Origin: Romanomermis culicivorax | Lineage: Eukaryota > Nematoda > Enoplea > Mermithida > Mermithidae | Length of the DNA stretch: 64,000 bases | Direction of reading: 5' to 3' | Assembly: GCA_963922205.1 (NCBI GenBank) | Contig: CAWUHX010000033.1 | Span: forward strand, 1,116,001-1,180,000 | Shown here: piece by piece, positions 1 to 64,000 of the stretch | Layout of the letters: each line of letters starts with the position of its first letter | Numbering within the stretch: position 1 is the first letter of the stretch | Notes under the pieces: model-generated | What the model was told of the DNA's origin: nothing | The model's input: the letters and a program-made list of their open reading frames with translations, nothing else | The model's database searches: none | Position numbers and translations under genes: made by a program

Positions 1-699
1 AGGGTGTTCAGCAACCTGGAAAACTGGGAAAAGTCAGGGAATTTCGATTAGGATTGTTATGATGTAGTAGTTTTTATTGCAAAATGAGCCCGAATTATTT
101 AATGATGATAAGTCAAATTTGCGCTTTAGACGTTCAAAACTTCAAAAAATTTCCGGCGCTTCGCGCCGGTTTTAAACACTAGCATTTATTATATTTGGGT
201 TTGGCTAAAGTGCGGTTCATAGGAAATCGAGTACCATTATTCAATCGACATTTAATTGTTGTAGTGCATCTGTCGTTCTATTTAATCTTCAACTGTTAAT
301 GTTTATGGTTTTTAAAGAGTAATTATGATTTCAACTTTTCTACTGGTATTACCATGCTTGCTAACTTGAGGACTGTAACGAGGTATAACTTTTTTTTAAT
401 TACGATGTCCTGATACCGGGCTAGTAATGCAGTGAGATTTATTGTTCTGATCAAATAGCTAACGCACAATACACTCATGATAGATGCCTTGTATTTCACA
501 ACAAATATTTCTTTTTTACATGAAGAAATTAGAACGAATTTAAGAGACTTTCATTTTCTTTGGTTTTTGAAATTTTCCATGTGAATAACAGCGTACTGCA
601 AAAATGTCAAGAATAAGAATAGTAAGGTTAGTTGCAGCAGCATTACAAAAAGGAAAACAAAAAGCATTAGTAAAAGAAATGAAAAAAGTCAATAGTGAG
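1..699. other. Intergenic DNA with one GC-rich hairpin
   Basis: AT-rich sequence in which I see no supported exon. A GC-rich inverted repeat with arms CCGGCGC and GCGCCGG around a TTC loop lies near 152-169 and belongs to a family found throughout the window. The open frames at 540-878 run into the neighbouring transposon and have no recognisable protein content. Confidence 0.5.
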
Positions 700-1178
700 C
701 ATACCTGTAATTTGGAGGGTTGGGAAGAACCCCCTCCCAACTTGGTCAGCAGACATGCACGGCAAGAATTTTCTAGGGGGGAGGGTCCATGGACCTTTTT
801 CCCAGGAGGTAGGGGGTGGGTGAGCAAAAGAAACAAAAAAAGTTCTGCGAGCCTGTTTTTCATACAAAAGATGCACAAAAATCATGGAAAAAGCTATCTT
901 GGAAAAAGTTCAGGGTGGGGTGTTTGACGACTTTTTTGGCCAAGGGGGGTGGCCAGGGTCTCAGGTATGAGGGTTTCCCACCCCTATGTGCATGTATGCT
1001 GGTCAACTCTATACCCAATACCCCACCCCCAAAGCTCGGAAAAAGTACTTTTTTGGGAAAAATTTCTGTTTTGAGACTTTTGGGACCATCACACCCAAGA
1101 CTAAGAAAATTTTGGGACCCCCACCCCAAAATTTTGGGTTTACTTCTTCCCCAACTGGTTGGATCTTTTGCAGGTATG
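700..1178. mobile_element. hAT-like MITE, CATACCTGTAA family, copy 1
   Basis: The element starts CATACCTGTAA and ends TTGCAGGTATG, so its termini are near-perfect 11-bp inverted repeats. It is flanked by an exact 8-bp direct repeat ATAGTGAG at 692-699 and 1179-1186. The interior has no coding capacity and alternates C-rich and G-rich runs. An 8-bp duplication is the hallmark of hAT transposases; the assignment to hAT is inference because no transposase is present. Confidence 0.8.
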
Positions 1179-2275
1179 ATAGTGAGCTGTTAAAAATGAA
1201 TCGGACACTATAAATGTCGTATCACAATTTCATATTTTATGGTGCATGGCCCAAGGCCGGTTAATTTACGGTTGTACGAAATCAAATTTTTTGATAGAGA
1301 ACCGTATTATTGGCGAAAACTATATGCTTAGAGTGATTGTTCCAAGTGCTAAATGTTCTGCCCAAAAAGAGATATTTTGGTGTCATTTTTTGGCCTCAAG
1401 TAGTTTAGTGATCTCGTAGTCGACTGCAGCGCAGAAGTCATCCAACTTCAAATCAGATTTTTGAGAAGATATTTTATGTATATAAGATGAGAATACTGTT
1501 CAGGATTCTTCCTTTTTTTGAAGCAAGAAGTATCTAGTTTCAGAATTGTGAGTCTCTCAGAATAAGAAAAATGCGGAAAATATATGACACACCAAGAAAT
1601 ATTTTTGTCGAACAATTTTAATATCACCTAGTGAGTAGGATTATCATACAGTGTGTAATGTATTCAAGTAAATGTTTAACATTAACTTTACATGCTTCAG
1701 TTTATTAGGATAACATTGTTACTGAGAAAATTCTGAAAATATGAAGTCTAGATTGAGCTCTTTTTACTATTGTACTGATGTTTGATCGAATTTCCGATTT
1801 TCCGATGATATTACACTCAAATCTTTGATACCATTGTCCGTTTCGAGTAGATTTCGTCATCAATCATGCGTCCATATTTCGGATTATTACTGCCGAAACG
1901 TAAATTGATGACATATTAAGTTTAAATTCTGGTTCATTTACCCACTAGTTTTAGAGGACATTATGTTGTAGACGAATCTTAGAATCAAAAAAATGTGAAA
2001 ATATTTTGAAATCGATTTAATAGAATTTTAATTATCATGTCTGCTTTGTAACCTTATACATGCTTATAGCTTCTGGTCAGTACCGGGCAATCTTTGGTTG
2101 ATTGCCTAATTCCTGAGTCTTACTTGCCTTTTTCAATCGTAAATTGATTGACATCTGTTGTTTCGACAAAATTTATGAAAAATGGTTGATTTCTAACTGA
2201 TGTTTTTGGTTTTATGGTTTGTTAGCGGTACACTAACTAGTTGAAAACATCGGCGCATAGCTCAGGCCTACGTAT
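1179..2275. other. Intergenic DNA, no feature seen
   Basis: About 1.1 kb of AT-rich sequence. Upstream exons of the SPPL2-type gene at 4283 could lie in this region, but none was recognised by translation. Confidence 0.4.
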
Positions 2276-4039
2276 AAGAGATGAAACGGATCCAAGATTT
2301 TCAATATTCCGGATCCGGGTAATAAACTTGCCTCCATCCGGTTCCGGATCCGGGTAATTGGAAATGAGTTTCACGGATCCGGGTAATCAAGTCAACTACA
2401 TACGGATCCGGGTAGTAATAATATATTATACAGCTGATGTGATTATGCAGGCATTTTAATTCATGCGTCTTCAAATGATTCTGTTTAAGTGTTTATCAGA
2501 TGCATAATATCTGCTGTGTGAAGCTACACGGATCTATACGGATCCGGGTAATAAACTTGCCTCCATCCAGTTCCGGATCCGGGTAATTGGAAATGAGTTT
2601 CACGGATCCGGGTAATCAAGTCAACTACATACGGATCCGGGTAGTAATAATATATTATACAGCTGATGTGATTATGCAGGCATTTTAATTCATGCGTCTT
2701 CAAATGATTCTGTTTAAGTGTTTATCAGATGCATAATATCTGCTGTGTGAAGCTACACAAATTCAGGAATGTAAATTACTGTAGCAATCTGCATAATGAA
2801 ATCTTAAATGGTGAATAGAACAAAAACTCCATCCTCCTCCGAGTCTAATCTACACTGAGAAAAAATCTGCACTTTCATAACATGAATTCATGTGATACTG
2901 AATCACTGTCGCTGACATCTGAGTGAGAGGCTGTGAGACTGGAAACCGTTTTAACGTCTGCAGCTTTAAAATAAGCGATTTCGCCGGAACCAAAACTGAG
3001 GCAAAAAATCCTAAATTTCACTGGCGACATCTCTGTGATCAGTCAAAGTAAAAAACTATAAACTGCATTTAATTTATTCTTCATTCCGGCGCCAAGCGCC
3101 GGAAAATGTTTTGTGGTTTTAAACTCTAGTTCTATACTCTTGATGACATTCTAAATCAGTGTCATCAAGACTTATTCCATGGCTAAGGTTTAGTTTTTAA
3201 GTTTAGAATGATGTTCTGACTTGAGCAATGACATGATGCTTTCAATCAGCTAACCAGCGAGAAAATCAGCTTGAAGCAAATGATGCTTGATAAATTCAGT
3301 CCAAACAGCAAGGATGGTAAAAAAGTACCAGGACAAAGGGCCAAAAATTTCAATGGATTTTGATGTTACATGGCTGAAACATGAGTTCTGGCAACAGTTA
3401 TTTCCTGAAAAAGTGGTCTAATTTGCAGTCAATTAAACCATTTTGCATACCATAACAGAATGTAAAAATCATGTTTACGACATGCAAGTGCAACTCAAAA
3501 ATCGAACTAGCAACCAAAAATTTAGATTCTTCAAATTTTGATTTTGATCAAATACCAAGATGAAGATCATAGATTAAAAAATAAAAAATCATTGACTAAA
3601 CAATAAAGTGAGACATTTCAAGTTGTGAAAGAATCGGCTAAAACAACAACATACGAACCGCACTGAAAACCTGTATGATATAAAAATTGACTTCTGCCCT
3701 GTGCACAAAACATCATAAAAAATGTGTACACGAACTCCAAAACTGTGCTCATTGTACAGAAAACCATGGTTGAAACTGTTGTAAAACTTCTGTTTTTGAA
3801 ATACAATTTACCAAAAATCAACTTCAAATTAATCAAATAAATGTTTGTTACTTTACCTTGTAACGTTACCTTAGTGTCAAAATATTAGTATCAGTTATGT
3901 CTAAACTGCATTTCGAATTATCCGAATCCGGGTAGTTGAGATGGGTTCTTCCGGATCCGGGTAATTGAAAATGCTTCTTCCGGATCCGGATCCTGAAGAC
4001 TTCCGAGTAATGCGGATCCGGGTACCCGTTTCATCTCTA
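2276..4039. mobile_element. Non-autonomous hAT (Ac-like) element with subterminal repeats
   Basis: The 1764-bp element begins AAGAGATGAAACGG and ends with the inverted form, CCGTTTCATCTCTA with a short internal insert. It is bracketed by an exact 8-bp duplication CTACGTAT at 2268-2275 and 4040-4047. The terminal sequence resembles the Ac-group TIR. Near both ends the motif GGATCCGGGTA is reiterated (2311-2650 and 3920-4025), which is how hAT transposase-binding subterminal repeats are arranged. The interior has no transposase ORF; it holds a GC-rich hairpin near 3084-3101 and a 229-bp tandem duplication. A related fragment lies at 10810-11760. Confidence 0.8.
2311..2768. repeat. 229-bp tandem duplication inside the hAT-like element
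   Basis: Two nearly identical copies, 2311-2539 and 2540-2768, begin with GGATCCGGGTAATAAACTTG and each hold several GGATCCGGGTA-type motifs followed by the same AT-rich stretch. The few differences suggest a recent duplication. It doubles the number of putative subterminal transposase sites at the left end only. Confidence 0.85.
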
Positions 4040-4282
4040 CTACGTATTACTGATTCCTGCTCGGAAAAAACTGGAAAATAATGAAAAAATTACCTGGAAT
4101 GCCTGGAAAAGTGAGGGAATTCCATTTTCGAACACCGTTGGACACCCTGTCTTGTGCATCATTTCTCAATTGAAAAAATTGAAACTTTGCATCCAAATGT
4201 ATTTCTATCCTGATGATTACTGACCTAAAGTCGTGATCGTATTGTTTCCCCTATCAGACACATTATAAAACTTTCTTTTCAG

Positions 4283-6008
4283 TGGATAACCGTGGTATTC
4301 AGCCTATTTTTCTTCTACGACGTTTTTATGGTTTTTTTGACGCCATTTTTCACTAAAACAGTAATATCGTGTATTGCGCATTAAATTTTCTGCCTATCGA
4401 ATTAAAACATCTTGTTACAGGGCTGTGCGATAATGGTCGACGTTGCAACGGGTGGCGCCTGTTCGATGGACTTTCCTGGGCCGCCGAGTAATGACACGGA
4501 TGAAGTAATGAGTGTCGAATAAATTAGCCTGAATCAGATGTTTATAGTCGAAGTATGTCAGTGGTCCTAGATGTCATGATGCCAAAATGAAACAAAGTCT
4601 CCAAGCTATGCTCCAAATCATGGAAATACGGAAAATTGCACGCAGCTGGAAAATTACGCTCTGTCAAATTTGATGTATTTCCGTTCAGCTCATTTCTGAA
4701 ATTGCCAACACGATCTCCACCAGATTCCTGACTCCTAATTTTATGTATACCTGCATCGAACAATTTTCGGCAGTAGCATTGTATTTTTTCGGTTACTAAT
4801 TTCCGGCACAACTGTCATTAATCCTATAGGATATATAGTAAAAGTGTACCGTAAAATTTTTCATAGGTTTCGTATCAGATCAGACTTTCTAATGAATCAT
4901 TGTATGGTTTTAAATTCAGCTCCCTCTCCTGTTTCGAATGCCCGACTTTACAAATCCTCTACTCGATTGTTTCAATTTGACTATGGATTTACAATACCCC
5001 CCTATTATGATAGGATTCGGTGACGTCATTATTCCTGGTAAGTGGAAACGAATTTTTCTTCGTTGTTTATTTTTGACGGCAAAATCGAGTTTATCGCCTT
5101 ATTGGATCTTTTTCCCTTGTTCTGTCTCCATTTTTCAGGTTTTCTCGTATCGTACAACTTGGCGTTTGATTTATCTCTTGGTTTATGGTATAAACCATAT
5201 TTCGTCGTATCATTTGTGGGTAAATATTATTTGTCCAAGTGTACGATCATGAAGCGTATATATTTCTATAGGTTATGTTGTTGGTCTCATCGTAACATTT
5301 TGGATACTAATTCTCAGTGGTATGGCTCAACCGGCGTTGACGTACTTGGTACCTTTGACTTTACTGCCAACATTCGTCGTGGCTGTGGTCAGGAGAGAAT
5401 TCCGAACTATTTGGAATGGAGATTTCGTGAGTTACAGTGAAGACTTATACGTAATAGTCTGTTTTTTATAAAATGATTGTCGATTGAAAAATGACATAAA
5501 ATGAGCACCGTTATCAAGGTCATTTACACAACGCTTCTACCATAGAATTTTCCACTCAAAAAAGGCTTGTTGCATTGGCTTACAAATTCTCAATCCTGTA
5601 TGATTTATAGTTTGAAGAGACACTCTTCAAAATATGAAAAAATACTTCCCTTCCAATTTTATTATTCAGAAACATTTCAAGAAAGACGGACTATAGGTTA
5701 CTGAATCGACATGCCGAAAATATCTGCAAACCGGTTAATTTTTCTTCTCAGTCGAACATTTAAATGGTCAACAATTGTATGTTCGTTTGCTAAATTTTTG
5801 ATCTGTAGTTTGATTTTTGGGTCATTTTGAAAAGGAATTATGTTTTCTCCAAAAAACTGCTCTTAAAAAGCCAAATTTTCTTCTGCAACGTCCTATTTAG
5901 GCTTTGAAAGACTTCTTCTTTCAGAACGGTTTCATGGCCACGTTATTCCCAATTTCGGACGAAAAACAAGGGAAAGAGCGTCGTTTGCACAAAAATGTTG
6001 TCACGTGA
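4283..6008 (+). CDS. Signal peptide peptidase-like (SPPL2-type) intramembrane aspartyl protease, 3' exons
   Basis: Six exons join in phase: 4283-4360, 4421-4504, 4920-5037, 5139-5219, 5272-5426 and, less certainly, 5925-6008 with the stop. The encoded part has the full GxGD-protease signature in order: a transmembrane segment with the catalytic Tyr-Asp (FYDVFMVFLTP), the strand IMVDVATGG typical of the SPPL2 branch, the second catalytic aspartate in GFGDVIIPG, and the PAL motif in QPALTYLVP. Members cut single-pass type II proteins within endosomal or ER membranes. The amino-terminal half (signal, PA domain and first membrane spans in SPPL2) was not found upstream, perhaps because exons lie left of the transposon at 2276-4039 or because the gene is truncated. 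The last exon is assigned only from phase, its acceptor and a short basic tail. Confidence 0.85.
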
Positions 6009-6183
6009 TGATTAAATTTTGTCAACTGAGCTCCAATGAATAGCTCTAGCTAACAATAGTAAAATTTTCCTATTCTCCGCTGTTTTTAATTTTTCGACAA
6101 GCTATGCGCCGTTCATTTGGGATGATTTTAGATGCAGCGGTCGTAGCTTCGGTCGGTAGACGAAGCCTTACCAGAGGTGAAAA

Positions 6184-6189
6184 AATAAA
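6184..6189 (+). terminator. Candidate poly(A) signal of the SPPL2-type gene
   Basis: AATAAA about 175 bases after the proposed stop at 6006-6008. Motif and position only. Confidence 0.35.
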
Positions 6190-6610
6190 TTGCAGTATTA
6201 GTCGATGGTTGCATATACGACTTGTTATTCAAATTCGTAAAGTTAATGTTTCATAGAACAACACGACGCAAATTTTTCGGTGCAACATGCTGATTTTTTT
6301 GCACATCACCGAACTCCCTCAGAAATATGATGGACCTACTCGGTTTACAGTACATCAAATTTTCTGCTCCTGACTGAGCTTGTGATTCGTTGGGACAGGG
6401 TGATTGATAAAAAAATATAGTCATACTTATCATTTTACATATGTCAACGGATTTTAATTTTTCTCTAGTAGATAGAAATGGGTGGCAAACACATAGCTAA
6501 AAAATAGTGAGATGCCTCTCGGCTGCAGCTGTAAAAAGTGCAATTTTCTGTGTTACAGCGCGTACTGCATTTGTTTTTCTGTTCACACAATGTACGAGAA
6601 TAATTGAAAT
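6190..6610. other. Intergenic DNA, no feature seen
   Basis: AT-rich sequence between the SPPL2-type gene and a MITE. The minus frame at 6251-6433 shows no recognisable protein. Confidence 0.4.
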
Positions 6611-7008
6611 CATACATGTAAATGGGGGAAGTGCTATAGAACCCCCCTCCCTCCTAGAAATCGTCGTCCATATGGCTAACCATTGGGTAACCCTGCATAG
6701 GATTTTCCAATCGTATGGCAAGTCATGGAGCTCCCCCACACTTTTGGTCGGAAAAATACCCATACAATGTAAATTTTCTCCTGGAAAATGACTATTTGTT
6801 CACAAAATGCGCCATGAATACATCTTTTACCGTGTTTAGGCACAAATCACAGTTTTATGAACCATTTTTCGAACTTTATTTGGGCGAAAAAAATCGATTT
6901 TTCCTCCTCCAGCGATCCCTCCTCTCCAATTTTGGAGAATCAGTGACCCTCGGCCCCTAGAAAGCCGCCTGACCGCTCCCCAGACCTCGGTGACCCGCTA
7001 CATTTACG
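6611..7008. mobile_element. MITE, CATACATGTAA family, copy 1
   Basis: Starts CATACATGTAAATGG and ends with a degenerate inverted form, CTACATTTACG. Flanks ATTGAAAT (6603-6610) and GTTGAAAA (7009-7016) match at six of eight positions, a decayed 8-bp duplication. The interior has stretches recurring elsewhere: AGAAATCG, ACTTTTGGTCGGAAAAAT, and CCCCAGACCTCGG near the right end. Related copies or pieces lie at about 10273-10565, 12688-13067, 15650-15800, 25097-25590, 52877-53293 and 63453-63790. Confidence 0.65.
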
Positions 7009-7564
7009 GTTGAAAATGAGGCACTATTGTTGCCAGCTTTACCCGCAAAATCGCCTGAAGACAAGCAAGTCTTGGAAAATACAATTCACCTTCAAAATCG
7101 CCCTGTATGTAAAATTTCTGTACCGTACATTACTGATGTAGCTGGAATATTACTCTTCGAAAAGGCTCCGGTCAAGTTTAACCTCGCAATATTGAATGTA
7201 CAACCTGTCGTCTTGTTTTGTTCCTATAGGAGGTGCCCCGATTTGATATAGTTCTGTGACGGCTGCTACAGTATGACAGGATTTGTGATCAGTAGGTGTA
7301 ACTGATTACGTTAAATTGGCACGCTTTGTGTGGCGTATCGATTTGCAAAAACGCGAAATTCACTGAAATTTGACTTTCACGTTCAATTCGTTGATTATTG
7401 TTCTCGTATCGACTTTGTTTAGTCGCCGGTAATTTCCTTATCCGCAGGCGTTTGTTTAATTTTATGTCAAATCGGATTAAATTCGAAGTGAGTTTACATG
7501 GAAGCAGAATTTCCATAGATCGCAATCTGTCGGCAATTCATCTGAAATTCTGCATGCAATCATT
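7009..7564. other. Intergenic DNA, no feature seen
   Basis: The frames at 7027-7251 and 7289-7586 translate to low-information sequence with no family resemblance. No splice-linked exon set was found. Confidence 0.4.
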
Positions 7565-7572
7565 GTTTGTGT

Positions 7573-8926
7573 CATCATACCTGTAATTTTGGGGGGGGGG
7601 GGTTGTGGGGGACCACCACCCCCAACTTGGTCGAACCCTATACCCAAATGTTGGGACCCCCATCCCCAACTACTTGGTCAACCATCCATATACCCAACCC
7701 CACCAAACTAGGAATAATTGGATAAAAGTTGCCCTTTTTGGGAAAATTTTTGAAATTTTTTCGACTTTGTTGGGTCTTCTCGGCCCCCCTCCCCAAAATT
7801 TTTGGAATTTCGGGACCCCCACCCACTGTTTCTTTTTTCCACATTTGCACTATAATGTGGAAAAAAATCTGGAATGTGGAAAAATTTTTTGAGGTCTTTC
7901 CAGTTCCACAAATGTGGAAAAAAATTTGGGGTTTTCATATTGAAAAGTTGCATTTTGGTGCATTTTAGGAGGTCCAAATCTCAAAATTTTCCGGCGCTCC
8001 GCGCCGGTTATAACTTTAATAATCATCATTATTCATTAAGTAGCTCAGGCGCGGCTTTTATCATGTCTACCTTTATTTATCACTTAATCTATAATAGTTT
8101 TCATCATCTTAAATTTAGTATCTCATGTTTTAATTGGTAATCTTAAACATTTTATCATAATGTTTAAGAAGATTCGCATTTTTTCCTTTAGAGAAAGATC
8201 AATGCGTCAAGTCTCTATGCTTTATGATGTGATTATTTCTTTGCTCACGTAAAATCATTTCAAAAGCTTCATGGAAATATCTTTCGGAAATTTATACTCT
8301 TCTTACTCATATATTTTCGACCAAGTTCATGAGAGTTTACAAATAAATTACAGATTTTAAAATTTTTCAAGTAAAATTCTAGAAATTACGACTGTTGAAC
8401 ACAAAATTGGAATCTAATTCTAGAAATAAATGTTCGGAAAATTGATTTTCCAGCATCCCAAATGTCAATATACCCAAGAAAATTTCCGGCGCTTGGCGCC
8501 GGAATTATTACCATCTTCCTCGGGCTTTCACTTGTCATCATAGAGGACTTGACCATCTGATTTCTTGTGTAATTCAAGTCAGTTATGCTCTTCGATAGTT
8601 TGCTTGAAAATTTGTTCAACAATGCTTGTAGATTAGGCTTTTAAGTCGAACATTTCAATTTTTTCTTCAATTTTAATGAATTAACTTCTCTGAAAACACC
8701 GGAAGGCTTGAAAAAGCTCAAAAACAGTGCGATAAAGCGTCTGTGAGCATTTTTAAGCCCAAAAACGAAGATTTTAAGACGAAAAAAATTTTTTCTACAT
8801 GTGGAAAAAAAATTTGACCCCTTTCCACATTTGTGGAAAAAAGTTCGTGGAAAAAAACAGTGCCCCCACCCCAAAATTTTCGGTTTCCTCCCCCCCTTCC
8901 GACTGGTCGGAGCTCTTACAGGAATG
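7573..8926. mobile_element. Long CATACCTGTAA-family hAT-like element, copy 4
   Basis: The left end is CATCATACCTGTAA and the right end TTACAGGAATG. An exact 8-bp repeat GTTTGTGT at 7565-7572 and 8927-8934 flanks the whole, so it moved as one 1354-bp unit. Towards each end are C-rich blocks and repeated AATGTGGAAAAA motifs in opposing orientation, which would fold into a long stem. The middle (about 7980-8640) carries two GC-rich hairpins and is repeated at about 58110-58830. No transposase ORF. Confidence 0.75.
7989..8008. repeat. GC-rich hairpin CCGGCGC-TCC-GCGCCGG
   Basis: A seven-base-pair perfect stem with a three-base loop in strongly AT-rich surroundings. A second copy with loop TTG lies near 8485-8503. 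These are two of about fifteen versions in the window. Confidence 0.8.
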
Positions 8927-8934
8927 GTTTGTGT

Positions 8935-9860
8935 TTCCTCTGTTCCTCGTGAAGCATCTTCCACGATCGTTTGCAACCACAACTCATTTTTGCCAAGTAT
9001 GTGTTTTTGTGCGACATAAACTTAGGAAGTTAGATCAAAAAAGTGCATTTTGGGAGCCTACCCAACCCAAACATCATCTTGTTATTCTCTGAGTCAGTAA
9101 CCCATAGAAGCTATGAAAAACGAACAATTTCTGGTCTGATCAGGGTTGGTCAAAAACCAAACTTGAAATTTCGACTTTTTGGTATTTTTGGTTTTTCTAT
9201 GGTTTTTTAGTGGTTTTTTTCTGGTTTAATTCTTTAAATGTTTGGTACATCAAAATAACTAAGTAAAAAACTGCTGGAAGCTCCCTGTATCATCTAAGAC
9301 TAGTTAGGAAGCCTTAAAATGGCGGCTAGAAGTATTAATCTTATCGGAAGTGTCATTATTTTATGCTATAGGAAATTCCTATTATAGCAATAGAAATTCA
9401 GTAGTAGCGGGCACACAAGAAAGGAACGACGAGTGGAGAACATAAGAAAAGTAAAAATGGAGCAGAGTATGCGATATGTAAGGGGCAAATTCAAGGAAAA
9501 GAAAAAAATTACAATTTGTATCAATGCATCACATATATATACATAATGCACAGGAAAGCTGAAATGACACAACTTTTAAGTATACCGTTTTCGATAAGAG
9601 GGTTTTAACTTGATAGATTATTACATATGTTATTGATATTACAAACTGCAGTTGAAAGTCACACATAGACATTTCAGTGTTTCCAAATTTTCGCTTTTCA
9701 AACCTGTCTGCGAGCTATAACTACAGGAAATCGGTCTTATTTTATATACTATTCTCGCTTGGATGATAGATACATATTTTTTACGATTTTTTCTACTTAG
9801 TAGTGACGTCAAGTCACATAAAAATGAGCCACTCAAAAGCCATATGGTAGCCGTGGGGAT
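8935..9860. other. Intergenic DNA, no gene seen
   Basis: Contains short T-rich runs and a purine-rich stretch near 9410-9500. No exon, RNA gene or dated repeat could be supported. Confidence 0.4.
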
Positions 9861-10272
9861 CATACATGCACGTGGGGGGGGTTTTGACCCCAGCAGATTT
9901 TTATTGACCCCCAACAGATTCTTGCTGATCCCCAGCAGATTTGAGTTCCCCAACAATGGTTGGGAAGATGACGAAGGAAAATGAGCAAGAGAGTAGAGAA
10001 AGTCATCATGAAAATGGAAATGATGCTGTAGTCTGACAATTTTTCTAAACAAATCATACTTGATTCCAAAAAGGTAGCATGAAAACGTTAAAAAGTGCTG
10101 TCTAAGCAAATAATTTCACTTATCTGACTAATATAGGTTAAAGAATATGCTGCTTGGATGTTAGAAGACTTCCTGAGACCTTTTTTTCGTTATCAAGAAC
10201 GAAAAAATAATTTTGTATTCTACCCCCTGTCCTGGCTGACCCCCAGCAGAATCTCTATGCTGTGCATGTATG
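9861..10272. mobile_element. MITE, CATACATGCAC family
   Basis: Inverted termini CATACATGCAC and GTGCATGTATG, with near-exact 8-bp flanks GTGGGGAT (9853-9860) and GTGGGGAC (10273-10280). Inside the left end, a short unit close to GACCCCCAGCAGATT is repeated about four times (9888-9950), with another copy at the right end. A diverged copy lies in a translin intron (49581-49980) and an inverted piece at about 27090-27235. Confidence 0.75.
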
Positions 10273-10565
10273 GTGGGGACCCCCATACTTTTGGTCGGAA
10301 AAATATTGAAGAATGTCAATTTTTTAAATAAAAATGGTAAAAAATGTGGATTTTCTTGGCGCTTCGCGCCACGAATACTTTTTTCGATTTTTTAGGAAAA
10401 AATTACTTTTTTAAAACTATTTTTCGGACTTTTCTCGTGAAAAAATCGATTTTCTTACTCGAGAGACCTCCCCCCAGAAATTTTGGGTATTACTGACCCC
10501 CGGCCCCAAAAAAGTCGCCCAACCCCTCTCCCAGACCTTGGGGACTCGTTACATGTATGGTCAAA
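10273..10565. mobile_element. Truncated CATACATGTAA-family MITE
   Basis: Shares ACTTTTGGTCGGAAAAAT, a GGCGCTTCGCGCC hairpin near 10358, and the right-hand CCCAGACC...GTTACATGTATGG end with the copy at 6611-7008. The left part is missing where it abuts the preceding MITE. Confidence 0.6.
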
Positions 10566-11760
10566 ACCCTTGGCTTTTTTGTTGCTAAAAACACGCCACA
10601 GTGACTTTTTGAGAGCCATAAGCGGCCTTGTTAACACGTTGAGTATAGGTACATGCACTGAATTAATAGAGGAAAATACGTTCATTCACTGTAACTGCAC
10701 ATTAATACAAGTAAGTATATAAATATTCCGTTTACACAATATCTCGTTGAGACCGGGTAGCACCCGGGTTTCATTCAGAAAATTTACCCGGGTACCCGGT
10801 GTGAAGCACTAATCGTGAGAAAAAATCTGCATCTTTATAACATGAATTCATGTGATGCTGCATCACTGTCGCTGACATTTGAGTAAGAAACTGTCCCAAC
10901 GTCTGCAGTATCAAAATGACTGATTCCCCTGGGACCAAAAACTGAGGCAAAAAATCCTAAATTGTCTAGAAATTCCACTGGCGACATCTCCGATCAGTCA
11001 AACTAAAAACCTACTAAATTTAATTTATTCTTCCTTATGGAGCGCCGTGTAAAAGTTTGCAGTTCTACACTTTAGGACGCTGGTGAATGAATGTTTTCAG
11101 CATTTATCCCATGTACAAGGTTTAATTTTCAAGTCTAGAATGATGCTATAACTTGAGCAATGAGATGATGTTTCCATTCAGATAACCATCGATAAAATCA
11201 GCTTCAAGCGAATGGTGTTTAGTAAATTCATTCAAAAAAGCCAGAGTGATAAAAAAAGTTCCAGCGCAAAGCGCCAGAATTTTTTGTGGACTTGGATGTT
11301 TCAATGCTCAAAAATGGATTCTGTCAACAGTTATTTCCTGGATCAACAGTTATTCCCGTCAATTAAACCATTTTCCATACAAAAATAAAATGTAATCATA
11401 TTGAAAGCATGCAAGTACAACTCAAAAATCAAACTAGCAACCAAGGATTGATAAGATTCTTCAAATCTTGATTTTGGATTAAAATTAAATTGAAATATTA
11501 AAAATCATAGACTAAACAATAAGGTGAGACACTGCATGTTGTGAAAGAATCGGCTAAAACAACATACGAACGGCATTAAAAACCCGTATGTTATGAAAAT
11601 CGACGTTCTGCACTGTGCACAAAACGTCCTAAAAATTTGTGCACGTGCTCCAAAAGCTGTGCTCAGTGCACAAAAACCCCTGAGGAAAGTCAAAGTTTCT
11701 GCTTGTTTAAGAATCAATTTTTGGTTCTTTGCTAGATTTTCCTAAAGTTGCTGTTTTCAG
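10566..11760. mobile_element. Mosaic of two hAT-like element fragments
   Basis: The part up to 10809 ends ACCCGGGTACCCGGTGTGAAGCACTA and matches, in opposite orientation, one end of the element at 59014-59809. From about 10815 the sequence matches the interior of the element at 2276-4039 (from about 2855), including its GAATTCATGTGAT stretch. I read this as one fragment beside another. The junction, without a duplication, implies deletion or template switching. Confidence 0.6.
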
Positions 11761-12682
11761 TTCGAAACCAATGTGATTTTTGCCGTTTTGTGAAAAATAG
11801 TTGATTTCTAGCCGATTTTTCCCAACCTTGCTTCTCTATCTATTGCTAATTGAACAAAGCCAATAAGTAAAGATTTATTTTACAACGGTCTAAAATATCA
11901 AAGATAAAATTTTCCCGCCGCTACGCGTCGCTAGGAAGAATTAGTAAATCAAATGCAATGAGTAATTCCTCCGTGATTGCAGACATGTCTAGCGACCGAT
12001 TTTGATCGTAATCTGGCTCTTCATCTCATGCTCTAGATGATAATCAATTTTGATGATTATTATCATATTATATTATTGTTATCAAATTACGATCTTGACC
12101 TCGAAAAGTTATTTTTCGTTCATATTTAGTCAATTATTCCATCCGGAAATATCAAATAGTCTCAAAAATGCATGAAAAAAGCATCGTGTTTATTTTTGGT
12201 CAAAACAGTTGAAAAATTGACGAAAAAAATTTATAATTTTCGCTAATTGGGAAGAAGAGTCATGTACAAAAGTTATAACAACCGCCGGCTTCCCTCCACC
12301 TTTTGCGGCCAAAAATCCTTCTTTCTCCCTTAATTGTTTTGGAACCTAAAATGCTCCTTGAAGGCCGGCGTCGGTTGCAAATTTTCGCTGCTATACTGTG
12401 CGGTGCCGTGAGTGAGATACCTACGGCAAAATGATAAAACATCAAGATGCATTTTTTGCATCATAGTTCATATGTTATAACATAAGCGACGGTTCAGAAA
12501 TTTCGATTGAATCGAAATTGACGACCGGCGCCGGCCGTCGTCGAAAAGACGAAGTTAGCTCGAAACCGTCGCCGCCTACGAGCTGCTATCCTTCAGCGCC
12601 GGCCGTCGAAATATAGCAGGGCCTTGAGACTATATCGACAAATTTGTTAATCAGTGTCATTTCACGATTGGAGACACACACT
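11761..12682. other. Intergenic DNA with a GC-rich CGGC-repeat island
   Basis: Between about 12270 and 12610 the AT-rich sequence is broken by CGGC/GCCG-containing segments, some in inverted pairs, such as GACCGGCGCCGGCCGTC near 12522. It lies about 0.7 kb upstream of the AKAP1-like start codon. It could hold a promoter or leader exon, but there is no direct sign of either. Confidence 0.35.
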
Positions 12683-12687
12683 GCCCA

Positions 12688-13067
12688 CATCATGTAATTG
12701 GGGGAAGTGCTATTGGACACCCCAGAAATCGCCTGCCCTATCGGGCGATCTCCCCACAGGATTTGCTAATCCTGTGGCTAGCCGTATGATAGTCATAGCG
12801 TAGCGACATCCATACTTTTGGTCATATATGTATAGAGATACTGAAAGTGTCAACTTTTTGCAGATAAAATCCTGTAAAACGGTCAAAAATGATAATTTTT
12901 TCTACGTTTCGTGGTAATGAAATTATTTTTTACAGTTTTTAGACTTAAAAAATTGATATTTTTTCCTTCAGAGACCCCTCCCTTAAGATTTTAGGGAATC
13001 GGTGACCCCCTGCCGCATAAAGTCGCATAACTCCCCCCCCAGACCTCGGGGTTCCGTTACATGTATT
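12688..13067. mobile_element. MITE, CATACATGTAA family, copy 2
   Basis: Left end CATCATGTAATTGG and right end TTACATGTATT. It shares the GGGGGAAGTGCTAT, AGAAATCG and CCCAGACCTCGGGG stretches of the family. CCCACAT occurs at both edges (12684-12690 and 13069-13075), so the duplication boundary is ambiguous by a few bases. Confidence 0.6.
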
Positions 13068-13288
13068 TCCCACATACATAAACCTCGGGTAGCATATTTT
13101 GAAAATACCGGGTCCAAGTCCAGGATAATGGTCTTGTAATCTGGGATCTTCTTTCGGGTGCGGATACACCATGCATCTCTATATTAACCATGGCGAACAA
13201 TTGATATTTCCTGTCATCTCTCCTGTCACGCATGCATCAACTAATATTCATGGACCTTTGGTATGCGAATGTCCGTATCTAAGAGGTA

Positions 13289-13297
13289 TTCTTTCAG
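13289..13297 (+). promoter_or_regulatory. 3' splice acceptor directly before the AKAP1-like ATG
   Basis: TTCTTTCAG is followed by one base and then the start codon. It may accept a spliced leader or end an intron in the 5' leader. Similar acceptors precede other start codons in this window. Confidence 0.55.
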
Positions 13298-13298
13298 C

Positions 13299-16200
13299 AT
13301 GTCTACGGTTCAAGGAAATTATGCAAAAATCGCAATTATCGGTTCGACAGTAGCTTATTTATCGGCCGGCATGGCCCTCTATTATATTTACAAGCGGTAT
13401 CGTGACCGTCAAAGGTCCAAAAATCGTCGGAAGCTCTCTAAAACGCTGTCATCTGCGTCCTTACACATCAAAAAGGAAAGAGAAGGCTGTGATTGCAAGC
13501 ACTGTACCGGCGTGGAAAAAATTTTGTCGTGTGATTTGATGCAATCCTGTCGTCGTGAAAATGATGATCAGAACGACGCCTTGGAATGTAACGTTACTCA
13601 AAAAGTTGCACGAAATTTGCAGCATGGTATGTATATGGTAATGCCCTCCTGACGATTTCATCTGCACACCGTAATAAAGCATGGAGACATCCTCCATTCA
13701 AAATTAGGTTTCTATCACCCAAATCTGCCACTGTCCAGAACATGTTGAAATGGTGAAGAAGTATCTAAAAATATAGATTTTCAAAAATTACCGACTTACA
13801 CTCCCCCACCCAATCTGGCCGAGGTATTACATCTATGTCACACACAACACCATCACATCCAATTGAGCTGAATTTATTATCCAGAAAACACCGAAAATAT
13901 AAAAGCCGACCCAGCAGCACCAGAGATAATTACAAATGCCTCCACGTTTGTCTCGTTGAAAATCGATAATTCGACCGGAAATGTTCAGAATAACAACGGG
14001 AAATCGCATCTTTCCGGCATAGATTGCGTCGATAGTCAAGTATGCGACGTGGAAGTTAGTAGCACCATGCGGCAACAAGATCAACACATTTTGGGCGACG
14101 ATTTCAGTCACAACATGATTCATAGTAAAAACGAATGCGTCAATAGTCCGTCAATATCTTCAGATGGCGAGGTAGAATTTTTTGTTTTATGCATAGTGAA
14201 TACGTGTCGAATGTTGCCGTATTTTCCAGAACTCATGTTGTACCTTTTTTAGTTATTTCACCCCGCATATCGGTTTTTCCTATTTTATAGTATTCTCAGT
14301 ATCTCACAAGTATTTTCGACATTCTAAGAATTTTTTTCGTTCTGTAGTATTTAATAGACCTATGAACACAAAATATCGACTTGAAAATTGAGACATTTCT
14401 GTAAAATCATCCCGACGTTCTACACCAGATTTTGGAGCAGTCGTAGTTGAAGATATTGCTTGAAAGCATTGTTTTTTAGTGGTGTACCCGTTAGCACAGT
14501 CGCTATTCTCTCAATTTGATTTTTTTTGCTGCGACTAAAATTTTCATTAGCGAAGGCCCAACTTTATTAGCGCCGCGCTAAAGAACAGTGCATGAAAGAC
14601 TGAAGAAAGAAAGTATTCGCATCATTTACAGTAATTTGTCAACTTTTTAAGGCAGTTATCGACTGTAACGTTAAATAAACGATTTTGCATGCAGGTTAAG
14701 ATAAGAAGACTACAAAAATACAAGCGCGTCGGCTAGTAGTACTTGTTCTCTTTTCCTCCAATCGAAAGTGGTTTTGGCAAAGCTCAATCAGACTGCACAT
14801 ATAAGAACCTATACGAGAGTATAATATAATATTTGTTCACTTGATAGGATGGATCAAGGACGTGTAAATTTCAAGATTAGTGATATCTCTATGCCGAATT
14901 TTTTGCTGTCGTAGTTCATATATATACAAGCTGGGAAAGTCAGGGAATTTTTGATGTAGTTGAAAAACAATTGCAAAACTTTTCTAAAATTGTGTAAATA
15001 ATCAGCCGCAGAAAAAGTAGAAACTTTTCGGCGCTCCGCGTTGAAATAAGATTATTTAATTTTCCATCACTCGTGCAAGGTTTTATCTGTAATGTGCAGA
15101 AATGACTGAAGAATTTCTTCACCGGACAAACTTTTTGTGTAGCAAATGGAAATAAGTTCAAAATATGACAATAGTTTATTCAGTCTTTTCACGTAAGTAC
15201 TGAAAATCATTCTCTGTTTGGATACTTCCAACGCTGCTAACACTGATGTCGTTAACGTTTCTTCTGCAGTTAATTAATCGACTACTTTTGTGAGAACATT
15301 ATCTTGGAGTTAATGAGGAAAAAGGCTTTTTTGACTAGTTAACCAGTACTCAAAATTCCATAAGTATTCTGAGCATCAGGCCCATATTTAGAGAGCAAAG
15401 GGGAAAATTCCCCCCTAAAGTTTTTTACATTAAAAATTTTTGGCAATATCGTTGTTCACAATTCTCAAATTAAATTATTATATACATACATACTTTTCTT
15501 CAAACATATAATTTAGCCACTAATCCAGCCACACATAAACTAACTGAAAGTAAGTCGTCTTTACTGCAAAAATGAATTTCTTTTTATTCAGTGAATTTTA
15601 CAAAAAATTTGGAAAATCCCCCCCCCTTTCAAAACACCTGAATACGGGTATGCTGAGCATGCATGTAGCGGAGCTCCGAGGTCTGGGGAATCAAGCGACT
15701 TTTTTGGGACGAAGGGTCTTCGATTGTCCAAAGTTTTTAGGGGGTCTCTGAAGGAAAAAAATTCGGTTTTTCACCCCACAAGTCCGAAAAATCTTTCAGA
15801 AATTTAAATTTTTGTTTGAAAAGCGTAGCATGATGTCTAAATGTAGGCTGTTGACATCTTGAATGTCGGCGAGAAGGATTATTGCAGATTGAATAAGCTA
15901 AAAAATTATCAGTGCCGTGATTGTTACTCCATGCAACGATTTGGAGTGAATTATTTGTGTCGCGGATTGAGTTTTTTGATGAAAAGTGCATACATTATTT
16001 CATTATTTCACACAGAAAAAGTCTGGAAATTTTTCCTGAAAAAATCTGGGAATGTTAGTGTATTTGGTTTTATAGAATTTGTATAAGGCATCATTGAGAT
16101 ACGATAAAGCAAATTGCGATTCAATCGGAAAATGCCACAAAATACTAGTAAAAAAATTGATTATTATTAGTATACATATGATGGGTCAGGCCACTTAGTT

Positions 16201-19200
16201 GAGATATTAGATTTTTACGCCTGAAAAGTCCGAAGGAATATTCATAAAATGATTAATGGTGTTTAAAAACCATACACATACATATGCTTTTGTCCATTTT
16301 TCTAAAAATGATTATTTTTAACCAGAAAAGTGACATTTGTCAGTTTTATCGTCTGAAATGATGTGGTTTTAATAGCCAGCCCATTTCAGCCACATAATTA
16401 TCAAATATTTTTCGGCCACGTATAGCTGGCCACATGTCCGACGATTCTTGGAGGAGGGCTCCTATGTCACTTCCACTATCACATGTATGATTACTTGTTT
16501 GCAGGTGATCGGACTATTCAAGCACACTATTTTCTCTTAACATTTGACAATATTTTCACTTCAGTGCTCGCAAGATAGTGGAAAAGGGGCGTCTATGGGT
16601 CTTACCACCAGTACAAGTCCCGTCAACGACTTGGTCGGCATAGAATTACCGCCTATGTATGAATTCGAAGTTCCGCAAGACATAGTCGGTTTGATTATTG
16701 GTCGAAAAGGCGCGACAATTAAATATTTCACAGAAGAAAGCGGCGCGCATATCGTAATTAGGCATCATCATTTTAGTGATAAACATAAAATATGCACGAT
16801 CGAAGGTAACTTCAGGATTCAACTATTTTCGTAGTAATCTCATGAAACTCATTAACTGTAGGTTGTTTCAGGTACACGTGAGCAGATTAACAAATGTTTG
16901 CGGCTTATACGGTACAAATTCCCACCGTCTCGTTTTCCTGAATTGAAATTAACACCGCTCTTGCCTCCTCCGATCGTTTCGCCGCATAGCCCCGTTTTTG
17001 ACTCAATCATCAATGTAAGTTTGCTTCATTATGAATTCCTAATATGCAAAAGCTGCATGGTTTTATTTAATCGTCGATGTTACGTATTTGGTTTTTATAA
17101 TTCATTCAGATCTCATGAGGACTTCTGGTCAAACTTCGTTTGCTGGAATTTCTCAACTTTACTACAGCGTCAGCTCGCTTAGGATTAATTCATATTTTTT
17201 CAACATCGAAATGATTTGCTTCTTTCGATTTTTTGAGTCAGACTTCCAATTGTTATCTTTGTGTGTTCAAGTTGTTATCGAAATTGCTCACACGGTTTGG
17301 TTCTCATTTAATGTTCACCTGATCTTGTTTGATTGTGGAGATCGCCTATTAATTTTCGTAACTTCTCTTTTTTAGCTAAATTTACCTGAAGGAGTGAGCT
17401 GTGAAGTCACATTAAGCAGCATGGTCGACGCGAGTCATTTCTTCGTCCAACAACCCACTCACCCGACTTTTCCATCCTTAGCCCGACTCGATCAATATTT
17501 ACTTGCCGTCTACAGCCAGCCTGCCGGCGTTCCCGGCTTACCCAAACCAATCGAAAGTATGATTTTTCCCGCATTCCTAAGAAACAGAATTTCTCTAAAA
17601 ACTTAAATTCCTCATATATTTCGCTGCAAGGTTGCCTGGTCCAAGGTAGAATTGAGAAGTGCTTGTGAATCAAAGCCAGTTTTTTATAAATTCGTGTAAA
17701 AAAAGCTCCGGGAATTCCGATATCAGGCGAAAAATTTGGAAGTTTCTTCCGACTAGCACGAATTTCTATTATGCTCGACTATCGATCTTATGTATATCCT
17801 TAGTATAGTGTAAATGTGCGACAGTCGTCTTTCTAATTTTCTCATGGTTAGACTTTCTTTGACACTAATACTGTCAGAAACAGGAATTTGACGTCGAGTA
17901 CCTTGAAAATTGAGCGTTTTTAGGTGGAATCATTTGCGTTGCACCCGTGCTGGGAGGCTGGTACAGGGCGCAGACAGTCGCTACTTTCCCCGAAACGGAC
18001 GAAGTTCTTGTTCGATTCGTTGATTATGGGGGGTATAGCCGAATTTCTGCCGCGGATTTACGCCAAATTAGGTATCCCATTGTGACAAACGATTTTAATT
18101 AGAATTTGAAAGTTGATGCAAAATTTCGAAATTTATCTTATTTGTAAAATCAAGGATGCATCCCAGAAAGATTTTTCCCTGTTACAGAAGTCTACTTCTT
18201 GTCTGTTCTCATTGTGAATTTTGTTGATTTTAGTTTTTCTAATTGACACTGTTTCAGAAGCGACTTTATGAATTTACCTTTCCAAGCAATCGAATGCATT
18301 TTAGCCAATGTTAAACCCGTCGACGGTAATTTGAACTTTTTTCACAATTTTCGATGTCGTGGATATTTTATTACTTTTCATTTTCTTGCAGAGAGTGAAG
18401 GATGGTCGGCTGAAGCTAACGCGTTCTTCGAAAAATGCGTCCACGGTAAACTTTCTGAAGCCGTTTTATTGGCCAAAGAAAAGGACAGTCTAATTCCGAT
18501 GGTCGAGTTGTATTGTTCAGTTGACGGAAAAGTATGTCTCTATGCAATAACTCTATTTTTGTGCAACTCGTGAACGATAATCAGAACACTTCCCAATTAA
18601 CCTGTAAAAATTTGTGCCCCCTACCCGAAAAAATTCCTGGCTACAGGCTTGCCTGCAAGTATCAGTTTTTTAATTTGAGGACAACATTTCACCTCAGCAT
18701 TGGATTGATTTTTTAACTAAACCATAACTTCTCCTAATTAAAGTAAGCTTCTGAATTTGGTCCAAAATTCAGTTCGCTTGTAAAGAATAGATTCAGAATT
18801 TCAGTCCCTTTTAAGAGTGAAAAAAAAATTTACCGAGGCTCGCGCCAGGCGCAATAATTTTTTCAAATGAATTTCGGTGACATTTGCAAGATCATTGCGT
18901 ATCGCAACTCATAGTTATCGTTTAGTCAACCTAGCGGAATAGCACTGACTCACTGTGCAGATTTGTCATTTTCATTAAGAATGTTTTTCCGTCACCTGAT
19001 ATCTAATTCAATTTCAACCGAAAGATCACTACCATGTCAATATCCAAACCTGCATTTCGTCTGTCTGGTATCAGATGAGCTAATGCAGTTTGCCCGGCTA
19101 CATTTGAGAAATTTCAGTATGCTTACGGCATTCTAGTTTCTACTTTTTGCTTGTATAGATTTGGGCCTAAAAGCCCAGTAATTTATGAAAGAAGTGAAGA

Positions 19201-20314
19201 AATCTGTTCTCTCCGTAGTAAAAGCCTTTTAGATAGGAAAATGACAAATAAGCACTGTCGTTGAAATTGCTTACAGAATGCTTTAACTTATGAGGCCTTT
19301 TTAGTCATTGATTCAGGAGCCATTCTGGTGCCTAAAATGTTGACTGATGTATTTATATTCTACTGATTTATAGTTATTTTCATTCAATTTTAGATAAGTG
19401 TTTTGCAGGCTCTGGAATCAGAAACATTGAAAATCATTCGGCGCTTGGCGCCGGATTTCATTCTAATTCTTCAGATGGTCTATTCGCTGTTGTTCTACAA
19501 ATCAAACTTTTTTGGGTAAAATATTGTCGAAAAAACGAAAAATATGAGGGTTTGTCATGAGAAAAGTTGATTTTGGAGTTTGAAATCTCAATTTTCCCAA
19601 GTTTTTTATAACCTATATAGCCGACCTTGAATTCATTTCCGTCATGGAAGTGATTCCCGGGAATTTCGAGTTTATCAAAAGGAATAAGAACTAAAGCTGC
19701 ATTTTTCAATGACCTATACTTTTATACCAGAAGGACATGCACTCAAGTGGAATCTTCGGAGAACGATTTGCTAAAATACATAGAATATCGTGGTTTTTGG
19801 CATTTAAAAAATTTTCTCTGTCCAAAGATTTTTTGGCCGATCTTTGAACATGTTATAGGAAGAAGCCTGTACAAAAAAAAGCTAGTTGGAAATAAAATTT
19901 TGACCATTAAGTTTTTCAAACATGTATCGTATCTCCACAGTGTGTTACAGCCTATTTTTCGTTCTTCTTCAATCACAAATTTTTGGCTCCCAAAATTTAA
20001 ATTTGGCTTGTAAAAATTTAGTCCTACTATATAGGAGCCATTTGGCTCGAAATTTTCCAAGCAAAAAAGCCTGCTAAGGATAAAAAAGTTTTAGATTGCA
20101 AATTTCAGTCTTATCTGGTGACAGCAAAAATTCATAAACTATAAAATAGTACTTACTTTTCACGGTTACATTTTCGAGGTAAACGGACAACGTTCATCTT
20201 ACTGTCTTTTAGATGGAAAAAATTAGTCAATTGTTGGTTGATAACGGATATGCTGCCCTGGTGGATTGTTCAACTGAAAGTTACGCCGATAGCCTGGCCA
20301 CCTGTAATTTTTGA
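13299..20314 (+). CDS. akap1: A-kinase anchor protein 1-like mitochondrial KH/Tudor scaffold
   Basis: Nine exons join in phase: 13299-13626, 13885-14171, 16565-16805, 16872-17014, 17376-17556, 17924-18071, 18258-18325, 18392-18531 and 20213-20314, giving 545 residues. Residues 11-31 form a hydrophobic anchor followed by YKRYRDRQ, the layout of an outer-mitochondrial-membrane signal anchor. One KH domain (about 237-310) has the RNA-binding loop GRKG after PQDIVGLII. A Tudor domain follows, with the family stretch FFVQQPTHPTF, the VDYGGYSRI core and LPFQAIECILANV. AKAP1 proteins tether PKA, phosphatases and mRNAs to mitochondria. A single KH placed before a single Tudor fits AKAP1 better than TDRKH/Papi, which has two KH domains. 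The PKA-binding helix is not obvious; it should lie in exons 1-2. A TTCTTTCAG acceptor sits one base before the chosen ATG. The exon 2 donor (GTAGAA) is weak. Confidence 0.9.
14172..16564 (+). other. AKAP1-like intron 2 with repeat fragments
   Basis: A 2.4-kb intron. It has a degenerate GCGC hairpin near 15030 and a CATACATGTAA-family fragment at about 15650-15800, recognised by GGTCTGGGGAATCAAGCGACTTTTTT-like sequence shared with other copies. No extra KH-encoding exon was found in it. Confidence 0.5.
18532..20212 (+). other. AKAP1-like intron 8
   Basis: A 1.7-kb intron with GC-rich hairpins near 18836 (degenerate) and 19438-19456 (CGGCGC-TTG-GCGCCG). The open frames at 19458-20060 in both directions look like chance. 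Confidence 0.5.
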
Positions 20315-23300
20315 TAGTTATTACAACCGATGCATTGAAGCTGTATAGGAAACTTGAGAATTAATCGCACGTCTTATGCGTCGAATGCACATTCGAGTAG
20401 CATGTACTATAGATTAACCATCGCGCAATGTAATTTCCGACGTATACGCATTGAAATTTAGGTAACATATAGTATATTTTTTGTTATTTGTATTTTTAAC
20501 CTTTCTCGTTGATTTTTCTTGTTAAAATTGACTCTAAAAGAAGCATTCTTCTAATAACAAATCGTTATACGTTAAAAAAGTGACAATTGTTGTAGTTCAA
20601 GTTATGTAGTATTGTGTGTGACTGATAATTTTCCATAAAGGGAGTTGGATTTTGAATAATTGATCTTTATCGATAACATTGCCTTGAAGCGCATATTTCA
20701 TAGTGCCGACAGAGTTCAGAAATTCGTCTCCTTGCTAATTCTGTATTTTGTCGGAATCAGTTACACTTGCACTTGCTTCATTTTCCGGACTCGCGTTCGT
20801 TTTTTTCTAAATCGGTGAGTTATTCGTTGATGGATTAATTTTAACGTTTTTGTTATTGCGGTTGATGATCGTTAATTTTCTTTTTTTTGGAAATTTAATC
20901 TTTTTTTGTTTTCATTTATTACGTTATTGGTTAGTTCGTGGTTTATTGCTCGAAAATTGGATTTATGGGTTTAAAATGTGCCGAATTTGTTACATAGACA
21001 CTTCACGCAATTTTTTATTTTATCTGCCGGAAAATGTACATTGACAAATGTAAATGCTCGGATATTACGTTTAGTAGTTTATCATTTAGCTAATCGAGCA
21101 ACTAGTTATTTGATGGGTCGGCGAAGTATTTATACTTTTCGATATTATATACATTTTCTATTGATGGGTACTGTTTTAGATGGACCGCATTTTCGGGAAG
21201 TTTCGATCAACTTATCAATTTTCGAACCCAACTGTCCTTTTTTTGACGAGGTAAAGGTTGTATAATTTTGGAATTGTGTAGCTTATTCATTTTGGTGTGG
21301 AATTATGCGTATTAGCTTCGAACTCCGCTTGACATTCTATATCTTCGAAGGTGTGCAATTTTCGAAAGGTAAAGTAAAAATTTTCTGGATTTACTACGAA
21401 AGTCGAGTTCCCTATGGACCAAAAAAGCCTCTTAATTTCCTCCAATTTTCACCAGAAGACCGTCAAAAATACAAGTGTCTGTCAGGAATATTTTCGGATT
21501 GGAAGTTTCCTGAACGTTGTATTCTAATGTGTCTTGTGATGAAGTATTCGGACGCAAGGACGAAGAATCTTCGATTTTTGATAGAATCTTATACCGGATT
21601 CACTTTATTATGGTAAAAGGCTGTGCAAAGGCAGATTTTGGACGTCAGTATATTTCCGTTTGAAATTGACAAACATGAATTACTGAACAGCAATCACAAC
21701 ACCATCCTTTGAATAATTTGGTCTAAGCTAAAATTAGGGTGAGCCTAGACAGCCTTGCGGCAAGAGTTGTTTAAAACGTTGGTTTTTTCCTCGCTATACC
21801 TGTTTCTTTGTTCATCGAAAATCGCTCATATGGGGGACAACATGAAGAAAAAACTTCCAGAATCCTATAAACATATTGATCGACTAACCTCAAACTATTC
21901 ACGACACCGCGAAGTAAGATTACATTCGAAAAAAGTGATTTCACCCCCGATTCGGCGAAACTCAAAAGAGCGAAGTCTCAGAACAAATTCCCAAAATAGC
22001 GAATTTTCAAAAAAGTTATCTTTAGAATGGAAGAATGAAGATTGAGCGGGGTAGACGGTTTGGTGCATGGCCTATTCGGTCCTCCATTCCGATTTGGCGG
22101 ATGCCGGTTGTCACACATTTGGCATTATCGCCAAATTTCTGACATGGCTTTAGGGCGTGTGTTTTCGCGACAACAGCTTTTTATTCTGTTTATTATTGAG
22201 ATATCTGCATGCATGTTTTTTGTTTTTTCCTTTATTGAGATTTCTTTTCATATTCTCCTTATTTTGAGCCCCTTTGTTCAATTTTTTCAGGTTATGTACT
22301 TTTGTTCTATTTTTATTTACCTTTTATTACACTATTTTACATTTCGTTTCTTCATTATTTGTTTTTTGTTCTGCCTTTACTGCTTAATCATTTTATTCAT
22401 TTCATCTTACTTGCTTATTTCATTTTGTTTTATTTATTTCATTAATTTAATTTTTTTTCAATTTCTATTGAAAACAACGCTAATCGGGAATCCTTATGAT
22501 GTTTTGTTTTCGTTTTTTCAAATGTTTCTCCGATAGATATTTTTTGGTGATTTTGGAGTGGTCCGTTTGCACCCGCAATTTCAGAACAAAAGCGTATGGA
22601 ACTTAGGTGGCCAAATGCAAAAAGACACTAGAAAAAACGATTCTAATATACCTAGTTTGCATATTTATTATAAACATGATGTGTATGTTCACACACTTAG
22701 CTAAGCTATGGTCATTTTTCTACAGTAATAACTTACCCCAATATGCCACACAAAAAACACGAGTACTTTTACACGATTTTGTCATACTTTTGCAATTATC
22801 CATCTCCTCTTTTTGTCATCGTCCGCGTGAACGGCCATGTTTTTGGTTTTGATCATCTTCCGATGTGTTATATTTTCGCCTGTCAATAAAAGGTCGTGGA
22901 AAGTGTACCACATCGCCGACTACGACTCTAGGCTGCCAGTTTAATCGACCATTTTCGTTTGTTGCAATTTATTTAGTTGGTATTTCATTCCTTTTCATAT
23001 TTGTTTCGCCTGACCTTTTACCTTTGATAAATCTTCACACCAAACCCCGAACTGAAGCTCTATTCCTCCATTTCCCCTTTCAGTTTTTCGTGCTTCATTT
23101 TATTGCCACCCACCACCATTCGCCTATAGCGCATAATGCATAGAACTTTTACTATTTGCCGTAATGAGATTCGCTCTTTTGATAATCGCTGTTGTGGGTT
23201 TCGCTATAAATATGGACACGCCAAAAAAGTGTGCATCCCCCGAACTATATTTGAAATTACATTCAAGTGTGAACTAGACAGTCTTTCAATGATCGCTTTA

Positions 23301-23343
23301 TTCAATTTACTGATAAACAAATTCGAGGAACTGAGCGAGCGAT
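20315..23343. other. Intergenic DNA, pyrimidine-rich, no supported gene
   Basis: Between the 3' ends of the AKAP1-like and eEF1B genes. From about 22180 to 22510 the plus strand is strongly T-rich and gives a 164-codon open frame of Phe, Leu, Ile and Ser that I treat as compositional. Frames at 21305-21616 and 21755-22045 have more normal composition but no family resemblance, splice context or start context. Confidence 0.4.
23297..23302 (-). terminator. Poly(A) signal of eEF1B
   Basis: TTTATT on the plus strand reads AATAAA in the gene's direction, about 42 bases past the stop codon. Confidence 0.6.
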
Positions 23344-24924
23344 TCAAATTTTATTGAAGGCAACAACATCGACCGATTGTACCAAATCTTCGATGGCTGT
23401 GATGCTTTCTTCGAGGAAATCAACTCCGACCTGAACGATAATAGATTGAGCGAGAATACTTCTTAGTTGCCTTAAACAGCAAGCAAAATTCTTACTTTGT
23501 CGTCTTCGACGACGCAACCAATTTGCAATTTTTTAATACCAAAAGCAACGGGCAAAATTTTGGCTGTAAAATAAAATGTTTAGTTAACCTTCAATCAGCC
23601 ATATGGATTTCTATGTTCTACATCACGTTCCTGAATAATGTTCTACTACGGTCTTCAGATCTCAAGATATTCTTGGAAAAGTGAGACGTGAAACAAATTT
23701 TAATTTTGAGAATTGCAATCATATGACAATTTTGAATTTTTACCATATAAATTCTCTCATGTGAAACTCATTTAACCTCATGTTTCTAGCTGGTAAAAAC
23801 ACCAGATTTTGAGACAGTGTTTCCACCTGTTTTGCGCATGTCTTCTATGCGGCGGCACACATTTTTTTCACTTAATTTACTATAAAATTGGCATTTCTGA
23901 CGACAAGAAAAAAAATCAAGTCTATTTTTAATACTTGAATTATTTCCAGGGGGCCATGACCCCCCAACCCTCCTACCTACAGACCTGCTCAGTGCTCCCT
24001 ATATAATGTATTTAACTATCACATGCTATATATTTTGAGTCCTTTGGAAAGCTCTTTTCTCAATTTCATGGGAATTTACCTCCGAATGAAACTCATAACA
24101 GAAACATACACTCGAAACATTATGGAGTGCATGGCCAAAACTTGGGTGAAAAAGGGCACGGCTTAGGCTAAAAAGTAGAGCATGATTTTTTCACACCACA
24201 GAAAATTCTGTGTATTGCACAGCCGACGCAATATGGCTCGAGCTCTACAAAATATGGGGCAATTCGGTTTTTGGCTTATGTAGTTTACCTTCTTTCGACC
24301 ACAATAATCCATCGCACTGAATGGCACGAACTTGTTTTTCGATTTCTTTCAAATCACACTCGTCATCCCACGGTTTTATATCCAGAATAATGCTGGATTT
24401 GGCGATCAAAGCTGGTTCTAACACAAAAACGGTGATTAAAATTCAGCATAAAAATCTCTCTGAAATTCCAATTTGAAAGCGTAATTTAAAAATCTGCTCC
24501 TCAGCTATTATTAAAACCCGTCATGAACGAGGGAATTCGCACTGCGATAAAAAAACCAATGCTATTATTCACTTTTAGATTTTTTCTCTTCGTATGCTTT
24601 CAATCTTTCTTGTTTAACGCGTTCTTTTTCGGCGTCATCTTCTTCGTCATCGTCGGCGAAAAGGTCGAAGTCTTCATCCGCCGATGGTTTAGCAGCATCG
24701 CCAGCGGCCGCTGATGTACTGGCTTTGCCGAACCTAAATACATACAAGAAAAGTAAGGACCAGAGGCTCTCGAATCAAATAACAAAGTTATTTACGCATG
24801 TTTCTTTTCTTCGGCGCTAAAACTTTTGATATGGTTATACCAGCGCAAAACATTTGGGAATTCCGATCCGGGGGCACCTTTCAATTGATCCAAAGTTGCG
24901 ATATCGAGCTCAGATGGGACGAAA
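23344..24924 (-). CDS. Translation elongation factor 1-beta (eEF1B alpha), lacking its first coding exon
   Basis: Reading leftwards, exons 24796-24924, 24573-24733, 24289-24417, 23496-23563 and 23344-23430 join in phase to a stop. They encode: the end of the GST-like N-terminal domain ([11 protein letters not shown]); an acidic linker with [15 protein letters not shown], the casein kinase 2-site region; [10 protein letters not shown]; and the guanine-exchange domain with [14 protein letters not shown] and the conserved C-terminus VVAFNKI. The protein regenerates eEF1A-GTP during translation. The first listed exon needs two bases from an upstream exon, which should encode the first 20-30 residues; I could not locate it in the repeat-rich DNA to the right. 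[11 protein letters not shown] and [10 protein letters not shown] distinguish it from eEF1B gamma. Confidence 0.92.
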
Positions 24925-25096
24925 CTGAAGAATAAGCAAATACCGTAAAAGCGATAATCTCAAGAGTATTCATCTGCCTGGTGTCTGTCATCCATCATAA
25001 TACAACGTCACTTCGTTATGGCATCATATCTACATATAGTTGAAGTCTACAGCTCCGTAGGCTAGAGTGCAATGCGGTCACTCAGAGACTTATAGG

Positions 25097-25590
25097 CATG
25101 CATGTAATTGAGGAGGGTAGGGGGGGGCTTCCGTAAACTCAGTCGGAACTAAGGAACCAAACATGTACACGACGCCCCGTGGTCTGGGGAGTCCAGTTTT
25201 TTTGGGTCGGAGGTCATCAATTGCCAAAAATTTTAGGGGGCGAAAAAAATATATTTTTTCACCATAGAGGGCGGAAAATGATTCAAAAAATAGTAATTTT
25301 TGTCAAAAAACTCCGTAAAAAAATGTATTCATGGGGCGAATCACTGAGAAATTTGATATTTTCGAATATTTTTCATTCAAGCATGATCATTTTCTAATAT
25401 TTCTTCGACCAAAATATGTTTTTCATATAACACATGCATGAAAATAATAATTAAAAAACTGTCTTCGGAAAAGTTCCGACATTTTTTTTTGGTCCAGGGT
25501 TTCGTGTATAGAAAGGTTTACTACCCTACCCCCTATGTGCATGTTATGGCAGACGATTTCTCGGGATTCCTATGGCACTTCATTCCCGGA
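25097..25590. mobile_element. Degenerate CATACATGTAA-family element
   Basis: Begins CATGCATGTAATTGAGG and shares CCCGTGGTCTGGGGAGTC and AAAATTTTAGGGGG with other family members. The right end is uncertain and a clear duplication is missing, so the boundary is approximate. Confidence 0.5.
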
Positions 25591-26439
25591 CCTTAACGCA
25601 TGTGTGCTCGTCCAAATCCAAGGAAACGGAGCAAAAAAGCATTTTTAGCCTTTTCCAGGAAAATTTTCTTTTTTTCGACTTTTTTGGATTCCAAGCGACT
25701 TTCCAAAATTCAAACACTACCACCATTTTCCGGGACAGTCTTACCTCCAGAACAATTCATGAAATCAAAAAAAATTGTCTGGTCATCAGCATGGGGACCA
25801 AATTTGGAGGTTAGAAATTTAAAAAATGTTGAATTGTGGTGCACTTTGCTTTGCGTCAGCGACGACCATAACGTTAGGTATTCACTATGACAAGCCCAAA
25901 AGCGGCCGTAAATCTAGCTTTTCAGTTATTGTTTTCATGCATCAGCATTCGGCAGGCATAACTATAGAATCGGGACCCGTACTTTCTACAGCTGTTAAAA
26001 AGGTTAAATATCGGCCAAGATATGGTCGAGTGCACAAAACGCAGTACAGGCTATCGTGAATAATAAGACACTTAATGGTACTCTGTTGATCATTGCATCC
26101 CAAAAATATTTATTTAATCAGAAAAAATAATTGAACGACTTTTCACTTCAAAGAATGTTGCACACAATTTAAATGCTTCCTTTTCGTACTTTTTGTTGTC
26201 TTACTTTTACACGCCATGCCATGACTAACCGTTTCCGCTTGGAATTTCATGTGCGACCTCAGAACCTCACAATAGATTAAGCACCATTTACTTGGAAAAC
26301 AAATTTTGAAGGTTTAAAAAATTTGACAGAATTATAATGGCGAAACAGAACTGATCTGCATTTGAAATTAGAAAATATTTGTTTACGACGAATCAATATT
26401 TGAATTAAAATGGTGTAAATAAATTTCATAAATTATTCA
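25591..26439. other. Intergenic DNA, no supported gene
   Basis: Open frames at 25572-26059 overlap one another without family resemblance. A minus-strand stretch around 26150-26290 reads plausibly as protein but has no acceptor in phase and no match. Confidence 0.35.
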
Positions 26440-26561
26440 TTAAATTTGATAATTAATACGAGCACGCACACGCGCGGCTCTTTCTTTGGTGTAGGGATCT
26501 AGGACATGATGAAAATCATCGTCTCTTAAAAAAGAGCTTGGTACGCACGGAAAAGAGTTCA
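26440..26561 (-). CDS. Candidate terminal exon of an unrecognised gene
   Basis: On the minus strand an ATTTCTAG acceptor opens a 122-base frame that ends in TAA. It encodes 40 residues of ordinary composition with FLRDDDFHHVLDPYTKERA followed by an Arg-rich helix-like tail. The sequence lacks the repeat character of its surroundings, which suggests a real 3' exon. The protein family was not recognised and no upstream exon was joined to it. It might be a remnant. Confidence 0.35.
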
Positions 26562-26842
26562 CTAGAAATAGAATCAGATTGTCTGATATTTAACCGCGCC
26601 CCATTACTAACCGACGATATGCTTAACCGTTGCCGTAGAAAGTACGGGCCCACGATACTTCTGTTATACCGCATCAGCATACATGCACAGCATGGAAATT
26701 CTGGGAGTCAGTCAGCAGAGGTGCTGGAATAGAATTTTTAGTATAAACAACGAAAAAAAGGTCTTCCAACATTCAAACAACAAATTCATCGAATTAGGTT
26801 AGAACGAAACTATTTGTTAGATCAATATTTCTGTATAACTCT

Positions 26843-27024
26843 CATACCTGTATTTGGGGGGGACTTGGCCAACCATGTACCCAACATCACTCAACACCCC
26901 CCCCCCCCAGTTTGGAAAAAATTAAAAAAATTTGCAAAAAAGTGTATGTTTTTTGGCCTTTTTTGGGAAAAATTACGACTTTTTTCTACCCCCCCTCCAA
27001 CTGGTCGGAGGTCTTACAGGTATG
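26843..27024. mobile_element. hAT-like MITE, CATACCTGTAA family, copy 2
   Basis: 182 bp, from CATACCTGTATTTGG to GGTCTTACAGGTATG. Flanks ATAACTCT (26835-26842) and ATAGCTCT (27025-27032) match at seven of eight bases. C-rich near the left third, with the CCAACTGGTCGGAG stretch common to the family at the right end. Confidence 0.8.
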
Positions 27025-27089
27025 ATAGCTCTAACGATACTTGCTTGGATTCAAGTACGCTTTGTTTACCAAAAAATTGTTAAACTAAC

Positions 27090-27240
27090 AGCATTTTCAT
27101 TTCTTATGACGACTTTCTCTTTTCTTTATCGCATTTTCCTTTATCATCTTCTCGATTATGGCTGCGGATCTGCCGATAGTCAATCGAGATGTGCTGGGGG
27201 TCAATATCCTTAGCCCCTAACGTGCATGTATCAGCAGTGC
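27090..27240. mobile_element. Inverted fragment of the CATACATGCAC-family MITE
   Basis: Contains GTGCTGGGGGTCAATAT and ends near AACGTGCATGTA, the inverse of the left end of the element at 9861-10272. Its other end is not clear. Confidence 0.45.
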
Positions 27241-27501
27241 ATTATCCAATGTTAGAATTGGAAACCGAGACACTTCATTTCGGGATGTAGTGAAAATCAG
27301 TCATTTACTCAAAAAGAACATGAAATCGAGCATTTTTCTATACATTTCCCCATCACCGTTTTTTCCAACAATGTGCTATTTAAAAAAATTCAAAGAAGGT
27401 AAAAAAATTAAGGCTGTTTGCCAATTTTGGGATAATGTCCAAATGTCGAAAATTTCACAGAAGCGCTAGTTATAACTCTAACAATTATAATTGTTTATTA
27501 T

Positions 27502-27668
27502 CATACCTGTAAGAGGTCTGACCAGTTGGGCGGAGGGGTAAACCCGAAATTTGGGGGGAATTTTTCCCAAAAAAGGCACTTTTTTGCCAATTTTTTCAAG
27601 TCTGGGGTGTTGGGTACAGCGTTGGCCAAGTTGGGGTGTCCCTACCCAACCCCCTCCTAATTACAGGT
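27502..27668. mobile_element. CATACCTGTAA-family MITE, copy 3, inside another repeat
   Basis: Starts CATACCTGTAAGAGGTC and ends AATTACAGGT, in the opposite orientation to copies 2 and 5. Sequence on both sides (GTTATAACT... and ...GCTCAGGCGTGGC) matches consecutive parts of the repeat at 7990-8060, so this copy landed in an older element. The exact duplication could not be fixed. Confidence 0.65.
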
Positions 27669-28236
27669 CATAATTGTTGCTCAGGCGTGGCATTTAGCAT
27701 CTTCACGTTCACTTATTACAGTCTCTGCGAAAAAACAGTGGTGCATACCCGTCAATGTAACTTCTGAGTTCCAAATGATGATTCAGTTCTTTAAGACCAG
27801 TGGAACTCTTCAAATCGGAAAACTTCGCCATCTGATCGTATATCGGAATATACAACGAAATGAAAATAGAATCAAGCGTTAGAACAACACAAGGGAATCC
27901 ACGCGGGAACAAAAATTCAATCGAATTTTATACAGTATTCTGTATCAAAAACAAAGACTGCCACTGTTCACCAATTATGTCTTCCTTACATGTCGACATA
28001 TCGACTCAATACACAAAAGTAAACAACCATGGAACAACATTTGAAATTCGGACCTTCGTTTTTATTTCAAAACTGCCAATTGTAAATATGGATTATTTAC
28101 ACTAGCATTAATTCATCTGGAGAAATTTAACTGTCTCGTTTACTAATCAGGTTAATTAGTCAATTTTTTTATTCGGATCGGGACAAAAAAACCCTCTTTT
28201 TCAGTTAATCCAGGGTAGCATCCAAGTAATCACACA
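27669..28236. other. Intergenic DNA upstream of the phosphatase gene
   Basis: No exon recognised. A TTTTTCAG acceptor near 28195-28203 lies about 34 bases before the phosphatase start codon. Confidence 0.4.
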
Positions 28237-31200
28237 ATGTCTGGACCAGACGTTGTCTGTTTCGAATTCACGCCAGAAAACGTACACCCATTGGTCTATC
28301 AGCCGTATTCTGTCCCAAGAAGATTACACGCCAATCGAGAAGCGTTCAATCAATGGTACCTAAGAGTAAGTTTACACATTTTGTTTTCAGATCCTGCACT
28401 TTTTCAGCATTAAAAAAATTTGCATCTGGAATTTCATATCACCAAAAGCTTTTCGGTACGTTATACTGATCATGCATTTAGATGAGGTTTTAACTTGAAT
28501 TTTTTCAATGTTTCATCAACACCGTGTAAAACTTCGCAATGACTTTGGTCAGATCTTCGTTACTTTTTAGCTGGAAGGCGTGTTTTGTTACCATAACTTT
28601 ACAATCGGATTTTTTCCTTTCCTCGACGACATAATGATCAGAGAGTTTGATGGTTTCAAAAATACAAATTTTATCGAAATGTTTTGAATGAGGTGGTCCA
28701 TCAAAGCTTGATGGTCGAAAATTATGCAAATCCTTAAAATAAAAGTGGAATAATACATATTGATAAAAGGATCACTATAGAGTCTTTATTCATAGTCCGA
28801 TTGTTTTTTAAATTCCTTAGGGTAGAAAAATGCTTACAATAGTTTGTATTATAAGTTTGAGATTAAACGCGTGAATGTCAGCACTCAATTTTTTCCCCAA
28901 ATGAGCCCGTGGGAAAAAATGCGTTTATGCAAAATTGTAGGCAGCCTGCATACGTGGTCGTATTTTTTCTCGGATTGACTGTAGCAGTTAGAAATACAAC
29001 TTGAAAGTTCACGATGTGTGATTATATCACCTGTCTACGGATTTCTCTGGATATTTCTGCATTGCGAGCTCATTTGGAAATGAATGGACAAGTGACTGAT
29101 TGATTGATGGTACGCTTTGATTATTCACCATACTAGATGTGTAAAAACAGCATGGGCAACAATTGTAATTGTAAATTTAAAACGGTCAGTTATCGGAACA
29201 TTAAATTTTTAAGTCAGAAGGAATTAGAATTTCCATATGAGAGATATGCGTAGCCCTGCCTCGTATGTCACTGACAAAAAATTATCAAGTACTGCAGCGT
29301 GGTCAATTTCTGCAATATTGTCGTCCATGCAGTTGTTGTCTAATGATGTGTTTAGTTACAGAAACCAAAATCTTATACACGCTGTGCTAGATGTCCCATG
29401 GGTTCGAACTTTGTATTACTGTAATCTGAAAGACTATTCTTGATCCTAAAGTTCTGTTACATACAGTAATCTTCAAGTGGGATTAATTTTTCAAGTGTCA
29501 CTAACAGTGTCATTTTTCTGCACAGCGCAGACTTTTTAGGCTTCGTGCAGAATTTTATTTGTGATTTCTGCACTGGTGTAGAATTTTTTGAGTCATGTGT
29601 TTGATCACATATATTCTTCTGTAATGTGTCTGTCATTTCATTTTATGAAAATGAATGAAATTTCGATGATATGTGTACGCACTTCTGATATCAATGAATT
29701 GCGCATTTAATTTGTTTTTTTCCTATATTCACTTGGCAAACAGCAGTGCGTAAACTTTTTTGGCTTTTCTACACTGTACAAGAAAGCCGGATGCAGACAA
29801 AAAACACTGGTCACTAAGGTCCTGCCTATCCAGAAAGCGTTTATGTGAGTGATCCATTGAATTTAATTGTCCCATTTCTAAATCAAATAGCGTTTCTCAG
29901 CTAGTCGAAGATGGGCCCGGCCGTATAACAGCGGAATTTAAAGCTTTGGCTGCCAATTTGCCGAATCACGGCCAAACGTGCAAAGCCTGGTCTGAAAATA
30001 GGCCATTGAATCGTTACAATGATATGATATGTTTCGATCATACCCGCATAGCTTTGAACGACGGATTGCAACCCGACTACATTCACGCCAATTATATAAG
30101 AGGCTATCATAGAAAGAACGCCTACATTTTGACTCAAGTAACTACATTTTTTCTTTCGAACTACGTTTATTATTTGGAATTTCAAAAAAACTGCAAATAT
30201 TATTCGACATGTTTATTGAGAGTCTGCCGTAGTCTGCATTGTCTTTTCTCATTTAGGGACCCCTCGACTCGACCATATTTGACTTTTGGCGCCTAGTTTG
30301 GCAAGAACGAGTGGCCACCGTGGTCATGTTGGCCCGTTTCGAAGAGGGCGGCAAGCCCAAGTGCGCCAAATACTTCCCTATGTCCAGCCAGTCGGACTTA
30401 ATGTCGGGCGTTTTTCGTATAAGACTAGTCAAGTTTGACAATCGAAAATATTGTAAAGGTTCGTTGCTGCGAGTGACAAATACGCTGGCCAACGAAACGC
30501 GGTACGTGGCGCACGTCTGGTTCGTTTTGTGGCCCGATAGAGGCGTAAGTTTTACCCTCAAAAAATCATACTAATTTTCATCTTCGTTAGGAGTTTGGTG
30601 GAAGATCGCAGCTGACTGGCAGCTTGCTCATTTAGTAGAGCGAAAAACTGCTAAAAAGTATTTTGGTTAGGACTACTTTTGATATAGCATTGATACCTTT
30701 TGATAAAAGCACATCCCTAGGAAATGGAGCAACTGCTCATTCCAAAAAGCGAAAATTGTGCCAACTTGGAACACAAAACAAGTTATAAGCAAAAAAATGG
30801 ATTTTGAAACTGGTTTTTTTTCATCGCATTAAGGGTCTGTCAAAACTGGTTAGCTTTTCAGCTTATATCTTACTGTAGTCTGAAGCTTCTAAATGCAAAT
30901 TCAGTGGACTAAAATTACGAACTTTCACAATTCTTCAAGTGATAATTTTTCAAATTTGTATTTTCAGGTGCCCGAAGACGTTAGCGGTTTACGGGCCTTT
31001 CTGAACTACGTCAAAGTTATAAACATTAATATGTCGTTGACGTTATGCAGCCCAGCCTATCATCGAAGAGGTCCACCGATTATATACCATTGCTCGGCAG
31101 GAATAGGTATAGTACGAGTAAATTCCCCTGACCAGAACAATTTTCATATTTCGTTATCAAGTTTTACATTTCATTCTCCTTTGGTTTTACATGCTTTGTT

Positions 31201-31488
31201 CTTATTAGTTCTTGTCATTTCCACTTGATCGCTTCAAATTCGGGCACCCAGACTAATTTTTCTACAAAGATGGTCTTTACAGGTCGTTCGGCAGTTTGCG
31301 TTCTATTGGACATTTTTACGGAAATGTTAAATCATTACGACTTCGCTGATCCGCTCGAGTTGATCAATCAATTGAGACAACAACGATTTCACGCCGTGCA
31401 TACGAAAGATCAGTTGCTATTCATTTATGATTATATCGTACAATTATGTAAGCACGCTCGATACGGACTTTTGGAGACGATTTCTTGA
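28237..31488 (+). CDS. Single-domain protein tyrosine phosphatase, 332 residues
   Basis: Five exons join in phase: 28237-28365, 29901-30137, 30257-30544, 30968-31106 and 31283-31488. Almost the whole protein is one classical PTP domain. In order: the substrate-recognition NRY at 80-82, TR..L and [23 protein letters not shown], the WPD loop with the acid Asp at 216, the P-loop HCSAGIGRS at 259-267 with nucleophile Cys260 and Arg266 (the loop is split by an intron after G-I), and a Q-loop Gln at 308. All catalytic residues are present, so it should be active. There is no signal peptide or membrane segment, so it is cytosolic or nuclear. The residue after GRS is Ala where most have Gly. Stand-alone PTPs of this size are greatly expanded in nematodes; the substrate cannot be inferred. 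Confidence 0.9.
28366..29900 (+). other. Phosphatase intron 1 with a CTGCAC-type repeat
   Basis: The 1.5-kb intron includes, at about 29510-29660, a segment with CTGCACAGCGCAGAC that is repeated in the GPCR intron (about 57710-57850). No other exon was seen. Confidence 0.5.
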
Positions 31489-32050
31489 AAAAGAGAAAAG
31501 AAACATTTGAACATCAACAAAAGTGGATGGGATGGCGTTCTTCCGAATCTGATCAATGTGATGACGTTTTCTATAATAATTGAGTTCGAAATTGATAAAT
31601 TTTATTCATGGTAAATAATTTACTAAATGTGTACTAATTCATTGTGACATTGTTTTACTATCAAATATACAGGAACACACGATGTGTGACATGGATGGCT
31701 CATCATCACAAACATTCATCAATTTTCAGGGGATTTTCTCATGCATGTTTAGAATATGTAGTCTGCATTTTCGAAATGATTCTAAATTTTTAAAGTTACT
31801 CGGATGATGATGCCGAAAAAATAACAATAACAAGATGAGTGTCATATCAATTTTTGAATTTTGATTCATTAATTTCTTCGTCAGTAAATGAGCTTATAAC
31901 GTGAACATTTGAAAATTCAAGTGAATCTATAAATTTTGATAGTAACATCAAAAAATGGGCGATGCGATCCTGCAGAACTGAAAACGACATGATAATCTTT
32001 ATAACAACATAACGAATTTTCCTGTCTGTAAAGATAGATGATAGTAATAT
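31489..32050. other. Intergenic DNA, no feature seen
   Basis: AT-rich flank between the phosphatase stop and a minisatellite. No AATAAA was seen within 200 bases of the stop. Confidence 0.4.
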
Positions 32051-32059
32051 ATCTGTTGG

Positions 32060-32285
32060 TAAAAACGGTCTATTCCCAAGCGAACGATTCCCAACTGAGC
32101 GATTACCATGTGAGCGATTTCCAGTTGAGTGAATTCCCAATCGAGCGATTCCCATGTGAGTGATTGATTGAGCGAAATCCCAAATGAGCGAATTCTCAAT
32201 TGGGCGATTCCCATGTGAGCAATTCCCAATTGAGCGAATTCCCAAATGAGCGAATTCTCAATTGAGCGATTCCGAACGAGCAATA
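32060..32285. repeat. Minisatellite of about 15 bp, left arm of an inverted pair
   Basis: About 14 imperfect units close to ATTCCCAATTGAGCG. The last units and the sequence just after them reappear in inverse orientation at 47840-47890, on the far side of the LTR element. The two arms therefore look like the termini of an older element into which the retroelement inserted. Confidence 0.7.
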
Positions 32286-32447
32286 GAGAATGCAATAAGA
32301 TTTTGTTCACATTTTCCTTCTTTACCTTATATTTTTCTATGTATATATTCTTTTTTAATTTCATTCTGTGTGTTGCAATTATATTCTCGCTATGTATGTT
32401 TATGCATTTTTGTCTTTTCTATCTGCTTTCTTTCATTTTCTTTTTTC

Positions 32448-32451
32448 TTGT
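32448..32451. repeat. Target-site duplication TTGT, left
   Basis: TTGT directly precedes the first base of the 5' LTR and is repeated at 47545-47548 directly after the 3' LTR. A 4-bp duplication fits a Ty3/gypsy integrase. Confidence 0.8.
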
Positions 32452-33894
32452 TGTCACGTGCCGCTCAATTCTCCAACGTCACGTGATTCCGATCATGTCG
32501 ACATTTTGTTATTTTTCATGTTTCGTTTATTACTCGATCATGCTTTTGTTTATTTCATTTTTAAACATGCATTTTGTGTTCGTTTTTATATTTTTATGCA
32601 TTTCTATGTTTCGTTTTGTTGTATTTTTATTTCTTTACAAACGCGGGCTACAGTAGGCCCTTTAGCTAAAAACTTCCGCCAGTCGTGCTCCACGAGCACA
32701 TGGCTATTTTTGGTGCGCTCACGCACCTCTTATCATCAAAAATTAGCGTCGTTTTTGTTACGCAAAACGACTAGCTAAGAAGTTTTAGCTAAAGACGTTC
32801 ATATGCTTAGCATAGGCACTGCAGCCGGCCTCAGTGCTAAACGCATGTGAATGAAAAAATGTCTATGTGCTCATAGGCATCTACTGCATCGCGTCTAGCT
32901 GCAGAAGTTAGCTTGAGCGCCGAGAAACTCCGCCCAAGCTGCAGCTGTAGCCAAACATGTCCTTAAAAGGACATGTTTCTTTAGTTTTTCGCTCATTCTT
33001 GGGTTCACCAAGCTTTCATCCGGTTGTCACCCGCGTCCGCCGCCCTGCTCAATTTGCATATTTTTATATACTTGACTGCGTCCGCGGCCTATTATTTTAA
33101 ATAAATTTGCATACCCTTGCATCTCTTACTGCGTCCGCTGCTCACCGCTTACAGTACCCTGCTGCCCATCAGTGCCAGGTGTCCGACCGCCCCGGTTCGT
33201 GAATTAAACGTTGGAGTTTCGCCTCCCGCTCGCTCCCGCTCCCTCCCGCTCGCCGCCGCTCGCCGCCTAGGACGTTTGAGGATCGCATCCCCCGCTCCCA
33301 GTGCCAGAAGACCGAAAGCATCCAGGGACTTGCCGCCCGTTGCGTCGTAATCGCTTGAGAAACAGGACTAGGTGAGTCTTCTCAGGGGATTATTGTTATT
33401 TGTGGGTTATTTGTTGGGAAATCCTTCCTAAGTCGGTTTCCCAAGGTTCCCACAGATAAGTAGGGCCTCCACCTCTCGGGTTCAGGTTAAAGGGGCTGTC
33501 TGGTTCATAATCGGGTCCCATAATTTAGGTCATTTTACGGGTGACCCTGTCCCCACTCTCACTGAGTAGGACTCGGGGATTGTTGCACCTAGCCTGGCAG
33601 CGTTGTCCGTTACCCTACAGCAAGACCCCAAGGACAACACAAGAGAACCAACTATAGACCTCTCTATAGCCACCATTTGCCAGGTTAGGCCCCAACGCCA
33701 ACTTGGGAAGCCTGGGGAAAATGCCAGTATCCATCAGGAGTCACAGCCTATTACTCACTGTAATAGGATCAATCTGATATGGTTCACCATCAATGTGACG
33801 TCTAAAACACGGTATTACCTGATGAGATACCCAAACCTCCCCAGCTCTCCCAAGATAAACCTGTCATACACGTGACATGGCGTAAAATGTGACA
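32452..33894 (+). repeat. 5' LTR
   Basis: 1443 bp, TGTCAC...GTGACA. Visible promoter-like parts: two octamer-type ATTTGCAT sites (33052-33059, 33105-33112), TATATA at 33065-33070, AATAAA at 33100-33105, and repeated GCGTCCGC. A near-perfect palindrome around AACATGTCCTT/AAGGACATGTT sits at 32953-32978. The 3' copy at 46102-47544 is nearly identical. Confidence 0.95.
33052..33112 (+). promoter_or_regulatory. LTR core promoter candidate: TATA box between two octamer sites
   Basis: ATTTGCAT (the complement of the POU octamer ATGCAAAT) occurs at 33052-33059 and 33105-33112, with TATATA at 33065-33070 and a GCGTCCGC element between. The arrangement is conserved in the other LTR. Motif-based inference. 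Confidence 0.45.
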
Positions 33895-33912
33895 TGGCGA
33901 GGCTGGAAAATC
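33895..33912 (+). other. Candidate primer-binding site
   Basis: The 18 bases directly after the 5' LTR begin TGGCGAGGCTGG. TGG is the complement of the tRNA CCA end, and zero spacing to the LTR is common in Ty3/gypsy elements. The matching tRNA was not identified from memory. Confidence 0.55.
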
Positions 33913-33956
33913 GACCTTAAGTCTGGCACTCGCCCTTAAGTGTAAAACCTTCACCC

Positions 33957-34250
33957 TTGGGTCGGAACTACCCCCAGGTCGGGTCAATTCCAATTTTAAG
34001 TCGGACAAGCCCCCTTAAAATTGGGCACTAGCCATCCAATAAGTCGGAGACCCCCCAGATTCGGGTTTACTGCCTAATGGGTCGGGAATGTCCCTTATTT
34101 CGGATTACCGCTACTGTAGGTCGGATACCTCCCCTCACGTCGCGTATTCTTACTGTAAGTCGGAAATTTTTTCCCGTGCCACCGAGAGTTATTACTGTAG
34201 GTCGGGAATTTCTCCCTGAACATCAGATTTAATTACTGTAAAACGGGATT
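33957..34250 (+). repeat. Tandem array with 40-bp period (TACTGTAGGTCGGGA units)
   Basis: GTCGG-containing units fall at about 33957, 33976, 33997, 34042, 34082, 34119, 34159 and 34199, settling into a period close to 40 bp. The best units read TTACTGTAGGTCGGGAATTT. They diverge from each other at many positions, so the array is older than this insertion. Confidence 0.7.
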
Positions 34251-35053
34251 TGCCCTTACGAGTGATCTAAATGTGACCTATATGTGTAAATAATTATCTC
34301 CTGCGTGTGTATTATCCCCTACTAGTAATAAATTCCCCCTGAGTCGAGTTATTTATCCCCAGAGTCGTGTTATTTGTCCCAGAGTTGAGTTATATATCGA
34401 GTATTCTGTATTTCTCCTCTGATTCATTCTGTACATTCTGCATAATTAATCTGTGTTGTAAACTACCTTATCTGTTTCTTTTCCCTCATTCCCCCCCTTC
34501 CCTAATCCTGGGTGGTATACTGTAGCCCTCCGGGTGGGTGCCATTACAGTACGCCTGTGCCCATTCCCGTACTGTAACTACAGTATACCCATACGCGGGT
34601 ACTGGTATCACAGCTGTAGGGGTTTACGGCCTCTCCTGACTGTTGGTGGTCCGTGACCCCATGATACCGTACACCCTCCACGTATGATTCTGGACGTCAT
34701 ACGTGGCTGCGATTTGTTAATTGTGTACAGTATTTTTGTCTGTCGGCGGAAACTGTCGGAATTGCTCACTTTTCCGGCCCCAAAATTTTACACCGACTGT
34801 TTACACATTTAACACGCATATGCCCAACTCTCGTATTCCCCGTCTTCGGTTGTTCCCTTTCCCTTTTCCTTTCTCGGTCATCTGAGCGGTGTCAAAAAAA
34901 AAAAAAAAATTTCTGTTTTTCTAATGCCACCGCTACAGTATGACACCCTTACGTAAGTTCCTCTATCTTTTTCATTTCTACTTACTGTAAGGTCTGATTC
35001 TTCCATTCTCAGGTTGTTGCATCTAGACCATAGACTTTACGGGTCATGCTCTT

Positions 35054-35760
35054 TGACGTCAGAAACGACAACGTTACGGGTTGTTGTTGTTGTGTGGTTC
35101 AACCCCACGGATGCAACCACTGACGTCTGCAACAGCCCCTTCACTTGCTGTTGCTTTAAGGGGTGGGTAGCCCTCCGGGTTCTACTCCTGACGTCAGCAA
35201 CCGACATTACGTGTTGTTGTTTAAGTTAACACTCCAGCAGTAATGACTTCTGACGTCTGCAACAAGTGAAGCCAACGTTGTTGCAACAGGTTCGGCTGGT
35301 TCTCTGCACCCCATCTGTGACGTCAGCAATGGTGACGCACCGTGTCACTATTCAAAGATGTGCAGGTCTTACGGGTGCCACATCTGACGTCTGCAACAAC
35401 TGCATCTCATGTCATTGACTTAAGGTATCAGACCCTCGGTTCCACCTTTTGACGTCAGCAACGGCACCATCACGTGTTGCCGTATACCGATAGCTGGCTT
35501 CAGGGCCCTATTGCTGACGTCAGCAATGACAATGTATCATGTTCTCGCAGTAGGAGTTGAGACTACATGATCCTATTCCTGACGTTCGCAACGGTAACAT
35601 TACGTGCTACTGCAGGGGTTCTGTCGGCCTTAGGCACGCACCCCTGGCATCTGCAACTGCGACATGATACTTGAATACTCTTATCCCAGGCACCTGCAGT
35701 CAGCACCAAGGTCATGTGTTGGTTCATACCCCTACCTTTTGACGTCCGCACCAGGTTACT
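35054..35760 (+). repeat. Tandem array of about 66-bp units with CRE-like TGACGTCAGCAA cores
   Basis: Cores start at 35054, 35121, 35189, 35251, 35318, 35385, 35450, 35515, 35580, 35645 (degenerate) and 35740, a spacing of 62-68 bases except the last. The first six alternate TGACGTCAG and TGACGTCTG, suggesting a two-unit higher-order repeat. An isolated core lies at 36081. Between cores, GTTGTTGTT and CACGTG-like stretches recur. TGACGTCA is the CREB/ATF site. Confidence 0.85.
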
Positions 35761-37530
35761 GTCGGCCCTATGAGTATTCCACTTGAGTTGTAGGTGGTCG
35801 CTGGCGTATGGCCCCTATCACCTACCTCTCTTGTCCAAGGGTTTGTGTGTGTCTGGGGACTGATGCCTGGGAAACATCAGTCCACATACATACACCACCT
35901 GAGATGCTGACTAGCCTGCGTACTGATCAGGTTGTCCGCCCGGGTAGCGGCACTGTTGATCAGCACGTGGCTGTTTTCAAGCTTTAACTGCAGGTTTGAA
36001 CGAGTTACACTCGGCCTCAGCTGGGTTGGTTGTCTGACTCGGGCAGACAGCAGGCATTTGCAGTCGGTACTGCCTGTGTCTGACGTCTGCAAGGGTTCGG
36101 CAATCTTCTTGTAAATTTCTTATCTAAATTTACTCATTCTCTTTCATCTCATCGAGCTGTCATACATAGATCTTCTTTAGTGTCCCCGCCGTAGTGGTTC
36201 CCAAGGGACCGCGGCACAGCCTCCGGTTGGGCCTAGAGTGTATAGGACCCCCTGTCATATTACATTCACTCGAACGCCTTCGTTAACTGGCTTAACGATG
36301 CCCGCGCTAGAGTCGCCACTGACCCAGAGTCCGCCTCCGCGGTCCACCCTCTATTAGTCATGTAAGTAATAGGCACCGTTGAGTCCGCCTCAGCGAAGGT
36401 ATTGGGTACGCCTCGATACATACTTTACACTCATATTCAATCAGGGACACCTTGTACCCGTGATCCCTTAGATGTTTTCGGGTGCGCCCTCAAAACATCC
36501 AGAGTATTTCATTTTAACTGACTGAGTGTGTCAGAATAGCACCCTTGGTACCCGTGCTCCTTCCCTCTTCTACTGTGTGACCTGCGAACCTCACTTCATC
36601 TCAGTGATCGGCAAACCCGGCCACCAGCTGTGTATAATACTCCTGGAGAGTGTCCATTCTGTTCGGAATGCGGACTCCCGTTTCGGACACGGCTGTAAGT
36701 TACTTGCGAATGTCGTCCAACACGGAACGTCCTGTATAGTCCGTCTCACTATGCAGAGATCGCAATCGCTCCTGGCGAGTGAGGCCCGTTGCGTAACTGC
36801 GCGACCCCCTTTGCGTAACTGGGTTTGTAAATTAGTTTTGTCCCTATTTATTGCTCCCTCTTAAGTTCATTTTCAGTTGACCCCATCCTTTCCACCTCAT
36901 GCCACTTTATGCGCTACTCCTGGTGAGTAGGATCTTGCCGGCTACGAGTCCGCCTCGCCCCAAGGTTTGTAAACTAGTACAGCGGTCGAACCTCCAGGAA
37001 AAATCCCTCCTGAGCGGGTTTATCCGTCACCTTATTTCTCGGCAGGAAAACCGCCTCTTCTCTCCTTTTCCACATGATCTTCTGTCTTCTTCATCTATTC
37101 TAATTGCCGGGTCCAGGCCCCAATCCTACATTTTGGTCGGGATCGATTCCCCCATATCTCAGGCCATGCCTCTGTCCATCACGGGCGACCAGATAAATTC
37201 CCTTCTGCGTCACCCTGATGTACTCTGATCTTACATCTTATAATCCTATTCCATTCTAGCTCCCTTTCCGTGGTCGCTAGTCTTAAGCTAAATCAATTTA
37301 CGTCACAAACGCCGTCGCGCACGCGTTTTCCGAATTCACGCGCTCTTTCGCCGCGAATTCAAAAGTAGTACTCACTTTCATTTTACACAATAGAGACACC
37401 CCGTCGTTCCTGCCGTCTCAGTACCCAGCCTGTACAGACCAGTGAGCCGCTCTCTATTCAATTTGACTTAATTGCTTCACGGGCAAGGACGTCTGTTCTA
37501 ACCACCTTACGGGAAAACGAACCCTCGGAC

Positions 37531-40059
37531 ATGAAGTCGGAAGCTGATCTCCCTTCACAGATCGAGAACAAAGTCCAGGCAGCATTTGAGAATGCCCTTG
37601 GACCCCTCAACCAAAAGTTAGAGGCCATGAATGGTCGGAGGCACCCTCCCGTGTCCAGCTTTATGGCCCCTCCCACCTTCTCCGGTGCTTTTGGTGAGTC
37701 TATCACCGATTTTATGTCGCATCTTACTCGTTTCTTTACACTCCAGGGTGTAAGCGAAACGGATCATGCATATAAAATCGCTTTTCTGGAGTCATGCCTC
37801 ACGGGTCCTGCTCTCGCCTCCTACCGGGACTTTAGCAGCAGCACTCCAATACCTACCCGCTACGAAGAGTTTACGGCTTTTCTACGGAGAGATTTTCCGG
37901 TAGGGCGCGACTCTGATCTGCATCAGCAGCTGATCCAAGATCGACTGCAGAAGCCGACAGAGTCCGCGATAGTCTACCTTGAGCACCTCAAGAGACTATC
38001 CAGGGTAGCGTATCCAGATCTCGCGACGGATGTCCGAGATTCTATCATCAAACCTATCTTTCTGCGGGGACTGAAGCCGGTCCTCCGAGATAGTATCAAG
38101 TTTAGGGAGTTCACGACTCTTGAAGAGACACTCAAGGCAGCCTGTTACGCAGAATCCCAAATCTTTCGGGACGAGATCCGGTACACTGCTCCATCTAACG
38201 CCGTTTTCTCTTCAGAACCTAAACACGCCGGATATAATCCCGATATGCCTAACAGAAGCGCAAACGGTCGTCAGAGCAACGCTCCAACGTCATCATCCTC
38301 CGCCGATGAGGTTCGCCGCTTGAAACAGGAAATGGCCAGGCTCACGGCCCACGTAGCGAAGCTCACGGCCCAGCAACGTGCACCCGGGCCAATCCAACAG
38401 ACGCCGCCTCCACAGCCGTCGACACCAAATCAGTCCGCCGGGCGACGCTCGTCGGGAGCACACCTTCAAACGTGCTCCTTCCACGGACTGTGTACACATA
38501 GCGACGCCGACTGCCGGGCCCAGCGTCCCACCGGTGCCGCTCCCGGTAACAACGCTGCTAACGGTGGTCGCTGTTATTTTTGCCGTACACGTGCCCACCC
38601 CACGGACCGATGTGATAGGCCATGCCCTCATTGTCGTCAAGTGCGAGTGCACCGATCAACTGCCTGTCCGCAGCGCAATCCGGCAAACACGGGTGAGAAT
38701 GTCTACCAAAATACTGGTTATTCTTCCCAGGGGACAAATGTGTATCATCAAAGAAATGGTTATCACCCTCCCAACGGGATAGGAAACCAATATCGGCAGC
38801 CCATACGCCGCAACAACGCTGTTGGGGCTACCGATGGCCCTCCTCATCCAGATCCTCTTGACCTGGATGATGAGGCACTTGCTGAACACCTGACAGATTC
38901 TTCACAACAGTGTTATCCTGTCTGCGTAATCAGTATTGGATTTTCAGTGGTCCAAGCAGCCCAGGTACCCGTACCGATAAACGTATCGGACATACCGCTG
39001 CCACCACAACCACCAAAGTATGCGATGCCGGTCACTCTGGACCCCTCGACGACACCGCAGTTTGTTGGCCACGCTAACATCCTCGCATCGTATCGCATTC
39101 CTAAAATTAAGACTGCCGAGCCAGCTCCAGCCGCGAATACGACGTCTTCGGCGCCACCGGCCCGCATCGTCCCTCCAGGACCACCGCCTTCGATCCCCAC
39201 GGATTCGGCTACGGAAGTCCTCGACCAGGTCGAGCCGATGAATTTGTCAGGTATACTACCTTCTTCTTCAGGTGATCCTAGAGTAGGAACCAGGAATCTA
39301 TCTCAGTCCACGACTCTATCGATTTCTTGTTCACAGCGCCATCGCCCGTCCAAGACGCGATGTTGGCCATCTGGTCAGTCGACCTGGCCAAGAAATACCC
39401 GCATTTGCCGTGGACTCTGCTCAACGAGCCATCGAATGTCGAAGCGCTCACGGCCTGCAGCACCCGTCTCAATGGGCCTCTTACGACCCGACGTCGCCCG
39501 ACGGGCACTCGAGTTCATTGCCAATGGGACTATCACCATCTCGCCCGTCGAGAAGTTCTTATTGGATGGGGAGCCATCCTCGCCTTCAGTCGATGCCGTC
39601 CGCCGTGCAGTCGAACAGGCCAGTCGGATCCTCCTGCCTGCTGCCGCCGCTACATCACCGGCAGCAGCGCCACCTGTTGCCGCGACATCGCCAACAAAAA
39701 TGGACATTACTGCTTCCTCGCCCCCGGCCAAGGAACCCGCAAATGATCCTACACCGCCGGCAACAGCCCAACATACATCGTCGGCAACAGCCCAGGTTAA
39801 ATCGCCGGCACCAGCCCAAATGACATCTCCGACCGCTGCGACCAAGTCACCCGTCGTCAAACACATGGCCGTCGACGAGACATTACGTCCGGTTAACGAA
39901 GATGTCAGCATCGTTGAGGAATCCCCGTTCCCAACGGCAGTCGCCCCACGGTCGCCAAAAATCGGTATCCTCCGGGAAATCCACCCGTGCGGTGGATTGG
40001 TCCTCGATTTCCCCGGCCAGGAACCAATCTCGTCCGACAGCGACGAAGAAGAAATCTGA
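37531..40059 (+). CDS. gag: Gag polyprotein of the LTR retroelement
   Basis: 842 codons from an ATG. Residues about 55-205 form a Ty3/gypsy capsid-type domain (FLSHL-like helix region, [41 protein letters not shown]). A cysteine-histidine cluster follows: a CX5-6C knuckle-like segment at 315-328, a CCHC knuckle C348-X2-C351-X4-H356-X4-C361, and a second CX2CX5HX4C at 365-379, for nucleic-acid binding. The remainder is Pro/Ala-rich and ends acidic (SDSDEEEI). The envelope-like frame starts at 39902 in another frame and overlaps the last 158 bases. In 39290-39480 an alternative frame looks more protein-like than the gag frame, hinting at two compensating indels. Confidence 0.92.
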
Positions 40060-42121
40060 CACTGCCCCTCAGGCCAGATTTGTGAAATTGAGTGAACACT
40101 TACAAATTACGTTTGTACAGTTGTTTTTGACAATAAAATTGACCTTGGTAGCATCACTGTTTCTAGGGGTGAGTTTGTCAGCACCGGCGGCTCAGTATCA
40201 ATTTTGCGGTCTCTCAAGAAGCGGACACCCACTTGAGTTACCCCAGCGTGTAGAGTGTAAACCACCGCAATCTTCATGGAGCCCGCGGCGCATGAATGTT
40301 ACGGTGTATGTCCCTAGCTCGGACCCGATCACAGCCACAGCGTGGAAATGCACATTGCGCTCCCGCAAAGTCTGCACCAACACTGGTTTCTTCGGCTCTA
40401 GGGGCATCACTGCAGACGTCATCACCACTCAGCACTTAGCGCCTGCGGCATGCACGCTAGCACATCGCACTAAGATGTTTGGTTCACAAAAACTTGTCGG
40501 CGTTCGCCCTGGCTTTTATAGCACAAACCAAACATTGGAAGTGATGTACGAATGGTGCTCCAACGACGTCTGCAAGACAGTGACTAACCTCTTCATCGAG
40601 GAGGGACAAGTCGCTTCGTGGGACGGCACTACGGCCCTAAGCACCTTAGGCGATGTAGGTGGATGCAGTCCCACTGCAGGCCAGTGCACTACTCTGGACG
40701 GGATCATTGTCTGGCCTGCACAAAACTTCACGGCGCGGTGTCATTATCACCCCAAGGGAAATTACACTACATCCATGTCAGGGAACCACGTCATCATCGA
40801 TGATCTGCAGGTTGCCCTTAAGATCCCGGGAAACTCCCGCGTCTTCCAACTGTGCCCAGAACTACGTTCCACCACAGTCCGGACGGATCAGGGTCTTCTC
40901 CTTCGCATCCACGGGAGATACAATTTGACCCAAAACTTGTTCAGAATGGCAACGGACAGCCGTCCCGATCCTGTCAATGCCAAACTGAACTATCTGGCTC
41001 AGCAGATCAAGGAGTCGGAAATTAACGGTTTCCGGTTCACGTGGCTTGAGCTCTGCTCTCACGCTCAACGCTATCTTGATCTGACTTGGCAGTTGCTTCG
41101 CTTCGACCCTACCCTGGGTGCCCGGGCATTCCTCCAGAGGAATGACCTGACGGCGGAATTCACAGGCGATGCGCTGACAATATGGCCGTGTCAGAAGGTC
41201 AACGCCACCTACGTTTACCACTCCTACCGGGTGGGGAACGTTTGCTACAAGTACTTACCTGTACAGGTTGGCGGCACCATCTACTTCGCCACCCCCGGTG
41301 GTCCGGATCTCATTAAATCTAGCCCAATTGTGCCGTGTCATCACCACTTTACAGGGATTTTCCGAAATCGCTCGGGCTGGTTTACTGAGTCTGGCGCGGT
41401 CCATGTGAGCCACATCCCACTGGAACTCTTCTGGAAGCAGCGTTTCAACATCACTCACTTTGAGGCACCGGCGCTCTTCCATGACCAGTTGGCGATGACC
41501 CCTTCAAACTTTGCCTTCTTTAAACAGTACGTTTACAAGACTGAGCAAATTGAAGCGGTATTAAACCGGCTGGTAAACTTTACCGCTGGTCTATCCCTGC
41601 AACCAGACGCCATCTACCAGGCCTTTGCAGGGGTAGGAACCGACATCAAGGCCTCTCTGGAAGGTGTCGGTTTGGCAGCAAACCATGTTATTACGGGTCA
41701 ACAACACACCCTCGCCCAGGGCTTGCATGCTGTCCTGAGCGGGCCGGTCCAGTTGATCTTTAACATCCTAATTACCCTGACAGTGCTGATCGGTGCCGGA
41801 TACCTTGCCTATCTTGGTGTATCTTATTATCTCAGCTACCGTCTGCGGAGCAAACAGGTCAGGTTTGTTAGCCGTTTCTCCCCGTTGGGTCTTTACCGTA
41901 AAGTCCAACGCTGGATCGGTTTTCACTACGTGCAAAACGATGTGCCCTCCCAGCTTGACCGAATCACACCGTGCTTGGTCGTGCTGCTGGACACCAAGGA
42001 AACCCCTGCTTTCCTTGACACGGGTTGCCCACGCACTATCATTAGCCAACGTCTTCATAAGGCCTTGGCTAAAGAAAGTCCGAAGGCAGGTCATGGCGTT
42101 CCAGCAACACCACGACTTTAA
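39902..42121 (+). CDS. Envelope-like glycoprotein fused to the start of the aspartic protease
   Basis: 739 codons. After a basic lead of about 66 residues, a hydrophobic signal-like segment (67-98) opens a Cys-rich ectodomain with many Asn-X-Ser/Thr sites. One membrane span lies at about 618-645, followed by a basic juxtamembrane stretch. The same frame then continues into a retropepsin start with catalytic [12 protein letters not shown] (Asp about 706). No stop separates them. In the ectodomain at about 380-500 the spacing of Trp, Cys, DP, AR, GD and YRV/CY residues recalls class III fusion proteins of the gB/chuvirus type; this is by pattern, not alignment. It would mediate membrane fusion at the surface or in endosomes. 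Its place between gag and protease is unlike errantiviruses, where env follows pol. The frame leaves the protease sequence near 42085. Confidence 0.8.
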
Positions 42122-42825
42122 CCCATTGATGAGCATCAATGGTAAAGCCGTTCATACCACCCTTTCGGGACCATATGAAATCGTGTTGCCCGGAAACCAC
42201 TAGCCGAACACACGGATCGATATACATCTCCATGTGTGCAAGACTACGTCTCCCTTCTGGGCACCTGTTGACCTCATACTCGGACTGGACTTCTTAGAAC
42301 AGTTCAAGAACATTATGTTTGACTACCAACGTAATGTTTGTCGGCTGGACACGGTAGAATTACCCCTCCTGCTGACCACGCCGGAGATTGACCAGATCGA
42401 CCCCTGGTGGGAGAACACCCGTGCTCTCTCGCGCAACGCACACAGGTCGGGATCACGATCGCAGTCCAGGGCTTCGTCCATCTCTCGGCCACACTCACGG
42501 GCCTCCTCAGTTGCCTCATCACGTGGGTCAACTAGGGGATCCAGGGCCTCTTCTAGACGGGCAAGTCGTCATCTGTCGACCTTGCACGGGTCAGGTTGCC
42601 CTCGACCTCCGCCTGGAACCTCTCCAGTTACGCTAGAGAAGGGCTGATACCGTGAGCCAAGTGATTCAGATGCTCCGGCATCACCCGTACCAAACGCGCC
42701 TCCGCTATCGGACACCGAGATTGAATCACTAGGAGCTACTCAGAGCCCAAAGGATCACTCAGACCACGTACTAACGGTGCAGGATGAGTCCACCCTTCTG
42801 AATGACCTGACTTCTGAATGAATTC
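42086..42825 (+). pseudogene. Rest of protease and RS-rich linker, interrupted
   Basis: After the frame change near 42085, the protease continues in another frame, with a TAG at 42201-42203 and the flap-side motif DLILGLDFL at about 42270. From about 42435 the product is an Arg/Ser-rich run of about 45 residues (SRSQSRASS-type repeats), then TGA at 42645-42647 and an acidic Ser/Pro linker ending near 42825. The reading frame changes again before RT. So the protease is split by one shift and one stop in this copy. Confidence 0.75.
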
Positions 42826-42828
42826 TGA

Positions 42829-45582
42829 ATTATTCGGCCCAGCACGTCTCCGTGGGCTACTAATACTGTCCTGGTGCGCAAGAAAAACGGTTCTCACCGT
42901 ATGTGTGTTGACTTTCGTGGTCTTAACGAGGTCACGAAAAAGGATGTCTACCCTCTCCCGCGGATAGATGACATCCTCGACACACTCAAGGGTATGAAGT
43001 ATTTCACTACCCTTGACCAGGCTAACGCTTATTGGTCAATCCCGATTGCCGAGGCGGATAAGGAAAAGACGGCTTTTAATTCGCCTATTGGACTTTACGA
43101 ATTCAATTATTTGCCTTTCGGTTTATGCAACGCGCCAGGGACATTTCAACGCCTTATGGACCTCCTCCTTACTGGAATCCAATGGCCCACGGTTCTGACT
43201 TATCTCGACGACATTTTGGTGTTCGGGAACTCTCACACCCAAATGCTTGAGCGCCTGGCAGATGTGTTCGCCCGTCTTCGCCGGGGTGGAATGAAGCTCA
43301 GACTGAGCAAGTGCAAATTCTCGCACTCAGAGGTAGAATACCTAGGCTATCGCATCTCACAGAGCGGCCTAGAACCTGACCAAGCCAAGCTGGCCGCCGT
43401 CCAAAACCTACCCATTCCACAAAACGCCAAAGACATCAAGTCCTTCCTAGGCCTCGTGTCTTACTACAGGCGTTTCATCCCTGGTTGTGCCCGGCTCAGC
43501 GAGCCACTCACCAAGCTCTTACGGAAGGAAACTACTTTCCAGTGGTCAAAACCTCAGCAGGAGGCGTTCGATGAACTCCGCCGCCTGCTGACCAACCCTC
43601 CTATCCTGCGCCATCCGGACTTTTCGAAATCCTTTATCCTTCAAACTGATGCGAGTATTTCGGGGATAGGAGCGGTTCTTAGCCAGTTAGACGAACATGG
43701 ATACGACCATCCTGTCGCGTACGCCAGCCGAGGGTTAACAGCGGCCGAGAAAAACTACTCCATTACAGAACTGGAAACTCTCGCTGTTGTCCATTTCGTC
43801 AAGCACTTTCGACCATACCTCTTCCAGCACGAGGTGGTCGTTCAGACTGACCATACCGCGGTCAAAGCAGTGTTGGAGAAGCCTAACCCCTCTGCTCGGA
43901 TCACTCGGTGGGGACTCGGGCTCGCTGAATTCAAACTGACAATTCGGCCGCGAAAAGGTCAGTCTAATGGTAATGCTGACGCATTATCACGCCTGCCGGA
44001 TCCTAACTCCCTCACCGGTCAGAGTATTGATGATACTCCCCTCTACAGACCTGAGGGGCACGTTATGATGATCACCGATGGTGCGCAGCACCTGGCGAGA
44101 TCAAGGACCTTGACCGATGGTGTGCAGCACCTGGCGCGTTCAAGTAATTCAGCACCGATCACTGTTGGCGCGGAGCGCCCGGTACGATCAGAGTCTTATG
44201 CCGAGATATCCGTCGGTGCGCAGCACCCCGACCTTTTCGCTGCTCAGCTGGAGGATCCGGAGTTAGCCGACATCATTCGCTCTCTTAAGCCTCTGGGCGA
44301 CCAGAATGATGTGCGAGGCTACCATCTGTTGGATAACGTTCTTCAGAAATGGACAGGCGAGTCCAATAAGATCGTCATACCCAGATCCATGGTTACTACC
44401 ATTATCCGGGCTCATCACGATGACATCTTAGCTGGACACTTCGGTGCTAAACGTACTGCGCGGCTCATTGCTCGCAGATACCACTGGCCCTCCCTCAGTC
44501 GGGATGTCAAGTCCTTCTGTCAGCGGTGTGATCTTTGCCAACGGAATAAGCCCGCTCGACAGAAAACCACTGCGACCCTGAAACCTATCACCATCACGGG
44601 ACCGTTTCACCGGGTAGGTGTCGACTGCATGGGACCAATGACCACTAGCGAAGCTGGCAACCGTTTCATCGTAGTCTTTATCGACTACTTTACGAAATGG
44701 GTCGAGGCTTTTGCTACTCCGGACATCACTGCGCACACCATAGCCCGGCTGTTTGTAACGCAAATTGTCTGCCGGCACGGGGCACCGCAGATTCTTCAGT
44801 CAGATCGTGGCACTGATTTCACATCAAAACTGATGACTGAGATCACTGCGATCTGCGCAACGAAGAAAATCCACTCTACCGCCTATCACCCGATGACCAA
44901 CGGCGAAGTGGAAAGAGCTAATCAGAGGCTAGCCACACGGCTACGTATGTATGTTCATCAAGGACATACCGATTGGGATGAACACCTACCATACGCTGTG
45001 TTTGCCGTCAATATCAGCATGAATGAGTCAACAGGGTACTCACCCTTTGAACTCATGTACGGTCGCACACCCATGCTCCCTGTTGATGCCGCGCTCTCAT
45101 TCAACCCTCCGGCCCATATCATTAATGTTTCCTCATATGATATGGAGGTCAAACGTCATTTCACGAATGCATTGACCTTAATCCAGAGTCGGATTGAGAA
45201 GGCACAGGAAGCCTATGCACGGTCATACGACCGGAAGGCACATGATGTCTCATACAAAGTAGGGGATCAGGTGCTCAAACTGCGCACCTCCAGCAAACGT
45301 GGACTCACTCCTAAATTGCTGCCCATCTACGATGGGCCCTACCTTGTCACAAGTGTGGCATATCCCAATGTCACACTTTGTCTCGAGATGGATCAGGAAG
45401 ACACTGTACATGTCAACCAGCTTCGACTTTACGTGTCCCCTGAACAACCGAGTGAAGCAGAGGATACACCTCCCACTTCACAGGCAACAGATTCGGCACC
45501 CTTATTGTATCCTTCAATAAGCCGGGACTTTACACCGAATCTGATTGACCCACATCTTGATGCAGAGGTCCCCGACCCGTAA
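42829..45582 (+). CDS. pol: Pol: reverse transcriptase, RNase H and integrase
   Basis: Open from just after a TGA at 42826. RT starts at IIRPS..SPWA, close to the usual finger-domain start, but the 30-40 residues normally before it are not recognisable. Numbering from 42874: LPFGLCNAPGTF, catalytic YLDD at 110-113; RNase H with Asp259, Glu301 and Asp326 and ending GNADALSRLP; a spacer with four QHLARS-like repeats (about 397-452); integrase zinc-binding HHCC (about 514-555); core triad Asp584, Asp644, Glu680 with exactly 35 residues between the last two; a GPY-type C-terminal module (YDGPYLV...VNQLRLYV). All catalytic residues are intact in this part. RT copies RNA primed by tRNA; integrase inserts with 4-bp staggering. 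Confidence 0.93.
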   Translation: MIRPSTSPWATNTVLVRKKNGSHRMCVDFRGLNEVTKKDVYPLPRIDDILDTLKGMKYFTTLDQANAYWSIPIAEADKEKTAFNSPIGLYEFNYLPFGLCNAPGTFQRLMDLLLTGIQWPTVLTYLDDILVFGNSHTQMLERLADVFARLRRGGMKLRLSKCKFSHSEVEYLGYRISQSGLEPDQAKLAAVQNLPIPQNAKDIKSFLGLVSYYRRFIPGCARLSEPLTKLLRKETTFQWSKPQQEAFDELRRLLTNPPILRHPDFSKSFILQTDASISGIGAVLSQLDEHGYDHPVAYASRGLTAAEKNYSITELETLAVVHFVKHFRPYLFQHEVVVQTDHTAVKAVLEKPNPSARITRWGLGLAEFKLTIRPRKGQSNGNADALSRLPDPNSLTGQSIDDTPLYRPEGHVMMITDGAQHLARSRTLTDGVQHLARSSNSAPITVGAERPVRSESYAEISVGAQHPDLFAAQLEDPELADIIRSLKPLGDQNDVRGYHLLDNVLQKWTGESNKIVIPRSMVTTIIRAHHDDILAGHFGAKRTARLIARRYHWPSLSRDVKSFCQRCDLCQRNKPARQKTTATLKPITITGPFHRVGVDCMGPMTTSEAGNRFIVVFIDYFTKWVEAFATPDITAHTIARLFVTQIVCRHGAPQILQSDRGTDFTSKLMTEITAICATKKIHSTAYHPMTNGEVERANQRLATRLRMYVHQGHTDWDEHLPYAVFAVNISMNESTGYSPFELMYGRTPMLPVDAALSFNPPAHIINVSSYDMEVKRHFTNALTLIQSRIEKAQEAYARSYDRKAHDVSYKVGDQVLKLRTSSKRGLTPKLLPIYDGPYLVTSVAYPNVTLCLEMDQEDTVHVNQLRLYVSPEQPSEAEDTPPTSQATDSAPLLYPSISRDFTPNLIDPHLDAEVPDP

Positions 45583-46101
45583 CTCAGGATGCATTCTCTT
45601 CACTGTCCCCGCTTACGGACGAGGACGTCCTTTTTCGAAGGACCGCCGTGCCCCTCACGAAGTATCCACTCTTGTCCATGCTGGATCTTAGCGGATAGAA
45701 GAGAGCGTTCAGCAACCTAAGCGTCACGCTTTAGGCACATCCTCACGCGATAGCCTACACCTCACTGGGTGCATCCTCTGCGATAGCCCGACAATCTGTA
45801 CCTCACTGGGCGCATCCTCTGCGATAGCCTACATCTGGCCCTGAAAATTTTTTCTTTTCTGTGTTCTAGACTGTCGCACAGGATATTCAATGTCGGCAAC
45901 TTCACGCATCAACAACCTCCGGTCACCATACCACCGAACGAATTACGATCAAAGAAGGCTTCATCCGCCGACAACCCAACGGACCTATTCGACCACTCCC
46001 GCCGTCACACCTTGGAATGACCTACGACCACGGACACGTCATACAAAACCTCACTACTGACCACTGCAAGGACGAGGACGCCCTTTTTCGAAGGACCGCC
46101 G
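45583..46101 (+). other. Retroelement 3' region with internal repeats
   Basis: No coding frame. Three copies of GCGATAGCC with CTCACTGGG-type spacers lie at 45745-45830. A 34-base stretch around GAGGACGNCCTTTTTCGAAGG directly before the 3' LTR is duplicated at about 45617-45650. A conventional long purine tract is missing next to the LTR; GAAGGACCGCCG is the nearest candidate for the plus-strand primer. Confidence 0.6.
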
Positions 46102-47544
46102 TGTCACGTGCCGCTCAATTCTCCAACGTCACGTGATTCCGATCATGTCGACATTTTGTTATTTTTCATGTTTCGTTTATTACTCGATCATGCTTTTGTT
46201 TATTTCATTTTTACACATGCATTTTGTGTTCGTTTTTATATTTTTATGCATTTCTATGTTTCGTTTTGTTGTATTTTTATTTCTTTACAAACGCGGGCTA
46301 CAGTAGGCCCTTTAGCTAAAAACTTCCGCCAGTCGTGCTCCACGAGCACATGGCTATTTTTGGTGCGCTCACGCACCTCTTATCATCAAAAATTAGCGTC
46401 GTTTTTGTTACGCAAAACGACTAGCTAAGAAGTTTTAGCTAAAGACGTTCATATGCTTAGCATAGGCACTGCAGCCGGCCTCAGTGCTAAACGCATGTGA
46501 ATGAAAAAATGTCTATGTGCTCATAGGCATCTTCTGCATCGCGTCTAGCTGCAGAAGTTAGCTTGAGCACCGAGAAACTCCGCCCAAGCTGCAGCTGTAG
46601 CCAAACATGTCCTTAAAAGGACATGTTTCTTTAGTTTTTCGCTCATTCTTGGGTTCACCAAGCTTTCGTCCGGTTGTCACCCGCGTCCGCCGCCCTGCTC
46701 AATTTGCATATTTTTATATACTTGACTGCGTCCGCCACCTATTATTTTAAATAAATTTGCATACCCTTGCATCTCTTACTGCGTCCGCCGCTCACCGCTT
46801 ATAGTACCCTGCTGCCCATCAGTGCCAGGTGTCCAACCGCCCCGGTTCGTGAATTAAACGTTGGAGTTTCGCCTCCCGCTCGCTCCCGCTCCCTCCCGCT
46901 CGCCGCCGCTCGCCGCCTAGGACGTTTGAGGATCGCATCCCCCGCTCCCAGTGCCAGAAGACCGAAAGCATCCAGGGACTTGCCGCCCGTTGCGTCGTAA
47001 TCGCTTGAGAAACAGGACTAGGTGAGTCTTCTCAGGGGATTATTGTTATTTGTGGGTTATTTGTTGGGAAATCCTTCCTAAGTCGGTTTCCCAAGGTTCC
47101 CACAGATAAGTAGGGCCTCCACCTCTCGGGTTCAGGTTAAAGGGGCTGTCTGGTTCATAATCGGGTCCCATAATTTAGGTCATTTTACGGGTGACCCTGT
47201 CCCCACTCTCACTGAGTAGGACTCGGGGATTGTCGCACCTAGCCTGGCAGCGTTGTCCGTTACCCTACAGCAAGACCCCAAGGACAACACAAGAGAACCA
47301 ACTATAGACCTCTCTATAGCCACCATTTGCCAGGTTAGGCCCCAACGCCAACTTGGGAAGCCTGGGGAAAATGCCAGTATCCATCAGGAGTCACAGCCTA
47401 TTACTCACTGTAATAGGATCAATCTGATATGGTTCACCATCAATGTGACGTCTAAAACACGGTATTACCTGATGAGATACCCAAACCTCCCCAGCTCTCC
47501 CAAGATAAACCTGTCATACACGTGACATGGCGTAAAATGTGACA
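46102..47544 (+). repeat. 3' LTR
   Basis: 1443 bp, the same length as the 5' copy, with about ten single-base differences seen by eye. Ends GTGACA and is followed by the TTGT duplication at 47545-47548. Confidence 0.95.
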
Positions 47545-47548
47545 TTGT
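47545..47548. repeat. Target-site duplication TTGT, right
   Basis: Pairs with 32448-32451. Confidence 0.8.
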
Positions 47549-47900
47549 CATCTACTTTTTTCTATTTTGCTAATGAAACAATACATTACAAGTTGTCATT
47601 TTTAATAAGCATTGTCTCGCATGTAATTGTTACACAATTCGGCACTCTCTATTTCCTATTTAATTTTACCCTTTGTGATTTTTTCTTCATTCTTATCTAC
47701 TTTTCATCTTCGTTTTTTGCTTTTACTTCTTTATTTTTTTCTATTCTCCCGATTCTTTCTTTTTTTGTTCTTTTTCACATTATTATTTCTTTCCCTTTTT
47801 TGAAGTTTGAAATTTCAAGAAAGTGTTATTACATTCTCGATCACTCGTTTGGAATCACCCAATTGGGAATTCGCTCAATCGGGAATCACATCAGAATACC
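47549..47900. repeat. Right part of the older element hosting the LTR insertion
   Basis: A T-rich stretch like that left of the 5' LTR, then at 47821-47890 an inverted version of the minisatellite arm (CCCAATTGGGAATTCGCTCAA). It has about three units against about fourteen on the left. Confidence 0.6.
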
Positions 47901-48111
47901 CCGATAAAAGCTCATCATAATCAGTATTTTGTGGTGAATCTGGAGGTAAAGAACTTGCGACCTTTCCAGAACTTTAGAGGTGAGGTCTCCTCTATGGTAA
48001 AATGATGATCGGATGGTTAATGCCTCCCCAAAATGATCGTAGACAATGTTATGAAGCAGACTTATCTAAACCAATGTAATTTATCAATTTGAAAATACAG
48101 GGTGGTGGTTT

Positions 48112-48342
48112 TACATGCCACGGATCCTCCCAGACGAAAACCTCAAGTATTTACAACCACTGACACAGAACCATGCCCCAAAAAAACCCACCGGCAACGT
48201 CAAATTAGGATCTTTTTGTGATCCTGTTTGCATCATCTGCGATGAACAATATCAGACCAAAGCTCACGTTAGAGTTCGCAACTTTCTCAAAATCCTTTTT
48301 TTTATTGTTAAACATTATTTAGTCGGATCGGGGATGCTTTAG
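48112..48342 (+). CDS. Candidate terminal exon of an unrecognised gene
   Basis: An AAAATACAG acceptor opens a frame of about 77 residues ending TAG at 48340-48342. It includes YMPRILPDENLKYLQPL, a Pro/Lys-rich turn, and FCDPVCIICDEQYQ with a CX3CX2C spacing that could bind metal. The first two thirds look like real protein; the end is hydrophobic and less convincing. It converges on the translin gene with about 110 bases between stops. Upstream exons were not found; the LTR element might sit in one of its introns. Family unknown to me. Confidence 0.35.
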   Translation, partial: YMPRILPDENLKYLQPLTQNHAPKKPTGNVKLGSFCDPVCIICDEQYQTKAHVRVRNFLKILFFIVKHYLVGSGML

Positions 48343-48452
48343 AATTTATTCGGATACAGAAAAATTACATCACATTTAAATTTATCAATTTGTGATCGAA
48401 AATTCCGGAAAAGATAACGCGTTTGCAATCAAAAATCCAAAATTATACATTA

Positions 48453-51162
48453 TTACTGCGATTTTGTGGCGTCGATAGCTCGCGATTTCAACCCCCTAAT
48501 AGTCAAGTCGTAAACGACTTCTTCAACTTTCTTGACGTCGTATTTCAAAGCGTCGAAACGTTTTCGTAGATTATCGTTTTTCAAATTCAGCAAGCGAAAA
48601 CCGGAATCCAAATCGCTCAAAAATTCGGCAATTTTGAACGGGCGTTCATAATCACCGGACGTAACGCAATTTATGGAAAATCGGGCCTTAAAAATATTGT
48701 ATACCATAAGAAACTTGGATAGGTACATTTTTTCGAACTGATCATCGCGATCATCTATGCATATAATCATCGATTTTTTAAAATAAAAATTGTTCATGTG
48801 AATGACGAAATGCAAAATAAGAATAAGTATTGTTGGATTCATTTTATCATCTATATATTTTCTTTCTCATATATTCTCTATGTTCACTGTTAACAATGTT
48901 TGAAAAATTGTGCCGTTTTTGAAATAAATCGAGTGAACTTCATATACGTGTTTGTATCAAAAATCAGATCGCAAAATCCCCTCCAGAATCCAAAAAGACG
49001 AAAACTTGAACCAAGAAAAGATAATAGATAAGTTGATAATCACGAACTTGTATTTAATCTATAGATCATCAATGAATAATCAAGAGATTTTCTAAAAATT
49101 TTAAATATATTTTCATCCTTGACTCTCAAAGCCAATTCATATTTTTTGCATCTGCAGCGCGCATCAAAGAAAGAATCTTTATGTATTGCGATCATTTTTG
49201 CGAAAATTTTGAACAAATTATCAACGAATTCAAACTAAACTGGGAGATTATTTTTAGTAATTGCCAACTTTACTCAAGACTAGAGATTGGAGTGATCCAA
49301 GGTTTTTGTGACCAGATCTCAAGCTTCCACAATATCAAATCTGGTGAAAATTTGAGCTTGTACCGGATCCGGGGTCCGGAAATTGCAGCGATTGTAATCT
49401 CCAAATCTACGCCACATCCCCAATCAAGACGATGTTCTACTAGTTAAACAGCTAATTACTAACCAACTCACAAGTTCTGTTGACAAGGTCAATACACTGA
49501 ATAAATAGTCGTCGAGATCCAAATGGAAGCCTTGTTTCTGATCCGCTTTCACTGAAAAACAAACACTTTATATAGACGTGAGCATAATGCACGTGGTAGG
49601 TTTGGGGAGTATTGATCCCTAGCAGATTTTGGTTGACACTCCGCAGATTCTTGCCGACCCACAACAGATTCTATACCTCTGCATTGATCGAGAAAATGAA
49701 AGAAAAATAAGCAAGAGAGAAGAGGAAGTCGACATAAGAATGAAAATGATGATGTAGTTTGGCGATTTTTCTAAACAATGCATATCTAATTCTAGAGTTG
49801 TAACTTTAAAACTTTAAAACGTCCCGACCAAGGAAATAATCTCACTATTTGACTAATATAGATTGGAGAATATGCGGGAATATGCTACTTAAATGTTAGA
49901 AGTTATTAATGAGGAAAAAAATTCTATTCCACTCCCTGTCCTTGCTGACCCTCAGCAGAATATGATGTTTTGTGTTATACACATATAGGAAGATATAAAT
50001 AAAATCATCTATTTTGGAATTCACAAGAAAATTGAAACATTCTTGTCTTTAGCTTTAAAATTTGCTCTTGAAATTTATATTATTCAGTCAACAATTATAT
50101 ATAACTTAAATATGGAAATGAAAAACTTATTTATAATACTCCGAGCGATATTCACGGAAGCTCAAACTCAACCGTTAGAGTGCTTCCCGAAAATCACTCA
50201 ACTTTCTATCCGAAGTTCACTTGGAAAAAATGACATAGCATGATTTTTTGTACGTTTATCCAAATCTCTCACCGCCAATAAAAGCCGCAGCTTCTTCCAA
50301 GCTAATCATTTGATTCGACTCCAAATATTTGATCATCGCAGCCAAATAAGCCAAACGTTGATTTAAAAATCGAAAATGATCATTATACCTATAAAACGCC
50401 GTTGTAGATTTATCGCACGTTGGGGAACAAATACTTAAAAAGTACTTGAAATATTCATTTTCTGGAACAAGCGCAGTTAATTTACAATAATCCGTGCGAA
50501 TAGCATCGAAAGCTTCTTTAGCTTTTTGGCATATTTCTATGACTAAAAATATACATACATTGAATTCGGAACTAAAAAGGTCAAAAACCAATAAAGGGTG
50601 ATCATCATATTTTGTAAAATCAATAAAAATACCCTGTTTATTCCCATTCGACTGATGTACTTTTTGCAAAATTGTTACAATATCGCGGGATTTTTGATCC
50701 AATAGTCGAACGACTTCTCGTATTTGCTAAAATTAATAACATTTCTTATCGATTCGAGTTGACAATTGATCTCGAATGAGTTCATTTTGTATTCCAACAT
50801 TTTTTACATCTCCAGAATTAATTTTTCTGAGTTCAAGGATGACGTGATCGATGACATGACTTCGTTTGAAGCCGAATGATTTTTCACTTCTAATTTTCAT
50901 GCTTTACTACGCACTCATGAAACGGAATTATAAAAAGATTCGAGTGGCGAGCTTTGATGAAAATGACGTTTTTCACAGACATTAATTTTTCTCCGGCGTT
51001 CTAGAATGGCTGACTATGATTCTAAAGCCACGTTTTGGAAGATAGAGCGTCAAACTAACGGCGATGTTCAAGACATGTTGTGATCCGGAATCAAGATCTT
51101 ACATCGCGACGTTGCTGCTCTTGCTCCATTTCTTCTTTGAACGACGAGAAGATCGTTTCCAT
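48453..51162 (-). CDS. tsn: Translin, single-strand nucleic-acid-binding protein
   Basis: Six exons join in phase leftwards: 51103-51162, 50633-50726, 50446-50542, 50273-50388, 49472-49551 and 48453-48686, giving 226 residues, close to the usual 228. Family landmarks in order: METIFSSFKEEME..., QIREVVRLLDQKSRDI..LQKVHQ, YNDHFRFLNQRLAYLAA, GFHLDLDDYLFSVL, TSGDYERP, and SGFRLLNLKND.LRKRFD.LKYDVKKVEEVVYDL. Translin forms an octamer and, with TRAX, the C3PO complex that removes passenger strands in RNAi and handles tRNA fragments. A TTTATTTCAG acceptor lies about 33 bases before the ATG. CDC26 lies about 300 bases upstream on the same strand. Confidence 0.95.
49581..49980. mobile_element. Diverged CATACATGCAC-family MITE in translin intron 4
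   Basis: Left end near CATAATGCACGTGG, followed by three CAGATT-type repeats (GATCCCTAGCAGATTTT and similar) and a body matching 9960-10100. The right terminus is eroded. It lies in the intron between translin exons 4 and 5. Confidence 0.6.
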
Positions 51163-51185
51163 ATTTTGGACACTCGAAATTATCA

Positions 51186-51195
51186 ATGATGAAGC
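51186..51195 (-). promoter_or_regulatory. 3' splice acceptor upstream of translin
   Basis: On the minus strand a TTTATTTCAG acceptor ends at 51195 with no coding exon before it. It fits a spliced-leader acceptor between CDC26 and translin, or the end of a leader intron. Confidence 0.45.
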
Positions 51196-51373
51196 TGAAA
51201 TAAAGAAGTAATTTTTGCAATTCAGACGGCAAATTCGATGACAAAGTTAGAGCAGCACAGATACCACTCATACAGTACCTGTTAAGAAAAAATCGTAATA
51301 ATTAGGATTCACAAAAAAAGCTTCTAGGAATCCTGAGCATTGTTTTCAATACAATGTAATTATCGAGAAAAAT

Positions 51374-51379
51374 TTTATT
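51374..51379 (-). terminator. Candidate poly(A) signal of CDC26
   Basis: AATAAA in the gene's direction, about 82 bases after the CDC26 stop and about 180 bases before the translin acceptor. Confidence 0.45.
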
Positions 51380-51460
51380 GCATGATAAAACGCGACGACT
51401 CGACGTCGAAAAGCTGTAGAGATTACTGTGCCTATCTATATGAACGCTCACAGTCCTACT

Positions 51461-51703
51461 TCATTTCAAAAGCGCTTGCCCCTCGGTTGTCTGAGGCTTC
51501 ACATGATAGCCTATTCGTTCCCTGACTAATTCGGAAACGGTTTTATGAGGAGTATTGGCGGAATCATTGTGACTGGGAGTCGGATGACCGCTAGCGTTTT
51601 GTAGTTCTTGTTTTCTTTTTTGCGTTAAATCTTTCCAAAATGATTCGAACTCTTTCGCGTCGTCTGGTTTCAATTCTATCCTGGTGAGTTTGCGTTGCAG
51701 CAT
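51461..51703 (-). CDS. cdc26: Anaphase-promoting complex subunit CDC26 (APC12)
   Basis: A single 80-residue frame from the ATG at 51703; an in-frame TTG upstream is not a likely start. It opens MLQRKLTRIELKPDDAKEFE, the CDC26 signature: an N-terminus that threads into the TPR superhelix of APC6/CDC16, followed by a charged helix (FWKDLTQKRKQEL). The tail RERIGYHVKPQ matches the family C-terminal motif. It stabilises the APC/C, the mitotic ubiquitin ligase. Length matches the usual 80-85 residues. A TTTTTTAG acceptor ends 15 bases before the ATG. Same strand as translin. Confidence 0.88.
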   Translation of the reverse strand: MLQRKLTRIELKPDDAKEFESFWKDLTQKRKQELQNASGHPTPSHNDSANTPHKTVSELVRERIGYHVKPQTTEGQALLK

Positions 51704-51724
51704 GTTCAAATGAACCTAAAAAAC

Positions 51725-52876
51725 AGTGGATTCAGCTTTGGGGCAAAAAAACACATTGGCAAGGCCCGTCATCCAAAGGAGTAAACTGTGATCATTTCAT
51801 TTGTAGTTTTTCGATTATAACAAATTCGGACAGGAATGAAGGTACAACAAAAAGAATTATTTTTGAGTGAATTGCCCTGAGCGCCTTCGAGTGCAGTTCC
51901 ATGTAATGCTTTTCTGGAATTCTTTTAGTAGATCGGCGACCCACGGTAAACTATTTTCAAGACCTTATAAGTAGAGGGTACAGAATCTCTTACCACTTCA
52001 AACAGAAAACGACCTGAAAAACGTATACTTTTAAGAATAATCAAATATTAGATCAAAAATGGTCGGAAAGCAATTGGCGTCTGTCGTATTGACACCTATT
52101 TCGTGGCTGTGGAGATCAAAATCTTTTGATTTTTGAATTTTTATGCTGCAGATTTTAATCTTTAATTCTTCAACAACACACAATAACCTGACTTTGGACC
52201 GAGCACCAGTCCGAGAAACTCAAGGCACTGTTACATTTGTATTTCACTATAAATCCCCTCCCATGTCCATTATTATGTGAGCTAATTTTAGTCAACACCA
52301 TTTTTTCACATACACAACAGTGTGATATTCTTATCTGGAGCATGGAGAGCGATGTTTCTTCAATTCCAATGCCACTACATCCTGATAGCTAACGATATTG
52401 CTTCGTTTGGTTTATAGGTCGACGGGGGAAATCATTTAGAGAAGCAAAAAATAATGAGAGTAGCTTCCAGCAAAAATAAAACCTCGACTACGACATAACC
52501 GAAACGAAAAAAATGATTTAATCTGCTCTTTGTGCAAAAGGCGTAAATTTTCCCGAAAGAGCTGCTTCCAGGACTAATTATCGGGCAAAGAACGACCAAA
52601 ATAGAAAAAAAATATTTCACAAAAGATGGCCCTCTGGAAGGCTTGTAGAATCGTCATTCAAAATTGTAATTCCTCGCATATTTTACGGGCTTTTAGATGG
52701 AAATGGGCTTTTTAACCGGAAATTTAAGTGCCCAATTCACCTCTTATGAATTTTTGCGTTAATAGGGAATTTAGAAAAGTTGCCCTCGTCTAAAGCCAAA
52801 TTTTAATTTTTCGACATGTTTATGCCTTCTTTGTTGAAATTTTCCAGTTAAACTTATTTTCCCTAGTGCTTCACTC
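51725..52876. other. Intergenic DNA, no supported gene
   Basis: AT-rich, with a short minus frame at 52432-52620 of hydrophobic composition and no family resemblance. Confidence 0.4.
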
Positions 52877-53293
52877 TATACATGTAACGGGGCCCCGAGG
52901 TCTGGAGGGGGGAATTGAGCGACCATTTTGAAGCCAGGGGTCACTGACACCAAAATTTTAGGTGGTGGGGAGAGTCTCTGAAAAAAATCGGTTTTTTCAC
53001 CAAAAAGTCCGAAAAACGGTTCAAAAATTGGCAATTTTTGTCTAAAAACCCGTAAAATGGTGAAAGCGCCGAGAAAATCAACGTTTTGGACCATATTTTG
53101 CTCAAAACTTAACATTTTCCATCAAAACATTGAGATTCTTTCGGTATTTTTCAGACCTAAAGTATGGCGGTCCCTATGACTACCATATGGCTAGCCATTT
53201 GGAAAATCCTGGGAGGTCGCCTAATAGCTAAACATATGGCCAACGATTTCTGGGCGGGGATTCTTATAGCACTTACCGTCAGTTACATGTATG
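52877..53293. mobile_element. MITE, CATACATGTAA family, copy in reverse orientation
   Basis: Left end TATACATGTAACGGGG and right end GTTACATGTATG. Contains CCGAGGTCTGGAGG near the left end and AACGATTTCTGGG...GCACTTACC near the right end, the inverse of 6611-7008. No convincing flanking duplication. Confidence 0.6.
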
Positions 53294-56200
53294 CAACAGT
53301 TTGGAAACTATAAATATGAAATTATCCTAGTTCTATAGGACTTTCATTTGGAAGACTGATAAAATCACAATCATTATCAGAAACTATTTTTAGAAGTCTA
53401 ATCGGGGTAAACAATGAATCTACGCCTATACTTGATCTCAGAGTCAGAATTTTATAAGGAGCAATTGATCGGTTAAGCCGTTGTTGATACAACAACATTG
53501 TCCAGTGATCATCTCGAATGTCTTTTTTGGATAGGATGGGATGGATTGGAATTTCATCAGGGTTGAGAGCTTGTTGAAATCAATGAAAGATCAGTGGATT
53601 GTACGAGAAACTTTGTTGCATGAGTGACACCTATTAAAGTACGTGACGACATCTAATGTACTTCCCCAGGTCAGGTATCAGGATCAGGAAATGTCCAGAA
53701 CATTTAGACGAAGTTCAGAATAGACAAAGCTCGAGTAAAAAACTCATTAGTTTTCAACATATTCAAGTGAGATGATTTGTATAATTTAAAAATTGACACT
53801 TGCAGACCGCCCGGGGAGAGTAGAAACATTTTTGAATGTGTTTATGTGAACATTCACATTATTCAAGTAAATTATTTTAATTTTTAACGATGCAAAGCTG
53901 TCTTTCTCTTGATCTTTCAGAGTCGTGAAATAAATATTGCAATTAGTTGGTCTTAGTGAAGAAATTAAAAATTAGTTTTTAATATTCGAGTTACGTCGAC
54001 AATAAGCTAAGCATATGACGCTAGGAGCCCGATCGCAGAGAAACATGATAATATCGTTTCGTATTCGAGTTATTTCGAAATTAATGAGAAAAACATTGAA
54101 AATACCCTTCTAGCTCCCATATCGCAAAACAGTTTCCTATAGATCAATTGAAAGCGGTAGATTATTATTCTCAAAACACTTAAGCTAAACATGAATCTTA
54201 GTTTCCATAGCCTGCTGATCGCTATATCCCATATGGAGTCATTGTTTAACCAATTTTTCGATAAAATCATCAATACATCATACGGACCTGCTTGATGGAA
54301 ATTAAATTTTTTTGATTGTCTTTCAATTTTTTCTTATCTACATCAAAGCAAACACGACGCAGCAATGAAATTCTGGGAAAAGGTAGCAGAACCGGATATC
54401 CATAAGATTTAATCATTTTCGATATAGAATCGGACGGCGAAATAAAAACATTCGTGGCCGACCAATCATGTTAGCTGAACAATCAAAATATAGCATTTTA
54501 AGCTCAAGCTCAAACAAGTGTCTCCATATTGGAATCCTTTTTCCGAATAAACAAATGTTACACGCTCACAAAGGCTTATTTCAGTCGGAAACTAATTACT
54601 CATTCAATATCTACGGCAAAGCTATTCAACTATTCATGCGAAAAACGCATTAACCACTACCACCCGAACAATTGGTCCGTCAATTTTATTCCAATAATTT
54701 GGGCTAGGTGCGTTGTCTCCACCTACAGCCGATGTTCCGGGTTCCGGAGAGTAGCAGAAAGCACAATTTAGCAACCTATGCGTGTATAAATTACCTTTCG
54801 ATTGACACTACTTTTTCAATTTATTTTACTAGTAGTATCCTCATCGATTGGCTTTCACTGGTTTCCTTACTTATGTTCTACGCAGTCAACATCAAGCAAC
54901 CCTGAAATCAGCTTCTCTACAAAGAATTTTCATTTGGCTCGCAACAAGTACAAAAATGAAAAACTCCAAGTCGAAGGTTTTAATTGATTTTTGTGGAGTT
55001 TTGCGAGTCATATTATACCCGTAGGTTTTTTGATTTGGCATGATAACCTTTGTGCCGGAAATTATATTTTTTCCAATAGCTCATTGCTAGTACTGAATGT
55101 TCCCAGTTTCGTGCGATGTCAATTGAATGACTTTTTCTGACTAATAGGTAATATTTCTTCACAATCGGCTGCACATTAGTAACATCCCATTTTTCTTTGC
55201 TAGAGTGGTTACTGTCGGTAAAATTTCATTTCATAACAACACTCCATTTACTACCTCGTAAAATGAACACGTTTGACGAAGTTCCCCTAAGAATCATTTT
55301 TTGGGCTGAAAATAATGAACTATAAGTTGAGAAATGCAACAAAACTTCCACAACGTAATGTGATTATTAAAATTCTTCATCCTACCATTTCATGAAATTT
55401 GATGCACGAGAGAGACCAAAAATTATGGCTGAAAGATGTGAATTTACCACTGAGATGCAAAAGTTACACTGATACCGTTTCTTGGGCCGATAATTTTCGA
55501 TTTGATTATTATTGGTCAGGCCCTAAATCGCTAGTTTAGTCACGCCGACATGCCCGACCTATCGAATGAAAGTGAAATTTTACAGATGTGAACAGTTTCA
55601 TATTTGGCTAAAAGCTTTACGGGACTTTGAGCCGAGATTTTATAAAACATTATCGTTCTATCGAATAAACGTCTTCCTCTGGGGGTGCGTATAAACGGCG
55701 GAATCCGCCTGCGGATGCAAACGGTGGATTGTGTCTGAAAGACGGACGTGGATGGCGGACACGGAATCCGCATTTTTTGGTGGGTTTTGACGTCCGATAG
55801 ACGGATAACAGATTTCCTGAGCCTAAGCTCGCCTTTCAAACACGAAAATCCGCCGAAAATGCAGATTTCATGATCCGCAATCCGGCCTTTAGTCAGAATC
55901 CGCCTCAAAAATTCGGGTTTCGTGCCCACTATCTGCTTTTCAGACCCAATTTGCCTTCCACATCCGCAGACTGATTCCGCTGTTCAGCCAAACTCATTTT
56001 CTATAGCATTTTTATAGACCAATTTGAACTTCTCTTAAAGTTTGTATTTCCGACACCTACACGAAGAATAATTGTATAGAAACATTGGAGGGATACCCAT
56101 CAAATATTGCCTTGGAGAATACAGACTGACTTGGAACCTAAATATTTATAGAAGCTACATATCCTTATTTTACAAGTAAGGCATGAAGCTTTGAGTTGAT

Positions 56201-56346
56201 ATAATACAACTTACCCGTTAATGAGCTCGACGTAATCAACTTTATTCCCTAACCACAACTTATCATTTTCCATCTCGTTTCAGCTGCTCGGTCAGCTAAT
56301 ATCCAAACATTTATCAAAAACGGCAAGCAGAAAATTTTTCAAGCAA
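53294..56346. other. Intergenic DNA with an ATCCGC-rich patch
   Basis: Three kilobases without a supported exon. At about 55690-55970 the motifs ATCCGC, GCGGAT and CGGAC recur at least twelve times in both orientations in otherwise AT-rich DNA and give a 129-codon minus frame with no family resemblance. Frames near 54468-54987 overlap in all phases and are probably chance. Confidence 0.45.
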
Positions 56347-59300
56347 ATGAACCAATCAACCTCGCAATATTCTTTGATATGTAACGTTTCAAACAATATT
56401 GATACAAATGGTTTATTCCAACAATGGCCGAAAAACCTGACACCATCAAACTGTATTCCAAAACCTAGACCACAAAAGGATGATTTTATTGATATATTAA
56501 CGACGGGCTATTTATTCATCATTTTATTTATTATTGGCGTTTTGGGAAATTTACTGAACTTGATGGTTTTGAATACCAGACATATGAAATCAAAGACGAA
56601 TACGTTTCTTTCAGCCATGGCTTTGGCGGATTTGGCATTTTTCATCAGTAATTTGCCGAGATGTTTGAACACTTTCAAGTTTTTCGCATCTTCGCAAATT
56701 AGTAAAAAATATTACGTGAAAACTATGCCGTTATTTTTGATGGTCGGAAATGCTTTTTCATGCAGTTCGATATGGTAAGTTTTGGATATATATAGGATGC
56801 ATTGAATTGAATTTGGAATGAGACTAACAAGCATCAAGCAGGAGATGAGATGAGGGAGATCTTTTTCAGAAAATAATGATACGCGAATACTGAAACTATA
56901 CGAAATTTTGCTGAAATCCCAAGAAATCGTAGGCTAAAAATACCAGTTTGAATGGCCAAGTTGAAAAATCTTATTCATTGATCTAGTATCAACTAGCCCG
57001 GTGGGGATGGAGAACGAGTATTCCAGTGCACTACCCAGACAGAATCTGGCCCATTTTTCTGGCTCATTGGCCATTCGAAACCTAACCTGCAAGATATTTT
57101 TGAGGATTCGGACTAGGGTCTGTTCAGATTGTCATGGATCTGGATCCGGAGACCTGAAATGTTATGATGCTTTCAATCAGTTAAATAGTGTCTCAACCAG
57201 CTATAAAACAAAAATCATCAGCTAGAAATGATCATCTTTTATTGCCGGACAAAACAGCAAAAATCAAATCAATTTTGAACTCTAAACGGGCAATTAAAAT
57301 TCAAAATCAGGCAATCAACGGAAAACTAGGAGTCCTCAACCAGCAGGAACTTCCGCCATTGTCCAGCTGTACCTGAGCTGCCAGACCACAATCAGAATAT
57401 CCGTCCTGCTCCTGCACATCCTAATAACAGTAAATTGAGAAGAAAACAGGAAGAGTATGAATGGACTACAAACAACTGGAAAGTAAGTAATATTACATAA
57501 ATCAAAAAGACTGATTTGATTTTTCTGGAAAATTGTTTTCTTCTTTTGGAAACCTTGGAATTTGCACTAAATTCTGGAATTTTCGTATCACACAAGCTTT
57601 TGACATTCCAGTCGAACCTTTTTCATGCCAAAGATTATGGTTTTCTTTTTTGGCATTGTGCTAATAAGGTTGGGCTAGTGCTAATGAAAATTTTAGTCGT
57701 GGTAGTGTTTTTCTGTACAGTGCAGACTTTTTAGACTTCGTGCAGAATGTTTTTTTGTGATTTCTGCACTAGCGCCGAATTTCTTGAGTCATGTGTTTGA
57801 TCACATATATTCTCCTATTATGTGTCAGTCATTGAATCTGAAATTTTAAAATCATTTTTCTGATTTTAAAACTTTAAAATGTCTAGTCAAAAAACTATAA
57901 ATTCGTTCAAATTTAACATTGAATTACACATTTAATTTGCTTTTTTCCTATATTCACTATTATTGTGTCGTAACAGGCACTGTTTTCCCCCAAATCGTGT
58001 TTTTTTTTGGGGGGGGGGGAATTGGAGAAAGGAAAAAAAATTTTATGCCCTTTCCCCATTTGGGGAAGGAAATTCTGGAATTCGGATACAGAAAAGATGC
58101 ATTTTAGAAAGTCATAATCTCGAAAATTTCCGGCACTCCGCGCCGGTTATAACTTTAATAATCATTATTATGTATTACCTAGCTCAGGCGCCGCTTTTAA
58201 CATGTCTAACTTCACTTATCACTTAATCTATAGTAGTTTTCACCATCTTAAACGTATTATTTCACGTTTTAATTGGTAATCTTCAATATTTTATCTACAT
58301 TATTTAATGAAGATTCACATTTTTTCCTTGAGACACTTTTTGAGAAAGATCAATACGTCAAGTCTCTAAACTTTTTGAAGCGATTATTCCTTTCTTAACG
58401 TAAAACCAATTCAAAAGCTTCATGGAAGTGTTTTTCGGAAGGTTTCAAAATTTTTCAAATAATAAAATTATAGAAATTACGACTTTTGAGCACAAAATTC
58501 GAATCTAATTCTTGAAATAAATGTTCGGAAAATTGATTTTCCAGCGTCGCAGAATGTCAACACCAAAAAAAATTTTCCGGTGCTTCGCACCGGAAAGATT
58601 AACTTGTTTTTTTCGGCTCTCACTTGTCATCATAGAGGACTTTCCAGTGCTTCGCGCCAGAAAGACATATTTTTTCGGCTCTCACCTGTCATCACAGAGG
58701 ACTTTACCGTCGATTTCTCATGTAATTCAAAGTCATTATGCTATTGGACAGTTTGCCTGAAAATTTGTTCCACAATGCTTGCAGATTAGACTTCGATCAA
58801 ACTCGAAAATTTAAATTTTTTCCTCAATTTTAATGAATTAACGGCTCTAAAAACATCAGAAGATTTAAAAAAGCTCCCGGGGGGGGGAATTAGTGATAAG
58901 AGGAGAAAACCATAGTACAGAAACCTTTTTTGGCTTTTATGCACTGTGCAGAAAGCCGGGTGCAGAAAAAAATACTGTTATACAAATTGAGGGAAGTTAG
59001 CAACTGTGCTAATTAGTGCTTCACACCGGGTACCCGGCTATTTCGGGTACCCGGGTAGACCCGGGTGACCGGGTCAATTTTCTGAATGAAACCCGGGTGC
59101 TACCCGGGTACCCGGGTCTCAACAAGATATTGTATAAACGGAATATTTATATACTATTACTTGTATTTACGTGCAGTTACACTGAATGAACGTATTTTCT
59201 TTAATTAATTCAATGCATTTACCTGCTCAACGTGTTAACAAGATCGCTTATGCCTCTCAAAAAGTCACTGTAGCGTATTTTTAGCAACAAAAAATCTGTG

Positions 59301-60871
59301 TTTTAACAATGAAGCACGAAACGGAAATATAAAAGTCTTCGATAAATTATGCCTGTTTGAAATTTTGGTACTCGATACAGTATGAGAAAACAATAAAAGT
59401 CGGACAGATGCATTATATAATAAGATCGAAGAGGCATAAAAATCGATGATGATGAGCCGTTAGAGACGGTTGAACCCGGACCTAGTGGGATATCTAGTTT
59501 GGAAATGGATTCATCAAATAGTTGTGATGCGTGACCAGGTCACCACAATTTGCTTAAAAGTGTATGAAATTTTGAAATATTAATTTTCTTCGAACGAAAA
59601 ACATTTTTTTTGAAAAAAAAAATTGTTTGAAGAAAATGTGTTATTGGTTTTTCCTAACTTTTGTTTAGTAGCCTCAAAATTTATGAGTTTTCTGAAAATT
59701 TTCATGGAGTGCGTTCTTTCGCTGACTTTTTAAATACTTGCATATAGAACCCGGGTAACCGAAATACCCGGGTACCCGGTTCCTAGAATTTTGAAAGTGT
59801 GAAGCACTAGTGCTAATGGGACTCGTGCTAAAAAATAACCCTGCCAAAAACTGTTTTTAAACATGATGAATCAAAAATCTGCAGGAGGAGTGGCGTGATA
59901 AAAATATATTAATCACTGCACGGATTTCTCGTACCGCTGGGTATAACTGCCATTAATTTTATTTTAGGGTTGCTGTGACAGTTACAATAGAGAGATTCAT
60001 AGCCATTAAGCTGCCATTAAAAGCAAAACTGTGGTGGAAGAAGAGAAACATTCGATTGACCATATTAGTAATTTTTGCAGCTTCTCTGTTGACCAACTGC
60101 TATAATCTGACGTGGCTAACTCCCACCACTTTCGCGATTTGCGGTGGTGAGGAAAAGATTTACGGTTTGAAACGAGTTGACGAAAAGTTATCTCCCAGGA
60201 CGTTTCAATATGTTCAGGCTATGCTTCTCATTAGCCCAATTTTGACCATCATTCTACCAACCATCTTATTGATGGCCTTCAACTCAATATTAATCTATTA
60301 CCTCTACAAACATAAATCGTCCATCGAAAATTTATCGGCCAAAAATCAGAGTCAGCAGAACAACGAAAGCAAAGTAACGTGCACAGTGGTCATTATTGTA
60401 TTTTCTTTCGTCATTTTAACCTTCCCTTCGGCCGCTCTGTACGCTTACGATTGGATAGCTACGAATTTAGGTCAACAAACTCTATCTGTTACTTACAATA
60501 ATTTGGTAAAAATCGCCAATCTGTTGGTTGCTTTCAACAAAGCTTTAAATTTTATACTTTATTGTGGAGTCAGTCAAAATTTTCGTCACCACTTGATACG
60601 CCTCATTTTGCCGAGAAAGTTGGCACACAAAAGAAAAAGCATTTGTGAACACAGCCGTCGAATGACCACCACTCAGATAACGGACTTTCAACACGGGCAA
60701 CTGACCAATTTCAGAAATACGACGAATTATAAGAAGGCTAGTTCAGCTTCGAGAATATCAGCAAGAAAATTCAGCGAGTGTTATATTTTAATGGACAACA
60801 ATAATAAAGTCATCAACAAGTGTAGAAGTAATTTGACAGACGGAGGCCAAATGATGGAAAGTAATATCTAA
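56347..60871 (+). CDS. Class A (rhodopsin-like) peptide-type G protein-coupled receptor
   Basis: Two exons, 56347-56774 and 59968-60871, join within a Trp codon in TM3 to give 443 residues. Seven spans are visible: TM1 with GNLLNLMVL, TM2 with LADLAF, TM3 ending TVTIERFIAI (ERF in place of DRY), TM4 LTILVIFAASL, TM5 with SPILTIILP, TM6 VIIVFSFVILTFP, and TM7 ending NFILYCGVSQNFR in place of NPxxY. The N-terminus has three N-glycosylation sites and Cys residues; the tail is Ser/Thr/Lys-rich. The ERF, LNFILYC and short loop pattern resemble invertebrate FMRFamide- and myosuppressin-type receptors, but the ligand is unknown. The 3.2-kb intron holds several transposons. Confidence 0.85.
57710..57860. 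repeat. CTGCAC-type dispersed repeat in the GPCR intron
   Basis: Matches about 29510-29660, including TTGTGATTTCTGCACT and GAGTCATGTGTTTGATCACA. Further pieces are near 58915-58980. Confidence 0.6.
57970..58890. mobile_element. Relative of the 7573-8926 hAT-like element
   Basis: The body from about 58110 to 58830 matches 7980-8640, including GTTATAACTTTAATAATCAT and GCTCAGGCG, and has three hairpins near 58128, 58575 and 58640 with compensating stem changes (CCGGTGC-TTC-GCACCGG). The ends are G-rich but lack the CATACCTGTAA terminus, so it is a truncated copy. Confidence 0.65.
59014..59809. mobile_element. Non-autonomous hAT-like element with ACCCGGGT arrays
   Basis: 796 bp with termini TAGTGCTTCACAC and GTGTGAAGCACTA, exactly inverted. 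Flanked by an exact 8-bp duplication GTGCTAAT (59006-59013 and 59810-59817). Clusters of ACCCGGGT/GGGTACCCGG lie inside both ends (59026-59125, 59748-59782). No transposase ORF. One end is repeated in inverse orientation up to 10809. Confidence 0.85.
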
Positions 60872-60900
60872 TATCCTTTATTTTACCATGTGACATAATT

Positions 60901-60906
60901 AATAAA
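60901..60906 (+). terminator. Poly(A) signal of the GPCR gene
   Basis: AATAAA 30 bases after the stop codon. Confidence 0.6.
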
Positions 60907-61014
60907 TCAATAACAGTCAATTATTTTCTATATGCAAGGCCAACCAATAGTTTAAAATGCAATTTCTTCCACGGATTTAGCGGCCAAGAGTAAAAGTCAT
61001 TAGACGTACTTGAG

Positions 61015-61230
61015 CAGGGTTTTTTTCCGCACAGTGCGGACTTTTTTTGGGCTGTGCGGAAAAATTTTTGGGCATTTTCCGCACAGAACGGAAATTTCTT
61101 TGGGCGTTTCTACTGCTTTTATTGATGAAAAGGTTCATTTCGGTGCAATTTAGATGGTCAAAATCTCAAATTTTTCCGGCGTTCCGCGCCGGCCATGAAA
61201 ATAATTTATAATATTAACTATAATTAAGCT
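61015..61230. repeat. Dispersed repeat with GCACAG motifs and a GC hairpin
   Basis: CCGCACAGTGCGGAC, GCTGTGCGG and CCGCACAGAACGG recur within 90 bases, then a CCGGCGT-TCC-GCGCCGG hairpin near 61168-61186 preceded by TCAAAATCTCAAATTTTT as in the 7980 and 58120 copies. Confidence 0.6.
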
Positions 61231-61503
61231 GAAGCACAGCCAAAAAGGAATTTAGTTTGATTTCTCGGTTGTCCCTGATTGTTTCCATCAATCTTTATGT
61301 CTCTGCTAGAGTGAGTAAAACTCGTCACTTTGTAGTGTGAATTGGAATTTTTATATGAATTTGCTGATTTTTCCTACATTTCTCCACACATTTATTTAAT
61401 ACCATCATTTTTCTAGGAAAAATCTAAACCGAAAGTATTACAAATTATCTCTAGAATACATTTTCCAACATTTCAGTAGCTCCTTTGTTCAAAAATTAAA
61501 AAA

Positions 61504-61571
61504 TTAAGGCTTTGGAACCTTCGCAAGTTACTTTCAAAAACAAGTAACTTGAGACGGTTCCAAAGCCTTAA
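61504..61571. repeat. 68-bp near-perfect palindrome ending in TTAA
   Basis: Arms TTAAGGCTTTGGAACC and GGTTCCAAAGCCTTAA, then CAAGTTACTT and AAGTAACTTG, around a short A-rich loop, with only a four-base mismatch in each arm. TTAA at both ends is the piggyBac target, so it may be a minimal palindromic MITE. Confidence 0.75.
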
Positions 61572-63122
61572 CCAAATGGATTGATTTTCGGTTAATTTAT
61601 GCAAATACGGTCAAGTCAAATCAACTGGAGCACTCTAGTAGCAGGCAACACGCGTGCATGGTCCCAATCTTAGGTAGCGGACAAATCCTCAAAATGATTT
61701 TTTTTACTTTACTACTATCATCTAATTTTTACTTTACTACTGTCATCATGAGTTAGGTCAGGACTAAACTGCCAGCCTGGCTGGCCACGCTTATGGTTAT
61801 GACTAATTTAGTCTAAACAGCAACGTCTCTGTACTTGAAATTTTCAGTCGATTGACTTTCCATCTGAAATCGTCCGACAGTAAAACCTTGTCCAGAAGAT
61901 CATCCCGATGATATATTGGGATTCCGCTGTTAATCGAAAATTGAGGAACTAACCGAAATTGAACTTGCATACCTTTCCAAGAAGTTGATCGTATTCAAAA
62001 ATCGACCGCTAGTGAACACACGAAAAATTTGACGCCAAAATTAACGTCGACGTACAAAATAGTGGACAGAATTAATATGATAACTTCGTTTCGTTCGGCT
62101 TCGAATAATGCGGTTTCCAACTGAATAAAAAAGCATTCAAGGATGAACGAAAATGAATCATCGACCATAAGTGATTTATTGAGCATATAGATGCAGAACT
62201 GACGAGGCGTACCCGTAGTCGGTAACGGGACTGGAACTTATCAAGAACAACAAAAAATTTTCGATCATGCATCGATAGTTCAAAAGAGCCGCACCCCAGA
62301 CCATGTCCACCCTTCACGCTACCGATGTTGCCAGACTGTCTACTGGAACCGAACCTTTCTAGATAAGTGACTAGATTTATTAGGCAAAAACGTTCAAATT
62401 ATTTTGTCCAAAAAACCACGTTTCAACAGCACCAAAGAACACTGATCAAATTTGGGGATTTAACATTAAAATGCGTTTTTTCGATCTCGAAAGAGTCCCA
62501 AAAAATTTTCTGCATTTCCGATTAAAATTTCGCATCTTTCTCCATGAAAATAAGGAAAAAAATTCGCATCTTTCTCCATGATGAAAAAACAGTAGTTCCA
62601 GCCACGTTTTTTTACAATTGGGGAAAAGATCCAAAATCGTTGGTAAGTTATGGTAGCTTGTGGTAAATATTTGCTCCAAACCTCGATTTCTGGCCCTTTT
62701 AGGGTGAATAATGCGAGCCAAATCAGACGGAAACTACTCACGGCAAAGCAAAGCCAGGCTGACTTGCATAATTTTTAGGCAATATTTAAAATATGCTAAC
62801 TTTAGCCAAAAAAGCCCGGATTTGCTCAGGAAATCGTCTGATTCAAGTTGCACACACTATATAAATCGAAAACCGAACGTAGATACCTCTCCATTGACAC
62901 ACACCTAATGTACAGCCTAAGCCTAATCTAAGCCTTAACAATGAAGCGTCGGTGGCGTTGTTAAATTTTGTGGAATTTGTATTCGGCGAAATCTTATTGC
63001 TTTTGTCGACACGGAGAGCGAAAAACTGGAAATGGTGCGTGAGTGTGTGATTAATAATTGCACTTGATTGTGGAGAGCCGTGATTTGCAGATCAATTGCA
63101 TGAAAATTTTAATGGCTTGTGG
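61572..63122. other. Intergenic DNA, no supported gene
   Basis: Minus frames at 61995-62317 and 62446-62741 look partly protein-like but overlap in different phases and show no known domain or consistent splice set. Confidence 0.35.
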
Positions 63123-63311
63123 CATACCGGGGGGGGGGGTTGGGGGACCCCACCCCAACTTGACCAACCATATACCCAACCCTCCCCAACACCCCCCCAG
63201 TTTGGAAAAATTTTAAAAATTTGCAAAAAAGTGTATGTTTTTTGGCCTTTTTCGGGAAAAATTTCGACTTTTTTCGACACCCCCCAACTGGTCGGACCTC
63301 TTACAGGTATG
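63123..63311. mobile_element. hAT-like MITE, CATACCTGTAA family, copy 5
   Basis: 189 bp, from CATACCGGGGG to CTCTTACAGGTATG. Flanked by an exact 8-bp duplication GCTTGTGG (63115-63122 and 63312-63319). The interior matches 26880-27000 closely, including TTTGCAAAAAAGTGTATG. Confidence 0.88.
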
Positions 63312-63452
63312 GCTTGTGGGCCTGTTCCTTTAGTTTCAGTGTTTAGGATTAGATTAGGCTTAGGCTATGTTTAAGTTAACAAAAAAGCAGTGGTGGTGAG
63401 TCTTTAGTTTCGTTGTTTAGGCTTAGATTAGGCGTAGGCTATTCTTAATATA

Positions 63453-63790
63453 CATACATGCAATCGGAGGAAAGTGCTATAGGAACTCCTCCACCAGAAA
63501 TCGTCGGCCGTATGGTTAGCCATTAGGCGACCCACTCCGCCAGGATTTTATACTTCTATGGGTAGCCATATGGTGGTTACAGGGACCCTTATACTTTTGG
63601 TCGAAAATTTTTTGATGACAAATGTCAATTTCCGAACAAAAAATGGTCAAAAAGTAACGTCAAGTTTCTCGGAGCTTCACATTTTTAAAATTTTCAGACA
63701 AACATTACCATTTTGTGAACCGTTGGCTAAAATTTGCATATTTGTGATCTTGCATGAAAATTATGCAAATCAGCGTTGGTTTGCTTTGTG
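63453..63790. mobile_element. CATACATGTAA-family element, right end lost
   Basis: Starts CATACATGCAATCGG and has the AAAGTGCTATAGGA, AGAAATCG and ACTTTTGGTCG landmarks of the family. The terminal CCCAGACCTCGG part is missing and sequence turns to unrelated AT-rich DNA. Confidence 0.55.
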
Positions 63791-64000
63791 GTGAGGATTT
63801 TCGGTCTGATTTGACTTGCATTAACTTAAAAAAAGCCCAAAATCGAAATTTGGGGCAAATTTCAGTTCCCACCCACTTCCGTAAAATTTTCAGTTTTCCT
63901 CTACATGTGAAAAATAATTTTTCAGACGCGTTTTTTCACTCAAAAATGCTCCTTGTCGCCGCTTCTGTGTTTTTGAACGTATTTTTGCTTTACGCTGCTA

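Follow-up and report, generated by a model that had tools for sequence, protein, structure and literature searches.

Retroviruses are taught as having the order gag-pol-env, with env expressed from a message of its own. In the planarian element Burro, as published in 2019, env is placed between gag and pol and in frame with them, stated there to be the first such case, and it matches fusion glycoproteins from mononegaviruses of arthropods and fish (PMC6431247). The description gives Burro a size of more than 30 kb, a 4,873-aa ORF1, and MATH, BIR, ankyrin, BCL2 and dUTPase motifs (PMC6431247). This case contradicts the premise of a first-pass annotation of the present locus, that env always lies downstream of pol in known env-bearing LTR elements. 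According to their descriptions, the mosquito Anakin elements are BEL/Pao elements with a chuvirus glycoprotein (PMC7642597), and Atlas is a nematode belpaovirus with a single stop-free Gag-Pol-Env polyprotein (PMC9094657). A further study reports that no clear capture of a Jingchuvirales-type glycoprotein by Gypsy elements was found (PMC10084718).

The element described here lies in a window of 64,000 nucleotides from the nematode Romanomermis culicivorax, the window being the whole stretch of DNA that was analysed. We consider it likely that it is a Ty3/Gypsy element of endogenous-retrovirus type, from a lineage in which a class III glycoprotein is inserted between Gag and protease within a Gag-Env-Pro-Pol precursor. 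Compared by published description only, Burro and the window element are alike in a Gypsy-type pol, an env placed before the protease and an env that matches mononegavirus fusion glycoproteins; Burro exceeds 30 kb and carries accessory motifs, whereas the window element measures 15.1 kb and has none at cut-off in the scanned frames. Burro env is moreover in frame with gag, while in the window copy gag and env occupy different frames and it is Env and the protease start that share one. The in-frame position of env between gag and pol is seen as Env-protease start in the window and as Gag-Env-Pro in the related protein P0005, the gag/env junction of the window copy excepted. Anakin is, like the window element, an LTR element with a captured Jingchuvirales-type glycoprotein, but it is BEL/Pao and not Ty3/Gypsy, and its description lists the glycoprotein last among the parts without stating their order (PMC7642597). 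Atlas differs in being BEL/Pao and in having a C-terminal, class II Env, against the internal, class III Env of the window element, while the env of Tas is described as weakly gB-like and class III, the same class as the window Env (PMC9094657). The bdelloid rotifer element TelKA is alike in that a retrovirus-like LTR element carries an Env of a negative-strand RNA virus; as described, this is a paramyxovirus F-like protein encoded by ORF3, downstream of pol (PMC5408684).

The boundaries and non-coding parts of the element are as follows.

32448..32451, no strand: left target-site duplication TTGT, equal to 47545-47548
32452..33894, plus strand: 5' LTR of 1443 bp, TGTCACG...GTGACA, with 10 mismatches against the 3' LTR
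33895..33906, plus strand: probable primer-binding site TGGCGAGGCTGG, adjoining the LTR and starting with TGG
33907..37530, plus strand: long 5' leader whose largest ORF has 112 aa; no Pfam match in its two longest ORFs
46102..47544, plus strand: 3' LTR, from the LTR comparison
47545..47548, no strand: right target-site duplication TTGT, equal to the left copy

The LTRs, each of 1443 bp, start with TGTCACG and finish with GTGACA (TG...CA ends), and seven of their 10 mismatches are transitions; together with the 4-bp target duplication TTGT, these ends have the structure of Ty3/Gypsy elements (Metaviridae). Between the duplications lie 15.1 kb. The identity of the LTRs, 99.3%, shows a recent insertion and says nothing of the autonomous mobility of this copy. 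The initial claim that the gene order was recently mobile keeps this identity in its favour and is weakened by the breaks in the protease and RT of this copy. No clear polypurine tract was seen by eye upstream of the 3' LTR. The four 4-kb blocks that hold the element have a GC content of 47-54%, the other twelve one of 35-39%. The leader between primer-binding site and gag is unusually long (3.6 kb), with no ORF above 112 aa. A tandem repeat of ~15/46 bp (32087-32273) lies close to the left end of the element, a related stretch in inverted orientation lies on the right (47810-47886), and a 41-bp tandem repeat (45734-45833) is situated between integrase and 3' LTR.

The gag and Env-protease frames follow the leader.

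37531..40059, plus strand: gag, with a Ty3-type capsid match (PF19259, E 2.5e-7) and two Cys-His knuckles, the latter by eye
39902..42121, plus strand: Env-protease frame of 739 aa, from ORF scan, Pfam and simulation
40121..40177, plus strand: signal-like hydrophobic segment of Env, residues 74-92, by hydropathy
40178..41752, plus strand: Env ectodomain, predicted class III fusion glycoprotein (PF24664, E 3.6e-14; fold match)
41753..41809, plus strand: membrane span of Env, residues 618-636, by hydropathy
42017..42025, plus strand: retropepsin DTG motif in the Env frame, FLDTG being residues 704-708

The original description, of a signal-like segment followed by a Cys-rich ectodomain, a membrane span and the DTG motif in one uninterrupted frame, was borne out by the ORF at 39902-42121. 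It is open for 765 codons (39824-42118), against a maximum of 365 codons in 200 first-order Markov simulations of 37531-45580. Env has its own ATG at 39902, and the 3' end of gag overlaps its frame (open-frame overlap 39824-40059), the two frames being different. Ten N-x-S/T sites occur in the 739-aa ORF, nine of them within the ectodomain, which also holds 15 Cys residues; 14 of these are invariant in every relative covering the column, and the remaining one is Ser in P0005. The DTG motif lies ~70 residues downstream of the membrane span. No Pfam protease family was matched in this frame; the call of a protease start is made because the motif is present, because its stretch aligns with the P0002 and P0005 proteases (E 0.005 and 0.006, respectively, with the search limited to 41700-43100), and because retropepsin-like structures are matched by a profile built from the seven-protein alignment A4 (best E 1.2e-10). 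The Env frame covers no more than the initial part of the protease.

By family and fold match, Env is a predicted class III fusogen, of the kind seen in negative-strand RNA viruses. The family Monjiviricetes_fusion (PF24664) is above cut-off in the window frame (E 3.6e-14) and in all six relatives, and the Env model matches the gB/rhabdovirus-G-like fold, with a mean pLDDT of 53.7 and alignments of large rmsd. An Env of errantivirus type was considered and rejected, as both Pfam and fold indicate class III. Errantiviruses have env downstream of pol; here env precedes the protease, and no plus-strand ORF of at least 80 aa was found between 45582 and the 3' LTR.

Downstream of the DTG motif the coding sequence is interrupted.

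~42264..42371, plus strand: later protease part (GLDFL) in another frame, matching P0002 (E 0.006) and P0005 (E 6e-4)
42829..45582, plus strand: RT-RNaseH-integrase frame of Ty3/Gypsy type, from Pfam and structure matches; N-terminal RT stretch not found

The pol frame is open from 42829, and RT starts at IIRPSTSPW directly after a stop; the part of RT that lies upstream of this motif in P0002, P0005 and P0006 had no better-than-chance counterpart in any frame of 41700-43100. This copy is defective, with its protease split over frames and its RT start not found. Among solved structures the pol frame matches the Ty3 Gag-Pol best (E 2.3e-117), followed by 4ol8 (E 1e-81), which we take to be the Ty3 RT; further matches are to 8r0s, an ‘enzymatic polyprotein’ (E 1.8e-52), and to 7kse (E 5.4e-27), presumably a foamy virus enzyme. 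With the order RT-RNaseH-integrase and with Ty3 as the source of the closest solved RT, the backbone is assigned to Ty3/Gypsy. A Ser/Arg-rich linker (42400-42640) follows the protease region, within the ORF at 42234-42647.

Protein searches yielded six relatives, known as protein sequences alone. Some of these searches scored only candidates sharing most words, and all took proteins of limited length, so that longer frames may be missed.

P0001, 1056 aa: Gag-Env in one frame, ending where the membrane span ends
P0002, 1079 aa: Env-Pro-start of RT in one frame
P0003, 536 aa: Env only
P0004, 323 aa: Env only
P0005, 1500 aa: Gag-Env-Pro-start of RT in one frame
P0006, 1643 aa: second half of Env-Pro-RT-RNaseH-integrase in one frame

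Their Env is 33-45% identical to that of the window, and in four of the six it is joined to another domain of the element, the other two being Env-only. The position of Env between gag and protease, continuous with the protease start, as proposed at the outset, is upheld in the window copy and recurs with the same neighbours in distant relatives. Sequence past the ectodomain is available in four relatives, three of which continue in frame into protease and one of which (P0001) does not; the start of Env is present in P0001, P0002, P0003 and P0005 and is joined to Gag in two of these, while P0002 and P0003 start at a Met just before the signal-like segment. Only P0006 reaches the integrase, where its frame ends without a further Env. 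The Gag Pfam match is above cut-off in P0001 and below it in P0005 (E 0.0017), which is however 43% identical to P0001 in this part (E 1e-60). Protease matches fall below cut-off in P0005 (E 1.2e-5) and P0006 (E 0.0058), and P0002 has none; the three can nevertheless be aligned with one another from Pro to RT (E 6e-41 to 8e-30). Gag and Env identities are 43% and 43% between P0001 and P0005, and 29% and 37% between the window and P0005, and those of Pol and Env are 31% and 33% between the window and P0006. Such parallel values, in three pairs only, would fit long co-inheritance and not a recent swap of Env; as they move together, a single old acquisition of Env is suggested. No relative was confirmed among viral contigs and genome contigs. 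In P0002 (~residue 1068) and P0005 (~residue 1489) the RT frame is lost at one shared Lys/Arg run, immediately ahead of where the DG motif is expected, and P0006 reads through; the loss may come from a shift site or from the assembly.

The sequence itself shows the gene order, the open frames found in the relatives, the fusogen family, both hydrophobic segments and the damage to this copy. The likely reading, that translation gives a Gag-Env-Pro-Pol precursor of which Env is a part, is an inference. The polyprotein is favoured because P0005 has Gag, Env, Pro and the RT start in one frame. In the order of P0005, the ribosome would first make Gag and then, in turn, the hydrophobic signal, the ectodomain of Env, another hydrophobic span, protease and the RT start, and the product would cross the membrane twice. 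The internal hydrophobic segment would act as a signal after Gag and direct the ectodomain into the ER lumen, while Gag and the protease-polymerase would remain cytosolic. Signal peptidase might then release Gag, the retropepsin would later cleave itself off the Env tail, and Gag, Env and Pol would thereby be brought to the same membrane, in analogy to alphaviruses and flaviviruses, in which capsid and spikes come from one polyprotein.

The Gag-Env-Pol polyprotein envisaged in the first-pass annotation thus gains from the single frame of P0005 and loses from P0001, whose Env stops at the end of the span and does not run into protease. Other observations also speak against a precursor: the gag and env frames differ in the window copy, the Met before the signal in P0002 and P0003 means that Gag need not be joined, the Pfam evidence for protease is weak (none in the window and P0002, below cut-off in P0005 and P0006), and the Gag of P0005 is below cut-off. 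The pLDDT and rmsd values of the Env model also count against the likely reading as a whole. Because the overlapping gag and env are not in one frame, Env-Pro in the window copy would need a frameshift, splicing or internal initiation, or else the split is a product of decay. Env might, as in retroviruses, have a message of its own, either spliced or internally initiated, with the continuity into protease used occasionally or never. The separate ATG at 39902 off the gag frame, the Met and signal-like segment at the start of P0002 and P0003, and the end of P0001 after the span all agree with this alternative, which we nevertheless regard as unlikely: P0001 and P0005 are stop-free from Gag into Env, P0002, P0005 and P0006 from Env into protease, and a separate envelope does not need an open frame into protease. 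That the arrangement is a private product of recombination or decay in the window copy is very improbable, as four relatives, with 33-37% Env identity, have Env joined in frame to the same neighbours, even though the window copy is defective in protease and RT and its gag near 39330-39470 appears, by eye, to be coding in a different frame.

The element could also be a strict Burro-type element, that is, a reduced form belonging to the giant planarian family, which is compatible with the precursor reading. The position of env between gag and pol, the Gypsy-type pol and the mononegavirus glycoprotein matches reported for Burro (PMC6431247) point in this direction, but its size is that of a much smaller element, and no MATH, BIR, BCL2 or dUTPase Pfam match reached cut-off in the four coding frames, two of the eight leader ORFs and the six relatives; a match to BH4, a Bcl-2 region, inside RT is at chance level (E 0.095, 12.8 bits versus a cut-off of 20.5). 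The Burro Env is, in addition, likened to gypsy Env in the published account (PMC6431247). Strict membership appears doubtful, though far from implausible. The gypsy Env itself is class I. A bolder proposal, to which we give a little under an even chance, is that of a distinct endogenous-retrovirus lineage, wider than the planarian Burro, in which Gag, a class III spike and protease-polymerase would be made as a single precursor passing twice through the membrane, the protease would form the cytosolic tail of the spike, envelope incorporation, assembly and protease activation would be coupled, and no separate env message would be needed.

The element of the window is real and conserved, and is a compact variant of a published arrangement. 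Over Burro, as known from its description, it adds a compact form lacking accessory motifs, the occurrence of the arrangement in several divergent relatives, and the predicted class III assignment. It also adds a case of a retroelement carrying a class III fusogen of the negative-strand RNA virus type. If a conserved lineage does hold env inside the precursor, this would be a second genome plan, and the one-to-one synthesis raises the question of how Gag and spike are kept in proportion.

No tRNA gene was found by tRNA search and no Rfam family at gathering scores by Rfam search. Pieces of a translin-family gene lie on the minus strand (48456-48842 and 50259-50702; E 1e-25 and 1.5e-6), the nearer one ~0.9 kb from the element end. 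A rhodopsin-type GPCR is represented by two plus-strand pieces (56347-56775 and 59975-60868), ~3.2 kb apart, the first below cut-off and the second above it for both 7tm_1 and Srw.
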